A stretch of 64,000 nucleotides of DNA, from positions 791,339-855,338 of the forward strand of contig OX638329.1 in NCBI GenBank assembly GCA_951812755.1, in the 5' to 3' direction. Below, piece by piece: positions 1 to 64,000 of this stretch. The notes under the pieces were generated by a model, which saw nothing but the letters and a program-made list of their open reading frames with translations, did no database searches and was not told the DNA's origin. This DNA comes from an uncultured Latescibacterota bacterium (GTDB lineage: Bacteria > Latescibacterota > UBA2968). How positions within the stretch are numbered: position 1 is the stretch's first letter; every line of letters starts with the position of its first letter. Made by a program: the position numbers and the translations under genes.

Positions 1-546
1 GTTCCCGCTTTCAATGAGTTAAAAACCGTACAAATCGCTGCGTTGTTGGCAAAACGCAATGGTGGTGCGATTGATTTATACAAGCTTGTTAAGCTAATAT
101 ATTTGATTGATCGACACGGTTTGGAAACTTCTGGCGATCTTGTGACTTTTGATAGGCCGTATAATATGAACCATGGCCCAATCATGACTAATACCTACAA
201 TCTTGCCCGCGGAAAAGAAAAAGGGCAATACTGGTCAAATTACTTTTTGTATTCTCCGCAACCTGATTTTATCGTGAAATTAAAAAAAGATGACGTTGGT
301 TACGGAGAACTATCGGATAGAGAAATTAGGTGGGTAAACGAAGTGTTTGACCGATTTGGCCGGATGACTTTTAGTCAGCTAAAACGTCACACACATTCCT
401 TACCGGAATATGAAGAGGTTGAGGGAACTTCCGAGAGAATATCCTGGACAGAACTGTTTAACGCTACAGGGTGGGAAGGTGAGGACTTAAGGTTAATCAA
501 AGAAGAGATGCGTGTTATTCGGTTCTACGATAAGCTGGTTGGTTAA
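1..546 (+). CDS. Panacea-domain (DUF4065/SocA-like) antitoxin-type protein, 5' partial
   Basis: The reading frame is open to the first base of the window, so the true start lies upstream; the earliest in-window start (TTG at 43) is probably internal. The visible part contains the Panacea/DUF4065 pattern: a KLVKLIYLIDR helix early on, a YNMNHGPI stretch and a C-terminal helical half. Panacea proteins are known antitoxin or proteolysis-adaptor modules (SocA/GepA type) that neutralise varied small partners. The next gene starts 3 bp after this stop and is frameshifted, so the pair looks like a toxin-antitoxin-type unit with a damaged second member. Family assignment is by motif recognition. Confidence 0.75.
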   Translation, partial: VPAFNELKTVQIAALLAKRNGGAIDLYKLVKLIYLIDRHGLETSGDLVTFDRPYNMNHGPIMTNTYNLARGKEKGQYWSNYFLYSPQPDFIVKLKKDDVGYGELSDREIRWVNEVFDRFGRMTFSQLKRHTHSLPEYEEVEGTSERISWTELFNATGWEGEDLRLIKEEMRVIRFYDKLVG

Positions 547-548
547 GT

Positions 549-915
549 ATGATGGTGGCAGGTACGTGTTACTTATTTGAAGATGTTGGTGGTCGCCATT
601 TACATATAATTCTTAACAAATCCAGCAGGAAGTCAGTCCCAGGTAATAATGGTAAATATTACATCTTGGCGAAAGGGGGCGGATGAGACGTGTATCATTT
701 GGGCTGAAGATCACCCGTTTATTAGAGGTCAGTCCGTTGTTTTCTATCAAAAAGCCAGTATGGTTAAAGAGTCTAATATTGCACTAATAAAAAGAAACAG
801 CAGGGCTCTCGAACCTCTATCTGATAGATTGCTGACTAAAATTTGTGAGGGTATATGTAAGTCCGACCAAACGCCGACGCAGGTCAAAGAGTTTTACCGA
901 AAATACCACACTTGA
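549..915 (+). pseudogene. Small partner of the Panacea gene, broken by a frameshift
   Basis: Translation from ATG 549 (or 552) gives a plausible N-terminus (MVAGTCYLFEDVGGRHLHII) but stops at about 686. A second frame covering 649-915 carries a clear continuation (MVNITSWRKGADETCIIWAE, then DHPFIRGQSVVFYQ). Moving by one nucleotide near 630-648 joins the halves into one protein of about 120 residues. The fused pattern (CYLFED..HLH...VNITSW..DETCI..DHPFI) reads as one small conserved protein that I recognise only as a hypothetical family. A real frameshift or a sequencing error are both possible. It lies 3 bp downstream of the Panacea gene, as toxin-antitoxin partners do. Confidence 0.6.
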
Positions 916-939
916 CCTACTCAAAGCCCGAACTTTGAC

Positions 940-976
940 AAAAGTCTGGATACACGATATGGTATCCAGACTTTTT
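940..976 (+). terminator. Hairpin terminator after the Panacea pair
   Basis: Arms AAAAGTCTGGATAC and GTATCCAGACTTTT form a perfect 14-bp stem with an 8-nt loop, ending in a run of five T. It lies about 25 bp after the broken partner gene and fits an intrinsic terminator, though the stem is not GC-rich. A second hairpin (GCCCCTGC/GCAGGGGC, 1034-1058) follows without a T-run. Confidence 0.55.
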
Positions 977-1163
977 GCTGTTGGTTTTGTCTGTCATCGC
1001 GGTGTTTGTAAATGTAGGATCCCACGTATAAAAGCCCCTGCTTAAAATATGCAGGGGCAGTCTCTATGTCGCCCATTGAGGTGATGATATTTGTTTTTTG
1101 TCTTATACAATGCAAATTTATTTACGTCATGTGTGACTTCAAGATCAAAGGTCATAAGAGCAC

Positions 1164-1294
1164 TGTCATTCTGAGCCTTTCGGCTTCGCTCAAGATAAAC
1201 TCCGCGCAGCGGAGTCGAAGGAGCGGGGTACAACTGGCCGGTGAACGAGCCTGAAAAGCGGCTCGTTGTACACCATCCTCAGGCCAGTTCATCT
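1164..1294 (+). repeat. 131-bp dispersed repeat, copy 1
   Basis: This stretch reappears with the same length at 22929-23059 and appears identical by eye. It contains several internal hairpins, for example ACTCCGC/GCGGAGT and AACGAGCC/GGCTCGTT, and starts with the widespread bacterial intergenic phrase TGTCATTCTGAGC. It is non-coding. Confidence 0.9.
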
Positions 1295-1386
1295 GCTACC
1301 TCAAAAGTGTGTATGGGTAACAGATGCTTCGTCAGCCTAGTGCATCTCGGCAAAAGAAACTGGTCATATCAATTTGACTTGCGGTT

Positions 1387-1450
1387 GTCATTGCGGCATG
1401 GTTTAAGCCGCCACGCGCAAGCACAACGCCAGTAATCCAGAAGGTTTTGC
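1387..1450 (+). repeat. Long-form REP hairpin (family A')
   Basis: This variant of the common REP element has the 5' arm ATTGCGGC, but its 3' arm is split by about 22 bp (CACGCGCAAGCACAACGCCAGT) between GCCGC and AATCCAG. Related copies lie at 22794, 28090 and 29874. Confidence 0.85.
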
Positions 1451-1621
1451 TGTTCACTTCTATATGGGGCATGACTTACGCCACGATGCACTAGCGGGTG
1501 TTGGGCGCAGAAGATTCATTGCGCCCGCCTCAGCATGACATAGCGTAGTAGCACATTTACTTTTAAAGTCACACATCGCGTTTTATTTATATTCTTTGAA
1601 CCATTTTTCGAGGAGCGCATT

Positions 1622-2146
1622 TTGCAGGTGTTAAGAGCATATATCCGATTTGTCGATGGTTTAAATGAGCGGGTTGGGCGTGTTGTCTCGTGGCTTACTG
1701 CTGTGCTGGTGGCGGTGGTGTGTTACGATGTTTTTACCCGGTATTTGCTGAAGAATAGCCTGGTCGCTGTTCAGGAGTTGGAATGGCATTTGTTCGGGCT
1801 TATTTTTTTGCTCGGCGCTGCTTATTCGCTCAAGCACGATCAACACGTGCGCGTGGATGTGTTCTATAGCCGGTTTTCGCCTCGCAAACAGGCGTGGGTG
1901 AATTTGATTGGTAGCGTTCTGTTTCTGATTCCTTTTTGTGTTATTGTGATTGTGAGTTCACAATTTTTTGTGGTTAGTGCATTCCATATTGGCGAGACGT
2001 CACCCGATCCGGGGGGCCTGCCCGCGCGGTGGGTGCTGAAGGCGGCTATTCCCTTCGGTTTTGTTCTGCTTTTGCTACAGGGTCTGGGTCTGGCGTGTCG
2101 GTCTTTGCTCAGGGTCCGCGGGTGCGATGAGGAGGTGGATGGATGA
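1622..2146 (+). CDS. dctQ: TRAP transporter small permease DctQ
   Basis: This 174-aa integral membrane protein has four hydrophobic segments, as expected of the small TRAP subunit. It carries the family pattern with RYLLKNSL after the first helix, QELEWHLFGLIFLLGAAYSL in the second, and a DVFYSRF region before the third. It pairs with the large subunit (next gene) and a periplasmic binding protein to import an organic acid-type substrate using the sodium gradient. The TTG start at 1622 is chosen because GAGGAG lies about 7 bp upstream. Its stop overlaps the dctM start (ATGA), so the two are translationally coupled. Confidence 0.88.
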   Translation: MQVLRAYIRFVDGLNERVGRVVSWLTAVLVAVVCYDVFTRYLLKNSLVAVQELEWHLFGLIFLLGAAYSLKHDQHVRVDVFYSRFSPRKQAWVNLIGSVLFLIPFCVIVIVSSQFFVVSAFHIGETSPDPGGLPARWVLKAAIPFGFVLLLLQGLGLACRSLLRVRGCDEEVDG

Positions 2147-3462
2147 TTGAGGCGATGCCCCTGATTCTGTTTGGTGTTCTTTTTCTTCTTCTTTTGCTCG
2201 GTTTTCCCGTTGCGTTTACGCTCGGCGGTGTTTCTTTTATTTTGGGCTATTTCACGTTTGGTCCCGCTTTTTTCAATCTTTTGCCCCTGCGTATCTGGGG
2301 CGTGATGACGAATTACGTGCTGATTGCCGTGCCTTTGTTTGTGTTTATGGGGGTGATGCTGGAGAAGTCCGGTCTGGCTGAGAATTTGCTGGAGACTATG
2401 GCGTTGCTTTTTGGTCATTTGCGCGGGGGGCTGGCGATTTCTGTGGTTGCTGTGGGGGCGCTGTTCGGGGCTTCGACGGGTATTGTTGGGGCGACTGTGG
2501 TTACGATGGGGTTGCTGAGTTTGCCAACGATGCTGAAGCGGGGATACCGTGCGGAGGTGGCGACGGGGACGATTTCGGCGTCGGGTACGCTGGGGCAGAT
2601 TATTCCGCCGAGTATTGTGCTGGTGCTGTTGGGTAGTGTGCTGAATGTGTCGATTGGGGATATGTTTGTGGGTGCTGTGGTGCCGGGTTTTGTTCTGGTT
2701 GGTCTCTATGTGGTTTATCTCATTCTGGTCGCGATTTTTAAGTCCGAGTGGGCACCGGCGATGCCAGAGGAAGAACTCGCGCAATTTCACGGCAGGGCGA
2801 TGGTGCGGCGCGTTTTTCAGGCGTTTGTTCTGCCGGCTGTTCTGGTTGTTGCGGTGCTCGGTTCTATTTTTGCGGGGGTTGCTTCTCCTACCGAGGCGGC
2901 AGCCGTGGGGGCGTTTGGCGCGACGCTTTTGACGGTGTTCCAAAAGAAGTTTTCTTATGCGACGCTCAAGTCGGTGATGGTGGAGACGACGCATCTGACG
3001 TGTATGGTTTTTATTATTCTGGTGGGTGCCACGGCGTTTGGTCTGGTGTTTCGCGGTATGCACGGGGATGCGTATTTGACGAATCTGATTCTTTCGGCAA
3101 ATATGAGTCCGGGGGCGTTTCTCGCGCTTGTGATGGTTATGATTTTTGTCGCGGGCTTTTTTATCGATTTTATCGAGATTACGTTTATTATTGTTCCGGT
3201 TGTGGCGCCTATTTTTGTGGCGTTGGGGGTGGATCTTCTGTGGTTGGGTATTTTGATTGCGATGAATTTACAGACTTCTTTTTTGACCCCGCCTTTTGGT
3301 TTTTCACTTTTTTATCTGAAGGGGGTCGCCCCGCCCGAGGTCCGCACGGGGCATATTTATCGGGGGATTATTCCGTTTATTATTATTCAACTGATTGGGC
3401 TGACGCTCGTGATCGCGTTTCCCGAGATGGCGACTTCTCTACCCAGGTATTTGGGGGGATAG
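2143..3462 (+). CDS. dctM: TRAP transporter large permease DctM
   Basis: At 439 aa it has the usual DctM length, with about 12 hydrophobic segments. Family features include the early FPVAFTLGG segment, the GALFGASTGIVGATVVTMG and GTLGQIIPPSIVLVLLG regions that form the transport path, and a C-terminal NLQTSFLTPPFGFSLFYLKG motif. It overlaps dctQ by 4 bp. The matching binding protein is encoded convergently at 3977-5086, beyond a tandem repeat array, so it must have its own promoter. Substrate is not visible here; the binding protein suggests a keto or hydroxy acid. Confidence 0.93.
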   Translation: MIEAMPLILFGVLFLLLLLGFPVAFTLGGVSFILGYFTFGPAFFNLLPLRIWGVMTNYVLIAVPLFVFMGVMLEKSGLAENLLETMALLFGHLRGGLAISVVAVGALFGASTGIVGATVVTMGLLSLPTMLKRGYRAEVATGTISASGTLGQIIPPSIVLVLLGSVLNVSIGDMFVGAVVPGFVLVGLYVVYLILVAIFKSEWAPAMPEEELAQFHGRAMVRRVFQAFVLPAVLVVAVLGSIFAGVASPTEAAAVGAFGATLLTVFQKKFSYATLKSVMVETTHLTCMVFIILVGATAFGLVFRGMHGDAYLTNLILSANMSPGAFLALVMVMIFVAGFFIDFIEITFIIVPVVAPIFVALGVDLLWLGILIAMNLQTSFLTPPFGFSLFYLKGVAPPEVRTGHIYRGIIPFIIIQLIGLTLVIAFPEMATSLPRYLGG

Positions 3463-3487
3463 AATTGGGAAGTGTGAACACATGTAG

Positions 3488-3507
3488 GGGCGAGGCATGC
3501 CTCGCCC
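3488..3507. repeat. 20-bp perfect palindrome (REP family B)
   Basis: GGGCGAGGCATGCCTCGCCC is its own reverse complement. It lies between dctM and the tandem array. Identical copies occur at 11854, 15223, 22774 and 33777, each preceded by GTAG and several by a GAAGTGTGAA-like string. Confidence 0.9.
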
Positions 3508-3943
3508 GTCATCGCGGCAGGGTGTAAGCCGCGATCCAGAGGTTTTGATTTTTCATCCATCAATCAAGCCTATCCATAGCACCGTCATCGCGGCAGGGTG
3601 TAAGCCGCGATCCAGAGGTTTTGATTTTTCATCCGTCAATCAAGCCTATCCATAGCGCTGTCATCGCGGCAGGGTGTAAGCCGCGATCCAGAGGTTTTTG
3701 ATTTTTCATCCGTCAATCAAGCCTATCCATAGCGCCGTCATCGCGGCAGGGTGTAAGCCGCGATCCAGAGGTTTTTGATTTTTCATCCATCAATCAAGCC
3801 TATCCATAGCGCCGTCATCGCGGCAGGGTGTAAGCCGCGATCCAGAGGTTTTTGATTTTTCATCCATCAATCAAGCCTATCCATAGCGCTGTCATCGCGG
3901 CAGGGTGTAAGCCGCGATCCAGAGGTTTTTGATTTTTCATCCG
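3508..3943 (+). repeat. Six-copy tandem array of REP family A (76-77 bp units)
   Basis: Units start at 3508, 3584, 3660, 3737, 3814 and 3891. Each holds the hairpin ATCGCGGC...GCCGCGAT, then CCAGAGGTTTT and a conserved linker (TTTTTCATCC...CAATCAAGCCTATCCATAGC). Units differ by one or two bases and by one T in a T-run. The array fills the gap between convergent dctM and dctP and may act as a bidirectional transcription stop. It is not a CRISPR array, because the linkers are the same in every unit. Confidence 0.95.
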
Positions 3944-3976
3944 TGGTTGCTTTTGCCTTTCTCCCAGCCCCCGCAG

Positions 3977-5086
3977 TCATGCACTCAAGTTCTCGTAATA
4001 GATTTTCTCCGATATCGCTGCCCAGCCGTTCATATTTTTGCGAAATGTCTCAAATGATTCATATACTTTTTTGCTCATGGCATCGGCTGCGACGAGTTCA
4101 TCTACGACTTCTCCGGCGTATTTTTGAAGTGTGTTGAGGACTTCGTCGGGGAATTTTTTCAGGATTACGTTGTGGTCTTTTGTGAGGGTTTGCAGATAGA
4201 TGTTGTTTTTTGCTTCAAATTCCGATAGTGCCCAGGCATTTGCGCGGGCTGCGGCGGTTCGCACGATGTCTTGCAGGTTTTTGGGCAGGGTTTGATATGC
4301 GGCTTTGTTGACGATGAGTTCTATGACGGTGCCGGGTTCGTGCCAGCCGGGATAGTAATAGTATTTGGCGGCTTTGTAAAAGCCCATGAGTGTGTCGTGA
4401 TAGGGTCCGATCCATTCGGTTGCGTCGATGACGCCGCGTTCGAGGTTGGTGAAGATTTCTGCACCGGCTGATAATATTGCGGATCCGCCGGCTTTGGAGA
4501 TGACTTTGCCGCCGAGGCCCGGGATGCGCATTTTGAGGCCTTGAAGGTCGCTTACGGCGTTGATTTCGCGGTTGAACCAGCCGCCCATTTGCACGCCGCT
4601 GTTGCCTGCGGGTATGGGGATGAGGTTGAATGGGGCGTAGAGTTCTTCCCATAAGGCGAGGCCTCCGCCGCTGGTGATCCAGGCGTTCATCTGTTGGGCG
4701 TTCATGCCAAAGGGGACAGAGGCAAAGAATTGGGTTGCCTGCGCTTTTCCAGCCCAGTAATACGCGGCGCCGTGACACATTTCTGCGGTTCCCGCGCTGA
4801 CGGCGTCAAAGCCTTCGAGGGGGGGAATGAGTTCGCCGCCGCCATAGACCTGTATTTTGAGCTGGCCTTCGGACATTTCTTCTGCCCATTTGGCGATGTG
4901 TTCAGCGGATTCTCCCAGGATGGGGAAGTGCGGCGGCCAGGTTGTGACCATTTTCCATTCGTATTTTTTGCGCGTTTGTACGGCAGGTGCCCCGGTTTCC
5001 TGTGGGGATGCACAGCCCGCCAATAGTGCAGCACCACCGGCAAGTCCAGCTTTTTTTATGAAGTCGCGACGTTTTACTCGGTCCAC
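3977..5086 (-). CDS. dctP: TRAP transporter substrate-binding protein DctP (TakP-like), Tat lipoprotein
   Basis: This 369-aa protein has a twin-arginine signal (RRDFIKK) followed by a lipobox ending LLAGC at Cys25, so it is probably exported folded and lipid-anchored. The mature part has the DctP fold with the conserved DLQGLKMRIPGLGG stretch. The IDATEWIGPYHDTL and YYYPGWHEPGTVIELIVN motifs resemble the TakP group, whose characterised members bind 2-oxo acids with a cation. It is convergent with dctQM rather than co-transcribed. The specific ligand is inferred only from that resemblance. Confidence 0.9.
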   Translation of the reverse strand: MDRVKRRDFIKKAGLAGGAALLAGCASPQETGAPAVQTRKKYEWKMVTTWPPHFPILGESAEHIAKWAEEMSEGQLKIQVYGGGELIPPLEGFDAVSAGTAEMCHGAAYYWAGKAQATQFFASVPFGMNAQQMNAWITSGGGLALWEELYAPFNLIPIPAGNSGVQMGGWFNREINAVSDLQGLKMRIPGLGGKVISKAGGSAILSAGAEIFTNLERGVIDATEWIGPYHDTLMGFYKAAKYYYYPGWHEPGTVIELIVNKAAYQTLPKNLQDIVRTAAARANAWALSEFEAKNNIYLQTLTKDHNVILKKFPDEVLNTLQKYAGEVVDELVAADAMSKKVYESFETFRKNMNGWAAISEKIYYENLSA

Positions 5087-5120
5087 TGTTGCCTCCGATT
5101 TATTCGATGTTCTTGCAAGT

Positions 5121-5543
5121 TCATGCTTTGAAAACCTTTTTTAAGAATTGATGCCGTTTCTTCAGGTGCAAAGAGACGTTGTTTTTGTATTCTTCCATGA
5201 TTTGAAAATCGTCAAGCACAACCTCTGCTAAGTTGTCCAAAGCATCTTCCATATTACCACCATCGCTATCCGCAATAATACTCGGAAAATCCTTAAAAAA
5301 CACTACCCATCCATCTACAAATTCTTCAAAAACGATAGGCCACTTTCCAGTCGTTAATGGCAAATCAATTTGGAATGTGTTGATTGGCTGTTCAGTGTCT
5401 TTTAATACTTTTTCACTCATTCCTTCTGTAATACCGGGAAAGCTAAACGCTTCATGTTTTTCATCAAATCGACCCCTCCAGCAATGATAAAGCAATCGAG
5501 AGGCAGCTTCTTCCTCTGGTGGCTTTGTAATGGTGGCTTCCAT
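5121..5543 (-). CDS. Hypothetical protein with a HicB-like fold
   Basis: This 140-aa protein has a central stretch (PIVFEEFVDGWVVFFKDFPS, then a GNMEDALDNLAEVVLDDF helix) that resembles the HicB antitoxin fold, a beta-strand/beta-strand/helix unit with a DxP-like turn. No DNA-binding domain is evident and no HicA toxin lies next to it. It could be a solitary HicB-like protein or an unrelated small protein. It lies 35 bp upstream of the dctP stop side and is transcribed in the same direction as dctP but from its own start. Assignment is tentative. Confidence 0.5.
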   Translation of the reverse strand: MEATITKPPEEEAASRLLYHCWRGRFDEKHEAFSFPGITEGMSEKVLKDTEQPINTFQIDLPLTTGKWPIVFEEFVDGWVVFFKDFPSIIADSDGGNMEDALDNLAEVVLDDFQIMEEYKNNVSLHLKKRHQFLKKVFKA

Positions 5544-5730
5544 GGATTACTCCTTGTGGGGTATTTCTCTGAGTGCTCATTTACCGTCCCTACTTTAAGA
5601 AAATATGTCTTTTTGCGTCAAGTAAGGCAACTCATTTTTAACGCTGAATAAAAAAGTTTGAACTTTTCGACACAACAGGTGTATGCAATAGGTAGAGACG
5701 CGCAGTAAATCACGCACCGTTTGGATTTTT

Positions 5731-6315
5731 ATGTTCCCGAGATATCACACGCTTACCGATGAAAAGCTCATGGCCCGCATTCAGCGGGGCAATACGGCCG
5801 CTTTTGACGAACTCTATGCCCGATATAGCAAGCGGATGCTTTACTATTTTTATCGCATGCTGGGCGGAAACGAGGAGAAGGCGCAGGATTTTCTCCAGGA
5901 TTTGTTTTTGAAGATTGTCGAAAAGCCCGCCCGATTTAAGCGGGGTAATGCTTTTGCTTCCTGGCTTTATACGGTTGCACACAATATGTGCAAGAATGAG
6001 TATCGCAAGCAGAGTGTGCGCAAGGTCGTGGTTAATGATCCCGATATCGATATGCATTGTGGTTATTTTGACGGTGCTTATGCCATAGAAAAAGCGTGTG
6101 ATGAACGGGCATTTTTGCGCGCGCTGATGGCTGAGTTGGATAAGCTCAGCGTGGATCAGCGCACGACGTTTTTATTGCGGCATCAGGAGTGTCGCAGTAT
6201 TCGAGAGATTAGCCAGATTCTCCAGTGTCCGGAGGGGACGGTTAAGTCGAGGCTTCACCATGTTACGCAGAAGTTGGCAGAGAGACTTCAGGGGCGAAAT
6301 TCCCTGTGTGGATGA
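5731..6315 (+). CDS. ECF-type RNA polymerase sigma factor
   Basis: This 194-aa protein has both ECF domains. Region 2 includes FDELYARYSKRMLYYFYRML and the AQDFLQDLFLKI helix. Region 4 carries the helix-turn-helix RSIREISQILQCPEGTVKSR, which contacts the -35 element. It directs core polymerase to a specific promoter set. The next gene, a short single-pass membrane protein starting 11 bp later, is in the usual position for a cognate regulator although it lacks a zinc-binding anti-sigma motif. No conserved autoregulatory promoter is obvious upstream. Confidence 0.9.
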   Translation: MFPRYHTLTDEKLMARIQRGNTAAFDELYARYSKRMLYYFYRMLGGNEEKAQDFLQDLFLKIVEKPARFKRGNAFASWLYTVAHNMCKNEYRKQSVRKVVVNDPDIDMHCGYFDGAYAIEKACDERAFLRALMAELDKLSVDQRTTFLLRHQECRSIREISQILQCPEGTVKSRLHHVTQKLAERLQGRNSLCG

Positions 6316-6325
6316 GGAGATGGAT

Positions 6326-6751
6326 ATGAAGCGGGTTATTCCTATTGAGTTTAACAATAAAGAGGATGTAGATGGGATGTTGAGCCAGGTGCTTGCGGTT
6401 CCCAGGTCCGGGGGTCTTGAACCCGATCCGGCGATTCGCAATTCTGTTGTTGCGCAGATGTCTGCGCGAGAACGGGGTGGGTTCAATATATGGCGTGCGC
6501 TGTCGAATGTGTTTCCCGTGCGCTGGCCCGTTTATCAGATGGCTTTCGCTATGGGGATTGTCCTGTTTGCCGTTTTGGGTATCCGCAAGTCGCAGCCCGA
6601 TCCCGCGGCGACGGCACGGTCTCCCGAATCGCCAGTTGCTGTTATGGATACGAGCCGGACCGATTCTCCCCGGGTTTCGTTTTCAGATTCGCTTACGCAG
6701 CACGTTATTACTACTATTTTTCCTGCCTCCAGTCCTGTAGATAGTCTTTGA
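6326..6751 (+). CDS. Single-pass membrane protein, possible anti-sigma partner
   Basis: The ATG at 6326 is preferred because GAGGAG lies 6 bp before it; longer readings overlap the sigma gene. The product of about 141 aa has a soluble N-terminal part, one hydrophobic helix (YQMAFAMGIVLFAVLGI) around residues 70-88, and a Ser/Pro-rich tail. Position right after an ECF sigma gene suggests a membrane regulator, but the HxxxCxxC zinc motif of classical anti-sigma factors is absent. Function is inferred from context only. Confidence 0.6.
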   Translation: MKRVIPIEFNNKEDVDGMLSQVLAVPRSGGLEPDPAIRNSVVAQMSARERGGFNIWRALSNVFPVRWPVYQMAFAMGIVLFAVLGIRKSQPDPAATARSPESPVAVMDTSRTDSPRVSFSDSLTQHVITTIFPASSPVDSL

Positions 6752-6770
6752 AAAGCGTGATAGATCAAAG

Positions 6771-6811
6771 GTCATCGCGGCATGCTTAAAGCCGCGATCC
6801 AGAGGTTTTGC
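6771..6811 (+). repeat. REP family A, single copy
   Basis: One hairpin ATCGCGGC/GCCGCGAT with loop ATGCTTAAA followed by CCAGAGGTTTTG. It separates the convergent sigma operon and alcohol dehydrogenase gene and could terminate both transcripts. Confidence 0.9.
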
Positions 6812-6834
6812 CTTTTCAACCAGTCCCCAGTCCC

Positions 6835-7932
6835 TTAGAAAACGATCAACCCCCGCGCGACTTCGCCAGCGGATAGGGCGTCAAATGCTTCGTTTGCGCC
6901 TTCGAGATCAAATCGTCGGGTTACGAGTTCGTCGATTTTTAGTTTGCCAGCCAGATAGAGTTCTACCATGCGCGGGAAGTCGTCCCATGTTCTCGCGCTT
7001 CCGTATTTGCAGCCGCGCAAGATGCGTTCGTTGGATTGGAGGTTGCCGGTGTCAAATGTTACGGTGGATCCGGTTGGGGGCAGGCCGATGAGCAAGCACT
7101 GGCCCCTGGATGCCAGACAGTCCCAGGCTTGATTGATGACTTGCGCGTTGCCGACTGCTACAAATGAATAATCCGCCCCGCGTCCGGTGAGGTCTTTTAT
7201 GGCTTCGACCGGATTTTCTTTTCTGGCGTCGATGGTGTGTGTTGCGCCAAAGGATTTTGCGTATTCCAGTTTGGCGGGGTTGATATCGACCGCGATTATC
7301 GGGTGTGCCTGGACGAGGGTTCCGCCCTGTATGACGTTCAGGCCGATTCCCCCGGTGCCGAATACGGCCATGCTCGCTCCGGGCGTTACGGCGGCGGTGT
7401 TGATTACTGAGCCTACACCTGTCATGACCGAGCATCCGATTAATGCGGCTACTTCGAGGGGCATGTCGTTTCTTATGGGGATGGCACAGGAGGCGGGCAT
7501 GACAGAGTATGAGGCATAGCTGCACGCGGGTCCGTAATGGTACACGGTTTGTCCTTTTATTTTCATTCTGGATGTGCCGTCCATCAATACGCCTTTGCCC
7601 GGCATCTGGCGTTCACACAAGTGCGATAGTCCGGTTACGCAGTAGTGACAGCGTCCGCATGCCGGTGCCCAGGATAGGATGACGTGGTCGCCGGGTTTTA
7701 CATGTCGAACGCCAGGTCCTATTTCTTCTACGATTCCAGCCCCTTCATCGCCGAGTACCATTGGCATTGGAAATCCGGTCCAGCTTCCATCTACGACGTG
7801 TAAGCAACTGTGACATACGCCGGTGGCGATCATGCGGACCATGACTTCGTCTTCTTTCGGTCCTTCCAGGTCGAGGTCCGCCACTTCCAATGGCCTGCCC
7901 GGCTCATGGAGTAGTGATGCTTGCATTTTCAT
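6835..7932 (-). CDS. Zinc-dependent alcohol dehydrogenase (class III-like MDR family)
   Basis: The 365-aa medium-chain dehydrogenase should oxidise an alcohol with NAD. Structural zinc cysteines are C92, C95, C98 and C106 in the CxxCxxCx7C pattern. The Rossmann motif GTGGIGL is present, with an Asp (VDINP) after it favouring NAD. The catalytic-zinc Cys40 is kept, but the usual GHE is GDE (Asp62-Glu63), so the His ligand is replaced by Asp. Other MDR enzymes use Asp or Glu there, so this does not prove inactivity. ATG start with AAGGAGA about 8 bp upstream. A six-copy repeat array lies upstream. Confidence 0.9.
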   Translation of the reverse strand: MKMQASLLHEPGRPLEVADLDLEGPKEDEVMVRMIATGVCHSCLHVVDGSWTGFPMPMVLGDEGAGIVEEIGPGVRHVKPGDHVILSWAPACGRCHYCVTGLSHLCERQMPGKGVLMDGTSRMKIKGQTVYHYGPACSYASYSVMPASCAIPIRNDMPLEVAALIGCSVMTGVGSVINTAAVTPGASMAVFGTGGIGLNVIQGGTLVQAHPIIAVDINPAKLEYAKSFGATHTIDARKENPVEAIKDLTGRGADYSFVAVGNAQVINQAWDCLASRGQCLLIGLPPTGSTVTFDTGNLQSNERILRGCKYGSARTWDDFPRMVELYLAGKLKIDELVTRRFDLEGANEAFDALSAGEVARGLIVF

Positions 7933-7996
7933 GGTGTAATCTCCTTATAAAAAGATGATATGTTTCTTGTCTTAATTCATGCCTATTAACAGAGCC

Positions 7997-8410
7997 GTCA
8001 TCGCGGCATGTTTTTAGCCGCGATCCAGAGGTTTTGCCTTTATCCTTAATTCATGCCTATTAATAGAGTCGTCATCGCGGCATGTTTTTAGCCGCGATCC
8101 AGAGGTTTTGCCTTTATCCTTAATTCATGCCTATTAATAGAGTCGTCATCGCGGCATGTTTTTAGCCGCGATCCAGAGGTTTTGCCTTTATCCTTAATTC
8201 ATGCCTATTAATAGAGTCGTCATCGCGGCATGTTTTTAGCCGCGATCCAGAGGTTTTGCCTTTATCCTTAATTCATGCCTATTAACAGAGCCGTCATCGC
8301 GGCATGTTTTTAGCCGCGATCCAGAGGTTTTGCCTTTATCCTTAATTCATGCCTATTAACAGAGCCGTCATCGCGGCATGTTTTTAGCCGCGATCCAGAG
8401 GTTTTGCCTT
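7997..8410 (+). repeat. Six-copy tandem array of REP family A (74 bp units)
   Basis: Units start exactly every 74 bp at 7997, 8071, 8145, 8219, 8293 and 8367. Each carries the ATCGCGGC/GCCGCGAT hairpin, CCAGAGGTTTTGCC and the linker TTTATCCTTAATTCATGCC. Units are almost identical, differing only at TAACAGAGCC versus TAATAGAGTC, which marks outer and inner copies. The linker differs completely from that of the 3508 array, so the two arrays expanded independently. The rest of the gap (8411-8509) holds a diverged hairpin region with GCGAAAAACGC/GCGTTTTTTTC arms and no gene. Confidence 0.95.
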
Positions 8411-8509
8411 GCCTTTAATCTGTGTTCATCTGCGAAAAACGCTCAAATGAACTGTCCTGAGAGGCGGCCAGTTGTACACCGCTCATTCGCGTTTTTTTCT
8501 GCGGATGCC

Positions 8510-9841
8510 TTACACCACGACCTCCGGCGCCTCATTCGGCGAGCGGCCGTCGGAATTATTGACCTGAGAACCGCCCGGTGCGGCGATGTGTCCGTCGGGC
8601 AAGAGGGGGTCATTTGTTTTTTCCATCCATGCGTACAATCGATGGCTCAGATCCTTCCGGATAGGTGCCATGTCTTCCCGGTCGATGATGTTGTGCGCTT
8701 CATCGGGGTCGAATATAAGATCGTATAACATTTCCTGATCTCGCGGCAATTTTTCCCAGTTTTGTTTGAGTAAAAAGGCTTTTGTGGGTGTGTCATCGAC
8801 GTTGGGCAATACGAGTTTGTCGCGGTTGTCGTATCGCCGGATGTATTTGTATCGCTCTGTGCGGATGCTGCGCATGGGTTCATACGCCGCGTGATAGGTT
8901 ACTTCTGAAAAGATTTCCTCCCGATGGCGGTCTTCATTTATCAGAGGGTGTAGGGATTTTCCCTGTACGTGGTCGGGTATTTCTATACTGGCAGCCCGAT
9001 ATGCTGTGGGCAACAGGTCCATCAGGCTTACCATCGCGTTTACGACTTTTCCGCCTTCAAATCCACCGGGTCCGCGTATGATCAGGTACACGCCAATGCC
9101 GTGGTCTGTCAGGTTGCACATGTTGCGCGGAAATTGCAAGCCGTGGTCGGCAAAGCAGCATACGAGGGTGTTGTCTGATAGGCCGGTTTCTCGAAGTGCT
9201 GTGAGTACGTTGCCGTAGTGGTTGTCCATGATGCGCGCGGATGCTTTGTAGTCTGCTGTGTCTGCGCGCGTTTCTGGTGTGTCGGGCAGGGGCCGGGGTG
9301 GGATGCAGTATTGTTTGCGTTCTGCGGGGTATTTGTGCGGTTCGGCACTGTGAAATGGTCGGTGTGTTTCGTTTAATCCCAAATTTAAGAAGAAGGGTTG
9401 TTGAGGGGCATTTTTTAAGAAATCTACGATGGCATCCGCGGGTTCAATCCATTTGGGCTGTCCGGGGTAATTTGTGTCCAGTCCGGAGAGGATTTCGTCG
9501 TAGCCAATTGTGTTCAGGTCCGGTGCCGTGTGTTCCACGCCAGCGGTTGCTGTGAAATAGCCATTTGTCTTAAAGATGCGGGCTGCATGCCAGTCGTAAT
9601 TGGACATGGCAAAGCCGCGGTGTGCGAGTCCTGTCATGCCACAGGAATGGGGGTACATGCCGGTTAAAAAACTCGCTCTGCTGGGCGAACACGTGGGGGC
9701 TGTGGCATACGCCCGACGAAATAGTACGCCTTGTTCTGCCAGTTGCTGTAGATGCGGCGTTGGTACGGCGTGTCCGTAAGGTTCGATACAGGTTCCGGTG
9801 TTGTGCGAGTGCATAAATAAGATGTTTGGTCGGTCGTTCAT
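8510..9841 (-). CDS. Type I (formylglycine) sulfatase
   Basis: This 443-aa protein hydrolyses a sulfate ester, substrate unknown. The signature CSPSRASFLTG places the Cys that becomes formylglycine at residue 51. A C-terminal metal-site DHG (FADHGLQF) and a family C-terminal region about residues 310-420 are present. The first metal-binding motif, usually ending in DD or DTG, reads HSHNTG here, so an Asp ligand appears as Asn. No signal peptide is visible, so it may act in the cytoplasm. The start at 9841 is chosen over an in-frame extension because AAGGAAGG precedes it. Confidence 0.9.
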   Translation of the reverse strand: MNDRPNILFMHSHNTGTCIEPYGHAVPTPHLQQLAEQGVLFRRAYATAPTCSPSRASFLTGMYPHSCGMTGLAHRGFAMSNYDWHAARIFKTNGYFTATAGVEHTAPDLNTIGYDEILSGLDTNYPGQPKWIEPADAIVDFLKNAPQQPFFLNLGLNETHRPFHSAEPHKYPAERKQYCIPPRPLPDTPETRADTADYKASARIMDNHYGNVLTALRETGLSDNTLVCCFADHGLQFPRNMCNLTDHGIGVYLIIRGPGGFEGGKVVNAMVSLMDLLPTAYRAASIEIPDHVQGKSLHPLINEDRHREEIFSEVTYHAAYEPMRSIRTERYKYIRRYDNRDKLVLPNVDDTPTKAFLLKQNWEKLPRDQEMLYDLIFDPDEAHNIIDREDMAPIRKDLSHRLYAWMEKTNDPLLPDGHIAAPGGSQVNNSDGRSPNEAPEVVV

Positions 9842-9984
9842 ATAATCCTTCCTTGTGGTGGGTCTTGTTTGTTTATATCTTAACCCGCCCATTGTAATGG
9901 ATTTGTCGCGCGATTGAAATAGTTTTTTTACTTTTAACTTTACATTCCGAAAGTTCAGGGCCATTTCACAGGAGAATTGGATCA

Positions 9985-10599
9985 ATGAAGAAGGTTTTTA
10001 TCTATTTGGATAATTCCAATATTTTTATTAGCGCGCAAGAGGCCGCTGTAGAGCGCGAAGGGGAAGTCGCTCGCGCTCGCGTGCGTATTCATTTTCGCAA
10101 TCTCCTCGCTTTAGCACATGCGGACCGACCGATTGAGCGGGCCATTGCTGTTGGCTCTATTCCACCAGAGTTGCGCCAGGTGTGGAATCGCCTCGAGAAT
10201 GAGGATGTTGAGGTGCAGTTGTTGGAACGCGGGGCATTGCACGGCAGCGAACAGGGCGTGGATCAAGTTCTGCAAACGATTATGCTCCGCGATACAGTGG
10301 ATTATAACGGTGTGCCGGGCATTGCTGTTCTCCTTACTGGCGATGGCAGTGGCTTTGTCGATGGCGTTGGGTTTCACGCGGACATAGAGCGCATGCATGG
10401 CAGGGGCTGGGATATAGAAGTGCTGTCGTGGCGTCACAGTTGCAACCGCCGCATGCGAGAATGGGCAGAGGAGAACGGAAAGTTTATCGCATTGGATAAT
10501 TTCTACAATAACATTACGTTCCTGGAAGGCGCGTGGCCCGGACAGCCTGTTGCCGACCCGCGCTATGCAGAGCCGTTGCAACTCGACTTGCGTCCATAA
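9985..10599 (+). CDS. NYN-domain (LabA/DUF88-like) putative RNase
   Basis: The 204-aa protein has the NYN/PIN-like fold signature: VFIYLDNSNIF at the N-terminus with the first acidic residue, a central QGVDQVLQTIML helix with the second, and VLLTGDGSGFVDGV with the third acidic cluster. These carboxylates bind metal in related RNA-cleaving enzymes. A good Shine-Dalgarno (CAGGAGAA) precedes ATG 9985. It starts 143 bp from the divergent sulfatase start and is followed 17 bp later by a DUF2231 gene. Its RNA target is unknown. Confidence 0.82.
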   Translation: MKKVFIYLDNSNIFISAQEAAVEREGEVARARVRIHFRNLLALAHADRPIERAIAVGSIPPELRQVWNRLENEDVEVQLLERGALHGSEQGVDQVLQTIMLRDTVDYNGVPGIAVLLTGDGSGFVDGVGFHADIERMHGRGWDIEVLSWRHSCNRRMREWAEENGKFIALDNFYNNITFLEGAWPGQPVADPRYAEPLQLDLRP

Positions 10600-10616
10600 A
10601 GATTTCCTACCGCGTT

Positions 10617-11102
10617 ATGGATATCCACCCTCTTGTCGCACATTTTCCCATTGTGTTGTTGCTGATCGGCGTTATTTGCGATGCGATTGGGATATTAAAT
10701 GACCGCGATTTTTTTTTGAGAGCGGGATTTTTGCTCTTTTCGCTCGGTGCTTTGACCGCGATTCCGGTCGCGCTTACAGGGGATAGTGCCGCCGAGGTCG
10801 CGCAGCATATTGGTGATATTGCCGCGGATTTGGATGACCACGATACGCTTGGAACTGTCACCGCGTTTCTCGCTGTTGCTCTGGCGTTGGTACGCACGCA
10901 TTTTGTTTTGAAGAAGAAATTTGTCGGGGTTATTCGCTATGTGTATCTCGTTTTCGGTCTTGTTACCGCGGGTCTGGTGTGCGCGGCGGGATATACGGGT
11001 GGGCATCTGGTTTATTTTTACGGTGCTGGAACAAAGCCAGTTAAGTCACAGATTGAGTTGGAAAAGCGCGTACCGCGAGTCGATAGGTTTGAGAGCAGGT
11101 AA
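10617..11102 (+). CDS. DUF2231 membrane protein
   Basis: This 161-aa protein begins MDIHPLVAHFPIVLLLIG, the typical DUF2231 opening with a conserved His-Phe-Pro, and has four hydrophobic helices. DUF2231 proteins are inner-membrane proteins of unclear role, sometimes proposed to bind haem. ATG 10617 is chosen because it gives the family N-terminus; longer in-frame readings overlap the NYN gene. It lies in a run with NYN and the SpoU methyltransferase (next gene 14 bp later). Confidence 0.8.
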   Translation: MDIHPLVAHFPIVLLLIGVICDAIGILNDRDFFLRAGFLLFSLGALTAIPVALTGDSAAEVAQHIGDIAADLDDHDTLGTVTAFLAVALALVRTHFVLKKKFVGVIRYVYLVFGLVTAGLVCAAGYTGGHLVYFYGAGTKPVKSQIELEKRVPRVDRFESR

Positions 11103-11116
11103 ATAATAAGGACAAT

Positions 11117-11836
11117 ATGCCGATTTATCTCAAGAATCCGCACAGTATTCTGGCGGTGATAGAAAAGCGTCCGCAGGATATTTTCGAGATTCGATTGCCT
11201 GCCAAACAGGGCGGTGGCACATGGGGAACTGTGCGGGAACGGGCAGAGAAGATCGGTGTGCGGGTGTTTTTTGGGCGTGGCGAACAGGAGGCTGTGCGGC
11301 AGGGGCGGTCCCGTGGCGGAGATGCTGAAGCTGCGGTTAAAGAACATCCGGGTTGTGATTTGTCCGAGTTGTTTGCCGATAATGCGGGTCTTTTTTTGGC
11401 GCTGGATACGGTTCAGGATCCGCAAAATCTGGGTGCGGTTTTTCGCACGGCGGCTTTTTTTGGGGTGCGCGGTGTTTTGCTTAGCCGAGATCGTTCCGCT
11501 TCGCTGACGGGCGCGGCATACGATGTTGCTTCGGGTGGCGTCGAGTATGTTCCGTTTTCTGTGCAGACCAATTTGAGTCGGGCGTTGGATGTGGCCAAGG
11601 ATGCGGGTCTGTGGGTTTTGGGGACTTCTGAGCATGCGGAGAAGGATTTGAGTGCATTTGCGGCGGATCGCTCCTGGCTTCTGGTGCTGGGGAATGAAGA
11701 GAGCGGCATGCGACGCCTTACGCGCGATAAGTGCGATGAGATATGCCGCATTGCTCCGCGCGGTGCTATCGGGTCTCTGAATGTGTCTGCCGCCGCTGCG
11801 ATTTGTATGCATCACTTTCAGAAGTGTGAAGTATGA
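11117..11836 (+). CDS. TrmH/SpoU-family RNA 2'-O-methyltransferase (RlmB-like)
   Basis: The 239-aa protein has an N-terminal SpoU substrate-binding region (about 1-75) and the knotted SPOUT catalytic domain. Motif 1 is NLGAVFRTAAFFG (104-116), motif 2 LVLGNEESGM and motif 3 IGSLNVSAAAAI. It transfers methyl from S-adenosylmethionine to a ribose 2'-OH, most like the RlmB group that modifies 23S rRNA. The exact site cannot be told from sequence alone. Preceded by AATAAGGACA and closely linked to the upstream DUF2231 gene. Confidence 0.9.
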   Translation: MPIYLKNPHSILAVIEKRPQDIFEIRLPAKQGGGTWGTVRERAEKIGVRVFFGRGEQEAVRQGRSRGGDAEAAVKEHPGCDLSELFADNAGLFLALDTVQDPQNLGAVFRTAAFFGVRGVLLSRDRSASLTGAAYDVASGGVEYVPFSVQTNLSRALDVAKDAGLWVLGTSEHAEKDLSAFAADRSWLLVLGNEESGMRRLTRDKCDEICRIAPRGAIGSLNVSAAAAICMHHFQKCEV

Positions 11837-11853
11837 AGTGTGAACAATCGTAG

Positions 11854-11873
11854 GGGCGAGGCATGCCTCGCCC
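11854..11873. repeat. REP family B palindrome
   Basis: Copy of the 20-bp perfect palindrome, directly after the TrmH stop and preceded by repeats of GAAGTGTGAA. The remaining gap to 12012 shows nothing else recognisable. Confidence 0.9.
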
Positions 11874-12012
11874 GTAAGGTGAAGTGTATAGAGGTTTTTG
11901 TTTGTCATCTCCGCCTTTGCTTTTATTTGCCTTTATCACTGGATAGAATCATTCCAGTGCAGGCTCTGTTCATCCTATAATCCTGTAAATCCTGATCAGA
12001 AAGGAGATTATA

Positions 12013-13440
12013 ATGCCAGATAAGAGACCCAATATTTTACTTATTATGACGGATCAGCAGCGCGGCGATTGCCTGGGTATTGAGGGCCATCCCGTGTTGC
12101 AGACGCCCAATCTGGATTTTATGGCTGCGTCGGGGGTGCGTTTTAGCAGTGCTTATTCGGCTTGTCCGGTGTGTGTGCCGGCTCGCCGCACGGTGATTAC
12201 GGGTCGCAAGCCGAGCAATCACGGTGCGCTTCAAAATGCCCAGGCACCGCTGCCGTGGCCGACGTTGCCCGGGGTTTTGCGCGATGCGGGGTATCGCACC
12301 CATCTTTCGGGCAAGGCGCACTGGGGTCCGCCAGCAACGGAACTCGGGTTTGATTCCGCAGAATGGGCGGATAGTCCGATTTCCGGGGTTGATAATGATT
12401 ATCAGAGGTATGTGCGCGAGAATGGTGCGCCGTGGCACCGCGCTTCCGATGCGCATGGGATGTATAGCAATGGTTTTCCAGGGCGTCCGTGGCATTTGGA
12501 TGAGCATTTGCATTTTACCAACTGGTGTACACAAAAGGGGCTGGAGTTTATCGATTCGCAAATCGGGGATCAGCCGTGGTTTCTGGCGGTTAATTTTATC
12601 CATCCGCACCAGCCGGTTACGCCGCCTGCGCATTATTTTGATAAGTATATGGCGATGGATTTGCCCGCGCCCTATGTGGGGGATTGGGCGCGGGTTTTCG
12701 ATGGTCCGGTGCGGGGGTTGCAGCCGGAGTGCTGGCGGTTGTGTCTGGATCCACCGGTTATGAAGGCGACGCGCGCGGGCTATTACGGGTGTATCGAACA
12801 TATTGACCACCAGATTGCGCGTCTGGTTAGCAATCGCGTGTTGCCGGACAATACGATTGTTGTGTTTGCGTCTGATCACGGGGAGATGCTGGGGGATCAT
12901 CAGTGGTTGCGAAAGCGCAATCCTTTTGAGCCGTCTGCGCGGGTTCCGCTGTTGATGAAGTTTCCCAATGGTTTGGGGTTGCCGCAAGAGCAGGTGATTG
13001 ATCGTCCGGTTGAGTTGATGGATATTATGCCGACGTTGCTCGATGCGGTGGGTGTTCCGATTCCGGATACGGTGGATGGGGAGAGTGTGCTGCCGATTAT
13101 TCGCGATTCACAAGCGGGGTGGCGAGATTATGTTCACGGGGAGTGCGCGAGTGTGCCTACGTCGAATAGCGGGATGCAATACGTGACGGATGGCAAGCGC
13201 AAGTTCGCTTATTTGCCAGGGCAGGGGCGGGAGCTGTTTTTTGATGTGGAAAATGATCCATGCGAGATGACCAATCTCGCCGATGATTCCGGATGGGCGG
13301 ACGAGGTCGCTATGTGGCGGTCCCGTCTTGTTGGGGAACTGGTCGGTCGCCCAGAAGGTTTTACAGATGGGGAACGGCTTCTGGTAAAAGATGGTTCAAC
13401 TGCGGGGACGATTCCGGTGTGGGAGGAATATGAAGGGTGA
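12013..13440 (+). CDS. Type I (formylglycine) sulfatase
   Basis: This 475-aa sulfatase has the metal motif NILLIMTDQQRGD near the N-terminus and the modification site C54-V-P-A-R58, the CxPxR form with Ala in place of Ser/Pro that is still a formylglycine substrate. The C-terminal metal site is VVFASDHGEMLGDH. It lacks a signal peptide. AAGGAGAT lies about 7 bp before ATG 12013. It differs from the first sulfatase in its active-site triad, so the two probably have different substrates. Sulfate release could feed the APS kinase encoded at 22059, but that is only contextual. Confidence 0.93.
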   Translation: MPDKRPNILLIMTDQQRGDCLGIEGHPVLQTPNLDFMAASGVRFSSAYSACPVCVPARRTVITGRKPSNHGALQNAQAPLPWPTLPGVLRDAGYRTHLSGKAHWGPPATELGFDSAEWADSPISGVDNDYQRYVRENGAPWHRASDAHGMYSNGFPGRPWHLDEHLHFTNWCTQKGLEFIDSQIGDQPWFLAVNFIHPHQPVTPPAHYFDKYMAMDLPAPYVGDWARVFDGPVRGLQPECWRLCLDPPVMKATRAGYYGCIEHIDHQIARLVSNRVLPDNTIVVFASDHGEMLGDHQWLRKRNPFEPSARVPLLMKFPNGLGLPQEQVIDRPVELMDIMPTLLDAVGVPIPDTVDGESVLPIIRDSQAGWRDYVHGECASVPTSNSGMQYVTDGKRKFAYLPGQGRELFFDVENDPCEMTNLADDSGWADEVAMWRSRLVGELVGRPEGFTDGERLLVKDGSTAGTIPVWEEYEG

Positions 13441-13447
13441 AGCACTC

Positions 13448-13614
13448 GTCATCGCGGCATGGTTTTAGCCGCGATCCAGATTGTAGGGGACGGTCCCCGT
13501 GCCATCCCGTAGGAGGGAAATCCTTTGAACTGCTGGCGCAGTTGTACCCCGCTCCTTGACCCATCAACAAAGTCGTCATCGCGGCATGGTTTTAGCCGCG
13601 ATCCAGAAGGTTTT
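13448..13614 (+). repeat. Two REP family A hairpins
   Basis: Copies at 13448-13480 and 13575-13614 flank a short GGGGACGGTCCCCGT hairpin and a CTGGCGCAG-type string shared with other intergenic repeats. They lie between the convergent sulfatase and gpmI genes. Confidence 0.88.
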
Positions 13615-13628
13615 GCTGTTGATTTTGA

Positions 13629-15185
13629 TTATTCTCGCAGATCATCCCCAGTCATTTCATCGGGTTTTGGCAGGTTGAGGAGGGAGAGCAGGGTGGGGGC
13701 AACGTCGCGTAAGGTGCCGCCTGTGCGGAGTTTTCCCTTGTAGGTGGGGTCAACGAGTACAAAGGGTACGGGGTTGGTGGTGTGTGCGGTGTGGGGTTCG
13801 CCGGTGTTGTAGTGTAGCATTTGTTCGGCGTTGCCGTGGTCAGCGGTGACGATGGCTGCTCCGTTTGCGTTTTCTATGGCTTTGAGGACGCGACCCAGGC
13901 ATGTGTCAACGGTGGCGACGGCCTGGATGGCGGCGTCGAGGATGCCGGTGTGGCCCACCATGTCGGGGTTGGCAAAGTTGCATATTGCGGCGTCGAATTG
14001 GTTGGATGCGATGGCTTTTGTGAAGCGGTCTGTGATTTCGAGTGCGCTCATTTCGGGTTTGTGGTCGTAGGTGGGGACGTCTTTGGGGGATTGGACGAGG
14101 ATGCGTTCTTCGCCGTCAAAGGGTGTTTCTCGTTGGCCGTTGAAGAAGAAGGTGACGTGGGCGTATTTTTCTGTTTCTGCGATGCGAAGCTGTCGTTTGT
14201 TCGCCCGGGCGATGACTGATCCGCAGATGTTGGGCATGTTTTGCGAGAGGGTTTCGGGTGGATACGCGATGCCCGTGACGGGTACGTCCGCTTCGTATCG
14301 GGTGAGGGTGGTGAAGTGGGTGTTGGGCGCGGCGCGGCGTTGAAAGCCGTCGAAGTCTTTGAGTGCAAAGGCGCGGGTGAGTTGCCGGGGTCTGTCTCCG
14401 CGGAAGTTGAAGAAGATGACGCTGTCCCCATCTTTTATGGTGGGTTTGCCCGCGCTGTTGGCGATGGCGATGGGTTTGATAAATTCGTCGGTTTCGCCGC
14501 GGTTGTAGGCGTTTTGTATGGCTGTGATGGGGTCGGCTTCGGTGATGCCTTTGCCCTGTGTGAGCAGGTCATAGGCTATTTGGGTGCGTTCCCAGCGGTG
14601 GTCGCGGTCCATGGCGTAATACCGCCCGGATATGGATGCGACGCGGCCAATGCCATGGGTTTTGAACATGGCGAGGAGTTCGCGCATGCGGTGGATTGCG
14701 CTTTGGGGCGGTGTGTCGCGTCCGTCTGTGAAGGCGTGGATGAAGAGGCGATCTGGCGGGAGGCCGCGCGCGGCTGCCATTTTGATGAGGCCCTCGTAGT
14801 GACTGGGCCAGGCGTGTACGCCGCCGTCAGAGACGAGGCCGATGAGGTGGAGGTTGCGGTTGTGGTTTTTGATGCGGTCTATGGCGGCAATTAAGGCTTC
14901 GTTTTTGTACAGGCTGCCGTCTCGCACGCGGTCGTCTATCTGGGTCATGGCTTGCATGACGGTGCGTCCCGCACCGAGGTTGAGATGGCCGACTTCGGAG
15001 TTGCCCATCAGGCCGTCGGGTAGTCCGACTGCGCGTCCGGAGGTGTTGAGGGTGGTGTGGGCATAATTGGCCCAGATGCAGTCCATTGTCGGGGTGCTGG
15101 CAAGGGCCACGGCGTTGTGGTCCCGGCGCGGGTTTAAGCCCCAGCCGTCAAGGATGATGAGTGCGATAAAGCGCTGGTTGGTCAT
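13629..15185 (-). CDS. gpmI: 2,3-bisphosphoglycerate-independent phosphoglycerate mutase
   Basis: The 518-aa enzyme interconverts 3- and 2-phosphoglycerate in glycolysis and gluconeogenesis. It has the alkaline-phosphatase-like metal site (LIILDGWG, Asp13), the phosphoserine loop GNSEVGH with Ser63, and late metal ligands in NFANPDMVGHTG and VTADHGNAEQML. Length matches the family. The start at 15185 (MTNQRFI) matches the family N-terminus; an in-frame extension to 15233 is unlikely. Confidence 0.96.
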   Translation of the reverse strand: MTNQRFIALIILDGWGLNPRRDHNAVALASTPTMDCIWANYAHTTLNTSGRAVGLPDGLMGNSEVGHLNLGAGRTVMQAMTQIDDRVRDGSLYKNEALIAAIDRIKNHNRNLHLIGLVSDGGVHAWPSHYEGLIKMAAARGLPPDRLFIHAFTDGRDTPPQSAIHRMRELLAMFKTHGIGRVASISGRYYAMDRDHRWERTQIAYDLLTQGKGITEADPITAIQNAYNRGETDEFIKPIAIANSAGKPTIKDGDSVIFFNFRGDRPRQLTRAFALKDFDGFQRRAAPNTHFTTLTRYEADVPVTGIAYPPETLSQNMPNICGSVIARANKRQLRIAETEKYAHVTFFFNGQRETPFDGEERILVQSPKDVPTYDHKPEMSALEITDRFTKAIASNQFDAAICNFANPDMVGHTGILDAAIQAVATVDTCLGRVLKAIENANGAAIVTADHGNAEQMLHYNTGEPHTAHTTNPVPFVLVDPTYKGKLRTGGTLRDVAPTLLSLLNLPKPDEMTGDDLRE

Positions 15186-15222
15186 GGTATTAAAAGCAGT
15201 GAGATGTGAGAAGCAACCGTAG

Positions 15223-15320
15223 GGGCGAGGCATGCCTCGCCCGCGTCATCGCGGCATGATGTTGTAGGGGCAACCCTCGTGGTTGCCCGATTGTAGGGGC
15301 GAAAAATCTTTCGCCCCTAC
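15223..15320. repeat. Cluster of three different palindromic repeats (B, D, C)
   Basis: Family B palindrome at 15223-15242, a truncated REP A arm (GTCATCGCGGCATGATG), family D hairpin GGGCAACC/GGTTGCCC at about 15267-15288, and family C (GTAGGGGCGAAA/TTTCGCCCCTAC) at 15293-15320. The same B-D-C order occurs at 33777-33860. It lies between the divergent gpmI and acnA genes. Confidence 0.9.
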
Positions 15321-15459
15321 GTTAACGAGAGAACATATATATTCTTTCCATTCCAATCAAGAGCGAAGCGTACAAAAAGAGTTTGAAAATATGTGTTGTT
15401 GTGGTATTTTTTATCTTCGCACAAAAAGTAAATGAATAACACGAAAAGAGGACTTGTTT

Positions 15460-18141
15460 ATGAGTCAAACGCATAATCCTTTGAATACGCGCGATACACT
15501 TTCTACTATGGCGGGTGATCTCGCAATTTTTCGGCTGGATAGATTGGAAGTGGATGGTGTTGGGTCTGTGTCGGATTTGCCGTTTTCTGTGCGGGTGCTG
15601 CTCGAGGCGGCGCTGCGAAATCTGGATGGGTATCAGGTGCGCGAAGAAGATGTGGGGACGCTGGCGAGTTGGAATGCGGTCAATCCCAATCCGATAGAGA
15701 TACCGTTTAAGCCCGCGCGGGTTGTGTTGCAGGATTTTACGGGTGTGCCTTCGCTGGTGGATTTGGCGGCGCTGCGTTCGGCAATGGGACGCATGGGGGG
15801 CGATGCGAGGCGGGTTGAGCCGTTGATTCCGGTGGATCTGGTTGTGGATCATTCGGTGCAGGTGGATAGTTTTGCAAATTCGGATGCGTTGCGGAGAAAT
15901 GCAGAGATCGAGTTTGATCGCAATCGGGAGCGGTATGAGTTTTTGCGCTGGGGAGCCAATGCGTTTGAGAGTTTCAGGGTGGTGCCGCCACTGACGGGTA
16001 TTGTGCATCAGGTCAATCTCGAATATCTGGCGAAGGGGGTTATTGCCCGCGATGGCGTGGCTTTTCCCGATAGTCTGGTGGGGGCAGATTCACATACGAC
16101 GATGATCAATGGCCTGGGTGTGGTGGGTTGGGGTGTGGGGGGTATTGAGGCGGAGGCGGTGATGCTGGGGCAGCCGATTTATATGCTGACGCCCGAGGTT
16201 GTCGGGTTCAGGTTGTATGGGCAATTGCCCGAGGGTACGACGGCGACGGATTTGACGTTGACGGTGGTTCAGATGTTGCGCGAGAAGGGCGTGGTAGATA
16301 AGTTTGTCGAGTTTTACGGCACGGGTTTGACGGGTATTGGGCTGGCGGATCGCGCGACGATTGCAAATATGGCGCCGGAATACGGGGCGACGATGGGGTT
16401 TTTCCCGGTGGATGATGAGACGTTGCGTTATTTGGCGCGTACTGGACGCACGGCGGAAGAGGTGGATGTGGTTGAGCGGTACACAAAGGAACAGGGGTTG
16501 TTCCGAACAGATGATACGCCCGAGCCGCAGTTTACAGATACGCTTGCGCTGGATTTGAGTACGGTGGAGCCGAGTTTGGCGGGTCCAAAACGCCCGCAGG
16601 ATCGCATTGCGCTGGGGCAAATGAAGGGTGCGTTTGAAGGCGCGTTGCGCGCACCGGTGGGCAATAGTGGTTTTGGGCTGGATGATGAGGAGGTTCAAAA
16701 GAGGACGAATGGCGTGCTGGGGCACGGGGCGGTGGTGATTGCGGCGATTACGAGTTGTACCAATACGAGTAATCCTTCCGTGATGGTGGCTGCTGGCTTG
16801 TTGGCGAAGAAGGCGGTGGAGAAGGGGTTGAAGGTTCACGGACATGTCAAGACGAGTCTCGCACCGGGTTCGCGCGTGGTGTCGGATTATCTCGATCAGG
16901 CGGGTTTGACGCCGTATTTGGAGCAGCTCGGTTTCCACACGGTGGGGTATGGCTGTACGACGTGTATTGGCAATAGCGGGCCGTTGCCCGATCCGGTGGT
17001 TGCCGCGATTCACGAGGGGGATCTGGTGGCGGCGTCGGTGTTGAGTGGCAATCGCAATTTTGAAGGTCGCGTGCATCCGCATGTGAAGGCGAATTATCTG
17101 GCGTCGCCGCCGCTGGTTGTGGCTTATGCGCTGGCGGGTCGGGTGGATTTGGATTTGACTGCGGAGCCGATAGGGGTGGATGGGGATGGCAATGCGGTTT
17201 TTTTGAGCGATATTTGGCCAGGTCAGGATGAGATTGGCGATACGGTTGCACGGGCGCTCAAGCCGGATATGTTTGAGGCGCGTTATGGCAATGTGTTTGA
17301 GGGCAATGAGATGTGGAATGCGGTTGGCGGGCAAGAGGGGGATCTCTATGCGTGGCAGGCGGATAGTACTTATGTGCAGGAGCCTCCGTTTTTTGTGGAT
17401 TTGTCGCCTGAATTAGACGCGGTTTCGGATATTACGGGCGCGCGGGTGCTGGCGAGGTTGGGCGATTCGGTGACGACGGATCACATTTCTCCGGCGGGTT
17501 CGATTGCGGTGGATAGTCCGGCGGGACAGTATTTGATTTCTCGAGGGATTGAGCCGAAAGATTTCAATTCTTATGGTTCTCGACGGGGCAGTCACGAGGT
17601 GCTGATGCGGGGTACTTTTGCGAATATTCGCATTCGCAATTTGCTCGCGCCGGGGACAGAGGGCGGTGTGACGGTGCATCTGCCTTCGGGTGAGCAGATG
17701 AGTATTTACGATGCGGCGATGCGGTATGTGGATGAGGGTGTGCCGTCGATTGTGATTGCGGGGGCGGAGTACGGTTCGGGGTCGTCGCGCGATTGGGCGG
17801 CAAAAGGTCCGTTACTTTTGGGCGTGCGCGCGGTGCTTGTGGAGAGTTTTGAACGCATTCACCGCAGCAATCTGGTGGGTATGGGGGTGTTGCCGCTGGA
17901 GTTTGTGGCGGGTGAGAATGCCGAGTCGCTGGGGCTTACGGGGCGGGAGGTGTACGATATTACCGGGCTGAGCGATGATTTGCAGCCTTTGCAAGATGTG
18001 ACGGTGACGGCGACGGATGAGGATGGGAATGTGAGGTCGTTTTCTGCAACGGTGCGTATCGATACGCCAGTGGAGATCGATTATTATCGCAATGGGGGGA
18101 TTTTGCACACGGTGTTGCGGAATTTTTTGAAGGATGATTAA
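15460..18141 (+). CDS. acnA: Aconitate hydratase A
   Basis: The 893-aa enzyme isomerises citrate and isocitrate in the TCA cycle. The [4Fe-4S] cysteines are in [11 protein letters not shown] and [12 protein letters not shown]. Substrate and catalytic motifs include [28 protein letters not shown] and [13 protein letters not shown] (swivel domain with catalytic Ser). Length and order match the AcnA type rather than AcnB. ATG 15460 is chosen because AAAGAGGA lies 7 bp upstream; a TTG six bases earlier is the alternative. Confidence 0.96.
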
Positions 18142-18728
18142 TGGAGATCTCGGATATGGAAACTGTCTTGCATTTTCAGCCGGTGATCGAGGTGAACGAT
18201 GAGGATTTTTACGCGTTCTGTCGGCTCAATCGCGATGTTTGCATTGAGCGCAATGCTCAGGGGGATGTGATTATTATGCCACCAGCGGGCGGTGAGACGA
18301 GCGAGCGCAATGCAGAGATTACTATGCAACTGCGAATTTGGGTAAAAAGGAATGGTACGGGTGCGAGTTTTGATTCGTCAGGTGGGTTTCGGTTGCCCAA
18401 TGGGGCAGTGCGGTCGCCCGATGCCGCATGGGTTGAACATACGCGGCTCAATGCTTTGTCTCTGGAAGACCGACGCAAGTTTATCCCATTATGTCCCGAT
18501 TTTGTTATTGAATTGCGTTCGGAAAGCGATCCGTTGAGGCCATTGCAGGAAAAGATGCAGGAGTATCTCGATAATGGCCTTGGTTTGGGTTGGTTGATTG
18601 ATCCCTATACACAGCGCGTTTATGTGTATCGCTCTGGATTGTCCATAGAAGAATTGGAGAAGCCCTCGCGCATTTCTGGAGATCCTGTTTTGCGCGGTTT
18701 TGAACTGGATCTGGATGAGATTTGGTGA
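18141..18728 (+). CDS. Uma2-family (DUF820) putative endonuclease
   Basis: This 195-aa protein has the DUF820/Uma2 pattern of the PD-(D/E)XK nuclease fold: MPPAGGETSERNAEI, then VRSPDAAWV with a conserved Asp, then CPDFVIELRSESD with the acidic cluster, and a C-terminal GLGLGWLIDPYTQRVYVYR region. The family is common in repeat-rich genomes but its role is poorly known. The start overlaps the last base of the acnA stop (TAATG), so it is probably translated from the same mRNA. Confidence 0.85.
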   Translation: MEISDMETVLHFQPVIEVNDEDFYAFCRLNRDVCIERNAQGDVIIMPPAGGETSERNAEITMQLRIWVKRNGTGASFDSSGGFRLPNGAVRSPDAAWVEHTRLNALSLEDRRKFIPLCPDFVIELRSESDPLRPLQEKMQEYLDNGLGLGWLIDPYTQRVYVYRSGLSIEELEKPSRISGDPVLRGFELDLDEIW

Positions 18729-18805
18729 ATAGATCGGTTGACGTACTCCCAAAGCTGAAGCATGAATAGCTTTCGCCATTTTGTGTCTAAACAAGGATTG
18801 AAACC

Positions 18806-19588
18806 ATGCCGTCCTCCCCAACCCCGACTGCACCACGCATACCACGGAGCCCCGGTGTCGGCGCATCCAGGTCATTGGTGTACGTCCTGAACCGGCGGGC
18901 GCGCAGGCTCATGACCATGATCAAGCACATCGTCTACCGGCTGCCGGTGCTCCGCAACGCGATGCTCCCCGAATACCGCTATTGGGTCGATCCGGGCGAG
19001 CTCTCCACCATGGTCGGGCTGATTGACGCTACCCGCGGCACCGGCGGAGCCATCGTGGAGATCGGCGTCGCGCGGGGAGACACGTCTGTCTTTCTTCTGG
19101 AGCACCTGAGGACCACCGGCGATCCGCGCCCCCTCGTGCTGGTCGACACCTTCAAGGGCTTCACCCAGGAGAGCATTGACTACGAGGTGGCGAACCGACA
19201 GAAGCGCGCCGTCGAGATCTCTGATTACTCCTACGGCAGCGCCAGGATCTTCAACTACAGCCTTGCTCGTCTTGGCTATACCAACTACCGCATCATCAAG
19301 GGCGACTGCTCGAAGGTGGACTGGAAGGAAATCGGCCCCATCGGCGCGGTCTTCCTCGATGTCGACCTCTACATGCCCACGGCGATGACGCTGAAAGCCC
19401 TCTGGCCCCTGATCGTTCCCGGCGGAGGCATCGTTCTGGATGACTGTGTGGAGCCCGCCTGGTGCGACGGCGCTCTCCAGGCCTGTCGCGAGTTCATCGA
19501 CCGGCACGGTCTGCCGTTCATTCGCGCCGGCGGAAAGGGGGCGCTGCTGCAGAAGCCCGGTGCGGAAATCGACGCTGGAAACGACTGA
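18806..19588 (+). CDS. TylF/MycF-type O-methyltransferase, probably horizontally acquired
   Basis: The 260-aa product has the SAM-binding stretch GAIVEIGVARGDTSVFLLEH, a VLVDTFKGFT motif and the metal-site pair FLDVDLYMPT and IVLDDC. TylF enzymes methylate sugar or small-molecule hydroxyls using a divalent metal. The gene differs visibly in composition from its neighbours: codons end mostly in C or G (for example CTC-GTG-CTG-GTC-GAC), whereas surrounding host genes favour G or T. This points to recent transfer from a GC-rich donor. No other sugar-biosynthesis gene is adjacent. The methyl acceptor cannot be inferred. Confidence 0.85.
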   Translation: MPSSPTPTAPRIPRSPGVGASRSLVYVLNRRARRLMTMIKHIVYRLPVLRNAMLPEYRYWVDPGELSTMVGLIDATRGTGGAIVEIGVARGDTSVFLLEHLRTTGDPRPLVLVDTFKGFTQESIDYEVANRQKRAVEISDYSYGSARIFNYSLARLGYTNYRIIKGDCSKVDWKEIGPIGAVFLDVDLYMPTAMTLKALWPLIVPGGGIVLDDCVEPAWCDGALQACREFIDRHGLPFIRAGGKGALLQKPGAEIDAGND

Positions 19589-19608
19589 CCGGCGCAAAGG
19601 CGATGTCG

Positions 19609-19938
19609 CTAAACAGCCACGACCCGCTGATGGCCGCTCCTATCTTCTGAAGGCGTAATGCGAATCTCGATGTTGCGGTTCAGTCGATTCAGAATCGCAA
19701 ACAGTCTCTCCACACTAAAACGACTAAAATCGCCGTTCTTTAGCCGGGATACATCGGACTGATTGATCCCAAGAATTTCTCCCGCTTTTGTCTGTGTCAA
19801 TTTCCGCTCTTCAAGAATGCTGTAAATTTCAAATGCGAGATCTGCTTTCAATAATTCACGTTCAGCCTCTACGTCTGAGAAACCGATGTCCCGAAACACG
19901 TTGTCAGAACTTTGCTCGAATTTGATTGTTTCACTCAT
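19609..19938 (-). CDS. XRE-family transcriptional regulator, solitary antitoxin-like
   Basis: This 109-aa protein has a helix-turn-helix LTQTKAGEILGINQSDVSRL (about residues 48-67) followed by a FSVERLFAILNRLNRNIEI tail typical of HigA-like regulators partnered with RelE/HigB toxins. No toxin gene is visible on either side, so it is solitary or has lost its partner. A perfect 16-bp palindrome lies 16 bp upstream and is probably its operator. Confidence 0.85.
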   Translation of the reverse strand: MSETIKFEQSSDNVFRDIGFSDVEAERELLKADLAFEIYSILEERKLTQTKAGEILGINQSDVSRLKNGDFSRFSVERLFAILNRLNRNIEIRITPSEDRSGHQRVVAV

Positions 19939-19953
19939 TTTTTACCTCAATTT

Positions 19954-19969
19954 ATGGTAAATTTACCAT
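19954..19969. promoter_or_regulatory. Palindromic operator upstream of the XRE gene
   Basis: ATGGTAAATTTACCAT is a perfect 16-bp palindrome centred about 23 bp before the ATG of the regulator. A dyad of this length next to a small helix-turn-helix gene fits autorepression. This is inferred from position and symmetry. Confidence 0.6.
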
Positions 19970-20018
19970 ATTTATATGAAAAATTCAAGGTTTTTCTACT
20001 GACTACTGACCGCTTGTT

Positions 20019-21380
20019 TTATAAAAAATGCGCGTCCTGTTCTTTGCGAAGCGTCCAGAGAGGGTCGTTGTTTTTGGGTTGTATCGCGCTTGCGGTGATG
20101 AATGCGCCGATGGGGACATCCCGACTCAATGTATTGCCGTTGGCCATGTGAAAGGGCAGGGGGTTGTCGGGCGCGACAGGTAGCGCGGGGCGCATGAGGT
20201 ATTCGATATTTCTGCTGTGGTCGGTGCCGATCTGGTCGCCGGCTTTGAGGTGTTCTTTTGCGCGGCCTACAACGTCGAAGGATGGGCGGTAGTCGGTGGT
20301 GCCCGTGGGCAGGTTTAAGAGGCCTGCGACGAGTGTTGTGATGGGTGTTTCAACGCCGCAGAGGTGATAGGGGCGGTAGATGAGGGCTGTGGTGCCTTTT
20401 TTGTTGGGGATGAGTCCTTTGGTGGTGAGGATGTGGCGGGAGTAGGCGTTTTCACAGGCGACGACGATGAAGACGCCGCCGCCGAGGCCGGGTTCGTTTG
20501 CCTGGCGCAGGCAGGAGACGCAGTCGATGACGCCGCGGTGGGATAAGATGCCGCCGTCTTCTCTGGGTGCGAGGACTTCGGGTATTTCAACGGTGCGGAC
20601 TACGGGTGTGTGCAGGGTGTCTGTGTCGGGTATGAGGCCGGTGGCATTGGCGGCGATGGTGAGTTCGGTGATGTCGTAACCGGCACTGGCGCCGAGTTCG
20701 CCCATGATCTGGCGGCGCTGTGCGATGTAGGCCGAGGGATTTTGGGCAGAGAATATCCGTTCGTCGGGGATCTGGATTTTGCCTTTGGACCAGACGATGG
20801 CGTTGGTCTGTGGGTCGTAAACGCGGTCGGAGTCCAGTGATTTGCCTCCGCAGAGTACTTCGAGGCCCAGGCCGCGCGCCCATTGCACGAGGCCCATGAG
20901 CAGGCCGTGCTGGTCGCCGTCAACTGCGGTATAGACGAGTCCGGCTTTGTCTGCGAGGTGTTTGAGGATGGGTCCGACGGTGACGTCGGTTTCTTTGGAT
21001 ACCATGGCGACGTGTTTGCCGTGTCGGATGGCTTCTATGCCGTGTTTCGCGCCTGCACTCGGAACGCCTGTGGATTCGACTATGACGTCGAGCGGCAGGT
21101 CCATCATTTGCATGGCGTCGGTGAGTATGACATATTTGCCCTGTTCTATGGCTTCGGCAGCCTGTGCGGTGGTGTCGCATAAGATGGTTTTGTCGGTGTC
21201 CAGGCCGGCGTGATGATATGCATTTTGGGCTGCGTCCGGGTTTGTGTCGCAGACGACGGGTACGTGGAGTTGATTGACGACGCGCGATTGTGTGATGAGG
21301 GCTGTGGCGTAGTGTCCGGTGCCTATGACGCCAACGCGTACGGTGCGGTCAATTTGGGCGAAGAGCTGGTGATAGATCAT
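20019..21380 (-). CDS. NAD(P)-dependent oxidoreductase, homoserine-dehydrogenase-like with SAF-type C-terminus
   Basis: This 453-aa protein has an N-terminal Rossmann motif (VRVGVIGTGHYATAL), a VIVESTGVPSAGA step as in homoserine-dehydrogenase-like enzymes, and a KHVAMVSKETDVTVG helix. The C-terminal third (about 350-420), including GRAKEHLKAGDQIG, resembles a SAF domain. Such proteins often occur in sugar-acid and branched-sugar catabolic clusters. Last gene of a minus-strand operon with a cyclase-family hydrolase (16 bp away) and cysC. Substrate unknown. Confidence 0.75.
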   Translation of the reverse strand: MIYHQLFAQIDRTVRVGVIGTGHYATALITQSRVVNQLHVPVVCDTNPDAAQNAYHHAGLDTDKTILCDTTAQAAEAIEQGKYVILTDAMQMMDLPLDVIVESTGVPSAGAKHGIEAIRHGKHVAMVSKETDVTVGPILKHLADKAGLVYTAVDGDQHGLLMGLVQWARGLGLEVLCGGKSLDSDRVYDPQTNAIVWSKGKIQIPDERIFSAQNPSAYIAQRRQIMGELGASAGYDITELTIAANATGLIPDTDTLHTPVVRTVEIPEVLAPREDGGILSHRGVIDCVSCLRQANEPGLGGGVFIVVACENAYSRHILTTKGLIPNKKGTTALIYRPYHLCGVETPITTLVAGLLNLPTGTTDYRPSFDVVGRAKEHLKAGDQIGTDHSRNIEYLMRPALPVAPDNPLPFHMANGNTLSRDVPIGAFITASAIQPKNNDPLWTLRKEQDAHFL

Positions 21381-21396
21381 GGTGATTTTCCAGGGG

Positions 21397-22056
21397 TTAT
21401 TGAATCGCGATGACGCGAGCCGGTGCGCCGTCGGCTTCGGGGATTTTTAAGGGTAGGGCGAAGAAGGATACGCGGTCCGTTGCTATCATGCCTGTGTTGC
21501 AGATGTATTCGATGAGTATAATGCCTTCGCGCAAGAGGATGTCGTGGGTTACAAATTCGGCGAGGGGTGCTCTTTGGTTATTGAGCAACTGGCGTATGGG
21601 ATAGTCCTGCGGAAAGTCAAATGCGATGGCGCGGATGTTTTGCGCGCGTAGCCATTTTGCGGCAGCGCGCGACATGTAGGGGGCGCGGGTCCAGAATTCG
21701 GGGGTTTGATGCGATTCTACTTCGTCCCACCGCGTTTTCATGACGACGATGTCTCCGGACTGTATGTGCTGTCCGGCAGCGCGAATTTGTTCTTCGGTGA
21801 TCGGCGTTTCCGGCGCGATGCCCGAGAGATCGACAACTGCGGCCTGTCCCACGATTTGGTCCAGTTCGGTGTCGCTGGTGGTGGGTCCTTGCGGGAACAT
21901 GTGACGAGGTGCATCGACGTGCGTGAATCCGTGAACAGCCCATCCCATGTGGGTCACTTGCGCCATGTCGCCTGTTTCAAAACTGCTTTTGAGGCTGCGC
22001 TCAACGGGCCAGCGGAAGTGATCGGCAATGGGCATGGTGAGGTCGATGATGGGCAT
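21397..22056 (-). CDS. Cyclase-family metal-dependent hydrolase (kynurenine formamidase-like)
   Basis: The 219-aa protein carries HGFTHVDAPRH, the HxxTHxDxPxH motif (H42, H46, D48, H52) that binds the metal in this family, plus DLSG and a late YICNTGMI region. Characterised relatives hydrolyse N-formylkynurenine or lactone/amide-like substrates; no tryptophan-degradation genes are nearby, so the substrate is open. It starts 3 bp after the cysC stop and is followed 16 bp later by the oxidoreductase. Confidence 0.85.
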   Translation of the reverse strand: MPIIDLTMPIADHFRWPVERSLKSSFETGDMAQVTHMGWAVHGFTHVDAPRHMFPQGPTTSDTELDQIVGQAAVVDLSGIAPETPITEEQIRAAGQHIQSGDIVVMKTRWDEVESHQTPEFWTRAPYMSRAAAKWLRAQNIRAIAFDFPQDYPIRQLLNNQRAPLAEFVTHDILLREGIILIEYICNTGMIATDRVSFFALPLKIPEADGAPARVIAIQ

Positions 22057-22058
22057 GT

Positions 22059-22664
22059 CTATATGTTTCCGCGCGTTTCGAGTAGAGAGATGATTTGCAA
22101 TGTGGCCTCTTGTGGGGTGCTGTCAACGGTGTGTATGACGAGTTCGGGATTTTCGGGCGGTTGATATGGGTCGGAGATGCCCGTGAAGTTGGGTATTTCA
22201 CCTGTGCGCGCTTTTTTGTACATGCCCTTTGGGTCGCGTTCTTCGCATACGTCGAGCGGGGTGTTGATGAATACTTCGATGAAGTCTGTGTCTTCCATTA
22301 GTTCGCGTACGCCGTCGCGGTCGGTGCGATAGGGGCTTACAAAGCTGGACAGGGTGATGATGCCAGCGTCGGCAAAGAGTTTGCCGACTTCGCCGATGCG
22401 GCGGATGTTTTCTGCGCGGTCTTCGGCTGAGAAGCCGAGGTTTTTGTTGAGGCCGTGGCGGATGTTGTCGCCGTCGAGGACGTAGGCCATGCGTCCGCGT
22501 TCGATCAGGGCGTGTTCTACGGTGAATGCTATGGTGCTTTTGCCGGAGCTGGGCAGTCCGGTGAGCCAGATGAGTGCGCCTTTTTGTTCGAGCAGGTCTT
22601 CGCGCTGTTTGCGCGTGACATGGCCTTCGTGCCAGACGATGTTGGTGGCTTTGACTTCGGTCAA
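22059..22664 (-). CDS. cysC: Adenylylsulfate (APS) kinase
   Basis: The 201-aa enzyme phosphorylates APS to PAPS. It has the P-loop GLPSSGKST (36-44), the DGDNIRHGLN substrate motif, and the YKKARTGEIPNFTGISDPYQPP segment typical of APS kinases. No sulfurylase or PAPS reductase is nearby. The two sulfatases at 8510 and 12013 suggest sulfate-ester metabolism in the organism, but the operon partners are a hydrolase and an oxidoreductase, so PAPS may serve a sulfotransferase elsewhere. Confidence 0.95.
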   Translation of the reverse strand: MTEVKATNIVWHEGHVTRKQREDLLEQKGALIWLTGLPSSGKSTIAFTVEHALIERGRMAYVLDGDNIRHGLNKNLGFSAEDRAENIRRIGEVGKLFADAGIITLSSFVSPYRTDRDGVRELMEDTDFIEVFINTPLDVCEERDPKGMYKKARTGEIPNFTGISDPYQPPENPELVIHTVDSTPQEATLQIISLLETRGNI

Positions 22665-22773
22665 GAGATTCCTCCTGGTAAGGGTTAAAGTGCGTTTTGG
22701 ACGCTTTAAGATACCAAATTTTGGGTAAATGATTAAGAATATTTAGCAGTCAGCGGTCAGTAGTCCATTGTAG

Positions 22774-22848
22774 GGGCGAGGCATGCCTCGCCCGTCATTG
22801 CGGCATGCTGTAAGCCGCCACGCCGCAGGCACAACGCCAGTAATCCAG
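22774..22848. repeat. REP B palindrome followed by long-form REP A'
   Basis: Family B palindrome at 22774-22793, then the long form (GTCATTGCGGC..., 22794-22848) with a slightly changed insertion (CACGCCGCAGGCACAACGCCAGT). Upstream, AGCAGTCAGCGGTCAG belongs to a looser repeat also seen at 28050, 29838, 37196 and 42096. Confidence 0.88.
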
Positions 22849-22873
22849 GGAGGGGGTTGGGTGGTCGTCTTAC

Positions 22874-23158
22874 CTAAGAGACTGTTTTAAAACTCATTTT
22901 GCCCCTTCTCGGCGATGCGCTATTGCCCTGTCATTCTGAGCCTTTCGGCTTCGCTCAAGATAAACTCCGCGCAGCGGAGTCGAAGGAGCGGGGTACAACT
23001 GGCCGGTGAACGAGCCTGAAAAGCGGCTCGTTGTACACCATCCTCAGGCCAGTTCATCTCTTACCAACTCAGGTGGAAAAGATGCTTCGGCTACGCTCAG
23101 CATGACAAAACGCCGGACATGCGTAACATCAGGTATTAATTTTAAAACAGCTTCTAAG
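22874..23158. mobile_element. Candidate non-autonomous element, second type of inverted ends
   Basis: The left end CTAAGAGACTGTTTTAAAAC (22874) is matched in inverted form at the right end (revcomp CTTAGAAGCTGTTTTAAAAT, 23139-23158). The 285 bp between holds the second copy of the 131-bp repeat and no gene. The element lies just upstream of the gene at 23236 and may supply its promoter region. Mobility is an inference from structure. Confidence 0.45.
22929..23059 (+). repeat. 131-bp dispersed repeat, copy 2
   Basis: Apparently identical to 1164-1294. The sequences diverge immediately outside both ends, so the 131 bp is the unit of duplication. Confidence 0.9.
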
Positions 23159-23235
23159 AAACAGTATTGGTTTTGCTCGAAATGTTGTATAATTTACGAC
23201 TACAACGGAATATTACGCAATTGGAGGAGAAAGCC

Positions 23236-24426
23236 ATGGCTGATCGAAAGAAGATAGCAGCGGTGATTACGTCGTATTTTCCGCGGTCACATGCGGATGT
23301 GATTGTGACGAAGTTTTTGAAGGGGTTTCCAACCGATGACGGGTTGCTTTCGCCAGAGGTGGATGTGGTGTCGATGTATCTGGATCAGGTGCATTTCAGA
23401 GATGATATCGGGTGCGCGATTGCAGAGGAATACGGTGTGCCGATGTATGGGAGTATTAATCAGGCGTTGACTTTGGGTGGTGATGAGCTGGCGGTGGATG
23501 GGGTGTTGCTGATTGGCGAGCACGGCGATTATCCGTGGAATGAGAAGGAGCAACATATGTATCCGCGGAAGTATTTTTTTGAGCAGATTTGCGGGGTGTT
23601 CGCGTCGTCGGGTCGGTCTGTGCCGGTGTTTAGCGATAAGCATCTTTCGTATAATTGGCACGATGCAAAGTGGATGTGCGATCGCGCGCGGGAGCTGGAG
23701 GTGCCGTTTATGGCGGGGTCGTCTCTGCCGCTTGCATGGCGCAAGCCGTGGCTTGAGTATGATTTGGATACGGAGATTGAGACGGCGATGTCGGTGGCTT
23801 TTGGTGGGCTTGATTCTTATGGTTTTCACGCGCTGGAGACGCTGCAGTGTATGGTTGAGCGCCGCACAGGGGGGGAGACGGGGATTGTGGCGGTGCAGTG
23901 TTTGGAGGGGGATGATGTCTGGGCGTCGGATGCGTGGGATCGCGATTTGTACGCGGCGGCGGTGGCGCATATTGAGGCGAAAGAAGATGGCGATGTGCGC
24001 GAGCATTGTGAGAATCCGGCTGTTTTTTTGCTGGAGTATGCAGATGGGTTGACGGCGGCGACGTTTATGTTGAATGGGTACACGCGGGGGTGGGGTTTTG
24101 CTGCTCGGCGCAATGGTGAGGTCGATAATATGCGCGTTTTTTTGCCGGATAATCCGCATGCGCATTTTAGTTATTTGAGTTTGAATATTCAGCAGATGTT
24201 TTTGACGGGGCGACCGCAGTATCCGGTTGAGCGCACGTTGCTGATTTCAGGTGCGCTGGAGGCGTTGATAGATTCGCGGTATGAGGGGTACAGGCGGGTT
24301 GAGACGCCGCATCTGGATGTGGCTTATCAGTCTTATGAGGAGATGCCGATTCGGCCCACGAGTCCCGATCCGATGGGCGCGAGTAGGGGCGAAAAATCTT
24401 TCGCCCGTACGGTGCCGTTTGAGTGA
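23236..24426 (+). CDS. Conserved protein of unknown function, possibly oxidoreductase-like
   Basis: This 396-aa protein starts MADRKKIAAVITSYF, with GGAGGAG about 8 bp upstream. It lacks a clear GxGxxG, but the early beta-strand AAVITSYF, a VLLIGEHGDYPWNEKEQ region and a central FGGLDSYGFHALETLQCMVE stretch look like a large soluble enzyme. I associate it with uncharacterised proteins found near Gfo/Idh/MocA oxidoreductases. Its last codons (about 24383-24410) are formed by a family C palindromic repeat (GRGEKSFARTV), so the natural C-terminus has been replaced or extended. The next gene starts 4 bp after its stop. Confidence 0.6.
   Translation: MADRKKIAAVITSYFPRSHADVIVTKFLKGFPTDDGLLSPEVDVVSMYLDQVHFRDDIGCAIAEEYGVPMYGSINQALTLGGDELAVDGVLLIGEHGDYPWNEKEQHMYPRKYFFEQICGVFASSGRSVPVFSDKHLSYNWHDAKWMCDRARELEVPFMAGSSLPLAWRKPWLEYDLDTEIETAMSVAFGGLDSYGFHALETLQCMVERRTGGETGIVAVQCLEGDDVWASDAWDRDLYAAAVAHIEAKEDGDVREHCENPAVFLLEYADGLTAATFMLNGYTRGWGFAARRNGEVDNMRVFLPDNPHAHFSYLSLNIQQMFLTGRPQYPVERTLLISGALEALIDSRYEGYRRVETPHLDVAYQSYEEMPIRPTSPDPMGASRGEKSFARTVPFE
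24383..24410. repeat. REP family C palindrome inside a coding tail
   Basis: GTAGGGGCGAAA...TTTCGCCCGTAC lies in frame within the last 15 codons of the preceding gene. Other family C copies are intergenic or at a stop codon. Confidence 0.85.
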
Positions 24427-24430
24427 TTTT

Positions 24431-24772
24431 ATGTTGGTGTGCGTTGACAATCCCGAGCGCGAGCGGGATTATACGATTGAATTTGAGACGTCGGAGTTTA
24501 CGGCGCTGTACGCGGTGACGGGGCAGCCGATTTTTGCCGCGATTTCGATTTCTTATGTGCCGGGAAAGGTGTGTGTGGAGCAGATGTCGTTGAAGCGGTA
24601 TTTGGGGTCGTTTCGGGATGAGAAGGTGTATTACGAGGGTGTGGTTAATAAAATTGTGGATGATTTTGTAGCGGCCTGCGATCCTCTGTCGTTAGATGTG
24701 ACGGGTGATTTTACAGTGCGAGGTGGTATTGTGACGTGTGTGTCTGTGACGTATGAAGTATGCAGGGTGTAG
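24431..24772 (+). CDS. QueF-like paralogue lacking catalytic residues
   Basis: This 113-aa protein aligns by eye along its length with the QueF protein at 24839: DYTIEFETSEFTALYAVTGQ versus [20 protein letters not shown], then matching YVPG, SLK.Y..SFRD and a C-terminal VRGG. The nitrile-binding Cys is Tyr27, the proton-donor Asp is Ile34 and the His before the conserved Glu69 is Tyr68. It therefore should not reduce preQ0 by the known mechanism. It may be a structural partner of the active paralogue or have a new role. ATG 24431 follows the previous stop by 4 bp; the stop codon lies inside a family C repeat. Confidence 0.75.
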   Translation: MLVCVDNPERERDYTIEFETSEFTALYAVTGQPIFAAISISYVPGKVCVEQMSLKRYLGSFRDEKVYYEGVVNKIVDDFVAACDPLSLDVTGDFTVRGGIVTCVSVTYEVCRV

Positions 24773-24796
24773 GGGCGAAAAATCTTTCGCCCCTAC
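24769..24796. repeat. REP family C palindrome between the QueF paralogues
   Basis: Arms GTAGGGGCGAAA and TTTCGCCCCTAC with loop AATC. The TAG stop codon of the upstream QueF-like gene is the TAG of the left arm. It may attenuate transcription into the second gene. Confidence 0.9.
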
Positions 24797-24838
24797 CGTT
24801 TCAAACGGCAATATGAATTACGAACGCGAGGATGAGGT

Positions 24839-25189
24839 ATGAGTTCCATATTAGAGGCGTTTGATAATCCGAATCCAGAGCGGCGTTATACGATTGAGTT
24901 TACGTTTCCAGAGTTTACGTCGCTGTGTCCCAAGACGGGGCAGCCGGATTTTGCGACGATTGTGATCTGGTATGTTCCGGGTCCGCGATGCGTGGAGTTG
25001 CGGTCGCTGAAGCACTATTTCTGGTCGTTCCGAGATCAGGGGATTTATATGGAGCCTGTGACGAATCAGATTTTGAACGATCTGGTGGCGCTGTGCGATC
25101 CGGTCGAGATGGAGGTGATCAGCCGTTTCAATATTCGCGGGGGTATAGATCACGAGATTACGGCGTCGTATCAGAGGGAGGAGGAGTGA
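24839..25189 (+). CDS. queF: NADPH-dependent 7-cyano-7-deazaguanine reductase QueF, short form
   Basis: The 116-aa protein has the short QueF core that reduces preQ0 to preQ1 in queuosine synthesis. The thioimide Cys is C30 ([13 protein letters not shown]) and the proton-donor Asp is D37, with the same seven-residue spacing as in Bacillus QueF. The [14 protein letters not shown] motif follows. The usual HE pair reads M71-E72, so the His is missing. It lacks the longer N-terminus of many relatives. No other queuosine-pathway gene lies nearby. A catalytically altered paralogue lies immediately upstream. Confidence 0.85.
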
Positions 25190-25284
25190 ATATTTCTGGC
25201 TCTGGCCTGACCGCCCAATTCACCAATGTAATCGTGGATGAAAATGATGGACAGGTTACTGTTGATCTGAATAAGAGGGAATAG
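25186..25284 (+). CDS. Possible 32-aa ORF coupled to queF
   Basis: GTG 25186 overlaps the queF stop (GTGA) and is preceded by GGGAGGAG. The product is [20 protein letters not shown]... ending in KRE. It resembles no family I know and may be a fragment. Evidence is limited to the start context. Confidence 0.25.
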
Positions 25285-25438
25285 TACCACCTGTAAGGTC
25301 TTTGTATATATCGATCAGATTTTCTCCCACAGTTCTTCTATGGTTTTGCCTCGTCCAGTAATCGAGATAATCTTCAAGATATCCGAGGAACATGAGATCA
25401 TCTTGCCAGTAAATGTATTTTTGCATAAAATTATTCAT
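25256..25438 (-). CDS. HicB-like small antitoxin, locally frameshifted
   Basis: This 60-aa protein has the opening YIYWQDDLMFLGYLEDYLDYW and the ending [15 protein letters not shown] of short HicB-like antitoxins. The middle (TRQNHRRTVGE) does not fit. Reading the same DNA one frame away restores GKTIEELWE, the expected family helix, so two nearby indels that cancel each other have scrambled about ten residues. No HicA toxin is seen. Probably a non-functional remnant. Confidence 0.55.
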   Translation of the reverse strand: MNNFMQKYIYWQDDLMFLGYLEDYLDYWTRQNHRRTVGENLIDIYKDLTGGTIPSYSDQQ

Positions 25439-25565
25439 ATTGTATTTAGCCCGACTAATTCATGAACAGTAATTGTTGGGTGTGTTTGGCAGGCGGCATC
25501 GGTTCCAAGCATCAAAATTAGTGTGCTTTCTGTCTTGTCAGTCCTCATAGGCGTCTTCATAGGGT

Positions 25566-26236
25566 TCAGGCAGGCCAGCATCGTCCCCTGACCTGTGCAG
25601 AGGGTGTCCAAAAGTCCAGACGGCTCCCTTGCCTGCTCTTTGTATGGAGGAAGAGGCGGAACTGATTGGCAGTAAAAGTATGACAGGACGTACGGTCTGA
25701 GTGGAGAAAGGTTTTGTGATTTTTAATGAAGTTTTCCATCTGTCCGCGCGCACAATAGATGTTTTGGTAGATAAAGGAGGCCCTTGAACTTTCAAGGTTG
25801 GTCACGACAAAGCGTGTGTTTTGGCCTCGGGTGGTGATTTCAGCTTTGCAGATGATGCGTCTGGCACAGGTCCAAGTCTGAGCTTGGTAATAAAATGAGG
25901 TAAAAAGTCGCACGGGCTTGTTGGTTTGTGCATAAAGGCTTTTGGCCTGATCCATTACAGGCTTTGAAAGGGCTAAGAGTCGGGTATTTGAAACACGCGC
26001 TGTTTGATCAACTCTGCCACACTATGCGCCACATAACTTTGATGCCGATGGTCTTTAATCGCGCGACTCAAACGTGATAAAATGCCCGTTTTGGCCTCAA
26101 CTTCTCTCAGCAATAAGACACCGCTATCGCTGGTGAGTATGCCGCCATCAAAGGCGAGGTCGAGACGTTTTCCGAAAATGCTTGCCAAAGGAACCTTGCA
26201 ATGATTATCTTGTGTGCTCACGGTAGTTTCTCCCAA
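25566..26236 (-). pseudogene. IS1380-family transposase remnant
   Basis: The start at 26236 gives the IS1380 N-terminus (LDLAFDGGILTSDSGVLLLR, then ELIKQRVFQIPDS), which stops at about 25973. The next frame (25566-25955) holds the family C-terminal part (TRFVVTNL, YCARGQMENFIKNHKTFLHSDRTS and HTFTANQFRLFL). The whole central catalytic region, about half the usual length of 400-450 aa, is deleted and the end is out of frame. It cannot be active. The region also separates decayed HicB and RES modules. Confidence 0.85.
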
Positions 26237-26301
26237 GTTTATTGTTCAATGGTTATGAGTGTAACCTAATATAATACAATAACTTGAATAGGGAAACTAC
26301 C
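26222..26301. repeat. Inverted repeat at the edge of the IS1380 remnant
   Basis: GGTAGTTTCTCCC (26222-26233) and GGGAAACTACC (26291-26301) are inverted near-copies separated by about 57 bp of AT-rich sequence. It may be a remnant IS end or a regulatory dyad upstream of the parS-like gene. Confidence 0.4.
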
Positions 26302-26362
26302 TTTTTTATGAATTTTTCGGGTTAGGATGGGTACTTCACAGACATAAGACAAAGGTGGATAT

Positions 26363-26857
26363 ATGAAAACTCAAAAATTGAAAGTCTGGAGATGGACATC
26401 AACGGGATTTCGAACAGCAGATGGTGCTTCGGTTATCGCAGAAGGGCAGACCACAACTTATGCGACACCGGCGGGGTGGCGTTTTCAAAATCGATCTGAA
26501 ATGATTGCAGCAATAAAAAAAGGATTGCCAGTAGCGACATTTGACGCATTAAAAAATGCTATGGGGATTTCCGAACAAGCTCTGGCTTCTGTGACTAAAA
26601 TTGCGGTACAGACACTGGTACTTCGAAAAAAAGAGGGACGGTTGCATATCGATGAATCGGAACGATTGCTGCGTATTGGTATGCTGTATGATCGGGCTGT
26701 AGAGGTTCTGGGAGGACAGGAAGTTGCTCGTCAATGGTTTGCAACGCCATTAACTGCTCTTGGTTGCGTTTCTCCACTGGATTATGCAGATACAGAACCA
26801 GGTGCTCGAGAAGTTGAAGACCTTCTGGGACGAATTGAGTATGGGGTATTTTCATGA
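26363..26857 (+). CDS. ParS/Xre-type antitoxin (DUF2384, MbcA-ParS-Xre family)
   Basis: The 164-aa protein has an unusual N-terminal extension (about 1-45), then a helical DNA-binding region and the C-terminal toxin-binding domain: IDESERLLRIGMLYDRAVEV, the ARQWFATPLTALG motif and PGAREVEDLLGRIEYGVFS. These antitoxins neutralise RES-domain toxins that consume NAD. The RES gene overlaps its stop by 4 bp but is cut short, so the antitoxin is now an orphan. AAAGGTGGA precedes ATG 26363. Confidence 0.88.
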   Translation: MKTQKLKVWRWTSTGFRTADGASVIAEGQTTTYATPAGWRFQNRSEMIAAIKKGLPVATFDALKNAMGISEQALASVTKIAVQTLVLRKKEGRLHIDESERLLRIGMLYDRAVEVLGGQEVARQWFATPLTALGCVSPLDYADTEPGAREVEDLLGRIEYGVFS

Positions 26858-26979
26858 TGCTGACAGCCTGGCGAATTGTGCAGGCACATCACATAACTTC
26901 AGCTTTTAAGGGTGAAGGGTCACGACGATACGGCGGACGCTGGAATCACAAAGGCATACCCATAGTATATACAGCATAA
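26854..26979 (+). pseudogene. Truncated RES-domain toxin
   Basis: ATG 26854 overlaps the antitoxin stop. The 41-residue product begins MMLTAWRIVQAHHITSAFKG and contains RRYGGRWNHKGIPIVYTA, the diagnostic first part of the RES fold (normally about 150 residues). It ends at TAA 26977-26979 and the DNA beyond does not continue the family, so the catalytic remainder was deleted. The NAD-degrading toxin is lost. Confidence 0.85.
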
Positions 26980-27115
26980 GTATGAAATTTCTCCCTGGTC
27001 TCAGTTTAAGATCGGGTTTTTTGTTGTATCAGGTCACTTTATACTTTTTTCACGATAGGTAAGTGCCTATAATTGGATTGAGACAGTATCAATCGCATAA
27101 AAAAAGGAGAGAGTC

Positions 27116-27925
27116 ATGTCTGCGCTTACGGAAGACGAGATCCGGTTTTTCAAACGCGAGGGCTATCTGGTGAAGAAGGGTGCTCTGGATCCGGAGTTGT
27201 GCGCGCGTGCGCGAGAACGCCTGTGGGACGATCCGCCGCCGAGTCTGAAGAAAGACGATCCGGATTCGTGGGTCGGTCCTATTAAGCCGGAAGAGGAATC
27301 AATGGATAGCAGCAATTACAAGCGCGGTTATCGCTGGCAATACCGCAAGGTGGGCAGAGAGCCCTGGATGATTGAGTTGTTGGCAAAGAATCCGGTTGTG
27401 TGGGGTGCTGCGGAGCAGATGCTGGGTAAGGGCAATTTTCCCGAACCCGGTGGTGTGCGCGGTATTTATTGTACGTTGCCTTACGGCGATGTGGAGCGCC
27501 AACCGCGGCATTTGCATGTGGATGCCCATGCGTTCAATTTTGCCGTGGTGGGTTATATCGATCACGTTCCCGAAGATGGCGGCGGTTTTACGGTGTGGCC
27601 CAAAAGCCATCGCACGTTTTTTTTCGATTACCAGACGCGCTATCTCAGGGAGCCATTGCCCCGGATGGAGAAGCATAGAGAGCAGTTTCAATCTTGTGAC
27701 GAGAATTCATATCAGACGCATGGCGAACCCGGCGATATTGTTTTCTGGCATCACCGTATCGGGCATATGGCGTCGCAAAATTTTTCGCGGCAGATTCGAA
27801 AGGCGGTGTTGTACGATTTCAAGCTGAACAATATGCCCCAGCTTCAGGAAGAACCCCCGGGGGATGATATCTGGGTCGATTGGACAGATGATGTACGGGA
27901 TGTGTCGATTGAGGATGGAGAATAG
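27116..27925 (+). CDS. Phytanoyl-CoA dioxygenase (PhyH) family protein, canonical HxD
   Basis: This 269-aa Fe(II)/2-oxoglutarate oxygenase keeps the facial triad: H134-V-D136 (RHLHVDAH) and the distal His217 in WHHRIGHMAS, followed by a 2-oxoglutarate-binding Arg region. Substrate is unknown. AAAGGAGAGAG lies about 7 bp before ATG 27116. A gene for a 30-aa membrane peptide follows 18 bp later. It differs from the tandem group at 31032-33749, which lacks the carboxylate. Confidence 0.9.
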   Translation: MSALTEDEIRFFKREGYLVKKGALDPELCARARERLWDDPPPSLKKDDPDSWVGPIKPEEESMDSSNYKRGYRWQYRKVGREPWMIELLAKNPVVWGAAEQMLGKGNFPEPGGVRGIYCTLPYGDVERQPRHLHVDAHAFNFAVVGYIDHVPEDGGGFTVWPKSHRTFFFDYQTRYLREPLPRMEKHREQFQSCDENSYQTHGEPGDIVFWHHRIGHMASQNFSRQIRKAVLYDFKLNNMPQLQEEPPGDDIWVDWTDDVRDVSIEDGE

Positions 27926-27943
27926 CAGGCGGAGGTTTTCCGG

Positions 27944-28036
27944 ATGGATGTTCAATTTTGGGCACTGATCTGGGTCGGTGTTGTGGTTATTGTGCTGGGT
28001 GTGCTGTTGTATTATGTAATTAAGTCATATAAATAA
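27944..28036 (+). CDS. Small single-pass membrane protein (30 aa)
   Basis: ATG 27944 is preceded by GGAGG at an 8-bp spacing. The product MDVQFWALIWVGVVVIVLGV followed by LLYYVIKSYK is one transmembrane helix with a short basic tail. It probably shares the mRNA of the PhyH gene. It is too short for family assignment. Confidence 0.5.
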   Translation: MDVQFWALIWVGVVVIVLGVLLYYVIKSYK

Positions 28037-28089
28037 TGCAAAACAAGCTATCAGCAGTCAGCGGTCATTGAAACAAGCGTTGTAGAGCC

Positions 28090-28143
28090 GTCATTGCGGC
28101 ATGGTTTTAGCCGCCACGCGCAAGCACAACGCCAGTAATCCAG
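28090..28143 (+). repeat. Long-form REP A'
   Basis: GTCATTGCGGCATGGTTTTAG... with the CACGCGCAAGCACAACGCCAGT insertion in the right arm. The AGCAGTCAGCGGTCA string lies just upstream. Confidence 0.9.
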
Positions 28144-28199
28144 TGGGTTGTGGATGGGTGGGGGCTGAAAGCTGATAAATAACCAAAGGAATTTAGCCA

Positions 28200-29762
28200 A
28201 TGGTAGAAGTGCAGCAATATGCGGTGTGCGATTTTGAATTGAGCGCGGATGTGGGTGATAAAAATCCGTTTGCGGTGGAAGTGACGGCAACTTTTACACA
28301 CGAACTGGGCGGGGTGATTGAAAATCTGCCCGGTTTTTTTGATGGGGATAAGTGGGTTGTGCGTTTTAGCCCGGGTATAGAAGGTGTTTGGACGGGGTGT
28401 TCGAAGTCCGAGCATTCGGGTCTGGATGGTGCTGAGTGGCGCGTGCAGTGTGTGGCAAATGAGAACAGAGATGTGCATGGTCTGCTGGGTATTGATCCGA
28501 AATATCCGCAGCGATTTGCCTGGTCTGATGGTACGCCATTTTTATATTTGGGTTTTGAGTGCGATTGGTTGTTCAGCTATCACCAGGCTGATGCGGCGCG
28601 GTGTTATCGGCATGTCGATCTGGTTGCGAGTCGGGGGTTCAATTGTTTTGTTATGAATTTGTACGCTCACACGGGTTTTGGTTCGCGACCGAATGACGAT
28701 ACGCGTCCTGTGTTGCCCGAGTACCTTTTTGGGCCGCCGGAGATGTATTTGTTTGAGGGCACGAATGATGCACCGGATCACGAGCGGATGAATATCGATT
28801 TTTTTCGGGATTTTGACCGGTTGATGCGCTATTTTCACGGGAAGGGGATTGTGGTTCATCTGATGTTGCAGGTGCAAAATAAGCAGGTGAATTGGCCGGC
28901 GCGCGAGACAGAAGCAGATGATCGGTTCTGGCGCTATGCGGTTGCGCGGTACCAGGCTTTTGGCAATGTGATCTGGGATGTGGGCAAGGAGAGCAAGAAT
29001 CTGTATCGCGAGATGGGCGATCACGATTATGTTCTGGATCGTATGGATATTATTCGCGGGGCGGATGCTTATGGGCATTTGCTGACGGTGCACGATGTTG
29101 AGATCCGAAACGCGGGTACGCTGGCTGAACCGGATCGCAAGTCGGATTTTGTGACGGATCAGGTGCATTTGTCCGATGCTGCGCGCTATAATCGGGAGGC
29201 GATTCGCAGGATGCGGAATTCGGGTACGCCGTATGTCAATGTGGAATATGGGTATGAGCTTGCCGAGGAACAGCTCAAGACCTATCGCGGGCGCACGACT
29301 GCCGAATGGGATGATATTTTAAAGTGGACGTGGGCTATTTACGCGGCAGGCGCGTATCCGTGTTATTATTACGATAATACGTCGTGGGATTTGATCAAGT
29401 TTGAGCCGGTGCCAGAGAGCTGGATGAGGTATCGAGAGTTGCGCGATTTTTTGGAGGAGCTACCGTTTAATCAGATGGTTGGGGATAATGAATATGTGGA
29501 GCGGGGTCTTTGTCTGGCGCTGGCAGGGGATGCATATCTGGTGTATTTGCCCGAGGGCGGCGATACATATATCGATTTGTCCGATGTGGGGGAGGAGACG
29601 CCAATAGCGGTGGATTGGATGGCGATTTTGACGGGTGAACGGAGTAGTGGAGAGATGAAAAAAGTGAGTGATTGGGGCGGGTTTAATACCGATTTGATCA
29701 ATCCGTTCGAGGATAAGGATCAGCCGTGTGTTGTGGGGTTATGGGTAGGAGCTATACGGTAG
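28200..29762 (+). CDS. DUF5060/DUF4038 glycoside-hydrolase-like protein (apiosidase-like)
   Basis: The 520-aa protein has an N-terminal beta-sandwich of DUF5060 type (about 1-90), a TIM-barrel DUF4038 region (about 95-400) starting PQRFAWSDGTPFLYLGFECD, and a C-terminal putative collagen-binding-like beta domain (about 430-515). Candidate catalytic acids lie in WDVGKES (about 257-263) and VNVEYGYE (about 345-352). Characterised DUF4038 enzymes include GH140 apiosidases acting on pectin side chains. No signal peptide is visible. AAAGGA precedes ATG 28200. Confidence 0.85.
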   Translation: MVEVQQYAVCDFELSADVGDKNPFAVEVTATFTHELGGVIENLPGFFDGDKWVVRFSPGIEGVWTGCSKSEHSGLDGAEWRVQCVANENRDVHGLLGIDPKYPQRFAWSDGTPFLYLGFECDWLFSYHQADAARCYRHVDLVASRGFNCFVMNLYAHTGFGSRPNDDTRPVLPEYLFGPPEMYLFEGTNDAPDHERMNIDFFRDFDRLMRYFHGKGIVVHLMLQVQNKQVNWPARETEADDRFWRYAVARYQAFGNVIWDVGKESKNLYREMGDHDYVLDRMDIIRGADAYGHLLTVHDVEIRNAGTLAEPDRKSDFVTDQVHLSDAARYNREAIRRMRNSGTPYVNVEYGYELAEEQLKTYRGRTTAEWDDILKWTWAIYAAGAYPCYYYDNTSWDLIKFEPVPESWMRYRELRDFLEELPFNQMVGDNEYVERGLCLALAGDAYLVYLPEGGDTYIDLSDVGEETPIAVDWMAILTGERSSGEMKKVSDWGGFNTDLINPFEDKDQPCVVGLWVGAIR

Positions 29763-29791
29763 AAAGTGCCTGTTGGTTTTGAATGAGTATA

Positions 29792-29995
29792 ACGTCATGT
29801 GTGACTTTGAAATAATGGTCAAAAAAACAAGCAATCAGTGCTCAGCAGTCAGAAAAACAAGGATTTTAGAGCCGTCATTGCGGCAGGGTGTTAGCCGCCA
29901 CGCGCAAGCACAACGCCAGTAATCCAGTGGTTTTGACTTTCTTATATCTGTTTATCGGTATTACTATATGGCGGTTTTGAAGTCACACATCACGT
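29792..29995. mobile_element. Candidate non-autonomous element, short copy
   Basis: Bounded by ACGTCATGTGTGACTTTGAA (29792) and the inverted TTTTGAAGTCACACATCACGT (ending 29995), the same ends as at 1124-1581. It holds one long-form REP A' (29874-29932) and no gene. No clear target duplication is seen here. The rest of the 29763-30024 gap shows nothing else. Confidence 0.5.
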
Positions 29996-30024
29996 AAGAG
30001 TCAATAATCCGATTTGGATCTGTT

Positions 30025-30132
30025 ATGAGCATTGATCAATATTTTTTGGGCTGTCCAGTTTGGGGCAATAAAGCGTGGGTGGGCGAGTTGTTTGCGCCCG
30101 ATGTTGTGCAGAAAGATTTTTTGAGACAGTGA
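30025..30132 (+). pseudogene. N-terminal fragment of a DUF72-family gene
   Basis: The 35-residue reading MSIDQYFLGCPVWGNKAWVG... ending in DFLRQ matches the opening of DUF72 proteins (YxLGCPxW...WVGxLxPxxxxxxDFL). It ends at TGA 30130-30132, where a Tyr would be expected, and the DNA downstream does not continue the family. A deletion remnant. Confidence 0.55.
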
Positions 30133-30176
30133 GGAGCCTGTGCAGATGGATTTGTTTTGACCCAAAAATGATGAAT

Positions 30177-30551
30177 TTAGATATTGAGCAAAATGCGTAG
30201 TCGATCCTCAATAGCTGTTAGAGTTTCTACGGAAACCGCACCCCATCTATTTTTTAGCCGTCCTGTGCTAACGGCTCGGATGTCTTCGCACTTGATAAAA
30301 CTCAGTGTTTTTATTCCACCTTCTGGTGGAGATACTTCCACATGGAAGGGAATTCTTTTATTTTGAGTCGTGAGTGGAAGAACGACAACCAGACCTGCTG
30401 GTCCCTGGTTAAAAATATCTACTGATACAATTAAACAAGGACGTGTACCTGCTTGTTCATGGCCTCGGGTTGGATTCAAGTCAACCAACCAAATTTCTCC
30501 TCTTAATATTTCTGGCATTCTTAATTTCTCATGGTGTAGATGTTTACTCAT
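30177..30551 (-). CDS. MazF/PemK-type endoribonuclease toxin
   Basis: This protein of up to 124 aa has the MazF core: RGEIWLVDLNPTRGHEQAGT, RPCLIVSVD, VVLPLTTQ, and a late FIKCEDIRAVSTGRL region. It should cleave mRNA at short sequences. Starting at ATG 30551 it overlaps the antitoxin stop by 8 bp; ATG 30518 gives the more typical MPEILRGEIW opening, so either is possible. Both MazF catalytic-site residues (the Arg after the first strand and the Ser/Thr of the second) appear intact. Confidence 0.9.
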   Translation of the reverse strand: MSKHLHHEKLRMPEILRGEIWLVDLNPTRGHEQAGTRPCLIVSVDIFNQGPAGLVVVLPLTTQNKRIPFHVEVSPPEGGIKTLSFIKCEDIRAVSTGRLKNRWGAVSVETLTAIEDRLRILLNI

Positions 30552-30792
30552 CCTCAAGGTTGTCTGAAAGTGTTGCATCCCATACTGCACGCTCTTCTAA
30601 TTCTTCTGCCCAGGCCTTTTGATTCTGACGGAGCGCGTTGTAAGCACGATTCGCATCTTCCAAGAAACGCTTGCGGCGATAATCTTCAATTGCACGCTCC
30701 AGAATAACGTGTATAGGCTCGTTTTCGCTGTTCGCAATGATTCTGAGTTTGTCCCGAGTTGCTTCGTCAATTCTCACGGTTGTGGTTGCCAT
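30544..30792 (-). CDS. Ribbon-helix-helix antitoxin paired with MazF
   Basis: The 82-aa product opens with MATTTVRIDEATRDKLRIIA, a ribbon-helix-helix N-terminus that binds DNA, followed by an acidic helical C-terminus (AWAEELEERAVWDATLSDNL) suited to wrap the toxin. GGAGATAG lies just upstream of the start. It overlaps the downstream toxin gene, the usual arrangement for co-translated toxin-antitoxin pairs. Confidence 0.88.
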   Translation of the reverse strand: MATTTVRIDEATRDKLRIIANSENEPIHVILERAIEDYRRKRFLEDANRAYNALRQNQKAWAEELEERAVWDATLSDNLEDE

Positions 30793-31031
30793 ATCTATCT
30801 CCTTTCACAAAATTATACCACATAATTACCCAAAATGTATGCACAATTCTGTACACCATCAAGGATTTCTTTGAATAAAATTTGGTTTCAAAGTTCAGTT
30901 TAAAATAGAATGTATCTCCTGTGCCGTAATTCTCTCCCTGTGCTCTGTCGAAAAAAATTGACTTTTGGAAATTTTAGGTTCATTCATACTCATGTTAAAA
31001 AATATTAACCTGTCTCAAAAGGAGAAGTCTT

Positions 31032-31895
31032 ATGAATGCGCGCGAGCGATATTTCTGGGATTTGACGGGATACCTCGTCGTGAAAGGCGTGTTGTCAGAA
31101 GAGGAAGTTGCGCGGGCGAATGATATTGTGGATCGCTACTGGGACCGGGTTCAGGTCGGCGGTTCAACGGCGAGGGAGTCGGTTGCTTTTGCCGGTACAG
31201 GGCGTCCTATGTTGCCCGGTATTCTCGAATTTCCAAAACCGGATTGTGAACCTTTCCGGGAGATGCTGGCACATCCTGTGCTGGTGAAGTATCTCAATGT
31301 GATGTGCGATAAGGGGTTTCGGCTCGACCACGGTCCGATGTTTATTGTGAGTAATAAGGGTACGGCAGGTCATACGATGCACGGAAATGGCGATCCGCAT
31401 CGGCCGCATGTCGCGTATCACCATCAAAATGGCAAGACGTGGGTTGGCGGTGTGACTGTGGCGTGGCAATTGCACGATTGCAAAGAGGGGATGGGTGGGT
31501 TTGCCTGTGTGCCATCCAGTCACAAGGCGATGTTTCCGATGCCAAAAGGTGTGCATACAGGAGACGATGACATGGATTTGATCAAGCAGCCCGTGGTGGA
31601 GGCTGGCGATGTCATCTTTTTTATGGATAGCGCGCAATCACACGGCGCAACGCCGTGGAAATTGGATACGACGCGGCGGTCCATTTTGTTCAAATACACG
31701 GGTCGCACATGTGCGCGGGGCGGTCCTTCTCAGGAGGTGTCGCCGCCGGAGATTTATTGGGATCGAGAAATTGTCGAGGATATGACGCCCGAGCAATTGT
31801 CGGTTATGTATGGTCCTTATTCCAATCACAAAGGCCGCGTGCCATCTCTGGAGGTCTGTGAGGATGGAAGCGTGCGGATAGAGGGATATCAATAG
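31032..31895 (+). CDS. PhyH-family protein 1 of a tandem trio, HxN in place of HxD
   Basis: The 287-aa protein has the family architecture: FRLDHGPMFIVS, the metal-region MHGNGDP with H117-G-N119, the AWQLHDC...GGFACVPSSHK strand pair, and the distal His in DSAQSHGATPWK followed by RRSILFKY for 2-oxoglutarate. The carboxylate of the usual HxD is Asn119; an Asp occurs only two residues later (D121). The missing ligand recalls HxA/HxG halogenases but could also mean a shifted ligand or loss of oxygenase activity. AAAAGGAGAAG precedes ATG 31032. Confidence 0.88.
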   Translation: MNARERYFWDLTGYLVVKGVLSEEEVARANDIVDRYWDRVQVGGSTARESVAFAGTGRPMLPGILEFPKPDCEPFREMLAHPVLVKYLNVMCDKGFRLDHGPMFIVSNKGTAGHTMHGNGDPHRPHVAYHHQNGKTWVGGVTVAWQLHDCKEGMGGFACVPSSHKAMFPMPKGVHTGDDDMDLIKQPVVEAGDVIFFMDSAQSHGATPWKLDTTRRSILFKYTGRTCARGGPSQEVSPPEIYWDREIVEDMTPEQLSVMYGPYSNHKGRVPSLEVCEDGSVRIEGYQ

Positions 31896-31907
31896 GAGAG
31901 TTTCACC

Positions 31908-32786
31908 ATGGGCAACAATCTTTATACAGTGAGCGAAGAGGAGAAGTACTTTTTTGACCTGCGCGGTTATCTGGTCGTGCGGGGTGCTCTGTCTGCGGAT
32001 GAGGTTAAAACTTGTAATGATGCGATTGATCACTATGGGGATGAAATCAGGACGCGGTCTATTGAAGATGGCGGTCTGGCGCGGGGTTCGTCCGCGCTTA
32101 CGGGCAAAGAGGGCCGGCGCGAGCTTACGGGTATGTTGGGTTGGCCCGAACCCTATCGCGAGCCGTTTCGGAAATTGCTCGTTCATCCGGTTGTGGTGAG
32201 CCGTTTGAATGAGTTTAGCGGCAAGGGTTTTCGCCTGGACCACGGGCCGCTGTTGATTAGCGCGCTCAAAGGCGCAGAGGGCCACCAATTGCACGGTGGC
32301 GGCGAACCGTTTAGCCAGTCGGTGTGGTATCACCAGCAGAATGGGAAGATTTTCTGTCGCGGTATTACTGTGGCGTGGCAATTGACAGATGTCAATGATG
32401 GCGATGGTGGTTTTGCCTGTGTGCCGGGGAGTCATAAGACGGCTGAGCCAACCCCCGCTGAGGTGCGTTCTGTAGAGGACGATATGGGGCTGGTCTATCA
32501 ACCCGTGATGCAAGCGGGTGATGTGCTCTTTTTTGCGGAGACGATGACGCATGGTACGCTGCCGTGGCGCGGCGAGGGCGAGCGTCGTTCTGTGCTTTAT
32601 AAATATGCTTCTCGCGCAGCGGCGCGCGCTGTGGGCAAGTATTTTACGCCCCAGGAACGCTATGGGGATTGGGTCAGTGAGTTGACGGCAGAACAACAAG
32701 CGGTTTTGTACGGTCCCGGCGTCCATCACAGCGGTCGGCTGCCCCTGCTGGAGTCCGATGGCGAAACAACGCGGGTTGTGAAGTGA
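31908..32786 (+). CDS. PhyH-family protein 2 of the trio, HxG in place of HxD
   Basis: This 292-aa paralogue of its neighbours starts 12 bp after the first. It keeps FRLDHGPLLISA, the GGFACVPGSHK segment and the distal His in ETMTHGTLPWR with RRSVLYKY. The metal motif is H129-G-G131-G-E133-P. Start ATG 31908 follows GGAGAG. Gene order and similarity indicate tandem duplication with divergence. Confidence 0.88.
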   Translation: MGNNLYTVSEEEKYFFDLRGYLVVRGALSADEVKTCNDAIDHYGDEIRTRSIEDGGLARGSSALTGKEGRRELTGMLGWPEPYREPFRKLLVHPVVVSRLNEFSGKGFRLDHGPLLISALKGAEGHQLHGGGEPFSQSVWYHQQNGKIFCRGITVAWQLTDVNDGDGGFACVPGSHKTAEPTPAEVRSVEDDMGLVYQPVMQAGDVLFFAETMTHGTLPWRGEGERRSVLYKYASRAAARAVGKYFTPQERYGDWVSELTAEQQAVLYGPGVHHSGRLPLLESDGETTRVVK

Positions 32787-32807
32787 GTCCGCAGATGACG
32801 CAGATGT

Positions 32808-32831
32808 GTAGGGGCGAAAAACCTTTCGCCC
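32808..32831. repeat. REP family C, partial
   Basis: GTAGGGGCGAAAAACCTTTCGCCC in the 63-bp gap between the second and third PhyH genes; the outer bases of the right arm are missing. Confidence 0.8.
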
Positions 32832-32849
32832 GCTTACAGGGAGCAAATA

Positions 32850-33749
32850 ATGGATGCCAAAGAACGATATTATTGGGATGTGACGGGGCATCTGGTGGTG
32901 CGCGATGTTCTGTCGCAGGAAGAATTGGATGGGGTGAACAATGTGTTGGATTATGTTATTGGCACGGGTATTGTTCACCAGAGCGAGGATAATCACGGGG
33001 CAGCAGATTCTACTTTTTTGCGGGGGACTGGTTCGCGCTGGGTACACGGGACGAATTTACTGGAGTTGCCCAGGCCATACTGTGAGCCTGTTCGCGACTT
33101 GTTGGCTCATCCGGTTATTGTGAAGTATTTGAATGTGATGTGTGGGAAGGGTTTCAGGCTGGATCACGGTCCCCAGTTTAATAATGCGGTGAAGGGTACG
33201 GCGGGTCTGGTCCTGCACGGCGCGGGGGAGCCGCATCGGGAGTACGTGGCTTATCATCACCAGAATGGCGAGATGTATTGCGGCGGGGTTACTGTGACGT
33301 GGAATTTGACGGATTGTCCAGAGGGCAAAGGGGGGTTTGCTTCGGTGCCCGGGTCACATAAGTCGAAATTTCGGATGCCGATTGGGGTTCGCAATTGCGA
33401 TGAGGATATGGGTGCGGTTGCCAATCCGGGGATTCGTGCCGGTGATGTGCTGTTTTTTATGGATGGGGCGCAAACTCACGGGACGCATCCGTGGCAAAAT
33501 GATCACGATCGTCGGTCTATTCTTTTTAAGTACGCTTCCCGTACAGCTATACGACAGGATCTGTCGAATGCGGTTTGTCATCCCGAAGTTTTTTGGGATG
33601 GCGAGATTGTTGATGGGATGACGATGGAGGAGCGTGCGGTGATGTACGGCCCGTGTTCTGCGCCGCCAAACGATGAGATGTTTCTGGTGGTCGAAGATGA
33701 CGGTGTGGTTCGGCTGGAGAATACGCGGGAACAACAGGCTGCGGATTAG
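32850..33749 (+). CDS. PhyH-family protein 3 of the trio, HxA in place of HxD
   Basis: The 299-aa protein is closest in length and sequence to the first of the trio (MDAKERYYWDVTGHLVVRDV versus MNARERYFWDLTGYLVVKGV). The metal motif is H123-G-A125-G-E127-P, and the distal His lies in DGAQTHGTHPWQ with RRSILFKYASR. HxA is the motif of SyrB2-type halogenases, although that resemblance alone does not prove halogenation. AGGGAGCAA precedes ATG 32850. Confidence 0.88.
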   Translation: MDAKERYYWDVTGHLVVRDVLSQEELDGVNNVLDYVIGTGIVHQSEDNHGAADSTFLRGTGSRWVHGTNLLELPRPYCEPVRDLLAHPVIVKYLNVMCGKGFRLDHGPQFNNAVKGTAGLVLHGAGEPHREYVAYHHQNGEMYCGGVTVTWNLTDCPEGKGGFASVPGSHKSKFRMPIGVRNCDEDMGAVANPGIRAGDVLFFMDGAQTHGTHPWQNDHDRRSILFKYASRTAIRQDLSNAVCHPEVFWDGEIVDGMTMEERAVMYGPCSAPPNDEMFLVVEDDGVVRLENTREQQAAD

Positions 33750-33776
33750 GGAAGTGTGAAGTGTGAACAACCGTAG

Positions 33777-33827
33777 GGGCGAGGCATGCCTCGCCCATTG
33801 TTGTGGGGGCAACCCTCGTGGTTGCCC
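33777..33827. repeat. REP families B and D
   Basis: Family B palindrome (33777-33796), then GGGGGCAACCCTCGTGGTTG-type hairpin D ending at 33827. Together with the family C terminator that follows, this repeats the B-D-C order of 15223-15320. Confidence 0.88.
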
Positions 33828-33832
33828 GCCGT

Positions 33833-33868
33833 GTAGGGGCGAAAAATTTTTCGCCCCTACTTTTTTTT
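33833..33868. terminator. Perfect 28-bp palindrome with T8: likely bidirectional terminator
   Basis: The family C repeat here is a perfect 28-bp palindrome (33833-33860; arms GTAGGGGCGAAAAA and TTTTTCGCCCCTAC) followed directly by eight T. It fits an intrinsic terminator for the PhyH trio. The last T residues overlap the stop codon of the convergent gene. Confidence 0.75.
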
Positions 33869-35405
33869 ATGCCGCATATTGATTGGCGAAGATGATAAAG
33901 TCGGTAAAGTTGATGTGTCCATCTCCGTTGAGGTCAAAGTGACGCTGATAGCTGGTGTCGCCCCGGTTCAGGCCAAAGTTCTGGACGAATAAGAGGAAGT
34001 CGGCAAAGTCCTTTTGTCCATTGCCATTGAAGTCTATGCTTATTTCGCCGCCCCTGCCAACGGTGAGGGCGATGTTTTCATCGCCTGGTCGGTAGGGTAT
34101 GTATTCCATGACCAGCAGGAGCATTTCATCGGTGGTTTTTTCGCCCCAGGTCAAGTTGCGGGGGGGATAGTTGGGATTGAGTGGGTTGTTTGTGGTGTTG
34201 TCGTAGGTGGTAATGGCGTGAATTTGGGATCCCGCAGCTATTTTTTGATATTGGGTGAAGGTGTAATTGCCCTGCCAGTTAAAATCCCAGTCTTCGATAC
34301 GGATGAGGTTGGTGCGGTTGCCCTGTGGGTCCGTGGCATAGACTTCCCAGGATTTGCCCAGCAGGTGCATGTGCGGGTAGATGGACAGGAGGCTGATATC
34401 CCGATTGATGAAGAGTGTTGTGCGAAATGTTGTGATCTGATCTTTCGGGATGACAAAGAGTTTGTCGATTTGAATTTTTTCTACGGGGGTGCCGCCGTGT
34501 CGTTCCTCTCCGAGCAGGACTCTGAATATTCTGCTCAGTGTTTTACCGTCCGTGGTGAGCGGTGCAAAGCTGATAAAGCCGACTTCTCTTTCGATGGGTT
34601 CTTTTTTGAAGAATATGTTGATGCTGGATTGATCGGATTCTGCGAGTGGCCAGGGTGCGTAGTGTACCTGGATCAGTAAGTCGGAGTTTTTGGGCAATAT
34701 GTGTCCAACGCCTTTGGGATATATCGGGGGTTTTGCACCGGGTGTATATCCGGGGAGGACAACAGCGGTTGGCGCGCCGAATGCACCGAAGGATTCGTAA
34801 CCGTATTCCGGGGTTTCGAGGTCTCTTTGGCGGGCCGTGCCCGTGATGTCTGCGCCGATGAGGGCGTGGTGAACGATTCTGCTGTTGCCGGGGCGAAATT
34901 CAACGGCTTCGATTTCCCGGTCTTCTGTGAGGTGGGTTGGGATGACGAAGACCTGGTACTGGTCCTCATTGTTGCCGCGGATTGTAAAGGGTTCTGCCAT
35001 GGTGAGTACGAGGTCGGGTGTGCCGAGTACAGAGCCTGTTGGAAATTCCGGTATGGAGGCTTCAAGGGCGATGTCGCCCTGGGGGAAGCCGGCGTTGACC
35101 CAGTTCGAGATGGTGTTGATTTCCGTTTTGGTGAGTGTTCTTGCGCCGATGTGCTGGCTGTAGTTGTAATCGGGTTTCCACGGGGGCATGTACTGGGTTT
35201 CTGTGACGTGTTTGATCATGTCTGCATAAGCCGCGATTTCGCTGTAATTCGTGAGGGGCATAGGCCCTATTTCACCGTCTCGATGGCACGATGTGCAGTT
35301 GTTGTATATGATTGACGAGACGTCTTTGCTAAAGGTGGGGGTTTCCGCGCGTGGCGAATCAAAGGCGAGGAGGATCGCGAGTATGGAGAGCGTAAGTGGT
35401 CGCAT
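33867..35405 (-). CDS. Secreted cytochrome c / PHM-like copper monooxygenase with EF-hand tail
   Basis: The 512-aa protein has a signal peptide (1-20), a cytochrome c haem site C37-T-S-C40-H41 and two copper type II ascorbate-dependent monooxygenase (PHM-like) domains. Copper ligands are visible: H179-H180 (IVHHALIG) and H248 (QVHYAP) for one copper, H345/H347 (YPHMHLLGK) and a Met near 433 for the other. The C-terminus has two calcium loops (DFNGNGQKDF at 458 and DLNGDGHINF at 491) of dockerin type. It probably hydroxylates a substrate outside the cytoplasm, with haem-delivered electrons. A redoxin gene lies next to it. Confidence 0.88.
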   Translation of the reverse strand: MRPLTLSILAILLAFDSPRAETPTFSKDVSSIIYNNCTSCHRDGEIGPMPLTNYSEIAAYADMIKHVTETQYMPPWKPDYNYSQHIGARTLTKTEINTISNWVNAGFPQGDIALEASIPEFPTGSVLGTPDLVLTMAEPFTIRGNNEDQYQVFVIPTHLTEDREIEAVEFRPGNSRIVHHALIGADITGTARQRDLETPEYGYESFGAFGAPTAVVLPGYTPGAKPPIYPKGVGHILPKNSDLLIQVHYAPWPLAESDQSSINIFFKKEPIEREVGFISFAPLTTDGKTLSRIFRVLLGEERHGGTPVEKIQIDKLFVIPKDQITTFRTTLFINRDISLLSIYPHMHLLGKSWEVYATDPQGNRTNLIRIEDWDFNWQGNYTFTQYQKIAAGSQIHAITTYDNTTNNPLNPNYPPRNLTWGEKTTDEMLLLVMEYIPYRPGDENIALTVGRGGEISIDFNGNGQKDFADFLLFVQNFGLNRGDTSYQRHFDLNGDGHINFTDFIIFANQYAA

Positions 35406-35409
35406 GGCT

Positions 35410-35934
35410 TTATTCCTTTGTTTTTTGCCATGAGGTTATGATGCAGCCAATGGCCTGGGTCTGGCGAAATGCCGGGGGTTTTTCGTTCCTGAGGGTTTTC
35501 AGTACATCTGCGAGGTCGTGGGCGGTGACGATGCGGCGTCTTTTGCCCAAATCCGCAAAGGTGTTGTCAATGCGACCCCGATAGATGGCGGTGTACGATG
35601 TGTCGGCAACGACGACTTCTGGCGTGATCGTTGCTCCCAATCGGTTCACCCATGTGTGGGTGGAGTCTCCGATGCAAGTGAATGGCAAGGCGTATTTTTC
35701 TTTGAACGCGGCAATTGTGGCTGGCGTGGAGAGTCGATTGGGGAATATGCCGATGAATTCGAGTTTTTCAGATGCGTATTCTGTGTGCAATTCTTTCAGG
35801 GTTAAGGTGTAATGCCGCGAGACCGGACAGGTTTCTCCCATAAAGATATAGATTTTATACGGCGTACACAACCCCGTTCCGAATAATAGGAAGAGGGCGA
35901 TGGTTATGGCTGTGATGTTATAACGCCAGTTCAT
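35410..35934 (-). CDS. Membrane-anchored thioredoxin-like (redoxin) protein
   Basis: This 174-aa protein starts with a hydrophobic signal/anchor and continues with a thioredoxin fold: IYIFMGETCPVSRHYT, where a single Cys sits in the active-site loop (TCP), then FIGIFPNRLST and a TPEVVVAD cis-Pro region. Similar CP(I/V)S proteins accompany secreted copper monooxygenases, so it may serve the protein encoded just downstream. The start at 35934 is preferred; an in-frame extension would overlap the upstream stop. The stop is 4 bp from the next gene start. Confidence 0.75.
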   Translation of the reverse strand: MNWRYNITAITIALFLLFGTGLCTPYKIYIFMGETCPVSRHYTLTLKELHTEYASEKLEFIGIFPNRLSTPATIAAFKEKYALPFTCIGDSTHTWVNRLGATITPEVVVADTSYTAIYRGRIDNTFADLGKRRRIVTAHDLADVLKTLRNEKPPAFRQTQAIGCIITSWQKTKE

Positions 35935-35938
35935 GGGA

Positions 35939-37174
35939 TTAGTCCAGTAATTTGCCGCCTCCAAACATGGTGGCGATGTCGCGCTGGATGTCCGCCGGGG
36001 TGAGGGGCCAGCCCGCGGCGCAGAGCGATTCGTATTTGTCGATGAAGACGGGTGCTATGACGCCGATGGAGTGCGTCCATTTGTAGAGCAGTTGGTCCAG
36101 GATGCGGGCGTCGGAGTGCTGGGGTACAAAGCTGGTGCCGAGGAGTTCGAGGCGTTCGGCTGTTATTTCCCGGATGATGCTGGGGTTGTTCAAGAACCAC
36201 CAGCAGCCAAAGGGGTGTACGTTGGGGAATTTGCGTCCGGTGACACAGAGTTCGTGCTGGTTTTCGCGCGAGAGCAGTGTGATGAGGAAGTTGACGTCGG
36301 GCCAGTCGCGCGCGATGCGTTCGAGGTTGGCGATGTCCCATTTGCCCAGGCTGTCGCCACCGTCTTTGAGGAGTGGGTTGACTTGCCGGGTGACGCCGAT
36401 CATCATTGCCGAGGGGATCTGTAGTTCATGGGCTGTGGGATACACGACGTTGCCCATCATTTGTGTTATGCTGTCTTCAGATGGATAGGCAAAGTCCGGG
36501 GGGAGCGATATGGCCATGTATCGGGCGTCCATTTTTTGGACCCAGTCGGTGAGATAGCGACGCAGTTCCGCAAAGGTTTTGTCGGATAGGCAGTCTTCTA
36601 CATTGTATCCCATAGCGCGGAGTTTGTCGGCGGGCGCGGGCCAGTTCATGAGCGCGCTGTCCAGGCGCAGGACTGCTTTGAAGCGCGAGTCAATGTCGAT
36701 GCCCTGTTGCCACATGGGACCTTCGGTAGCGTCGAGGGGATCGTTGGTCATATAGACACTGGCGACGCCTGCATTTTCGAAGACCATGTCGGTGTATTCT
36801 TCGGGTGTTTTTGATTTGTGGAATGCGCGAAATTCGGACAGGTTTTTTGCACGGGGGTTTAGTCCCAGGCGGTTCATGACGGTGACGATGCCCAGTTGTG
36901 CTTCGGATATTGGCGAGCTGTTGCCTACAAAGAGTTGTTGCCAGATCATGTCGGCTTGTTCTGTGGTGGGCATGTTGTTAAATGTGTCAACTGCGACGCC
37001 TTCGGGCAACATGCGCGAGCATTCGGCTTTGAGATAGTGATAGGTGAGGAGTTCGTCGGGTCCGGCCAGGTAGAGTTCGCCCATGGAGGCGGGATAGAGA
37101 TGGGTGTGTATATCGACTATGGCGTGGTTTTCAAATGCGTTGTGTACGGCTTCTGCGATTGAAAAATCGGACAT
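35939..37174 (-). CDS. Uronate isomerase (UxaC)-family amidohydrolase
   Basis: This 411-aa TIM-barrel protein shows the UxaC/glucuronate-isomerase pattern: AIVDIHTHLYPASM (metal-binding HxH), a LTYHYLKAECSR step, NPFGCWWFLNNPS-like NVHPFGCWWF, and the C-terminal WTHSIGVIAPVFIDKYESL with GWPLTPADIQRDIATMFGG. The family interconverts uronates and fructuronate/tagaturonate; shorter relatives have other isomerase or hydrolase roles. Its start is preceded by AGGAGAGA. It heads a minus-strand run with the redoxin and copper monooxygenase. Confidence 0.82.
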   Translation of the reverse strand: MSDFSIAEAVHNAFENHAIVDIHTHLYPASMGELYLAGPDELLTYHYLKAECSRMLPEGVAVDTFNNMPTTEQADMIWQQLFVGNSSPISEAQLGIVTVMNRLGLNPRAKNLSEFRAFHKSKTPEEYTDMVFENAGVASVYMTNDPLDATEGPMWQQGIDIDSRFKAVLRLDSALMNWPAPADKLRAMGYNVEDCLSDKTFAELRRYLTDWVQKMDARYMAISLPPDFAYPSEDSITQMMGNVVYPTAHELQIPSAMMIGVTRQVNPLLKDGGDSLGKWDIANLERIARDWPDVNFLITLLSRENQHELCVTGRKFPNVHPFGCWWFLNNPSIIREITAERLELLGTSFVPQHSDARILDQLLYKWTHSIGVIAPVFIDKYESLCAAGWPLTPADIQRDIATMFGGGKLLD

Positions 37175-37229
37175 CGTGTTTCTCTCCTTTATAAGCGGTC
37201 AGCTATCAGCAGTCATGGGTTTTAGAGCC

Positions 37230-37270
37230 GTCATTGCGGCATGCTTAAAGCCGCAATCCAGAAGGTTTTG
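37230..37270 (+). repeat. REP family A with compensatory arm change
   Basis: The stem is ATTGCGGC/GCCGCAAT rather than ATCGCGGC/GCCGCGAT: both arms changed together, so pairing is kept. Loop ATGCTTAAA. Confidence 0.9.
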
Positions 37271-37322
37271 ACTTTTACTCTGTGTTCATCCGCGTTCATC
37301 GGTGGTTGCTTTTTATTCGCAT

Positions 37323-38168
37323 TTATATTTTTAAATAAAAGCCTTCAACTAATTCTAAAAATTCGCGCCAGCTTTTGATTTCGACATGGGGGTCAGGTCC
37401 ATCGAGGGGGTCTTCCAGACGGTTGTACCATACGGCGCCCATGCCGGCGTTGTGCGCGGCTGCGATATCGTATTGCGGCGAGTTGCCCACATACCATATA
37501 TCGACGGGTTTGATCCCGAGTTTGGCGGCGGCTGTTTCCAATATGAGGGGGTGGGGTTTGCGCACCCAGTAGTCGGCGCTGGACATGAGGAAGCGGAAGT
37601 AGTCCGCGATGCCCTGTTGTTCGATTTCCCACATTAATGTGTTGCCGCAAAATGCGGCGTTGCTGACGATGCCCATTGGTATGTTTTTGTTTCGCAATAT
37701 TTCGAGGACGTATTCTATGCCCGGTTCGGGCTGCCAGGATGTTGCCGCACGCCAGAATACGCGTTCGACTTCTTCAGGGGTGCGGTCAAAGGTGATGTGC
37801 AGGGCTTCATAGACGTGGCGCTGGATGATGTGGGGGTGAAATTCTACCTGTGCTTTTTCCCTGCGGGGTATGAGGTCGCGGTTGAGTTTTTTTATGTGGT
37901 TGTCAATGTCTGCGACTGTGTATCCCGATGGGTTGTTGGCGATGTTAAGTGTGGCTGCATGCCCGGCTTCTGGGTCGAATTTGAGGTATGTCAAGAGGGT
38001 GTCGCCCAGGTCAAATAATATGCCGAGCGGTTTCCGCAGGGTGAGCCGTTCCTCGAGCAGGGGTTGCGATTCTTCTTCTGCCTCGATGAGCTGTTCTTCC
38101 CCGGTTTCTTCACCGCGTATGGATTCAGGCGTGCGTTCACGCATGTTTTTTTGGTTTTGTGGTTCCAT
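37323..38168 (-). CDS. HAD-superfamily hydrolase
   Basis: The 281-aa protein has a charged N-terminal extension of about 45 residues and then the HAD motifs: GILFDLGDTLL (I), MGIVSNAAF (II), RKPHPLI (III) and YVGNSPQYDIAAA (IV). It is likely a phosphatase on a small phosphorylated metabolite. ATG 38168 (MEPQNQK) is chosen because AGGAA lies about 10 bp upstream; a GTG 18 bp earlier is an alternative. Motif IV has one acidic residue less than usual, with Ser/Gln before the Asp. Confidence 0.85.
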   Translation of the reverse strand: MEPQNQKNMRERTPESIRGEETGEEQLIEAEEESQPLLEERLTLRKPLGILFDLGDTLLTYLKFDPEAGHAATLNIANNPSGYTVADIDNHIKKLNRDLIPRREKAQVEFHPHIIQRHVYEALHITFDRTPEEVERVFWRAATSWQPEPGIEYVLEILRNKNIPMGIVSNAAFCGNTLMWEIEQQGIADYFRFLMSSADYWVRKPHPLILETAAAKLGIKPVDIWYVGNSPQYDIAAAHNAGMGAVWYNRLEDPLDGPDPHVEIKSWREFLELVEGFYLKI

Positions 38169-38342
38169 GGTTTGGATATTCCTCACGGTATTTCCAAAGT
38201 ATATAATGAGATGGGTATTGTGGCAAGTGTGAAGTGTGAAGGAAGATGCGGTGTATGAACTGGCCTGGGGGGCGGCCAGTCATGCTCGGAGCGGTGTAAA
38301 ACTGCGACGATTCATCAGCAGTTCATTACTCGCCTTCATACC

Positions 38343-38573
38343 CCGTCGTAGGGGCGGGTTTCCGTATAAAGGCATTACGGAATAGTCTTCCGTGCCCGCC
38401 CGTCATCGCGGCAATGTTTAAGCCGCGATCCAGAGGTTTTTGCTGTTGATTTTGGTTGTCATCGCGGCATGATTAAAGCCGCGATCCAGGAAGGTTTTGC
38501 TGTTGGTTTTGGTTGTCATCGCGGCAATGTTTAAGCCGCGATCCAGGAAGGTTTTGTTGACTGCCAAAAATTG
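38343..38573 (+). repeat. Repeat block: TTTCCGT-type hairpin and three REP A copies
   Basis: A hairpin element (GTAGGGGCGGGTTTCCGTAT..., about 38345-38400) is followed by REP A at 38402, 38458 and 38516, near-tandem with 56-58 bp spacing. The stretch from 38169 to 38342 holds only a diverged GGCGGCCAGT string shared with the 8460 region. No gene is evident. Confidence 0.88.
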
Positions 38574-38646
38574 ATATGGATTTTAAGCGTGTAAGAGTTT
38601 ATCATAACTTGCGATATGAATAGAAATGTTGACAAGGAGTGTGACA

Positions 38647-39483
38647 ATGGTTTCAGATCTCGATGTTTATTTGTTTGATTTGCGAGGATACCTGCTTATG
38701 GAGGGGGCGCTGACGGGTGATGAGGTTCAGGCGTTGAACGATTGTTTGGATGAGATTCCCGCGCTGAAGCCGGGGGAGTGGTACGGGTATGTTCAGGGAC
38801 ATGCGTATGGCGATGTGACTTCGGGGATCAATTATCAGCAGATTTATGAGGCGGGCGAGCCGTTTGAGGATCTGATTGATCATCCGTCGTGGTTTGAGCA
38901 TGTGAAACTTTTTATCGGTGCGGAGGGGACGTTTGATCACCATCACGGGCCTATGTTTATCGATGAGTGTTTGGCCAATTTTCGCGAGCCGGGCGAGGCG
39001 ATTGGGTTGCATTCGGGTGGGTTTCCGCCGATTGCGAGGAATCAGTTCCGGTATCACGGGGGGCGGTTTATGTGCGGGCAGGTGAATGTGCTGATGGCAC
39101 TGACGGATATTGGTCCGGGCGATGGCGGGACGATGTTGATTCCGGGGAGTCACAAGTCGAATTTCAGGCATCCGTATTACGATGAGCAGAGGATGGGGAA
39201 GGACAGGTCTGTGGAGGGTACGGTGGGTGCGATTGAGGTGTTTATGAAGGCGGGCGATGCGCTGGTTTTTGTGGATGGGATTTCACACGGGTCGGCGAAG
39301 CGGGTCAATGCGGGGACGCGGCGTATCGCGGTGTATCGCTACGGGCCTTCGTGGGGGAATTTCCGGCACGGGTACCAGCCGTCGCCAGAGTTGCTGGAAC
39401 GCCTCACACCCCAACGCCGCCGTATTGTGCAACCACAGGTGTTGCTCCCAAGGGAACCGCAGGTGAAGAGGGGTGAGGGATGA
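38647..39483 (+). CDS. PhyH-family protein, HxG in place of HxD
   Basis: The 278-aa paralogue is more distant from the trio but keeps the layout: DHHHGPMFID, then GLHSGGFPP with H122-S-G124 at the metal site, the GDGGTMLIPGSHKSNF pair and the distal His in DGISHGSAKRV with RRIAVYRYG. No acidic residue follows in the +4 position here (Phe/Pro), so the carboxylate is missing altogether. AAGGAG lies 8 bp before ATG 38647. Its last codons overlap a 53-bp direct repeat copy at 39478. Confidence 0.87.
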   Translation: MVSDLDVYLFDLRGYLLMEGALTGDEVQALNDCLDEIPALKPGEWYGYVQGHAYGDVTSGINYQQIYEAGEPFEDLIDHPSWFEHVKLFIGAEGTFDHHHGPMFIDECLANFREPGEAIGLHSGGFPPIARNQFRYHGGRFMCGQVNVLMALTDIGPGDGGTMLIPGSHKSNFRHPYYDEQRMGKDRSVEGTVGAIEVFMKAGDALVFVDGISHGSAKRVNAGTRRIAVYRYGPSWGNFRHGYQPSPELLERLTPQRRRIVQPQVLLPREPQVKRGEG

Positions 39484-39530
39484 CAATAAGCAAGTAAACG
39501 TTGACATTCGTCACGACCTATCAACCAGGT
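39478..39530 (+). repeat. 53-bp direct repeat, left copy
   Basis: GGATGACAATAAGCAAGTAA...CAACCAGGT recurs at 41782-41834 and, without its first bases, at 41955-41995. The two full copies enclose the AlbA_2 gene and the orphan higA. Confidence 0.92.
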
Positions 39531-39597
39531 CGTCATCGCGGCATGGTCCCCGTATAAAAGCACTACGGGGCATGCTTAGCCGCGATCCAGAGGTTTT
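39531..39597 (+). repeat. REP A with another hairpin nested in its loop
   Basis: The outer arms ATCGCGGC and GCCGCGAT enclose a second hairpin, CCCCGT ATAAAAGCACT ACGGGG. A similar nested form occurs at 41836-41890. Confidence 0.85.
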
Positions 39598-39675
39598 TGA
39601 CCGCCCCGCGGAGCTAACCGAAAATAAAAAGGAATAAAGGATGACGAAAACGAGTGTCGATTTTGGAGGTGTCCA

Positions 39676-41415
39676 ATGAACTATAGCGACCAGGATATTG
39701 CACGCCAACTGCGCTTAGGCGAGGACAGCCAATGGGAATTTAAGCAGATCGCGTTTTCCGGGAATCGGCCCACAAGCCCCCGACGCGATGATCTGGCCGA
39801 TGAGATCGCGGCTTTTGCTAACACGGATGGCGGGATACTGTTGTGTGGGATAACTGATAGGGGTGATGTTCAAGGTTTGTCGCGCGAGCGGATGGATGAA
39901 TTGGAGAGGCTTCTGGTGGATATTTGCACCGATGTGATCAAGCCTCCAATCCGTCCCACCATCCTTCGACGCATTGTAGATGAACGTCCGTTGCTGCTGG
40001 TTGAAATACCACAGGGCCAGGCGCAGTACGATAGCCCCGGTGGCAGCTATCATCGGGTCGGCAGTTCGAAGCGCAGGATGACAAGCGAGGAGCGGTTGCG
40101 TCTGGCGCAGCGGCGGGGACAAGCGAGGTTTCGCTGGTTCGACGAGCAGCCCGTGCCGGATACCGGGTTCCGCACGCTGGACGAAACGTTTTGGAAACCG
40201 TTGTTGAGCGCGGAAGGCAGGGCCAATCCCGAAATGGCACTGGAAAAACTCGCGCTGTTAGGTAGGGATGAAAACGGCGCAATACGGGCCACGGTGGCGG
40301 GGATTCTCCTGTGTACTCACGCGCCAGAGCAGTGGCTTCCCAACGCCAGCATTACAGCCACGCACTACCGCGGGCAGGACCGGGCATCCGGCCAATTGGA
40401 TGCACAGATCATCACTGGTCCGATCAACCAGCAGGTGGCGGACGCAATGGCCTTCGCGATGCGCAACATGCGCGTCGGTGCTTACAAGAAACCCGCCCGC
40501 CTGGACCTGCCCCAGTACAGTGCCGAAGCACTTTTCGAGGCGATGGTTAATGCTGTCGCCCATCGGGACTATTCGATTCGCGGCAGCCGAATTCGAGTGT
40601 CCATGTTTGCAGACCGCATAGAAATCAATTCGCCGGGTGGGCTGGCGAATAACCTCACCATTGATAGCATGGCGGCTCGGCAAGCGACGCGTAACGAAAC
40701 CATCACATCTGTGCTTGGACGAATGCCCGTTGGTGACATTCCCGGGTCCGAAAAGCGTCAATTTTTCATGGAGCGTCGCGGCGATGGCGTTCCCATTATC
40801 CTGCGCGAGACCGAGGCGTTGAGCGGAAAAGCCCCCCAATATTGGCTTCTCGATGAGTCAGACCTCTTTCTGACGCTTCCCGCTGCAGACACGAATGCCA
40901 CGCCAGCCACTGTCGCGATGACGGTTCATAGCGATGGTCGTCCGGTCACTGGAGCCGATTTGCTGGTGCTGTTTCCGGACCATACATGGAAGCGAGCTAC
41001 GACGGATGATAATGGAGAAGCGACGGTAGATTTGTACGCGACGAACCTGCCCATGACTGTGTTCGTCGCCGCCAGGGGCTTTGCCGCACACCTTGAACGT
41101 GGGTGGGTTCCGGCGGATGGTGCGCTGGCTGTGGAACTCAACCCTCTTCTCAATGGCGGTTCGGTGATTTTTCCCGAGGCAACTGGTACTATTCCGGGGC
41201 TTAAAGGGCAAATCAATCCCATTCGCGGTGCCCATGACCGAACCTATCTCTATGCCTCGAATATCACCATCAACCAGGGTGAGCACCAACCTGTTCACTT
41301 TTCTTTTGGTGAAGACTTGCGGCTGATAGATGCTAATGGTGTCGAAGTGTGGGGGCGCATCATCCATATCGCAGGTCGATCAGCACTGGTTGAGTATCGG
41401 CCATTTGAGCCCTGA
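39676..41415 (+). CDS. AlbA_2 (Schlafen-like) / HATPase_c_4 protein with C-terminal beta domain
   Basis: This 579-aa protein has the N-terminal AlbA_2 domain (QWEFKQIAFSG, DDLADEIAAFANTDGGILLC), a middle region and a RecG-type ATPase C-terminal domain with ALFEAMVNAVAHRDYSIRGS and FADRIEINSPGGL. A further part (about 410-579) includes PVTGADLLVLFPDHTWKRAT and DNGEATVDLY, resembling a regulatory carboxypeptidase-like/Ig fold. AlbA_2 proteins occur in regulators and defence genes. It lies between 53-bp direct repeats with an orphan higA, at the left edge of the defence island. GGAGGTG precedes ATG 39676. Confidence 0.85.
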   Translation: MNYSDQDIARQLRLGEDSQWEFKQIAFSGNRPTSPRRDDLADEIAAFANTDGGILLCGITDRGDVQGLSRERMDELERLLVDICTDVIKPPIRPTILRRIVDERPLLLVEIPQGQAQYDSPGGSYHRVGSSKRRMTSEERLRLAQRRGQARFRWFDEQPVPDTGFRTLDETFWKPLLSAEGRANPEMALEKLALLGRDENGAIRATVAGILLCTHAPEQWLPNASITATHYRGQDRASGQLDAQIITGPINQQVADAMAFAMRNMRVGAYKKPARLDLPQYSAEALFEAMVNAVAHRDYSIRGSRIRVSMFADRIEINSPGGLANNLTIDSMAARQATRNETITSVLGRMPVGDIPGSEKRQFFMERRGDGVPIILRETEALSGKAPQYWLLDESDLFLTLPAADTNATPATVAMTVHSDGRPVTGADLLVLFPDHTWKRATTDDNGEATVDLYATNLPMTVFVAARGFAAHLERGWVPADGALAVELNPLLNGGSVIFPEATGTIPGLKGQINPIRGAHDRTYLYASNITINQGEHQPVHFSFGEDLRLIDANGVEVWGRIIHIAGRSALVEYRPFEP

Positions 41416-41427
41416 TTATCAGATTTA

Positions 41428-41460
41428 CCTGTTGACGTAGAGGTCGCGGACTATCACTAA
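41428..41460 (+). pseudogene. Scar of a higB toxin gene (last codons)
   Basis: The frame ending TAA 41460 reads LPVDVEVADYH, close to the usual HigB C-terminus (..DVEIVDYH). The rest of the toxin gene is missing and AlbA_2 coding sequence ends 13 bp earlier. higA begins 14 bp after this stop, exactly where a HigBA operon would place it. Too short to be certain, but the position makes it convincing. Confidence 0.6.
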
Positions 41461-41474
41461 CAGGGAGTAAGATC

Positions 41475-41780
41475 ATGGACGAAAAAAACGGTATGAGACT
41501 TGTGCATCCTGGTGAGATATTGAGCGAGGAACTCGAAACACTCGGCTTGTCGGCTAACGTGCTGGCTAAAGCACTCGATGTGTCGCTCGACCGCGTCACT
41601 GCGATCCTCAATGGTCAGCAGAGTGTAACCGCTGATATCGCACTCAGGTTAGCACGCTATTTTGGAATGACGCCGCAGGTCTGGTTGAACCTGCAGAAGA
41701 CCTACGAGCTTCGTCAAGCTGAGATTGATGTGGGCGAGCGCATTGCTAAGCGCGTGAAACCCCGGCAAGTAATGGTGTAG
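41475..41780 (+). CDS. higA: HigA-family antitoxin, toxin lost
   Basis: The 101-aa protein has the HigA pattern MRLVHPGEILSEELETLGLS, a helix-turn-helix (ANVLAKALDVSLDRVTAILNG) and the ADIALRLARYFGMTPQVWLNLQ tail. It normally represses its own operon and neutralises HigB. Its toxin partner survives only as the last codons at 41428-41460. AGGGAGTAAG precedes ATG 41475. Confidence 0.92.
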   Translation: MDEKNGMRLVHPGEILSEELETLGLSANVLAKALDVSLDRVTAILNGQQSVTADIALRLARYFGMTPQVWLNLQKTYELRQAEIDVGERIAKRVKPRQVMV

Positions 41781-41781
41781 A

Positions 41782-42090
41782 GGATGACAATAAGCAAGTA
41801 AACGTTGACATTCGTCACGACCTATCAACCAGGTAGTCATCGCGGCCCCGTATAGAGTCACTACGGGGCAGGCTATGGTTTTAGCCGCGATCCAGGAGGT
41901 TTTGCCGTTGGTTTTGATTGTCATCGTGGCATGCTTTAAGCCGCGATCCAGTAGGCAAGTAAACGTTGACATTCGTCACGACCTATCAACCAGGTAGTCA
42001 TCGCGGCATGGTTTTAGCCGCGATCCAGGAGATTTTGCCGTTGGTTTTGATTGTCATCGTGGCATGCTTTAAGCCGCGATCCAGAAGGTT
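41782..42090 (+). repeat. Right direct repeat and REP A cluster upstream of hsdM
   Basis: Full 53-bp repeat at 41782-41834, a nested-hairpin REP (CCCCGTATAGAGTCACTACG inside the loop), REP A copies at about 41920, 41998 and 42052, and a partial direct repeat at 41955-41995. The 150-bp unit is thus itself partly duplicated. A GCTGACCGCTGACTGC string (about 42094) precedes hsdM. No gene. Confidence 0.9.
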
Positions 42091-42140
42091 TTAGCTGACC
42101 GCTGACTGCTATGATTTCAACAGACAAAAAGGAATAATGG

Positions 42141-43703
42141 ATGACTAAAACGAATAAGGATAAATCCACTAATTACGAAGCGGAATTGTGGCAGATGGCC
42201 GATGCACTGCGCGGGAGTATGGATGCAGCGGAGTACAAGCATGTTGTGCTCGGTCTGATTTTTCTGAAGTATATCTCCGATGCTTTTCAGGAGGCGCACG
42301 CCCAGTTGGAGTTGGAGCGCGATGAGGGTGCTGACCCTGAGGATCCGGATGAGTACCGCGCTCAGAATATTTTTTGGGTGCCTCCCGAGGCGCGCTGGGC
42401 GATTCTTCAGGCTGCTGCGAGGCAACCGACGATCGGACAAAAGGTGGATGATGCGATGGTGGCTATTGAGCGCGATAATGAAGCATTGAAGGATGTGCTG
42501 CCCAAGGATTATGCCCGGCAGGCGTTGGATCAGACCCGTTTGGGTCAGGTTATTGACTTGATCAGCAATATCAATATTGGCGATTCAGAGGCGCGTTCTC
42601 GGGATATGCTGGGCCAGGTTTATGAGTATTTTTTGAGTCAGTTTGCTCTGGCTGAGGGACGCAAGGGAGGCGAATTTTATACGCCGCGCTGTGTGGTGAA
42701 TTTGCTGGTGGAGATGTTAGAACCCTATAACGGGCGGGTTTATGATCCGTGTTGTGGTTCTTCCGGTATGTTCGTGCAGTCTATCGCGTTTATTCAGGCG
42801 CATCAGAGCGGGAATGGCAATGGGGGCAATGCGCGGGCTGATATTTCTATTTATGGGCAGGAGTCTAATTATACGACGTGGCGTTTGGCAAAGATGAATC
42901 TGGCGATTCGGGGGATTGAAGGGCAGATCGCGCAGGGGGATACGTTTCACAATGACCGCTATCCCGATATGCGGGCGGATTATGTTCTGGCGAATCCTCC
43001 GTTTAATGTTTCGGATTGGGGCGGTGATCGGTTGCGCGAGGATCAGCGCTGGCAGTATGGCGTACCGCCCGTGCGGAATGCCAATTTTGCGTGGGTGCAA
43101 CATATTGTGCATCATCTTTCGCCGACTGGTACGGCGGGTTTTGTGCTGGCTAATGGCTCGATGTCGTCCAGCCAGTCTGGCGAGGGCGAGATACGCAAGA
43201 GTTTGATTGAGGCGGATCTGGTGGATTGTATGGTGGCGTTGCCAGGGCAGCTTTTCAGATCGACGCAGATTCCCGCGTGTCTCTGGTTTCTGGCGCGTGA
43301 TCGGCATAATGGAAGGTTCCGCGACCGCAGGGGTGAGGTCCTGTTTATTGATGCGCGGAAGCTGGGGTATATGGTGGATCGTACGCAACGGGAATTGACG
43401 GAGGAGGATATTGCCCGTATCTCGGATACTTACCACGCCTGGCGATCTGGTGTGGATTATGCCGATGTTCCCGGCTTTTGCAAGGGTGCCACGCTGGAAG
43501 AAATTAGCCGACACAGCCATATTCTTACGCCTGGTCGCTATGTGGGCGCCGAGCCGCAAGAGGATGATGGCGAACCTTTTGGGGATAAGATGAAGCGTCT
43601 GGTCGCGCAATGGCAAGAGCAACAGGCCGAGGCGAAGAGACTGGATACTGCGATAGATGCGAATTTGAAGACGCTCGGATTTGGGGGAGGACACGATGCC
43701 TGA
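42141..43703 (+). CDS. hsdM: Type I restriction-modification system, methyltransferase subunit
   Basis: The 520-aa HsdM methylates adenine. It has an N-terminal HsdM domain ([33 protein letters not shown]), the SAM-binding motif DPCCGSSGM (about 201-209), the [24 protein letters not shown]-type segment before it, and the catalytic NPPF (about 283-286). It is intact. AAAAAGGAAT precedes ATG 42141. It overlaps the hsdS gene by 8 bp, while its partner hsdR lies about 12.4 kb downstream beyond cargo genes. Confidence 0.96.
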
Positions 43704-45324
43704 TCGTCTGGATCTGCCCCGCCGCTATCGGGATCAGATTGAGGCACTGTTGCGGGAGCATGTGCCCGGTGTGGAGGTGTGGGCTTATGGTAGCCGCGTG
43801 AGCGGTAGAAGTCACGAGGGCAGTGACCTGGATTTGGTGCTGAGAGGTCCGGACTTGAAGCGGATACCCAGCGGCCAACTCGCTGATCTGATTGAGGCGT
43901 TGGAGCAGTCGAACGTTCCCATCATTGTGCAGATACATGATTGGGCGAGACTGCCGGAGAGCTTTCACCGAGAGATTGAGCGGGAATATGTAGTGTTGGT
44001 GGAGAAAGAAGATGAGCGGTGTCTGGCCGGTGATTGGCAGTTGTTAAGACTTTCCGATGCTGTACATTTGATTGGTGGTGGGACACCGAAACGAAGTCAT
44101 ACTGAGTACTGGGGTGGGTTGATTCCTTGGCTTTCGGTAAAAGATTTTAATAATGACAATCGTCATGTGGAATCTACAGAGGAATCCATTACCGAACTTG
44201 GACTTATAAAAAGCAGTGCCAAAATTCTGAAGGAAGGTCAGTTAATCATTTCCGCCCGAGGGACAGTTGGTGCTTTAGCACAACTGTCAAAGCCTATGGC
44301 TTTCAATCAGTCATGTTATGGAATAGATGCAAAACCTGAATATACAACAAACGATTTTCTCTATTATCTTATTAAGCATTCTATAGTTGATTTCAAACAA
44401 GTTACCCATGGAGCGGTGTTCGACACTATTACTCGAGAAACATTTGAGCATATATGGATAAACCTACCCCCTCTCCCTGAACAACGCGCCATCGCTCACA
44501 TCCTCGGCACGCTGGACGATAAGATCGAGTTAAACCGCCGTATGAACGAAACACTGGAAGAGATGGTCCGCGCCCTGTTCAAATCGTGGTTCGTCGATTT
44601 CGACCCCGTCCGCGCCAAAATGGAAGGTCGCGATCCCGGTCTGCCAAAACACCTCGCCGACCTATTTCCCGACCGCCTCGTGGATTCGGAATTGGGACCG
44701 ATACCGGAAGGGTGGGAGGTTGGATGCTTTGGTGATATAGTTGATCAAATTCGAGACAATGAAAACCCACTCGCTTCTCCAGATACTGTCTTCCACCACT
44801 TCAGTATTCCGGCCTTCGATAAAAACCAATGGCCACAGATAGAATGTGGCGAAGATATCAAAAGTCAGAAATCTCGTGTGCCACCGGAAGTGATTTTGTT
44901 ATCAAAGCTTAATCCGGAGGTTGAGCGCGTCTGGTTCGTGGATGTGGCATCTGATGAGAGGGCAATATGTTCGACCGAGTTCTTGGTGCTTCAGGCTCGA
45001 CAGCCGTTCCAACGGAGCTACGTCTATTGCTTTGCACGCTCCCCGTTCTTTCGCCAACAGATTGAATCTCTCGTAACAGGCACGTCGAAAAGTCACCAAC
45101 GGGCACCAGCAGGAGCCGTTCTTGCCCTGGAAGCCATAATACCATCGACACCAGTCATTCGCGCGTTTGACCAGCAAGCTTCGGTACTCTTGGACAGGAC
45201 TGTTGGCTACCGCAGAGAGACCATCACCCTTGCCGCTCAGCGAGACGCGCTGTTGCCGAAGCTCATTTCTGGAGAATTGCGAGTAACGGACGTAGAAAGA
45301 CACATCTCGAAAGAATACACATGA
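43696..45324 (+). CDS. hsdS: HsdS specificity subunit fused to an N-terminal nucleotidyltransferase (MNT) domain
   Basis: The 542-aa protein has an MNT-like domain at about 1-105: [20 protein letters not shown] with G32-S33 and D44/D46, then [10 protein letters not shown], where the usual third acidic residue is Gln79. HsdS follows: target-recognition domain 1 (about 115-250), the central conserved [20 protein letters not shown] (about 256), TRD2 from [12 protein letters not shown] (about 333), and [14 protein letters not shown] (about 515). HsdS sets the DNA target; the MNT domain may regulate it or be vestigial. ATG 43696 overlaps hsdM. The following gene overlaps its stop by 4 bp. Confidence 0.9.
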
Positions 45325-45737
45325 AACACTGTTGCCAAAATTGCCACTTTCTGACCAAAGACCATATTTGGCCTAACGGAGAAGAGCGTTCCTTCTCATG
45401 GACTACGGAAGAACGAAAAAACTTTCGTCTTGCGATTGAGGAGGATCACAAGGCTAGGTGTTACAAAAACGTTTGGAACACAGAAATTGACTCGACACTG
45501 CAAGACAAGCTCAAAGAAGTCTTGTTGCAAGATCGGAAGGGCGATTGTTTCTTTCTCGAAGAGCATCAGGGCATGTCGTTTCAAGCGGCCCACGAACTGT
45601 TTCAGATCCGCAATGATAACCGACAACTAAAGCGCAGCTATAGATACACACAAATCGGTTTGTGGATTGCGGCTGTCGGCCTAGTTGCAAACGTGGTTGT
45701 GAAGTTACTCGAAATATTGGGATGGATTCCGCAGTAA
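45321..45737 (+). CDS. Small Cys-rich protein with a C-terminal transmembrane helix
   Basis: This 138-aa protein has an N-terminal C4-C5-x2-C8 cluster ([10 protein letters not shown]) plus two later Cys, a charged helical middle, and one membrane helix near the end (IGLWIAAVGLVANVVVKLLE). I do not recognise a family. ATG 45321 overlaps the hsdS stop (ATGA), so it is translated with hsdS. A cytoplasmic sensing domain with a membrane anchor suggests an accessory or effector of the restriction system; that is inference. Confidence 0.7.
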   Translation: MKHCCQNCHFLTKDHIWPNGEERSFSWTTEERKNFRLAIEEDHKARCYKNVWNTEIDSTLQDKLKEVLLQDRKGDCFFLEEHQGMSFQAAHELFQIRNDNRQLKRSYRYTQIGLWIAAVGLVANVVVKLLEILGWIPQ

Positions 45738-45764
45738 GTGTAGTTTCAAGGCGAGATTAATCTT

Positions 45765-45848
45765 GAAATCCCAGACCGCTGCGAAATCCGCACACTCGCC
45801 ATCCTGCGTGACGCGCTATTGCCGATGTTGGTATATGGGGAGTTGTGA
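45765..45848 (+). pseudogene. Remnant of an hsdS 3' end (first copy)
   Basis: The frame ending TGA 45846-45848 reads EIPDRCEIRTLAILRDALLP followed by MLVYGEL, matching the end of HsdS proteins (..[14 protein letters not shown]). It is not from the intact hsdS upstream, whose own end differs. Only about 27 codons remain, between the Cys-rich gene and the SIR2 gene, so a second hsdS was cut or recombined here. Confidence 0.72.
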
Positions 45849-45874
45849 GTTAAACAAACGGAGATGAAAACACT

Positions 45875-47653
45875 GTGATTGATCCAGTTCATTCATTAGC
45901 GTTCTCGGTTCAGGCCAATCCTGGCGTTTACGCTGTCCTTTTAGGTTCGGGAGTGTCCAGAGCAGCAAAAATTCCCACAGGCTGGGAAGTGACGCTTGAT
46001 TTGATTCGCAAATTGGCAAAGCTCCACGAGGAGACGAGTGATCCCGACCCGGAACACTGGTATCGAGAGAAGTTCAATCAGGAGGCAAATTACTCTGATC
46101 TTCTCGACGCACTTGCTAAAAAACCGGCCGAGCGACAACAGCTACTACGTGCGTACTGGGAACCGAGCGAGCAAGAACGCGCGGATGAGGAGAAACAACC
46201 CACAGCGGCGCACCGCGCTATCGCGGCATTGGCAGCGCAAGGATTCGTCAAGGTCATCATTACGACGAATTTTGACCGTCTTGTGGAAACCGCTCTCAAC
46301 GATGAGGGAGTTGTTCCGACGGTTCTGAGTTCCCCGGATCAGGTTCAGGGCGCGCTTCCATTGATTCACACACAATGTTGTGTCTTTAAGGTGCATGGCG
46401 ATTACCTCGACACCCGCATTAGAAATACGCCTGCCGAATTGGATGAATATCCACCCGAGTTCGATCAACTCTTAGACCGCATCTTTGATGAATTCGGTCT
46501 GATCGTATGTGGCTGGTCAGCAGAGTGGGATGAGGCGTTGCGTTCTGCGTTTATTCGCGCGCCATCGCGTCGATTCACGACATATTGGGCGGCGCGAGGC
46601 GAACCAGGCGACAAGGCCCAAAAACTTATTGATCATCGCAAAGCGCAAGTGATTCCCATTGAGGATGCTGACACATTTTTTCAAACCGTTCAGCAAAACG
46701 TCGAGTCCATTGAGGAGTTTTCGAGACCTCACCCGCTTTCTACCGAGGCTGCTGTAGCAAGTCTGAAGCGATACATTGTCGAGTCCCGATACCGGATTCA
46801 ATTTTCAGATCTTATTGATCAGACAGTTGAGCGAGTTATCGAACTGACTTCTGGCGAGGCTTTTGCCGTACCAGATGATCCAAATCTGTCCAGCGAGCGC
46901 GTTACTGCGTGTGTACGTGGCTATGAGAAGGCGTGTTCGACATTACTGGCAATGGCACTAACCGGGGGCTTTTGGGCAGAAGAGGAGCACTATTCCGTGT
47001 GGCAACGGGCACTACAGTATCTCGTTTCAAGAACACCAAGCAGCGGCTCCGGTTTTGGAGTATCTGGCATTATCCAGGACACATGGCTTGAGTTGCAACG
47101 ATATCCGGCGACGCTTCTGCTCTATGCGTTGGGACTCGGTGCTGTCGAGGCTGATCGGCTTCGGTTTCTCAAACACTTGCTGGCTACCACACTTCGTGGA
47201 AGACGCCAGGAGGATGTGTCTGCAGTACAGATACTTCCACCTTTCTGCTTGTTTTCAGGAGGTGGACAGATAATGCAGCATCTGGAAGGAATGGACAGAC
47301 GCCACGCCCCACTAAATGACTGGATACACGATACATTGCAGTCACACGCCGAACTCATCATTCACGACAACAATCGATATACCCTGGTGTTCGATAAGCT
47401 CGAGATACTGATGGCACTCAGCTACGCATATCATGACGAAAGGTCTCTAGACCGGTACTGGGCACCTGCTGGTGCTTTCGGATACCGGTCTGATAACAGA
47501 GGTCGAATTTTTCAGGAGATTGAGGAATCGCTCTCAACCATGCAAGCCGAGTCCCCATACGTAACATCTGGGATTTTCGGCGAGACCGTTGCGGAGTGTA
47601 AACAAGGCGTGGAGGCTTTGAAACAATTTATTCCGAGTTTGCGTTGGTATTGA
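45875..47653 (+). CDS. SIR2-domain defence protein
   Basis: The 592-aa protein has an N-terminal SIR2-like domain: VLLGSGVSRAAKIPTGWE (22-39), IITTNFDRLVETAL (about 127-140) and VFKVHGD (about 169-175). SIR2 domains of bacterial defence systems often degrade NAD when infection is sensed. The C-terminal half (about 300-592) is helical and unrecognised, possibly a sensor. The GTG start at 45875 is used, with CGGAGATG about 10 bp upstream. It lies in the island between two hsdS scars, with the GIY-YIG gene 122 bp later; the 47654-47775 gap shows nothing. Confidence 0.85.
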   Translation: MIDPVHSLAFSVQANPGVYAVLLGSGVSRAAKIPTGWEVTLDLIRKLAKLHEETSDPDPEHWYREKFNQEANYSDLLDALAKKPAERQQLLRAYWEPSEQERADEEKQPTAAHRAIAALAAQGFVKVIITTNFDRLVETALNDEGVVPTVLSSPDQVQGALPLIHTQCCVFKVHGDYLDTRIRNTPAELDEYPPEFDQLLDRIFDEFGLIVCGWSAEWDEALRSAFIRAPSRRFTTYWAARGEPGDKAQKLIDHRKAQVIPIEDADTFFQTVQQNVESIEEFSRPHPLSTEAAVASLKRYIVESRYRIQFSDLIDQTVERVIELTSGEAFAVPDDPNLSSERVTACVRGYEKACSTLLAMALTGGFWAEEEHYSVWQRALQYLVSRTPSSGSGFGVSGIIQDTWLELQRYPATLLLYALGLGAVEADRLRFLKHLLATTLRGRRQEDVSAVQILPPFCLFSGGGQIMQHLEGMDRRHAPLNDWIHDTLQSHAELIIHDNNRYTLVFDKLEILMALSYAYHDERSLDRYWAPAGAFGYRSDNRGRIFQEIEESLSTMQAESPYVTSGIFGETVAECKQGVEALKQFIPSLRWY

Positions 47654-47775
47654 AGGTGGCTCGTGCTTCTTTACCAAATCTATCATAAAAAGACCCGCCC
47701 TTGCTTATCTGTGAAGTTCAATCGGTGCGGTGTCGCTGGTATATGCGTCACAAAATATATTAGGAGAACCCACCA

Positions 47776-48648
47776 ATGGATCGGCCATTAGGATTTTCAG
47801 TAACAATCTTCTTCCCTTCGGGTCAGTTAGAAGGCCTGCGTGTAATTGAGAAGTCGAATTGGGCAGGACAAGGTCTTATTTTTTCTCGCTCGGTCTTCGC
47901 CGACGAAGTTCGCCACCGAGAAGAACTCAATCTTACCGGCGTGTATGTCCTTTGGGGACCCGGCGAAACAGAGCAATTGCCTCGTGTCTATGTAGGTGAG
48001 GGCAATGTATTGCTGCAACGACTGGATAGCCATATGAGAGACAAGGGTTTCTGGACCCATGGGGTTGTCTTCACGAGCAACCAGAGCCTGAACAAGGCAC
48101 ACGTTCAATACCTCGAAGCCCGGCTGGTACAACTCGCGAGTGAAGCGAAGCGCTGCAAATTGGACAACACAAATACCCCACAGAAGCCATCGCTATCGGA
48201 TACGGATATGACGCCTGCAGAGCAGTATCTGACCGACATGTTGCGATGCCTGTCTATCGTAGGGGTGAATTTTTTCGACAAACCGCGGGAACCAAGAAAA
48301 ACAAATCAAGACTTTTTCCTGAGTGGTAAAAATATAAAGGCGCAGGGTTCTGAAGATAAGTCAGATTTTGTCGTACGCGCCGGTTCTCAAGCGGTCAAGA
48401 CCGAGGCTAAGTCGATACCTGTCCGTCATTCTAAACTCCGAAAGGAACTACTGGACCAGGGCATTTTTCAAGATACAGGTACCGCGTACCGGCTTGTCAA
48501 AGACTGCCGCTTTAATTCACCTTCCGCTGCAGCTAGCGTTCTACTAGGAACATCCAGCAATGGGCGTATCCTATGGAAGGATGCCAACGGGAGATCTTTG
48601 AAGGAAATCCAAGAAGAAGAGACAATTGACGAATCTGATGTCGAATAA
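47776..48648 (+). CDS. GIY-YIG nuclease-family protein with DUF4357
   Basis: The 290-aa protein has a GIY-YIG domain starting LTGVYVLWGPG (about 53-63), then RVYVGEGNVLLQRLDSHM and an EARLVQLA helix with the acidic residue, and a C-terminal DUF4357 domain (about 198-280: FVVRAGSQAVKT...SPSAAASVLLG). Such proteins cut DNA or are predicted to in defence loci. TAGGAGAA precedes ATG 47776. It may act with the SIR2 gene upstream as a nuclease/NADase pair, which is inference. Confidence 0.85.
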   Translation: MDRPLGFSVTIFFPSGQLEGLRVIEKSNWAGQGLIFSRSVFADEVRHREELNLTGVYVLWGPGETEQLPRVYVGEGNVLLQRLDSHMRDKGFWTHGVVFTSNQSLNKAHVQYLEARLVQLASEAKRCKLDNTNTPQKPSLSDTDMTPAEQYLTDMLRCLSIVGVNFFDKPREPRKTNQDFFLSGKNIKAQGSEDKSDFVVRAGSQAVKTEAKSIPVRHSKLRKELLDQGIFQDTGTAYRLVKDCRFNSPSAAASVLLGTSSNGRILWKDANGRSLKEIQEEETIDESDVE

Positions 48649-48672
48649 AGTCGTCATCGTCTAGAGGAAGAA

Positions 48673-48732
48673 TCCTGCACACGCGCCTCTCTACGGAATG
48701 CGCTGCCAAGGCTGGTTTAGGACAAGTTGTAA
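48673..48732 (+). pseudogene. Possible remnant of an hsdS 3' end (second copy)
   Basis: The frame reads CTRASLRNALPRLV, stop, DKL, stop, resembling a decayed LRDALLPxLxxGEL end. It lies directly after the GIY-YIG gene and before the TPR gene, the same relative position as the first remnant. Similarity is short, so confidence is moderate. Confidence 0.45.
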
Positions 48733-48791
48733 TTAAATCCTCTACGCCTATTTTTTCGAACGAACTTGGGAATTAGAGAGATAAGGTAAAC

Positions 48792-50624
48792 ATGGCAGAT
48801 CATAGCGAGAAGATTTGTTTCGTAATTGCGCCTATCGCCGAACAGGGAACGGATATCCGCAAACGGTCTGATCAGGTTTTAGAATACATTATTCGTCCGG
48901 CAGTGGAGTCTTGTGGCTACAAAGCTGTTCGTGCCGACGAGATTGCCGAGCCAGGTATTATTACTAATCAGATCATTCGACATGTTGTTGATGATCCTTT
49001 GGTCATAGCCGATTTAACAGGACAGAACCCCAACGTTTTTTATGAATTAGCCATTCGGCATGCCGTCCGCAAGCCGCTCGTCCAGATCATTGACAAAGTC
49101 GAGGCTATTCCTTTTGATGTCAGGCCAATGAGAACAATAGGGGTTGATCACCGAGATCTCGATAGCGTTGAAAAAGCCAAATCCGAAATTAAAAAACAAA
49201 TTCAATTCTTTGAAGAAAGTTCATCAAGTTTGGAGACTCCTATTTCGGTAGCACTTGAGGGTAAATCTATTGATAAGATTAATCGGCGTATGAACGCCGA
49301 AACAGTTGCCGATAAACCTGAAGAAGTGCGAAAGGTCGTTACTAACGAAGGTAAAAAATACACGGTATCGCCGATAGATAAGGCAATTGTCCAGGCCGTT
49401 TTTCTCGATCAGCAAGGCAAGACAGACGAAGCAATCGAGAAATGGCGTGCCGTTGCCCTGGTCGCGGAAGAAAGCGACGGTGAACTCGCTGCCAAAGCCT
49501 GGTATTCTGTTAGCTATCTGTCCTGGGATAAAAATACGGAGGGTAGCTTATTGGCCAGCGACGAAGTGATTCGTTTGAAGCCAGACTTCGCTGAGGCATA
49601 TAACATCCGGGGAAATGCGAAGGCCGTACTAAATCGGAACGAAGACGCCATCGCTGACTATGATGAAGCGATTCGATTGGAATCAGACTACGCCAATGCA
49701 TATTATAACCGGGGGACTGCGAAGGACGACTTAGGCCACCATGAGGATGCCATTGCCGATTTTGACGAAGCGATCCGTTTGAAACCAAACTTCTTCCTGG
49801 CATACAACAACAGAGGGAATGCGAAGGCCGTACTGGATCGGAACGAAGATGCTATCTCTGACTATGATGAGGCGATTCGATTGCAACCAGACTACGCCAA
49901 TGCATACGCCAACCGGGGTAATGTGAAGGCCGTACTGGATCGGAACGAAGATGCTATCTCTGACTATGACAAGGCAATTGGCCTGAAGCCGGATTTTTCC
50001 GAAGCATACAACAACCGGGGTATCGCGAAGGCCAACTTGGAGCGTTATGATGATGCCATCGCTGATTATGATGAATCGATTCGGTTGGAACCATACGATG
50101 CTGGAGCATACAACAACCGGGGAATTGCGAAGGCTGACCTGGGTCGTTATGAAGATGCCATTGCTGACTATGATGAGGCGATTCGGTTGAAACCAGACGA
50201 CGCTGAAGCTTACTGTAATCGAGGGGATGCGAAGGCGGAACAGGATCGCTACGAAGGTGCCATCTCTGACTATGATGAGGCGATTCGATTGGAACCAGAC
50301 GACGCCGATGCTTACTGCAATCGAGGGGATACAAAGGCCGATCTGGGTCGTTACAAAGACGCTATCACTGACTACGATGAAGCGATCCATTTGGAACCAG
50401 ACGATGCCGACGCTTACTGTAATCGGGGTGCTGCGAAGGACGAATTAGGCCAGCATGAGGACGCCATCGCTGATTATGATGAGGCGATTCGGTTGAAACC
50501 AGAAGCCGCCGATGCTTACCACAACCGGGGGAATGCGAAGGCTGCATTGGGCCGAAACGACGAGCACGGCAGGACTTGGAGACTGCGCTCGAATTGGCGC
50601 AGAATGCCAACGATACGGACTTAG
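48792..50624 (+). CDS. Deoxyribosyltransferase/TIR-like domain fused to about ten TPRs, C-terminus frameshifted
   Basis: The N-terminal domain (about 1-120) has CFVIAPIAEQGTDIRKRSDQ, a YIIRPAVE helix and VVDDPLVIADLTGQNPNVFYELAIRHA. This resembles nucleoside 2-deoxyribosyltransferase/TIR-like sensor folds of defence proteins. Residues about 195-600 are near-identical TPR units (AYxNRGxAKxxLxxxxDAIxDYDEAIRLxPD). After ALGRNDE a one-base loss near 50564 changes frame; the other frame continues ARQDLETALELAQNANDTD and ends at 50674. So about 40 residues of the natural end are altered. Confidence 0.8.
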   Translation: MADHSEKICFVIAPIAEQGTDIRKRSDQVLEYIIRPAVESCGYKAVRADEIAEPGIITNQIIRHVVDDPLVIADLTGQNPNVFYELAIRHAVRKPLVQIIDKVEAIPFDVRPMRTIGVDHRDLDSVEKAKSEIKKQIQFFEESSSSLETPISVALEGKSIDKINRRMNAETVADKPEEVRKVVTNEGKKYTVSPIDKAIVQAVFLDQQGKTDEAIEKWRAVALVAEESDGELAAKAWYSVSYLSWDKNTEGSLLASDEVIRLKPDFAEAYNIRGNAKAVLNRNEDAIADYDEAIRLESDYANAYYNRGTAKDDLGHHEDAIADFDEAIRLKPNFFLAYNNRGNAKAVLDRNEDAISDYDEAIRLQPDYANAYANRGNVKAVLDRNEDAISDYDKAIGLKPDFSEAYNNRGIAKANLERYDDAIADYDESIRLEPYDAGAYNNRGIAKADLGRYEDAIADYDEAIRLKPDDAEAYCNRGDAKAEQDRYEGAISDYDEAIRLEPDDADAYCNRGDTKADLGRYKDAITDYDEAIHLEPDDADAYCNRGAAKDELGQHEDAIADYDEAIRLKPEAADAYHNRGNAKAALGRNDEHGRTWRLRSNWRRMPTIRT

Positions 50625-50691
50625 TGGACGAGGTGAAGCAATTACTTCGCGACCTCGACGCCGATGACACATGATTCCCTGGGAAATCACG

Positions 50692-50973
50692 TTACGCATC
50701 TAATACGCGCTGAAATGCCTCGATATTGGGCACCTGTATCGCCGCACGGTGCAACTGCTTGAGGTGTTGCAAATCGTCGATGGCGGCAATGCGAGCAGAT
50801 AGGGTGTGTGTTTCGGGCATGTCAAAACGAATCTCCAGCACTTCAAGGATAGCTTCGATCGTGCTTCTTTTTTCGCCTTGCTCAATGCCCTCCTCAAGGC
50901 CCTCCTCTCTGGCTTCCGCTCTACTTTGTTGGGTAAGGGATTGAAAAAGAGATGATTCGCGCAAGATGTCCAT
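50692..50973 (-). pseudogene. C-terminal fragment of an Rpn/PD-(D/E)XK transposase-like nuclease
   Basis: The reading from ATG 50973 gives MDILRESSLFQSLTQQSRAE, the EEGLEEGIEQGEKRS repeat and a helical end, the pattern of the C-terminus of Rpn-type (YhgA-like) proteins. The nuclease domain that should precede it is absent and the DNA upstream is repetitive, so this is a 5'-deleted remnant. It is antisense to the TPR gene, 18 bp from the restored TPR stop. Confidence 0.55.
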
Positions 50974-51275
50974 GATGCCCTCCAAAAAATGAGCGATAAT
51001 TTGCGTTGGCAGACGTCTAAACACTGCATTGTGCTTTAAATATGCTGTATTGCGCCCTTGTTTACAACCTGAATTTAAATCCGCAGATGGACGCAGATGG
51101 GCACAGAACAATTTCGGATGCGAAGGGGTACATTTTGAGCAATGAATGGACGGTTATGTGAAAGATATGTACCGCTGGATCATGTGGCTACCGCGGTGGT
51201 TCTTGCGTAATGTCAGTGGTTTATCCATGGTTTAGGCTGATCGTGCTACCGTGAGTGTCTATAGTAATACCAGCC

Positions 51276-51304
51276 TTGCACGAAAGGCCGATATGGTCTA
51301 TTAT
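51276..51304 (+). promoter_or_regulatory. Sigma-70-like promoter P1
   Basis: TTGCAC (51276-51281) and TATTAT (51299-51304) are separated by 17 bp. The spacer end GATATGGTC is identical in P2 at 53153-53181, so the two promoters were duplicated together with their spacing. Confidence 0.6.
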
Positions 51305-51380
51305 TTATTGGGATAGGGGAGAACTGAGATCGGATGAATGGTCTCTCAGGGAGTGGATGACTACAATCAGGGAGAATGAG

Positions 51381-51476
51381 ATGCAAGTTGAGCGTAAAAC
51401 ACCAAATTTGGAAGCGATATTGGAAGTATTTCGAGAACTGGGATTAGGAGGATGCCAGGGTAAGAGACAAGTTTAA
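51381..51476 (+). CDS. Possible 31-aa ORF downstream of P1
   Basis: ATG 51381 gives MQVERKTPNLEAILEVFREL and a short tail. It has AGGGAGAA upstream but no recognised family and may be a leader or fragment. The rest of the 51112-51564 interval shows no other coding signal. Confidence 0.25.
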   Translation: MQVERKTPNLEAILEVFRELGLGGCQGKRQV

Positions 51477-51564
51477 GAAATTGGCTGAGTTAGGCGATTG
51501 GCATACGTGGAGAAGAAGGCGCCTTGAACCCCAGGAAATACTGAGAATGAACAAGGAGATAATT

Positions 51565-51651
51565 ATGCCTAATTGGAACCAATTTCTTGACGAAATTCGC
51601 GTTGCCCAAATAGGTATCGAAGGAGGTGCAGATGGTAGATGCGAGAGGTAA
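51565..51651 (+). CDS. Possible 28-aa ORF coupled to the DUF6602 gene
   Basis: ATG 51565 after AAGGAGAT gives MPNWNQFLDEIRVAQIGIEG and a short tail ending at TAA 51651. The opening resembles the start of SppA/serine-dehydrogenase-type protease genes of defence islands, but it stops after 28 residues. It overlaps the next start and may be a truncated gene now serving for translational coupling. Confidence 0.35.
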   Translation: MPNWNQFLDEIRVAQIGIEGGADGRCER

Positions 51652-52471
51652 CAGATATGCGCTACCTGAATATTTGGCAGACGTAGCCCGGGAAATGGCG
51701 TTTAAGTCTGAATCAATTAGGCGGGATTTTGCCCATCACCGTCTGTCAGCCGGAGAACATCGCGAAGACCTAGTCAAGAACTTCTTGCAAGGACACCTAC
51801 CAAAACGATTTGGGGTCAGTAGTGGCTTTGCTATTTCAACCGAGGGCATGTTTTCTTCTGAGGCAGACCTTTTGGTTGTTGACCATCAGAATAATGCCCC
51901 ACTCTACCCCCACAATCGCAAAAGTCTGTGGCCTGTTGAAGCTATATATGCACTCATTGAAGTAAAGACCTATTTGAGTAGCACCGAATTGAAGAACGCG
52001 ATTTCTAAAGGACGTAAATTTAAGTCATTGCAGCGGCAGTTTTGTCAGGTCTCCGAACAACCATCTCAGACTCAAAGAATTGAAGATTCGTTATTCGTCA
52101 TATGGGCATTCGAAGTCCCTGGTACCCAAAAGCTAAAATCCAATCTCATAGAACTATTGTCTAGTGTACCAGTGAATGAGCAACCCGATTTTATTATTGT
52201 TCCTGAACGCTTAGTTGCCCAATCCGGTAGCTATAGGGAACTTGTTAAACTCGGGCAACCAGACAGTAACCACCGGCGCAAGTTAGAAGAACAGTATGGA
52301 CAGGATCTTTCGGGGATCTTGTCTGAACCTGTTCAAGTAGATGATTTCAGAGAGAACGCGCTATCTGCCTGGTACATATGGTTTGATTCATGGCTCCGTA
52401 GGGCAGGGGATCGCTTTACTGATCCAATTTTATATTTGCCGCCAGATAAGATCTGGGGGAATAGAGTTTGA
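51632..52471 (+). CDS. DUF6602 nuclease-like protein
   Basis: The 279-aa protein has REDLVKNFLQGHLPKRFGVS, then an EADLLVVD acidic strand and an ALIEVKTYL strand, a D...ExK pattern like PD-(D/E)XK nucleases. The rest is helical with IWAFEVPGT and DFIIVPERLV. DUF6602 proteins occur in defence islands, with unproven function. ATG 51632 follows AAGGAGG by 5 bp. Third-position bases are richer in A/T than in hsdM or hsdR. Confidence 0.75.
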   Translation: MVDARGNRYALPEYLADVAREMAFKSESIRRDFAHHRLSAGEHREDLVKNFLQGHLPKRFGVSSGFAISTEGMFSSEADLLVVDHQNNAPLYPHNRKSLWPVEAIYALIEVKTYLSSTELKNAISKGRKFKSLQRQFCQVSEQPSQTQRIEDSLFVIWAFEVPGTQKLKSNLIELLSSVPVNEQPDFIIVPERLVAQSGSYRELVKLGQPDSNHRRKLEEQYGQDLSGILSEPVQVDDFRENALSAWYIWFDSWLRRAGDRFTDPILYLPPDKIWGNRV

Positions 52472-52521
52472 AGGGAACGAAAATGACCACCAGCAAAACA
52501 CAAATAAAGGATTGAAGATTA

Positions 52522-52638
52522 GTGGCAAATATTAACCTTACCCAAGCAGAAGCAGACGCTTTAATCGCGATGGAAAAACACCGGGTAACAGATGAGGGGA
52601 CAGGCTTCCCGAACATTGATCGGGGGCTTTTCACATGA
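52522..52638 (+). pseudogene. N-terminal fragment of a DUF6978-like gene
   Basis: GTG 52522 gives [20 protein letters not shown] and ends RGLFT at TGA 52636-52638. The first 20 residues match the start of DUF6978 proteins, which accompany DUF1828 genes. The family body is missing, so this is a fragment. Its stop overlaps the ATG of the DUF1828 gene. Confidence 0.5.
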
Positions 52639-53033
52639 TTAAAGACATTCAGAATCTGATTGATGACTATCATGTTTGGCTCAAGGACAAGACGGTACTG
52701 AACCAGATTGATCAGTGGATCGAAATTACAACGCCCTATCTTGATCGCCACAACGACTATGTGCAGATCTATGTCAAGAAGACCAACGGGGGGTTCTTGT
52801 TGACGGATGATGGGTACATTATAGATGACCTGAAGCAAAGCGGCTGTAAGCTCGACAACCAAAAGAACCAGGAACTTCTCCAGATGGTGCTCAATGGTTT
52901 TGGTGTAAAGAAAGACGGCAATGAGTTGCAGGTCCATGCTTCGGCGGAGAGTTTTGCTTCATGTAAACACAATCTCGTACAGGCGATGCTTGCCGTTAAT
53001 GATATGTTCTGTCTGGAAATAGAAACCTCCTGA
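52635..53033 (+). CDS. DUF1828-domain protein
   Basis: The 132-aa protein contains the DUF1828 core: an [20 protein letters not shown] stretch, [20 protein letters not shown] and the AMLAVNDMF end. Many relatives continue into a DUF1829 domain; this one stops just after DUF1828, so it is either a short form or truncated. It is translationally coupled to the DUF6978-like fragment. Likely a small partner in a toxin-antitoxin or defence unit; role unknown. Confidence 0.72.
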
Positions 53034-53152
53034 TTCCCTTCACTTAATCCACCATTTAAGACACCACTCTCGCCTAACAGAGATCCCACCACCAGTGCCT
53101 TCCCGATGCAGACTGGGTCAGGCCAAAGTGAATTTTTGTGACAGTGCTGACC

Positions 53153-53181
53153 TTGCAAAGACAGTCGATATGGTCTATTAT
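53153..53181 (+). promoter_or_regulatory. Sigma-70-like promoter P2 for the helicase/DUF2290 pair
   Basis: TTGCAA (53153-53158) and TATTAT (53176-53181) with a 17-bp spacer. CGATATGGTCTATTAT is shared with P1. It lies about 90 bp upstream of the helicase start. The 53034-53152 stretch holds nothing else. Confidence 0.6.
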
Positions 53182-53273
53182 TGTATATTGCGGACTGTAG
53201 TTCGCTCCAGATCAAGCTTAAAAAATTATGCGCATACGTTATACAGAAATTAAAATTACAAGGAGAATTAATC

Positions 53274-55442
53274 ATGAGCATTGATATCATTCGAGGCACC
53301 AGTCTCAAGCCCGCTGCCAGCAAAAGCCTGGTTGATCTCATGTCTCGTGAGACCGATTTTTCCGGTCAATTATTTATTGGATTTCCGGTCATGGCGACAC
53401 CCGGCGGCCCACATCTGATTGACGCTCTCCTGGTGTCCGCAGATAAGGGAATCATCTTATTCGATCTGATCGAAGGATCCAATATCGAAGACTATGAGTC
53501 TCGGCAAGACGACTCGGCCAATATTCTCGAAGCCCGGCTCAAGACACATCGTGAATTGATGGATCGCAGGGACCTCCTGATCGATATTCATACGATTTCG
53601 TTTGCGCCGGGAGTTCCTAATCTAAACCCAGAAGATCAAGACGATTATTTGATTGTGAATTCCCAGTCACTAATGCCAGAACTACAAAATCTTACGTGGG
53701 AAGAGCCTGATGAGAAGGTATATGAAAAAGCTCTATCGGCGATTGAGAGCATTTCTACGATTCGCCAGAGTGGGGTGAGACGAACGATTAAGAAAAAAAA
53801 TTCTCGGGGCGATAAACTGAAAAATTTGGAAGACTCAATCGCTACACTGGACAATGATCAGCGCAGAGCCGTTATCGAAACCGTCGAAGGGGTGCAACGC
53901 ATTCGTGGGCTGGCTGGCTCGGGTAAGACGATAGTTCTGGCACTAAAGGCGGCTTATCTGCACGCCCAGCATCCCGAGTGGCGTATTGGTGTCACCTTCA
54001 ATACACGTTCGCTCAAAGGGCATTTCCGCCGTTTGATCGAAAGGTTTACCCTCGAACAGACAGGTGAGGAGCCGGACTGGGACTATCTGCAGATTATACA
54101 CGCCTGGGGGGCTCCAGGTAGCCGTGACCGTGATGGCATCTATTATCAATATTGTCGTATCCACGATATTACATATTTCGATTTTGGGATGGCGAGTGAC
54201 AAATTCGGTCGGGAAAATGCATTTACCGGAGCTTGCGAACACGCGCTTGGTCAGGCTCGTGAAAACATACAACTCTACGATGTAATTCTGGTAGATGAGG
54301 CACAGGATTTTTCTCCGGCTTTTCTCCGGCTTTGTTATGAATTATTGAGGGGGAAAGACTCCAAAAGACTGGTTTATGCCTACGATGAGTTGCAAAATCT
54401 CTCTGGAGACGCCCTACCTTCACCGGAGGAGATTTTTGGGAAGAAGGTTGATGGGTCTCCCAAAGTGCGATTTGACGATGTAAGCGGTAACGAGGCTCAA
54501 CGCGACATCATTTTAAAAAAATGCTACCGCAATTCGCGTCCCGTTCTCGTAACAGCTCACGCGCTCGGGTTTGGGATATATCGAGATGCACTTCCGCCAG
54601 GTGGAACGGGACTTATCCAAATGTTCGACCATCCGGAGCTGTGGGAGGAGATTGGTTATCAGAGACGAGACGGGAAATTGGAAGAAGGCTCCTCCGTAAC
54701 CCTCTACAGGCCGGAAGAGACAAGCCCAAAATTTCTCGAAGATCATTCGCCTATTGACGACTTGATACAGTTCATTCCCTTCAACAGCCAGGAGGAACAG
54801 GCCAATTGGCTGTCAAGTGAGATTAAAAAAAATTTGGAGATAGATGAACTACGATCCGAAGACATTATTGTAATCAATCCCGATCCTCGCACGACGCGGT
54901 CGAGCGTTGCGCCTATACGCAGTCGTTTGCTGGAAATGAACATCAACTCTCATCTTGCCGGAGTTGACACTACTCCCGACACCTTTTTTCAAACGGGTCA
55001 AGATTTAGTGACCTTTACCGGGATTTATCGCGCTAAAGGCAACGAGGCTGGAATGGTTTACATCATCAATGCTCAGGACTGTCACTCGTCATTACGAAAT
55101 TTGGCAAGTATTCGTAACCAACTTTTCACGGCCATCACGAGAAGTAAAGCCTGGATTCGCGTACTCGGTGTCGGTAGCAGAATGAAAGAAATTAAAAAAG
55201 AATATGAAGAATTAAAATCTCAGGACTTCAAGCTGCAATTCACCTATCCGACCGAGAAACAACGCGAGCAGTTGCGGGTCGTTCATCGAGACATGACAAC
55301 GGCAGAGCGCAAGCGGATAGAACAACGCCAGAAGAGTTTATTTGGTCTGATTAAGGACATTGAATCCGGTAATATCCATATTGAAGATCTGGATGAGACA
55401 GCAGTTGCCAGACTGAGAGAATTTTTAATGCAGAAGAGATAG
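53274..55442 (+). CDS. UvrD/Rep-like superfamily 1 helicase with degenerate NERD-like N-terminus
   Basis: The 722-aa protein has an N-terminal region (about 20-110) with PHLIDALLVSADKGIILFDL, like a NERD/PD-(D/E)XK fold without a clear ExK. The helicase core follows: Walker A GLAGSGKTIVLA (about 211-219), DEAQDFSPAFLRL (about 340), then FTGIYRAKGNEAGMVYII (about 582) and QLFTAITRSKAWIRV (about 620). It probably unwinds or translocates on DNA using ATP. AAGGAGAATTA precedes ATG 53274. The DUF2290 gene starts 6 bp after its stop. Confidence 0.88.
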   Translation: MSIDIIRGTSLKPAASKSLVDLMSRETDFSGQLFIGFPVMATPGGPHLIDALLVSADKGIILFDLIEGSNIEDYESRQDDSANILEARLKTHRELMDRRDLLIDIHTISFAPGVPNLNPEDQDDYLIVNSQSLMPELQNLTWEEPDEKVYEKALSAIESISTIRQSGVRRTIKKKNSRGDKLKNLEDSIATLDNDQRRAVIETVEGVQRIRGLAGSGKTIVLALKAAYLHAQHPEWRIGVTFNTRSLKGHFRRLIERFTLEQTGEEPDWDYLQIIHAWGAPGSRDRDGIYYQYCRIHDITYFDFGMASDKFGRENAFTGACEHALGQARENIQLYDVILVDEAQDFSPAFLRLCYELLRGKDSKRLVYAYDELQNLSGDALPSPEEIFGKKVDGSPKVRFDDVSGNEAQRDIILKKCYRNSRPVLVTAHALGFGIYRDALPPGGTGLIQMFDHPELWEEIGYQRRDGKLEEGSSVTLYRPEETSPKFLEDHSPIDDLIQFIPFNSQEEQANWLSSEIKKNLEIDELRSEDIIVINPDPRTTRSSVAPIRSRLLEMNINSHLAGVDTTPDTFFQTGQDLVTFTGIYRAKGNEAGMVYIINAQDCHSSLRNLASIRNQLFTAITRSKAWIRVLGVGSRMKEIKKEYEELKSQDFKLQFTYPTEKQREQLRVVHRDMTTAERKRIEQRQKSLFGLIKDIESGNIHIEDLDETAVARLREFLMQKR

Positions 55443-55447
55443 CGACT

Positions 55448-56116
55448 ATGCTCACACCCAACGAGATTGAAGAGCAGATCAACAAACTCATCGGATACCT
55501 GGTAAAAATTAGTCTCTCGAACATTCAATATTATGCATTCCAACGGCAGGGGAGTGGTAACGTTGTGGAGATCACTTTTGACAAAGCTGGATATGTACCA
55601 ATAGCTTTAAAGGATCTTCCCTATAATGAGATTTATAAACGTCTGGTGGAATCAGATGCCTACAATGTGAAAATGCTTGATGGTGCATTGATTCAGATGA
55701 TGTATGCATTCTCTGATGGAACGCTTCAAAGCCACCGACTGGCATTTTTCCCTGCGCCCCATCTTGAAGAGTACCAAAATAATCCGGATGTCTATCGAGA
55801 TGATGAAATCTATGCCGATGTGATCGCCAAAAACATCGTTCCATTCCCGGTGCGTTTTGACTATAATGCCCGGGACAGTCTCCACCAGGAGTTGGTACAT
55901 CCCAAATCTCACTTGACGCTCGGTCAATATGAGAACTGCCGAATCCCGGTGACAGCCCCAATGACGCCTCTATGGTTTATTGATTTTATTCTTAGAAATT
56001 TCTACAATACTGCGGATGAGCGATATACTGATGATCTCTTTGCCCAGAGTGGCTCGTTTGCGGAATCAATACATCCGGACGAACGGGGTGTGGTTCACAT
56101 GGTGGTCCCGGCATGA
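55448..56116 (+). CDS. DUF2290-domain protein
   Basis: This 222-aa protein matches the DUF2290 pattern: [20 protein letters not shown], a [10 protein letters not shown] step, [18 protein letters not shown] and the [16 protein letters not shown] end. The family has no known activity and repeatedly accompanies helicase-like ATPases. Here it lies 6 bp after the helicase and overlaps hsdR by 4 bp (ATGA), so it is translated with both. Tyr/Phe-rich core, no membrane segment. Confidence 0.8.
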
Positions 56117-59100
56117 ATGGTGTGAGTAGCTTGAATGAATCCACTGTCGAGGACGCTGCGCTCGATTATCTGAAGAGTCTTGGGTGGGGCGTTGCCCATG
56201 GTCCCGATATTGCTCCTGATACGCCGGGTGCAGAGCGAACGGATTATGGCGATGTGGTTCTGGCGCGGCGGTTGCAGGATGCGCTTGGGCGGCTCAATTC
56301 TGATCTTCCTATGGGCGCGTTGGATGATGCTTTTCGCAAGTTGACTCGTCTTGAGGGAACCTCGCTGGAATTTCGCAATCGCGCTTTTCATCATTTGATG
56401 GTGGATGGTGTTAATGTGGAATATAGGGACGGTGGGGGTGTGCGAGGGGCGCAGGTGAAGGTTATCAATTTTGATGATCCCTCCAATAATGACTGGCTCG
56501 CGGTCAATCAGTTTACGGTTACTGAAAATAGGAAAACTCGACGTCCGGACGTTGTGCTGTTCGTGAATGGCTTGCCTCTGGGGATTATTGAACTGAAGAA
56601 CCCGGTGGATGAGGATGCTACGATATGGACGGCTTGGCAGCAGCTTCAGACGTATAAGGCGGAGTTGCCGTCTCTGTTTGCGATGAATGCGGCTTTGATG
56701 GTTTCGGATGGGGTGGAGGCGCGGGTTGGTACGCTGACTGCGGGGCGGGAGTGGTTCAAGCCCTGGCGTACGATTTCAGGTGAAGATCTGGCTGATTCCA
56801 ATATGCCCGAATTGCAGGTGATGCTCGAAGGTGTCTGCGATGTCGGGCGTTTTCTTTCGCTGGTGCGCGATTTTGTTGTTTTTGAGGATGATGGCAGCGG
56901 GGTGCTGGCGAAGAAGATGGCGGGGTATCACCAGTTTCACGCGGTGCGGGTGGCTGTGGGTGAGACGCGGCGTGCTGTGGAATTGCAGCAGGCGGGGCGT
57001 GGGGTTGCCGAAGTGGGCGGACGTTACGAGTCGGGCCAGCAGCCGGGTGGCGCGCCGGGTGATCGGCGGATTGGCGTGGTGTGGCATACGCAGGGGTCGG
57101 GTAAGAGTTTGACGATGGCTTTTTATGCCGGGGCTATTGTCCGGGATCCGGTGATGGAGAATCCGACGATTGTGGTTTTGACGGATCGCAATGATCTGGA
57201 TGATCAGCTTTTTGGTACGTTTTCTCGTTGTCGGGATTTGCTGCGTCAGACGCCAGTACAAGCGAGCGACCGCGCTGATTTGCGTCAAAAACTGTCTGTG
57301 GCATCCGGGGGCGTGGTGTTTACGACTATTCAGAAGTTTTTTCCGGAGGAGAAGGGCGATACCCATCCGATGCTTTCGGCGCGGCGCAATATTGTGGTTA
57401 TTGCCGATGAGGCTCACCGGAGCCAGTACGATTTTATCGATGGGTTTGCGAGGCATATGCGCGATGCCCTGCCCAATGCTTCTTTTGTCGGTTTTACAGG
57501 GACACCGATTGAGTTGCAGGATGCGAATACCCGCGCTGTGTTTGGCAATTATATCAGCGTTTACGACATCCAGCGTTCCGTAGAGGATGGCGCTACGGTG
57601 CCGATTTACTACGAGAGCCGTCTGGCGAGGCTGTCGTTGGACGAGCAAGAGAAGCCGACGGTTGATCCGGAATTTGAGGAGGCGACAGAGGGTGAGGAGG
57701 TTGAGCGGAAGGAGAGACTCAAGACCAGGTGGGCGCAACTTGAGGCGATTGTGGGTACGGAAAAACGGTTGAGGCTTCTTGCCAGGGATATGGTTGCCCA
57801 TTTTGAGGAACGCCTTGAGGTGATGGACGGCAAGGCGATGGTTGTTTGTATGAGTCGTCGGATATGTATTGATCTTTATCGCGAACTCGTGCGTTTGCGT
57901 CCGGAATGGCATGATGGAGATGATGACAGGGGAAAGATCAAAGTTGTGATGACTGGCTCTGCGTCTGATCCGGGTGACTGGCAGCCGCATATCCGCAATA
58001 AGCCACGGCGCGAGGCTCTGGCGCAACGGTTCCGCGATGCGTCCGATCCGTTGAATATTGTGCTGGTGCGCGATATGTGGTTGACGGGGTTTGATGCGCC
58101 CAGTTTGCATACGATGTATGTGGATAAGCCGATGCGCGGGCACGGGTTGATGCAGGCTATTGCGCGTGTCAACCGGGTGTTTAAGGATAAACCGGGTGGT
58201 CTGGTGGTGGATTATCTGGGGCTTGCTCACGAACTCAGGTACGCACTGGCGACTTATACTGAGAGTGGGGGTTCGGGGAAGACTGCGCTGGATCAGGAAG
58301 AAGCGGTGGTGGTGTTGCGGGAAAAATACGAGATTTGTTGTGGTTTGTTTTACGGGTTTGATTGGTCCAAATGGACTACTGGTACGCCTCCGGAGAAGTT
58401 GGGTTTGTTGCCTGCGGCACAGGAGCATATTCTGGCGCAGAGGGATGGTAAGGATCGCTGCATGCAGGCAGTTCGGGATTTATCTCGGGCTTTTGCATTG
58501 GCGGTGCCACATGAGGAGACACGGCGTATTCGGGATGATGTGGCGTTTTTTCAGGCTGTACGGTCTGTGCTGGGCAAGCGCGCGCCAGTTGATGCGCGGC
58601 CCCAGGAGGAATTGGATCTGGCCGTGCGTCAGATTGTTTCGCGTGCGGTGGCGTCCGACGAGGTGACGGATATTTTCGCGGCGGCGGGGTTGGATAAGCC
58701 CGATATTTCGGTGTTGTCTGACGAGTTTTTGGCTGAGGTACGGGGTATGCCGCAGCGCAATCTCGCTGTGGAGTTGCTGGAGAAGTTGCTCAAGGGCGAG
58801 ATTTCGAGTCGCATGCGGAAGAATGTGGTGCAGGCGCGGTCGTTTGCCGATATGCTGGAGCAGACCATTCACCGCTACCAGAATCGCACCATTGAGGCGG
58901 CGTATATTATTGATGAGTTGATTGAGCTGGGGAAGGAGATGCGCGAGGCTCAGGCGCGGGGTGAAAGTCTTGGCATGAATGAGGAGGAACTGGCTTTTTA
59001 CGACGCGCTTGAGACCAATGATAGTGCGGTTCAGGTTTTGGGCGATGAAACGCTTCGCACTATTGCCCGCGAATTGGTGCGGACGGTGCGGGATAATGTA

Positions 59101-59262
59101 ACGATTGATTGGACGCTGCGAGAGAATGTGCGCGCGAATTTGCGCCGGTTGGTCAAGCGCATTCTGCGCAAGCACGGGTATCCGCCGGATAAAGCGGATG
59201 GCGCGACGCTGACGGTTTTGAAACAGGCGGAGATGCTTTCAGAGGGGTGGGCTGTAGGATAG
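56113..59262 (+). CDS. hsdR: Type I restriction endonuclease, HsdR motor subunit
   Basis: The 1049-aa subunit has the N-terminal nuclease domain ([20 protein letters not shown], about 142-161, with the ExK), then the SF2 motor: Walker A HTQGSGKS (about 325), [11 protein letters not shown] (about 431), FTGTPIE and the [12 protein letters not shown] motif, and a helical C-terminus. It cleaves DNA far from the unmethylated target with HsdM and HsdS. Its G/T-ending codons match hsdM and host genes but not the cargo before it. It overlaps DUF2290 by 4 bp. Confidence 0.95.
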
Positions 59263-59267
59263 CTAGC

Positions 59268-60113
59268 TCAGCACGTCACGCCGAGTTCGTCGCCGCCGTA
59301 TATGGCGAGGCGTTCTTTTGTGGTCATTTCCACGGTGCTTTCGGGGCGGTAGTGATATTGCAGTGCTCTGCGGCGGTGGGCGGATTGGTTGGTCGGGCTG
59401 CCGTGATGGGTCATGCCGTGCCAGAAGAGGCATCCGCCGGGGTCGAGTGGGACGGTGACGTTTCTGGGAACGGCGACGTCGGTGTCGCATATTTGCCAGT
59501 CGCGCCGCCTGAAGTGCGGAATGGGTCCTTCGCGGTGTGATCCGGGGATGATGTGCAAGCACCCGTTTTCTTCTGTTGCGGCGTCAATGGCGATCCATAC
59601 GCCGACGACGGTGGTGCCAACGGGGTAGTTGAAATAGGCGCAGTCCTGATGCCAGGGTTTTTCGCGGCCTATGTGCGGGGGTTTGATTAAGCCCATGTCC
59701 TGAAAGAGTACGGGGGTGTCGTCCATCATGCGGGAGAGGACGGAGAGGATGTTCGGGTCGTGGGCGAGGTCGTTGAGCCGCGTGTCATAATCGACGAATT
59801 TCCAGATTTTGCGCACGCTATCCCGGCGCGCTTCGCTCGTGAGTTTGGAAAAATGCCCGCGTTTGGCGGCTTCGGCCATGATGCCTTTGAAGTCCTGGCT
59901 CTTGCCGTCGATGAGGTCCCACATGGCCTGGCCCGCGGATTCGATTTGTTGCGGCGTAAATGCCTGTTGAATGGCGAGGTATCCCTGTTCGTGGAATCGG
60001 GCGATTTGACGGTCGTCGATGTCGGCGAGGGTGTCGAGATAGTTTGCCCGTCTGGTTGTTTCGTAGAGGGATGGTTCATGCATCGCGATGGGTGTTTCGC
60101 TGGTTTCGGCCAT
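59268..60113 (-). CDS. PhyH-family protein, canonical HxD
   Basis: The 281-aa protein has the Fe(II) ligands in REKPWHQDCAYFNYP (H155-Q-D157) and a distal His in FWHGMTHHGSP, followed by RRALQYHYRP. It also has the GCLHIIPGSHREGP strand pair. With the protein at 27116 it is the only one of six PhyH proteins here with an intact HxD. ATG 60113 (MAETSET) is chosen after GGAGG; longer in-frame readings are spurious. It is convergent with hsdR, 5 bp between stops. Confidence 0.9.
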   Translation of the reverse strand: MAETSETPIAMHEPSLYETTRRANYLDTLADIDDRQIARFHEQGYLAIQQAFTPQQIESAGQAMWDLIDGKSQDFKGIMAEAAKRGHFSKLTSEARRDSVRKIWKFVDYDTRLNDLAHDPNILSVLSRMMDDTPVLFQDMGLIKPPHIGREKPWHQDCAYFNYPVGTTVVGVWIAIDAATEENGCLHIIPGSHREGPIPHFRRRDWQICDTDVAVPRNVTVPLDPGGCLFWHGMTHHGSPTNQSAHRRRALQYHYRPESTVEMTTKERLAIYGGDELGVTC

Positions 60114-60192
60114 GGGAGGTTCCTTAAAGGCAGGTGAGAAGAGAGAGGGCCTCACACAAAGACACAAGGAGGCAAAGACGTTAAAAGCATCC

Positions 60193-60258
60193 GTCATCGC
60201 GGCATGCTTTAAGCCGCGATCCAGAGGTTTTGTAGGGGCGGTGCCCCGTGCCCGCCCG
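60193..60258 (+). repeat. REP A and GGGGC-type hairpin
   Basis: REP A at 60193-60230 (loop ATGCTTTAA) followed by GTAGGGGCGGTGCCCCGTGC. They separate the divergent genes at 60113 and 60325 and might carry regulatory sites, but no promoter consensus stands out. Confidence 0.88.
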
Positions 60259-60324
60259 CTGACCTTTTCGCCTACCGCATTTTACACATCTTTCAATGAA
60301 GTGTCAATACTATCGGAGTGCATT

Positions 60325-62379
60325 ATGTCCAAACCTCTTCCAATTCCCCCGAATTTCAATCCCGATACCTGTATGATAGCCCGACAGGAAGAGGGCAAGA
60401 TGTATCACGCGCCGCGTCTGGCGGCTGAGTTTGCCAATGATCTTTTGGATAATGGTACGCGCGAGGATATTGATTTGGCTGAAAGCGTGCTCGATGCGAT
60501 GCTGGCATGCCAGGAGACCCGTGAGGGCGATCCCCATTTGGGGAATTTTCTCTGGGAGCGCGAGGACGAGGTGGTGGAGGATTTGAATGCGGTTCAGTTT
60601 TGTCTTTTTCAGCTTATTCCTTTGATGATTAACTATGGGGATGTGCTTTCTGCGGATATGCAGAATCGCGTCTGCCGGAGTATTCGCCTGGGGCTGGAAG
60701 AGGTTCGGCGGATTGACGTTCATTTTCGCTATACGAATATTGTGGTTAAGGATATTACCAATACGTGTTTGGGCGGGGAATTGCTCGGCGATGAGGCATT
60801 CAAAAATCGGGGGTATGAGAAGTTCCGGGCGTGGATGGATTTTACGACCCGAAATGGCTGTGCGTACGAGTTTAATAGTCCCAATTATGCGAATGTGGCG
60901 ATGCGCGTTTTGCACCGGCTGGGTGAATTGGTCCAGCACGGGCCCACGCGCATTGGTGCCAGGGCGATGTGCGCGCGTATTGGCCTTTCCGCAGCTCTGC
61001 ATATTCATCTGCCTACTGGTCGTTGGGCAGGTCCTTTTAGCCGGGCGTACCGTCACGCGCTTTTTTGTCAGATGCCGCCGGAGATTGGTGATTTTCGTGC
61101 GTCTATTGAGGCGGGTCTTTTGCCCGCCTGGCTGTTCGATGCGCTTGATTACCGGCCGGAGACGCTCTTTTTCTCGGAGACTGCTGATTCGGAAAATGGC
61201 GTGGGGATCTCCACGTATCACAGTCCCTCTTTTGCATTGGGCGTTTCTTCTCAGGAGCTTCGCAGTCAGACGAATCGCTTTATTACGGGGCAGTCGAGTG
61301 TTTTTATCGCGCATCACAAGACAGATACGGATCAGACGGGTATTATTTATTCTCGGTATGTGCTGGATGATCACTGGCTGGGGTCGTTTCGGTCAACGCC
61401 GGCGCGGTCCAATGATCAGATTCTTTTTGAAGAGGGTCAGTGCCACAATGTCCAGGATGGTTCCCGGGCGATTGTGCTCTATTCGCCGAAGGATCTGGGT
61501 GCGATGGCGCCGCGGAGCAGTGCCAAAGCTGTTGTGTGCTGGCACGATCGCGGTCTGGTTGATGAGATTTGGGTTGGTGATGAAAAGGTTGAGACCTTGC
61601 CGTTCGATGTTCCGGAAGATGCTACGATTGGTGTTGCGATTGGTCCCGTTATTTCCGCGATTCGTCCGCTGGCGCGTACGGATCTGGGGCGCAACGCGCC
61701 TCTTCGTCTGGTGGCATACGATACACATCTTTTTTTAGAGCTTTACAATTATCTCGGTCCGTCCAAGACCTTCTGGGAGCAGGGGCATCCCGGGTCTTTT
61801 TATCAGGGTAAACCCCGGTGCGGTTTTTATGCGGAGATGGCCGAGCGGTCGGATTATGCCGATGTGCAGTCTTTTGTGCGGGCGGTTGCTGGCGGTGCGC
61901 TGAGAGATGACGCTGCGCCTCCTGTGACTTATGAAGCGGGGAAGACGCGGCCGTGGTCTGTGGAATATACTCGGGATGGGGAGAGCCTCGGGATCGAGAT
62001 CGATTTGCTGGGGTGGGATCTGCAGAAGCGATGGACTCACGAGGGTGCCCTGGGTTGGCCCCCGCTCGAGTCGCCTTTGGCTCGGCAGAGCAGTACGGGC
62101 GAGATTTCGGTTGGAGACGTCAGGCTGATTTGTGGAAGACAGCCCGCATGGCTTTTTGCATGTTCTCAGACCGACCGCTATGTGGCGGCTTTTTATGGGG
62201 TGGAGCCAGAATCTTTGACGCTGACGGTGCCCGAAGGCGAGGTGCATGTCGAGGCGATGGGGACGGGTACGGTGATTTGGGATAAGGGCGATGTTACCAT
62301 TGAAGCGGTTCAGTGCGCGGGCGTTGAGATTACGGGCGGGCGTATGGTTTCTTGTATTACAGCGGAGGAGGTCGCGTGA
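60325..62379 (+). CDS. Large protein of unknown function, probably alpha/alpha-toroid
   Basis: The 684-aa protein starts MSKPLPIPPNF with GGAG about 8 bp upstream. The N-terminal half (about 15-330) is all helical with FLWEREDEVVEDLNAVQFC and NCAYEFNSPNYANVAMRVLHR-type repeats such as CAYEFNSPNYANVAMRVL, like toroid lyases and hydrolases. The second half (about 340-684) is mainly beta. It may act on a polysaccharide, but no family motif is clear. It is coupled to pcp (GTGA) and the oxidoreductase. Confidence 0.55.
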   Translation: MSKPLPIPPNFNPDTCMIARQEEGKMYHAPRLAAEFANDLLDNGTREDIDLAESVLDAMLACQETREGDPHLGNFLWEREDEVVEDLNAVQFCLFQLIPLMINYGDVLSADMQNRVCRSIRLGLEEVRRIDVHFRYTNIVVKDITNTCLGGELLGDEAFKNRGYEKFRAWMDFTTRNGCAYEFNSPNYANVAMRVLHRLGELVQHGPTRIGARAMCARIGLSAALHIHLPTGRWAGPFSRAYRHALFCQMPPEIGDFRASIEAGLLPAWLFDALDYRPETLFFSETADSENGVGISTYHSPSFALGVSSQELRSQTNRFITGQSSVFIAHHKTDTDQTGIIYSRYVLDDHWLGSFRSTPARSNDQILFEEGQCHNVQDGSRAIVLYSPKDLGAMAPRSSAKAVVCWHDRGLVDEIWVGDEKVETLPFDVPEDATIGVAIGPVISAIRPLARTDLGRNAPLRLVAYDTHLFLELYNYLGPSKTFWEQGHPGSFYQGKPRCGFYAEMAERSDYADVQSFVRAVAGGALRDDAAPPVTYEAGKTRPWSVEYTRDGESLGIEIDLLGWDLQKRWTHEGALGWPPLESPLARQSSTGEISVGDVRLICGRQPAWLFACSQTDRYVAAFYGVEPESLTLTVPEGEVHVEAMGTGTVIWDKGDVTIEAVQCAGVEITGGRMVSCITAEEVA

Positions 62380-62975
62380 AGATTTTACTGACGGGTTTTG
62401 AACCCTGGGCAGAGTGGTCGTCCAATCCATCAGGTGCTGTGGCGGAGTCTCTGGATGGGAATTCGATTGGTGGATGCGAGGTTGTTTCGGCTGTGTTACC
62501 GGTGGTTCACGGTGCGGATATTGATAAGGTCGCCCAGCTTATTGCAGAACACGAGCCAGTGGCGGTGGTGTGTTTGGGGTTGCACGGTTCTGCGTCTGCG
62601 CTGCATGTCGAGCGCGTTGGGATTAATTTGAAGGTGATAGATGGGGTCGATTATCCGATTGTTGAAGGGGGTCCGGATGCCTATTTTTCCACGTTGCCGA
62701 CCCGGGCTATGGTTCAGCGGATGGAGGATGTTGAGGTGCCAGCGAGGCTGACGTATTCGGCGGGTACGTTTTTGTGTAATCACATTATGTATTCTGTGTT
62801 GTATCTGGTCGCTGAGGATGATCTGCCTGCGGGGTTTATTCACGTGCCGCCTACGCCAGAGCTTGTTGCGGAACTGGGCAGGTCGCAGCCGAGTATGGCG
62901 TTGGAGACGATTCGAAAAGGTGTGGTTGCGGGGGTTACGGCTGTGGTGGAAAATATAAAGGTCAGGAGGGTGTGA
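62376..62975 (+). CDS. pcp: Pyroglutamyl-peptidase I family cysteine peptidase
   Basis: The 199-aa protein has the whole triad of peptidase family C15: E79 (HVERVGIN), C134 in SAGTFLCNHIMYS and H156 in GFIHVP. It should remove N-terminal pyroglutamate from peptides. It is somewhat shorter than usual (about 210-215 aa). GTG start 62376 after GGAGGAGG, overlapping the upstream stop. Its place between a toroid-like protein and a sugar-type oxidoreductase is unusual and may mean a different amide substrate. Confidence 0.85.
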   Translation: MKILLTGFEPWAEWSSNPSGAVAESLDGNSIGGCEVVSAVLPVVHGADIDKVAQLIAEHEPVAVVCLGLHGSASALHVERVGINLKVIDGVDYPIVEGGPDAYFSTLPTRAMVQRMEDVEVPARLTYSAGTFLCNHIMYSVLYLVAEDDLPAGFIHVPPTPELVAELGRSQPSMALETIRKGVVAGVTAVVENIKVRRV

Positions 62976-64000
62976 TGTCGAAGATCAAAATGGGGGTTAT
63001 TGGTTGCGGCGCGATTGCACAGGTGCAGCATATGCCAAATCTGGGGATTTTGCACGCGCTTTATGAGGTGACGTGGGTGTGCGATATTTCGCCGGGGTTG
63101 GCGCGGTGGCTGGCAGAGGTTTTTGGTGTGCCGAATTTTACGACTGATCCGCATGAGTTGTTACAGGCGCGGGATGTGGATGCGGTGATTTTGTGTCATG
63201 CGGATCCGAAGACGGAGCTGGCGGTGGCGGCATTTGCGGCGGGTAAGCATGTGTTTATTGAGAAGCCGATGTGTTATTCGCTCGAGGAAGTTGATGCGAT
63301 ATGTGCTGCGAGGGAGGAAGCGGGTACGGTGGGGCAGGTGGGCTATATGAAGGTTTATGATCCGGCGTATGAGTTGGCACGGGAGGAGGTGGGGGATGCG
63401 GGCGATGTGCGTTTTGTGCAGGTGAATCATTTGCATCCGAATAATAATTTGCATTTGAAGCAGTTTGAGTTGACCTATTTTGACGATTTGCCGCCCGAAG
63501 CCGCAGCCGCGAGGAATGAAGCGCGGCGGGTTGCTTTGAATCAGGCGGTGGGCGATGTGTCAGATGATGCTGCGCGGGCGTTTTTTACGCTGTCGGGGAG
63601 TATGATTCACGATTTGTACGGTTTGCGTCTGATGCTGGGCAATCCAACGCGGGTGGTGAGTACCGAGGTGTGGCAAGGCGGGCGGGCGATGACGACGATT
63701 TTGCAATATGCATCGGGGGCGCGGTGTGTGGCGACATGGATCGATTTGCCCGATTTGTGGCATTTTAAGGAGACGCTCGAGGTTCACAAGGACGATAAGC
63801 GCGTTATTTTGTCGTATCCCACGGGCTTTGCACGGGGGATTTTGTCAACGCTCGATGTGCTGGAGATCCACGCCAATGGGTCTCACGGTACGCGCAGTCC
63901 CGAGATTGATTGGGAGAGTCCGTTTGTGCGAGAGCTTCGGCATTTTTACGCGTGTATTACAGATGGTGAGCCGTGCCGCACACCCGTGGAAGATGCGCGG
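62975..64000 (+). CDS. Gfo/Idh/MocA-family oxidoreductase, 3' partial
   Basis: ATG 62975 overlaps the pcp stop (TGATG). At least 342 codons are visible without a stop, running off the window. Motifs: the NAD-binding MGVIGCGAIAQVQHMP, VDAVILCHAD, HVFIEKPMCYSLEE with the catalytic Lys, VGYMKVYDPAYE, and a GSMIHDLYGLRLM catalytic His region. It oxidises or reduces a sugar-type compound. Operon with the 684-aa protein and pcp suggests one substrate pathway. Confidence 0.9.
   Translation, partial: MSKIKMGVIGCGAIAQVQHMPNLGILHALYEVTWVCDISPGLARWLAEVFGVPNFTTDPHELLQARDVDAVILCHADPKTELAVAAFAAGKHVFIEKPMCYSLEEVDAICAAREEAGTVGQVGYMKVYDPAYELAREEVGDAGDVRFVQVNHLHPNNNLHLKQFELTYFDDLPPEAAAARNEARRVALNQAVGDVSDDAARAFFTLSGSMIHDLYGLRLMLGNPTRVVSTEVWQGGRAMTTILQYASGARCVATWIDLPDLWHFKETLEVHKDDKRVILSYPTGFARGILSTLDVLEIHANGSHGTRSPEIDWESPFVRELRHFYACITDGEPCRTPVEDAR

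Follow-up and report, generated by a model that had tools for sequence, protein, structure and literature searches.

Four PhyH-family proteins encoded in the window (the whole stretch of 64,000 nucleotides analysed here, from the genome of an uncultured Latescibacterota bacterium) belong to one expanded clade, and with a probability that we put at roughly 55% they would be Fe(II)/2-oxoglutarate (2OG) oxygenases whose iron is held by two histidines only. In one genome alone, this clade accounts for about 40 proteins that lack the carboxylate, and its pattern, a near-invariant acid before the distal His and polar residues often found at the vacated site, points to two-His oxygenases resembling human AspH. 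An HxG or HxA motif in a PhyH protein is commonly taken as a halogenase call; judged by its sequences and its nearest characterised relatives, the present clade looks more like sugar-acting oxygenases than like halogen-adding enzymes.

Three of the genes stand side by side on the forward strand. Gene 1 (31032..31895, 287 aa, type B1) carries H117-G-N119-G-D-P, the acid D199, the distal H204 and the putative 2OG Arg R215; gene 2 (31908..32786, 292 aa, type A) carries H129-G-G131-G-E-P, E211, H215 and R226/R227; and gene 3 (32850..33749, 299 aa, type B2) carries H123-G-A125-G-E-P, D205, H210 and R221. Gene 4, a lone PhyH gene of the same clade (38647..39483, forward strand), encodes 278 aa from the ATG at 38647, the likely start with AAGGAG just ahead of it, or 285 aa from 38626. 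Counted from 38626, its residues are H129-S-G-G-F-P, D217, H221 and R232; counted from 38647, its proximal motif is H122-S-G. All four reading frames are open and intact and match PhyH (PF05721) with 40.3, 49.4, 44.5 and 66.6 bits for genes 1 to 4 (cut-off 22). AlphaFold models of genes 2 and 4 (pLDDT 89 and 82) were used as sources of secondary structure and fold matches.

None of the four has the canonical HxD...H facial triad of PF05721 enzymes. Read from the alignment columns, the proximal His and the vacated carboxylate position are HGN in gene 1 (31380..31388), HGG in gene 2 (32292..32300), HGA in gene 3 (33216..33224) and HSG in gene 4 (39010..39018), all on the forward strand. The His of LHG or LHS shares its column with the His of WHQD (MAFFT L-INS-i), and in the models of genes 2 and 4 it closes a short strand, its usual place in canonical enzymes. 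The distal His and an Arg 11 residues further on are kept in all four proteins. Elsewhere in the window, a comparison PhyH protein outside the clade (27116..27925, forward strand) reads HVD and another (59268..60197, reverse strand) reads HQD. An earlier note on this DNA had already described the lost carboxylate of the trio and of the gene at 38647, the retained distal His and Arg region and the two intact HxD proteins, and the residues, PhyH scores and alignment columns all agree with it; its interpretation holds as far as a lost carboxylate within an otherwise retained metal and 2OG site, but neither the halogenase lead nor the shifted acid that it put forward is supported. A HHQNG segment was also considered as a His ligand and rejected, distant members showing no conservation there.

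The home genome, a single contig of 6.53 Mb that is 99.6% complete and whose close relatives by name are Candidatus Latescibacterota MAGs, contains at least 156 PhyH matches (about 160 genes). Its alignment of 169 PhyH domains, with the HxD state read from the columns, gave 120 domains with HxD, 41 in which the His stands without the Asp, and 8 with no His, and the domains lacking Asp or His fall mostly into one clade, which holds all four window genes and in which Asp is absent from 42 of the 43 members (SH-aLRT 97, quick tree). Carboxylate loss takes 8 state changes on this tree, against an average of 42.5 and a minimum of 36 in 500 label shuffles. Every one of the 37 His-retaining carboxylate-less members of the clade has the two His and the Arg. 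In a sample of the phylum, strong matches occurred in 42 of 60 genomes; these include all but one of the genomes in the home genome's class and no genome from outside it. The sole HxD member of the clade (L098:1402-2238, reverse strand) reads HAD and still has the Glu at -4; having either regained HxD or never lost it, this protein offers a natural test case for the role of that acid.

Across MAGs labelled as Latescibacterota, Poribacteria, Gemmatimonadota and others, the three genes fall into distinct types: gene 2 into type A, gene 1 into B1 and gene 3 into B2. Of 33 A genes, 30 adjoin a B gene; the order varies, and so do the flanking genes. The three exceptions include one A gene at a contig end and one with its B gene 302 bases off. 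Among the neighbours, the A-B tandem alone clearly recurs beyond close relatives. Carboxylate loss in the window genes is more than chance, because none of 83 distinct A- and B-type sequences, nearly all of them from other genomes, has Asp at the HxD position, because the dN/dS of the trio is 0.045-0.058 (about 0.05) and because the state changes on the tree are few. Since the tandem pairing extends across phyla and dN/dS is low, the sequences indicate that A and B are an old paralogue pair kept under selection. The two proteins may work together, either by forming a heteromer or by acting in successive steps. The TlxI-TlxJ heterodimer (PDB 7VBQ), which was among the fold matches, likewise pairs two different PhyH-fold proteins; that system, however, is fungal and is a heterodimer, whereas A and B are known here as tandem genes.

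A scan of the alignment columns brought out an acid of which the earlier note had said nothing and which does track carboxylate loss, namely an Asp or Glu 4 residues before the distal His, or 5 residues in the B types with their one additional residue. On the forward strand it is found as D199-SAQS-H204 in gene 1 (31626..31643; -5, with the one-residue insertion), E211-TMT-H215 in gene 2 (32538..32552; -4), D205-GAQT-H210 in gene 3 (33462..33479; -5) and D217-GIS-H221 in gene 4 (39274..39288; -4), and in the models of genes 2 and 4 it sits just before the distal-His strand. It is present in 37/37 His-retaining carboxylate-less clade members and, by profile columns, in 99 of 100 class members from the window and other genomes, against only 5 of 118 HxD members outside the clade in the home genome. 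Four non-HxD members lie outside the clade, and the acid occurs in both HxG ones and in neither the HxE nor the HxH one. These two HxG proteins (L007:2299-3120 and L120:666-1442, forward strand), which have the acid at -4, are possibly independent carboxylate losses. Overall, the acid accompanies 39 of 40 carboxylate-less domains versus 6 of 121 others (Fisher p about 1e-29, uncorrected for kinship and inflated by shared descent), and independent contrasts of acid against carboxylate, with few independent events (4-6 pairs), were not significant. This near-invariant acid, placed beside one of the remaining ligands, probably does the job of the missing aspartate.

What that job may be is suggested by human AspH, whose motif is HXG...H (PMC10947486). 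In this enzyme a water, W1, fills the carboxylate position; D721, four residues before H725, forms a hydrogen bond to it, and the D721A variant has much reduced activity (PMC13168262). The clade resembles AspH in having two His only and an acid ahead of the distal one: genes 2 and 4 show the HxG...H arrangement with the acid at -4, whereas in genes 1 and 3 it stands at -5 with the insertion and gene 1 reads HxN. AspH nevertheless belongs to another family and acts on a protein substrate, and the likeness seen here is one of site layout, not evidence of descent. By this analogy, we infer that the metal site of the window proteins is laid out as in AspH: Fe(II) would be bound by the proximal and distal His together with 2OG, the latter held by the Arg 11 residues past the distal His, and the vacated site would be filled by water or hydroxide, held from the second shell by the -4/-5 acid as by D721. 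In many B-type proteins the vacated site holds Asn or Gln, and such a residue could itself touch the metal, which counts against this layout. A ferryl would then form and abstract hydrogen in the ordinary manner, leading to hydroxylation, oxidative cleavage or cyclisation.

The nearest structure is that of HygX, the oxygenase of hygromycin B biosynthesis, a sugar-containing antibiotic (PMC8234114), which has been crystallised both in an iron form and with nickel and 2OG together (PDB 4XC9, 4XCA, 4XCB, 4ZPI). HygX is the best PDB sequence match (73 bits, E 2e-19; the next reaches 40 bits), its structures occupy ranks 1-16 and 1-15 among the Foldseek fold matches of two queries, and it groups beside the clade in the tree (SH-aLRT 92). 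Like the clade, it carries an acid, a Glu, four residues ahead of the distal His and a similar hairpin (D/N-G-K-x-Y/F-C), and no HxD/E was found in a scan of its residues 5-227. It differs from the window proteins in that identity is only about 20%, its proximal His and the LHG His are not cleanly aligned, and it works in an antibiotic gene cluster whereas the window genes sit among catabolic-looking genes. By analogy, HygX backs the two-His layout in part. The PhyH/EctD-type hydroxylases of PF05721 share with the clade the Pfam family, the overall fold, the distal His and the Arg, but they keep HxD and, with the 5 exceptions counted above, have no acid at -4/-5.

A broader version of the two-His reading, rather unlikely in our estimate, would see here a large, ancient and so far unrecognised carboxylate-free Fe/2OG class with dozens of paralogues per genome. 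In it a second-shell acid at a new place, together with a ligand site open to exchange, would stand in for the near-universal Asp, and some members might use that open site to transfer halide or other anions or to carry out new chemistry on sugars. The -4/-5 acid might instead bind the iron directly and thereby restore a relocated 2-His-1-carboxylate triad. Its near-invariance where HxD is lost, its rarity where HxD is present and its place just ahead of the distal-His strand would all suit such a ligand; yet the residue at the same spacing in AspH is second-shell (PMC13168262), and the tolerance of either offset and of either Asp or Glu would be unusual in the first shell, which leaves this arrangement unlikely.

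Halogenation is the reading that the motif itself invites. In Fe/2OG halogenases chloride or bromide takes the place of the aspartate and a ferryl intermediate moves the halide to an aliphatic carbon, and the characterised enzymes have Gly or Ala at the carboxylate position (PMC11186838). Loss of the carboxylate to Gly or Ala is seen both in SyrB2, CytC3, BesD and AdaV-type halogenases and in genes 2-4, whose HGG, HGA and HSG match the HxG/A signature; there are also weak profile matches to the C-terminal half of BesD (E 0.1) and to CytC3/SyrB2 (E 0.002-0.004), and the BesD sequence too has an Asp at -4. Sequence similarity to these halogenases is weak, however, HygX being far nearer than any of them, and the chlorinase model TIGR01762 peaks at 15.2 bits, far short of its cut-off of 226.3. 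Gene 1 reads HGN and its orthologues almost always have Asn, and across 100 class members the vacated position is A in 42, G in 21, S in 19, N in 11 and Q in 7, of which Ser, Asn and Gln would crowd a halide site. The conversion of a BesD-type hydroxylase into a halogenase is helped by an Asn (the V223N determinant; PMC13244439), and the column in question after the distal His, which bears on BesD-like enzymes only, holds Leu in 90, Val in 8, Ile in 1 and a gap in 1 of the 100. Moreover, in AspH the water W1 held by the -4 Asp appears to hinder (pseudo)halide binding (PMC13168262), and no NRPS/PKS context was found among the window genes scanned. Since the vacated site varies among A, G, S, N and Q, the TIGR01762 model fails and the BesD-type Asn is replaced by Leu, Val or Ile, the odds of a halogenase are lowered; halogenation is not supported for the clade and we judge it quite unlikely, an assay being needed to exclude it.

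It is distinctly unlikely that the window proteins are non-catalytic, serving as scaffolds or sensors, or as partners that regulate HxD PhyH enzymes. True pseudo-domains do exist in the family, as the N-terminal halves of relatives of about 600 aa that have lost both His and usually (5 of 6) the -4/-5 acid too, but all four window proteins keep both His, the Arg and the acid, and purifying selection is strong where it could be measured, in the trio. These long relatives are six two-domain PhyH ORFs of the home genome (L079, L080, L081, L082, L083 and L084; 584-611 aa), with N-terminal halves without both metal His (LVGGNEP, VVQGMRPW) and C-terminal halves with the His and without the Asp, that is, fused pseudoenzyme-enzyme pairs, and similarly long ORFs recur across the class.

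That the shifted acid of HGxGEP, four residues past the proximal His, is the third ligand is very improbable even though it occurs in 33/33 A-type and most B-type proteins, because 19 of 100 class members from the window and other genomes lack it (among them B-type proteins that carry Q, A, N or H instead, and the whole fourth-gene type), while all 6 N-terminal domains that have lost both His keep it. We rejected it as a metal ligand on these grounds, and the distribution suggests a role that is probably structural or substrate-related; for the gene at 38647 the earlier note had itself denied such an acid, correctly, since H-S-G-G-F-P has no acid near its proximal His.

As for the substrate of the proposed two-His oxygenases, it is probably a small carbohydrate, possibly sulfated or otherwise modified. 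Modified sugars are our best guess because HygX oxidises in the pathway of a sugar-containing antibiotic and because PhyH genes lie near sulfatases, of which the home genome has at least 152 (e.g., window 8510-9985 and 12013-13440). Among the matches listed, about 150 for each of the two gene sets, 47 PhyH genes lie within 2.5 kb of a sulfatase versus 15.6 expected (a count reached by none of 2000 rotations), and 11 carboxylate-less PhyH genes lie near sulfatases versus 3.7 expected (p 0.0065). An apiosidase-like glycosidase is found near the trio, and sulfatases, a TRAP transporter and a Gfo/Idh oxidoreductase further away.

The PhyH expansion of Poribacteria has been known since 2014, mostly without function (PMC3909097), and the present clade offers a first way into the question of why PhyH genes are so numerous in Poribacteria and Latescibacterota, which for the former has been open since that time. 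Our literature search, which covered few subscription journals, turned up no earlier account of a PhyH clade without the carboxylate. Should the two-His reading be true, halogenase mining by motif over-calls, and the clade would be a ready natural set for asking what an Fe/2OG enzyme needs without its carboxylate.

Some neighbouring genes merit mention in their own right. Just beyond the trio, on the reverse strand (33867-35405), lies a gene for a secreted-looking protein that weakly matches the N-terminal part of a cytochrome c and the C-terminal domain of a copper monooxygenase and has a dockerin type I repeat. Downstream of gene 4, a defence island (39676-59262, forward strand) combines a Schlafen/AlbA_2 protein with type I restriction-modification, its hsdM-hsdS being split from hsdR by genes for SIR2 (PDC-S65), DUF4357 (PDC-S14), TPR, NucC-like DUF6602, UvrD-like helicase and DUF2290 proteins. 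The type I specificity subunit HsdS (43681-45324, forward strand, TTG start) bears an N-terminal nucleotidyltransferase domain within one ORF, with PF01909/PF18765 at residues 19-111 and Methylase_S from residue 118.

Follow-up and report, generated by a model that had tools for sequence, protein, structure and literature searches.

The window analysed here is a 64-kb stretch of DNA that corresponds to positions 791339-855338 of the single contig of its own genome (G000). The feature under study is a hairpin on the forward strand, where positions 37230-37261 read GTC-ATTGCGGC-ATGCTTAAA-GCCGCAAT-CCAG. The GTC tag (37230-37232), which is CGTC with the preceding C and was recognised from the sequence, from column counts and from the CGTC tag described in PMC3733652, is followed by the 5' arm ATTGCGGC (37233-37240), a 9-nt loop, ATGCTTAAA (37241-37249), of a type that occurs with either kind of arm, the 3' arm GCCGCAAT (37250-37257), and a CCAG tail with a moderately conserved AGAAGGTTTTG extension (37258-37270). 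Folding gave an 8-bp stem and a 9-nt loop for either strand (z = -2.9 and -2.8). The window also contains a defence-like island (39676-59262) that encodes a SLFN_AlbA_2/HATPase_c_4 protein (39676), an HTH protein (41475), HsdM (42141), an HsdS-type protein (43681) that also matches a nucleotidyltransferase, a SIR2_2 protein (45875), and HsdR (56113), and copies of the hairpin are present in its first intergenic gaps.

A scan of the window gave 30 rows; the row at 38345 was a spurious overlap with 38402 and was set aside, leaving 29 copies, all on the forward strand. The arm combination ATCGCGGC/GCCGCGAT accounted for 22 of the 29, and GCCGCGAT occurred 52 times versus 4.7 expected. The ATTGCGGC/GCCGCAAT combination was found in a short form at 37230 alone (1/29). 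In the copies at 41920 and 42053, which are ATCGTGGC/GCCGCGAT, a single arm was altered and a G.T pair was retained. The preliminary description had reported that the two arms change together, and this was confirmed in the window except that one arm alone was altered in 2 of the 25 short copies. It had also stated that most copies are ATCGCGGC/GCCGCGAT, which is correct for the window (22/29) but not for the fetched part of the genome, where 62 perfect copies had ATCGCGGC and 58 had ATTGCGGC.

Two head-to-tail arrays of six copies each were located at 3508-3920 (unit 76-77 bp) and 7997-8396 (unit 74 bp). C-G copies, named for the variable pair of the stem, were found at 6771-6800 (loop identical to that of the hairpin at 37230), at 13448-13604 (two copies, 13448 and 13575), at 38402-38544 (three copies, 38402, 38458, and 38515), and at 60193-60222. 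The copies at 39532-39588 and 41836-41893 each carried a CCCCGTA..TACGGGG hairpin nested in the loop, and a group of three at 41920-42082 included the two one-sided variants, in which a C to T change gives CGTGGC. The four long forms were located at 1387-1438, inside a miniature element termed MITE M1 (TIR CTAGTGCATC/GATGCACTAG), at 22794-22846 (23-bp insert), at 28090-28141 (22-bp insert), and at 29874-29925, where the marker flank of a second element, MITE M2, was present. All four fit the earlier claim that long forms share the ATTGCGGC arm and carry an insert before AAT, with 22 to 23 bases inserted between GCCGC and AAT. Elsewhere in the genome, CGTCACCCCGTA..TACGGGGTCCAG hairpins were noted at positions 735452, 751993, 756209, and 757708; read in reverse, their core is similar to the hairpin that the loops at 39532 and 41836 enclose.

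Family size and coupling of the two arms

The hairpin at 37230 was one of 298 matches to GTCATNGNGGC-N3-33-GCCNCNATCC in the 6.53-Mb genome (one contig of 6,530,187 bases), 177 of them forward and 121 reverse; the reversed pattern gave no match in the same whole-genome scan. The family was carried by 10 of the 11 genomes of the genus, with 23 to 298 matches each and the most in the own genome. No match to the family pattern was found in the remaining congener, G008 (one contig, estimated 99% complete), and three single matches were found among 69 other genomes examined beyond the genus.

Copies were collected from the fetched part of the own genome and of its relatives with GTCAT and ATCC fixed, at least four of the five inner letters of each arm matched, and positions 6 and 26 left free, and repeats with identical 12-base flanks were excluded from the set of distinct copies. 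Tag, stem, and tail were little variable, and loop and flanks were free to vary. In the 180 distinct copies with a 9-nt loop, the base preceding GTC, which itself was fixed by the pattern, was C in 106, T in 71, G in 2, and A in 1; in the tail, A31 was invariant (180/180) although it was not in the search pattern, and G32 was conserved in 179 of 180. The AT of the first stem pairs was also fixed by the pattern in this set but was left freer in a looser scan of 121 own copies, in which there were two changes at stem positions 27-28; all scored positions were matched in 105 of the 121, and few copies were therefore decayed. Loop length was 9 nt in 181, 10 nt in 29, and 8 nt in 1 of 211 distinct copies when the pattern allowed 7 to 10 nt, and among the matches listed for the genome scan, which allowed gaps of 3 to 33, loops were about equally long. 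One-sided stem changes on the GTC strand were, with few exceptions, C to T, which keeps G.T, and included C>T at position 8 in 10 of 121 own copies and at position 11 in 11 of 87 copies from relatives. Three other stems with an identical tag and tail, GTCACTCCGGC, GTCACCCCGTA, and GTCACGCCTGC, were present in the own genome.

Of the eight stem pairs in this family, a single one changed on both sides. Among the 211 distinct copies, this pair was C-G in 133, T-A in 72, and mixed in 6, and a third pair type, A-T, was found in one copy (G000:2088327). The mutual information between positions 6 and 26 in the 180 copies with a 9-nt loop was 0.773 bits, compared to an entropy of 0.956 for position 6, and that of all other columns, loop and flanks included, was at most 0.13. 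The covariation that the preliminary description had proposed to check thus lies far beyond chance (0.77 of 0.96 bits; 6 of 211 mixed), and the independent variation of the arms that it had named as the contrary outcome was not seen among the 211 distinct copies.

One explanation for the coupling is shared ancestry alone, by which two old subfamilies, C-G and T-A, have been copied and the arm pairing is an unconstrained relic. Such an origin is consistent with the finding that just two states are frequent, and these at a single pair, but is very unlikely, since both arm types were found with one and the same loop type for 12 of 40 loop types in the own genome and 19 of 64 overall, and arm state was nearly independent of loop and flanks. 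The link between the two arms is thus stronger than their link to the intervening loop, which is not what common descent by itself would yield. Loop columns were also nearly independent of each other; the highest value inside the loop was 0.36, for the adjacent positions 13 and 14. Loop positions 12-20 use small letter alphabets yet are near-independent, which is odd for copies related by descent. Nine strictly flank-matched pairs, two of which are overlapping stretches of one congener, contained no orthologous arm switch; 59 looser ortholog pairs were left uncounted since they mixed different insertions at one site.

A second explanation is template switching, in which one arm serves the polymerase as template for the other during replication and arm coupling is a mutational by-product that arises without selection. 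The mechanism is known (PMC8794818); in PMC7202029, quasipalindromes are reported to become more perfect through it, with a strand bias. Loop columns near linkage equilibrium beside matched arms, the rarity of mixed states (6/211), and the stem swaps and nested hairpins all fit this process. Conversely, the one-sided variants at positions 8 and 11 persist, and template switching by itself explains neither the invariance of the unpaired tail (A31 and G32) nor the orientation bias and origin gradient described below. The matching inverted-repeat arms and the strand bias are points of likeness to quasipalindrome mutation, which is, however, a mutation process and not a dispersal process. We consider template switching a real possibility for the coupling, although somewhat on the improbable side. 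The earlier conclusion that paired changes indicate that the hairpin is kept therefore stands only in part: the arms are coupled, but a single pair changes on both sides, template switching yields a like pattern, and the long forms, in which the 8-bp stem is broken, are dispersed as well. The case for selection is thin because only that one pair changes on both sides, and in palindromic repeats a joint change of the arms is by itself no proof of selection.

Insertion polymorphism and MITE-borne copies

Alignment to congeners placed the hairpin at 37230 within a 128-bp block (37194-37321, forward strand) that was also present in G004, G005, and G007, with small differences outside the hairpin, and was missing from G001, G002, G003, G006, and G009. 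At this site G008 had unrelated sequence, and G010 lay outside the alignment. The hexamer TTTATA lies on both sides of the block (37188-37193 and 37322-37327), as an apparent 6-bp duplication, and occurs once at the empty site of each of G009, G002, and G006. Other polymorphic blocks, surveyed as 31 groups of which several represent one site, were 50 to 332 bp in length, longer than the hairpin, and varied in their ends; apparent flanking duplications of 7, 8, or 14 bp were seen at some of them and none elsewhere. In this they are unlike IS608-type insertions, which are not known to make flanking duplications. The polymorphic blocks were mosaics of intergenic repeats, and hairpins were also nested in one another (39532 and 41836).

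The two MITEs carry some of the copies. M1 is roughly 135 to 160 bp in length, contains the hairpin in short and long form, and is unpolarised; its own-genome sites, assigned by TIR or flank, include 721611, 792725 (window 1387), 927507, 1049250, 1318786, and others. M2 has the TIR ATGTGTGACTT/AAGTCACACAT, is about 190 bp in one congener, and also carries the hairpin; its own-genome sites, assigned in the same way, are 821212 (window 29874), 1438894, 1977719, 2224117, and 2822780. Of 151 copies scored for TIR or flank, 24 had the marks of M1 and 7 those of M2, and the remaining 120 were without these two marks.

In the fetched own-genome sequence, 19 matches to the long-form pattern were found, all with T in the 5' arm, 18 with the AAT end and 1 irregular; there were no matches in the loci of relatives that were searched. 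The insert was 22 nt in six cases and 20 to 46 nt in the other regular ones. Two long forms were folded and did no better than shuffles (z = -0.7 and +0.2). Long forms have a broken 8-bp stem and are dispersed all the same. Classification of 18 long forms placed 9 in M1, 1 in M2, and 8 among the free copies (9 under a stricter rule). About half of the long forms may thus have spread as MITE passengers, since 10 of 18 (9 of 18 by the stricter rule) lie inside MITEs.

Orientation and density relative to replication

In the own genome dnaA is located at 379 kb, and the cumulative GC skew has its minimum at about 392 kb and its maximum near 3.33 Mb. The cumulative curve was drawn from 100 stretches, each 20 kb long, that cover 31% of the genome. 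Polarity was scored by GC skew over about a third of the genome, and hence on a part of the 298 copies, and copies within 400 bp were treated as one cluster. Copy orientation agreed with the local skew in 72 of 93 clusters, a count obtained by removing five intragenic fuzzy hits from 98 clusters (75 agreeing), and in 63 of 71 clusters at a skew above 0.08. The copies in the sampled stretches and in four more stretches from the dense region were then divided into free-standing, M1-borne, and M2-borne classes. Free-standing clusters followed the replication strand in 70 of 80 cases (64 of 69 at a skew above 0.05), M1-borne clusters agreed with the skew in 9 of 19, and M2-borne copies agreed in 6 of 6. 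For clusters with clear skew outside the dense region (0.69-1.06 Mb), agreement was 33 of 38 for free-standing copies versus 3 of 11 for M1-borne ones (Fisher, 0.0003), a contrast that is post hoc because the M1 class was set up once the units had been inspected. The first class rule had put the copies at 540119 and 5094642, both against the skew, into M1 by TIR match alone; under the stricter rule the values were 70 of 82 for free and 9 of 17 for M1-borne clusters.

A block-flip test of the polarity gave p values of 0.0006 (200-kb blocks) and 0.02 (500-kb blocks), and a single vote per 65-kb bin gave 32 of 47. The polarity was repeated in relatives in 24 of 27 loci, a set in which L002 and L014 overlap and L012 and L013 have no pattern match, or in 22 of 25 once two loci matching the fetched part of the dense region are left out; where relatives' sequence is orthologous to that region, all 46 of 46 agreed, but these are not independent. 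The number of free clusters per 20 loci fell from origin to terminus as 27, 16, 9, 5, and 3 (Spearman rho = -0.44, p = 4e-6; -0.57 on the right arm and -0.31 on the left). The best of 200 trial centres was 359 kb, near dnaA and the skew minimum, and three at least equalled 385 kb. The gradient of noncoding DNA was slight (rho = -0.14, p = 0.15), and that of M1 copies was weaker than that of free clusters (7, 5, 4, 1, and 2; rho = -0.22, p = 0.03). Taken together, these results show that the orientation of free-standing copies goes with the local GC skew, that their density is highest close to the origin, and that M1-borne copies are without orientation.

Gene direction was rejected as the source of the polarity. 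The leading-strand direction was taken in 28 of 33 cases between head-on genes and 17 of 27 between co-directional genes, so that orientation is independent of flanking genes; in the frame of the element, gene flanks were -- in 38, ++ in 22, +- in 18, and -+ in 12 cases. This bears on whether the repeat is an RNA element, that is, a transcribed hairpin at mRNA ends or in leaders, as the near restriction of one-sided changes to C to T, which keeps G.T on the GTC strand, could suggest. C to T is, however, also the mutation expected on the GTC-bearing replication strand. With an orientation that does not follow genes, no immediate T run, and no Rfam match in the window at the gathering score, an RNA element is distinctly unlikely.

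Alternatively, the copies could mark the lagging-strand template of the chromosome, perhaps as sites of binding or priming, and be under selection, so that their orientation and origin bias are kept by function. KOPS are an example of polarised chromosome motifs, and both the polarity with its origin gradient and the low variability of tag and tail are consistent with a function of this kind. In opposition to it, M1-borne copies hold the same hairpin in both orientations, sites turn over (the block at 37230 is missing from five congeners), and G008, although 99% complete by estimate, is without any match, and we judge selected marks to be rather unlikely.

Other repeats were scored in the same way. 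CGTC-1-like single copies in other genomes, in loci of up to 8 kb, were not polarised (32 of 71 agreed with the skew, and 17 of 30 where it was clear) when 80 listed of 119 stretches, each of at least 3,000 bases, were taken and dimer members were kept apart; either polarity is not a general property of CGTC repeats or the CGTC-1 loci were too short. Of 34 clusters of GTAGGGGCGA repeats, 29 agreed with the skew (28 of the 29 in which it was clear); these repeats are not independent of the hairpins that they abut. These GTAG-tagged GTAGGGGCGA..TCGCCC palindromes adjoin some of the CGTC hairpins (for example by window position 3508 and at G000 530797 and 785462) and have the same polarity, in a genome with no Y1 match. 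Two further CGTC families ran against the skew, ACTCC with agreement in 0 of 5 clear-skew clusters and 2 of 8 overall and ACCCCGTA with 0 of 4 by either count, and we read both as putative partners in composite blocks.

Relation to known repeats and mode of spread

The preliminary description had suggested a search for a REP-associated tyrosine transposase (RAYT). No match to the Y1_Tnp profile was obtained in the own genome, which is the richest in copies, and the same search was positive in 5 of 14 control genomes. Mobilisation by such an enzyme would be in keeping with a short-tagged, intergenic, clustered hairpin, with the Y1_Tnp matches that 6 of 11 genomes in the genus contain, and with locus L288, where a copy with one tail base changed lies about 110 bp from the Y1 gene. 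It is nevertheless highly improbable: besides the lack of a Y1 match where copies are most numerous, Y1 presence was unrelated to copy number, the tag is CGTC and not GTAG, and three of the four Y1 loci read were without a copy. The own genome also had no match to the IS110-type Transposase_20 profile, and Ku end-joining was found in 0 of 11 genomes of the genus. For reverse transcriptase, 4 of 11 genomes had matches, the match in the own genome being a single partial one, and there was no link to copy number. In these profile searches, limited to Y1/RAYT, Transposase_20, reverse transcriptase, and Ku, none of the four accounted for the spread of the hairpin.

The observation of a hairpin repeat was right, and the pattern itself is of a known kind. 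In the survey by Di Nocera, De Gregorio and Rocco (2013), CGTC-tagged REPs, which include dRS3 of Neisseria and RPE-4 and RPE-6 of Rickettsia, have the tag, stems of 8 to 9 bp that start with AT, and CCA tails, with seemingly no dedicated transposase; their loops are 4 to 5 nt, with exceptions noted by the authors, and they form mostly head-to-head dimers and few clusters (PMC3733652). The present family shares with them the CGTC/TGTC tag, an 8-bp stem starting with AT, the CC(A) tail, an intergenic location, and many copies; as to an accompanying transposase gene, its own genome has no match of the Y1_Tnp and Transposase_20 types searched. It differs from them in its 9- to 10-nt loops and in its head-to-tail arrays of a single orientation in the window, compared to head-to-head dimers of the same stem, although head-to-head pairs with CGTC hairpins of other stems do occur in the flanks of own-genome copies. 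It differs also in its replication polarity, its origin gradient, and its carriage inside two MITEs. The family of about 300 copies is therefore best filed as a new family of CGTC-tagged REPs.

Alternative complementary stem residues are mentioned in that survey for GTAG families. GTAG REPs with RAYT (TnpAREP) are likewise tagged, dispersed hairpins that form mosaic clusters, but the tag here is GTC and the genome has no Y1 transposase match. IS608 and ISDra2, of the IS200/IS605 group, use the lagging-strand template (PMC6006769), which would give a replication polarity like the one found here; the present family differs from them in having no Y1 match and in the apparent flanking duplications at some sites. 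A term search of PMC3733652 found no mention of leading or lagging strands, and no account of a replication polarity of CGTC repeats turned up among the titles and abstract openings listed, from a library with few of the subscription papers, or in a term search of the 2025 RepRanger paper. What is new here is the replication signature of the free-standing copies and its absence from the same hairpin inside M1.

The best explanation, which in our estimation could equally well prove right or wrong, is a fork-linked, single-strand spread of free-standing CGTC-tagged hairpins by an enzyme that is not of the Y1 and IS110 kinds searched. Judging from the skew, GTC..CCAG would be in the leading-strand sense and hence in the sequence of the lagging-strand template. 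Free-standing copies would then move at the replication fork in the form of single-stranded hairpins, in a manner similar to IS200/IS605 elements, and would be recognised by tag, hairpin, and tail, with the pairing of the arms retained because recognition needs it. The enzyme would be neither a Y1 (RAYT) nor an IS110 transposase of the kinds searched, and copies would often arrive within mosaics of intergenic repeats and not alone. Counting against this explanation are the 32 of 47 obtained with a single vote per 65-kb bin, the unpolarised CGTC-1 copies of other genomes, the post hoc definition of the M1 class and its own weak origin gradient, the polarity of the M2-borne copies, and the variable block ends with their apparent duplications. 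A more specific proposal is that the hairpins of this genus spread in single-stranded form on the lagging-strand template, mostly near the origin and with no Y1 transposase, through an undescribed enzyme or replication process that recognises the arm pairing; we put it forward tentatively, as possible and not as probable. Under this proposal, the loss of polarity inside M1 would set insertion apart from selection for orientation.

The 2013 survey of CGTC-tagged REPs left open their mode of mobilisation and whether copies still form. In the present genus, congeners at roughly 90-96% DNA identity are polymorphic for a family of about 300 copies with a replication signature. The M1-borne copies are a candidate built-in control, and the search is narrowed to fork-linked single-strand processes, which can now be tested. 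In the own genome, the region at about 750-860 kb is a copy-dense zone with tandem arrays and several one-sided stem variants.
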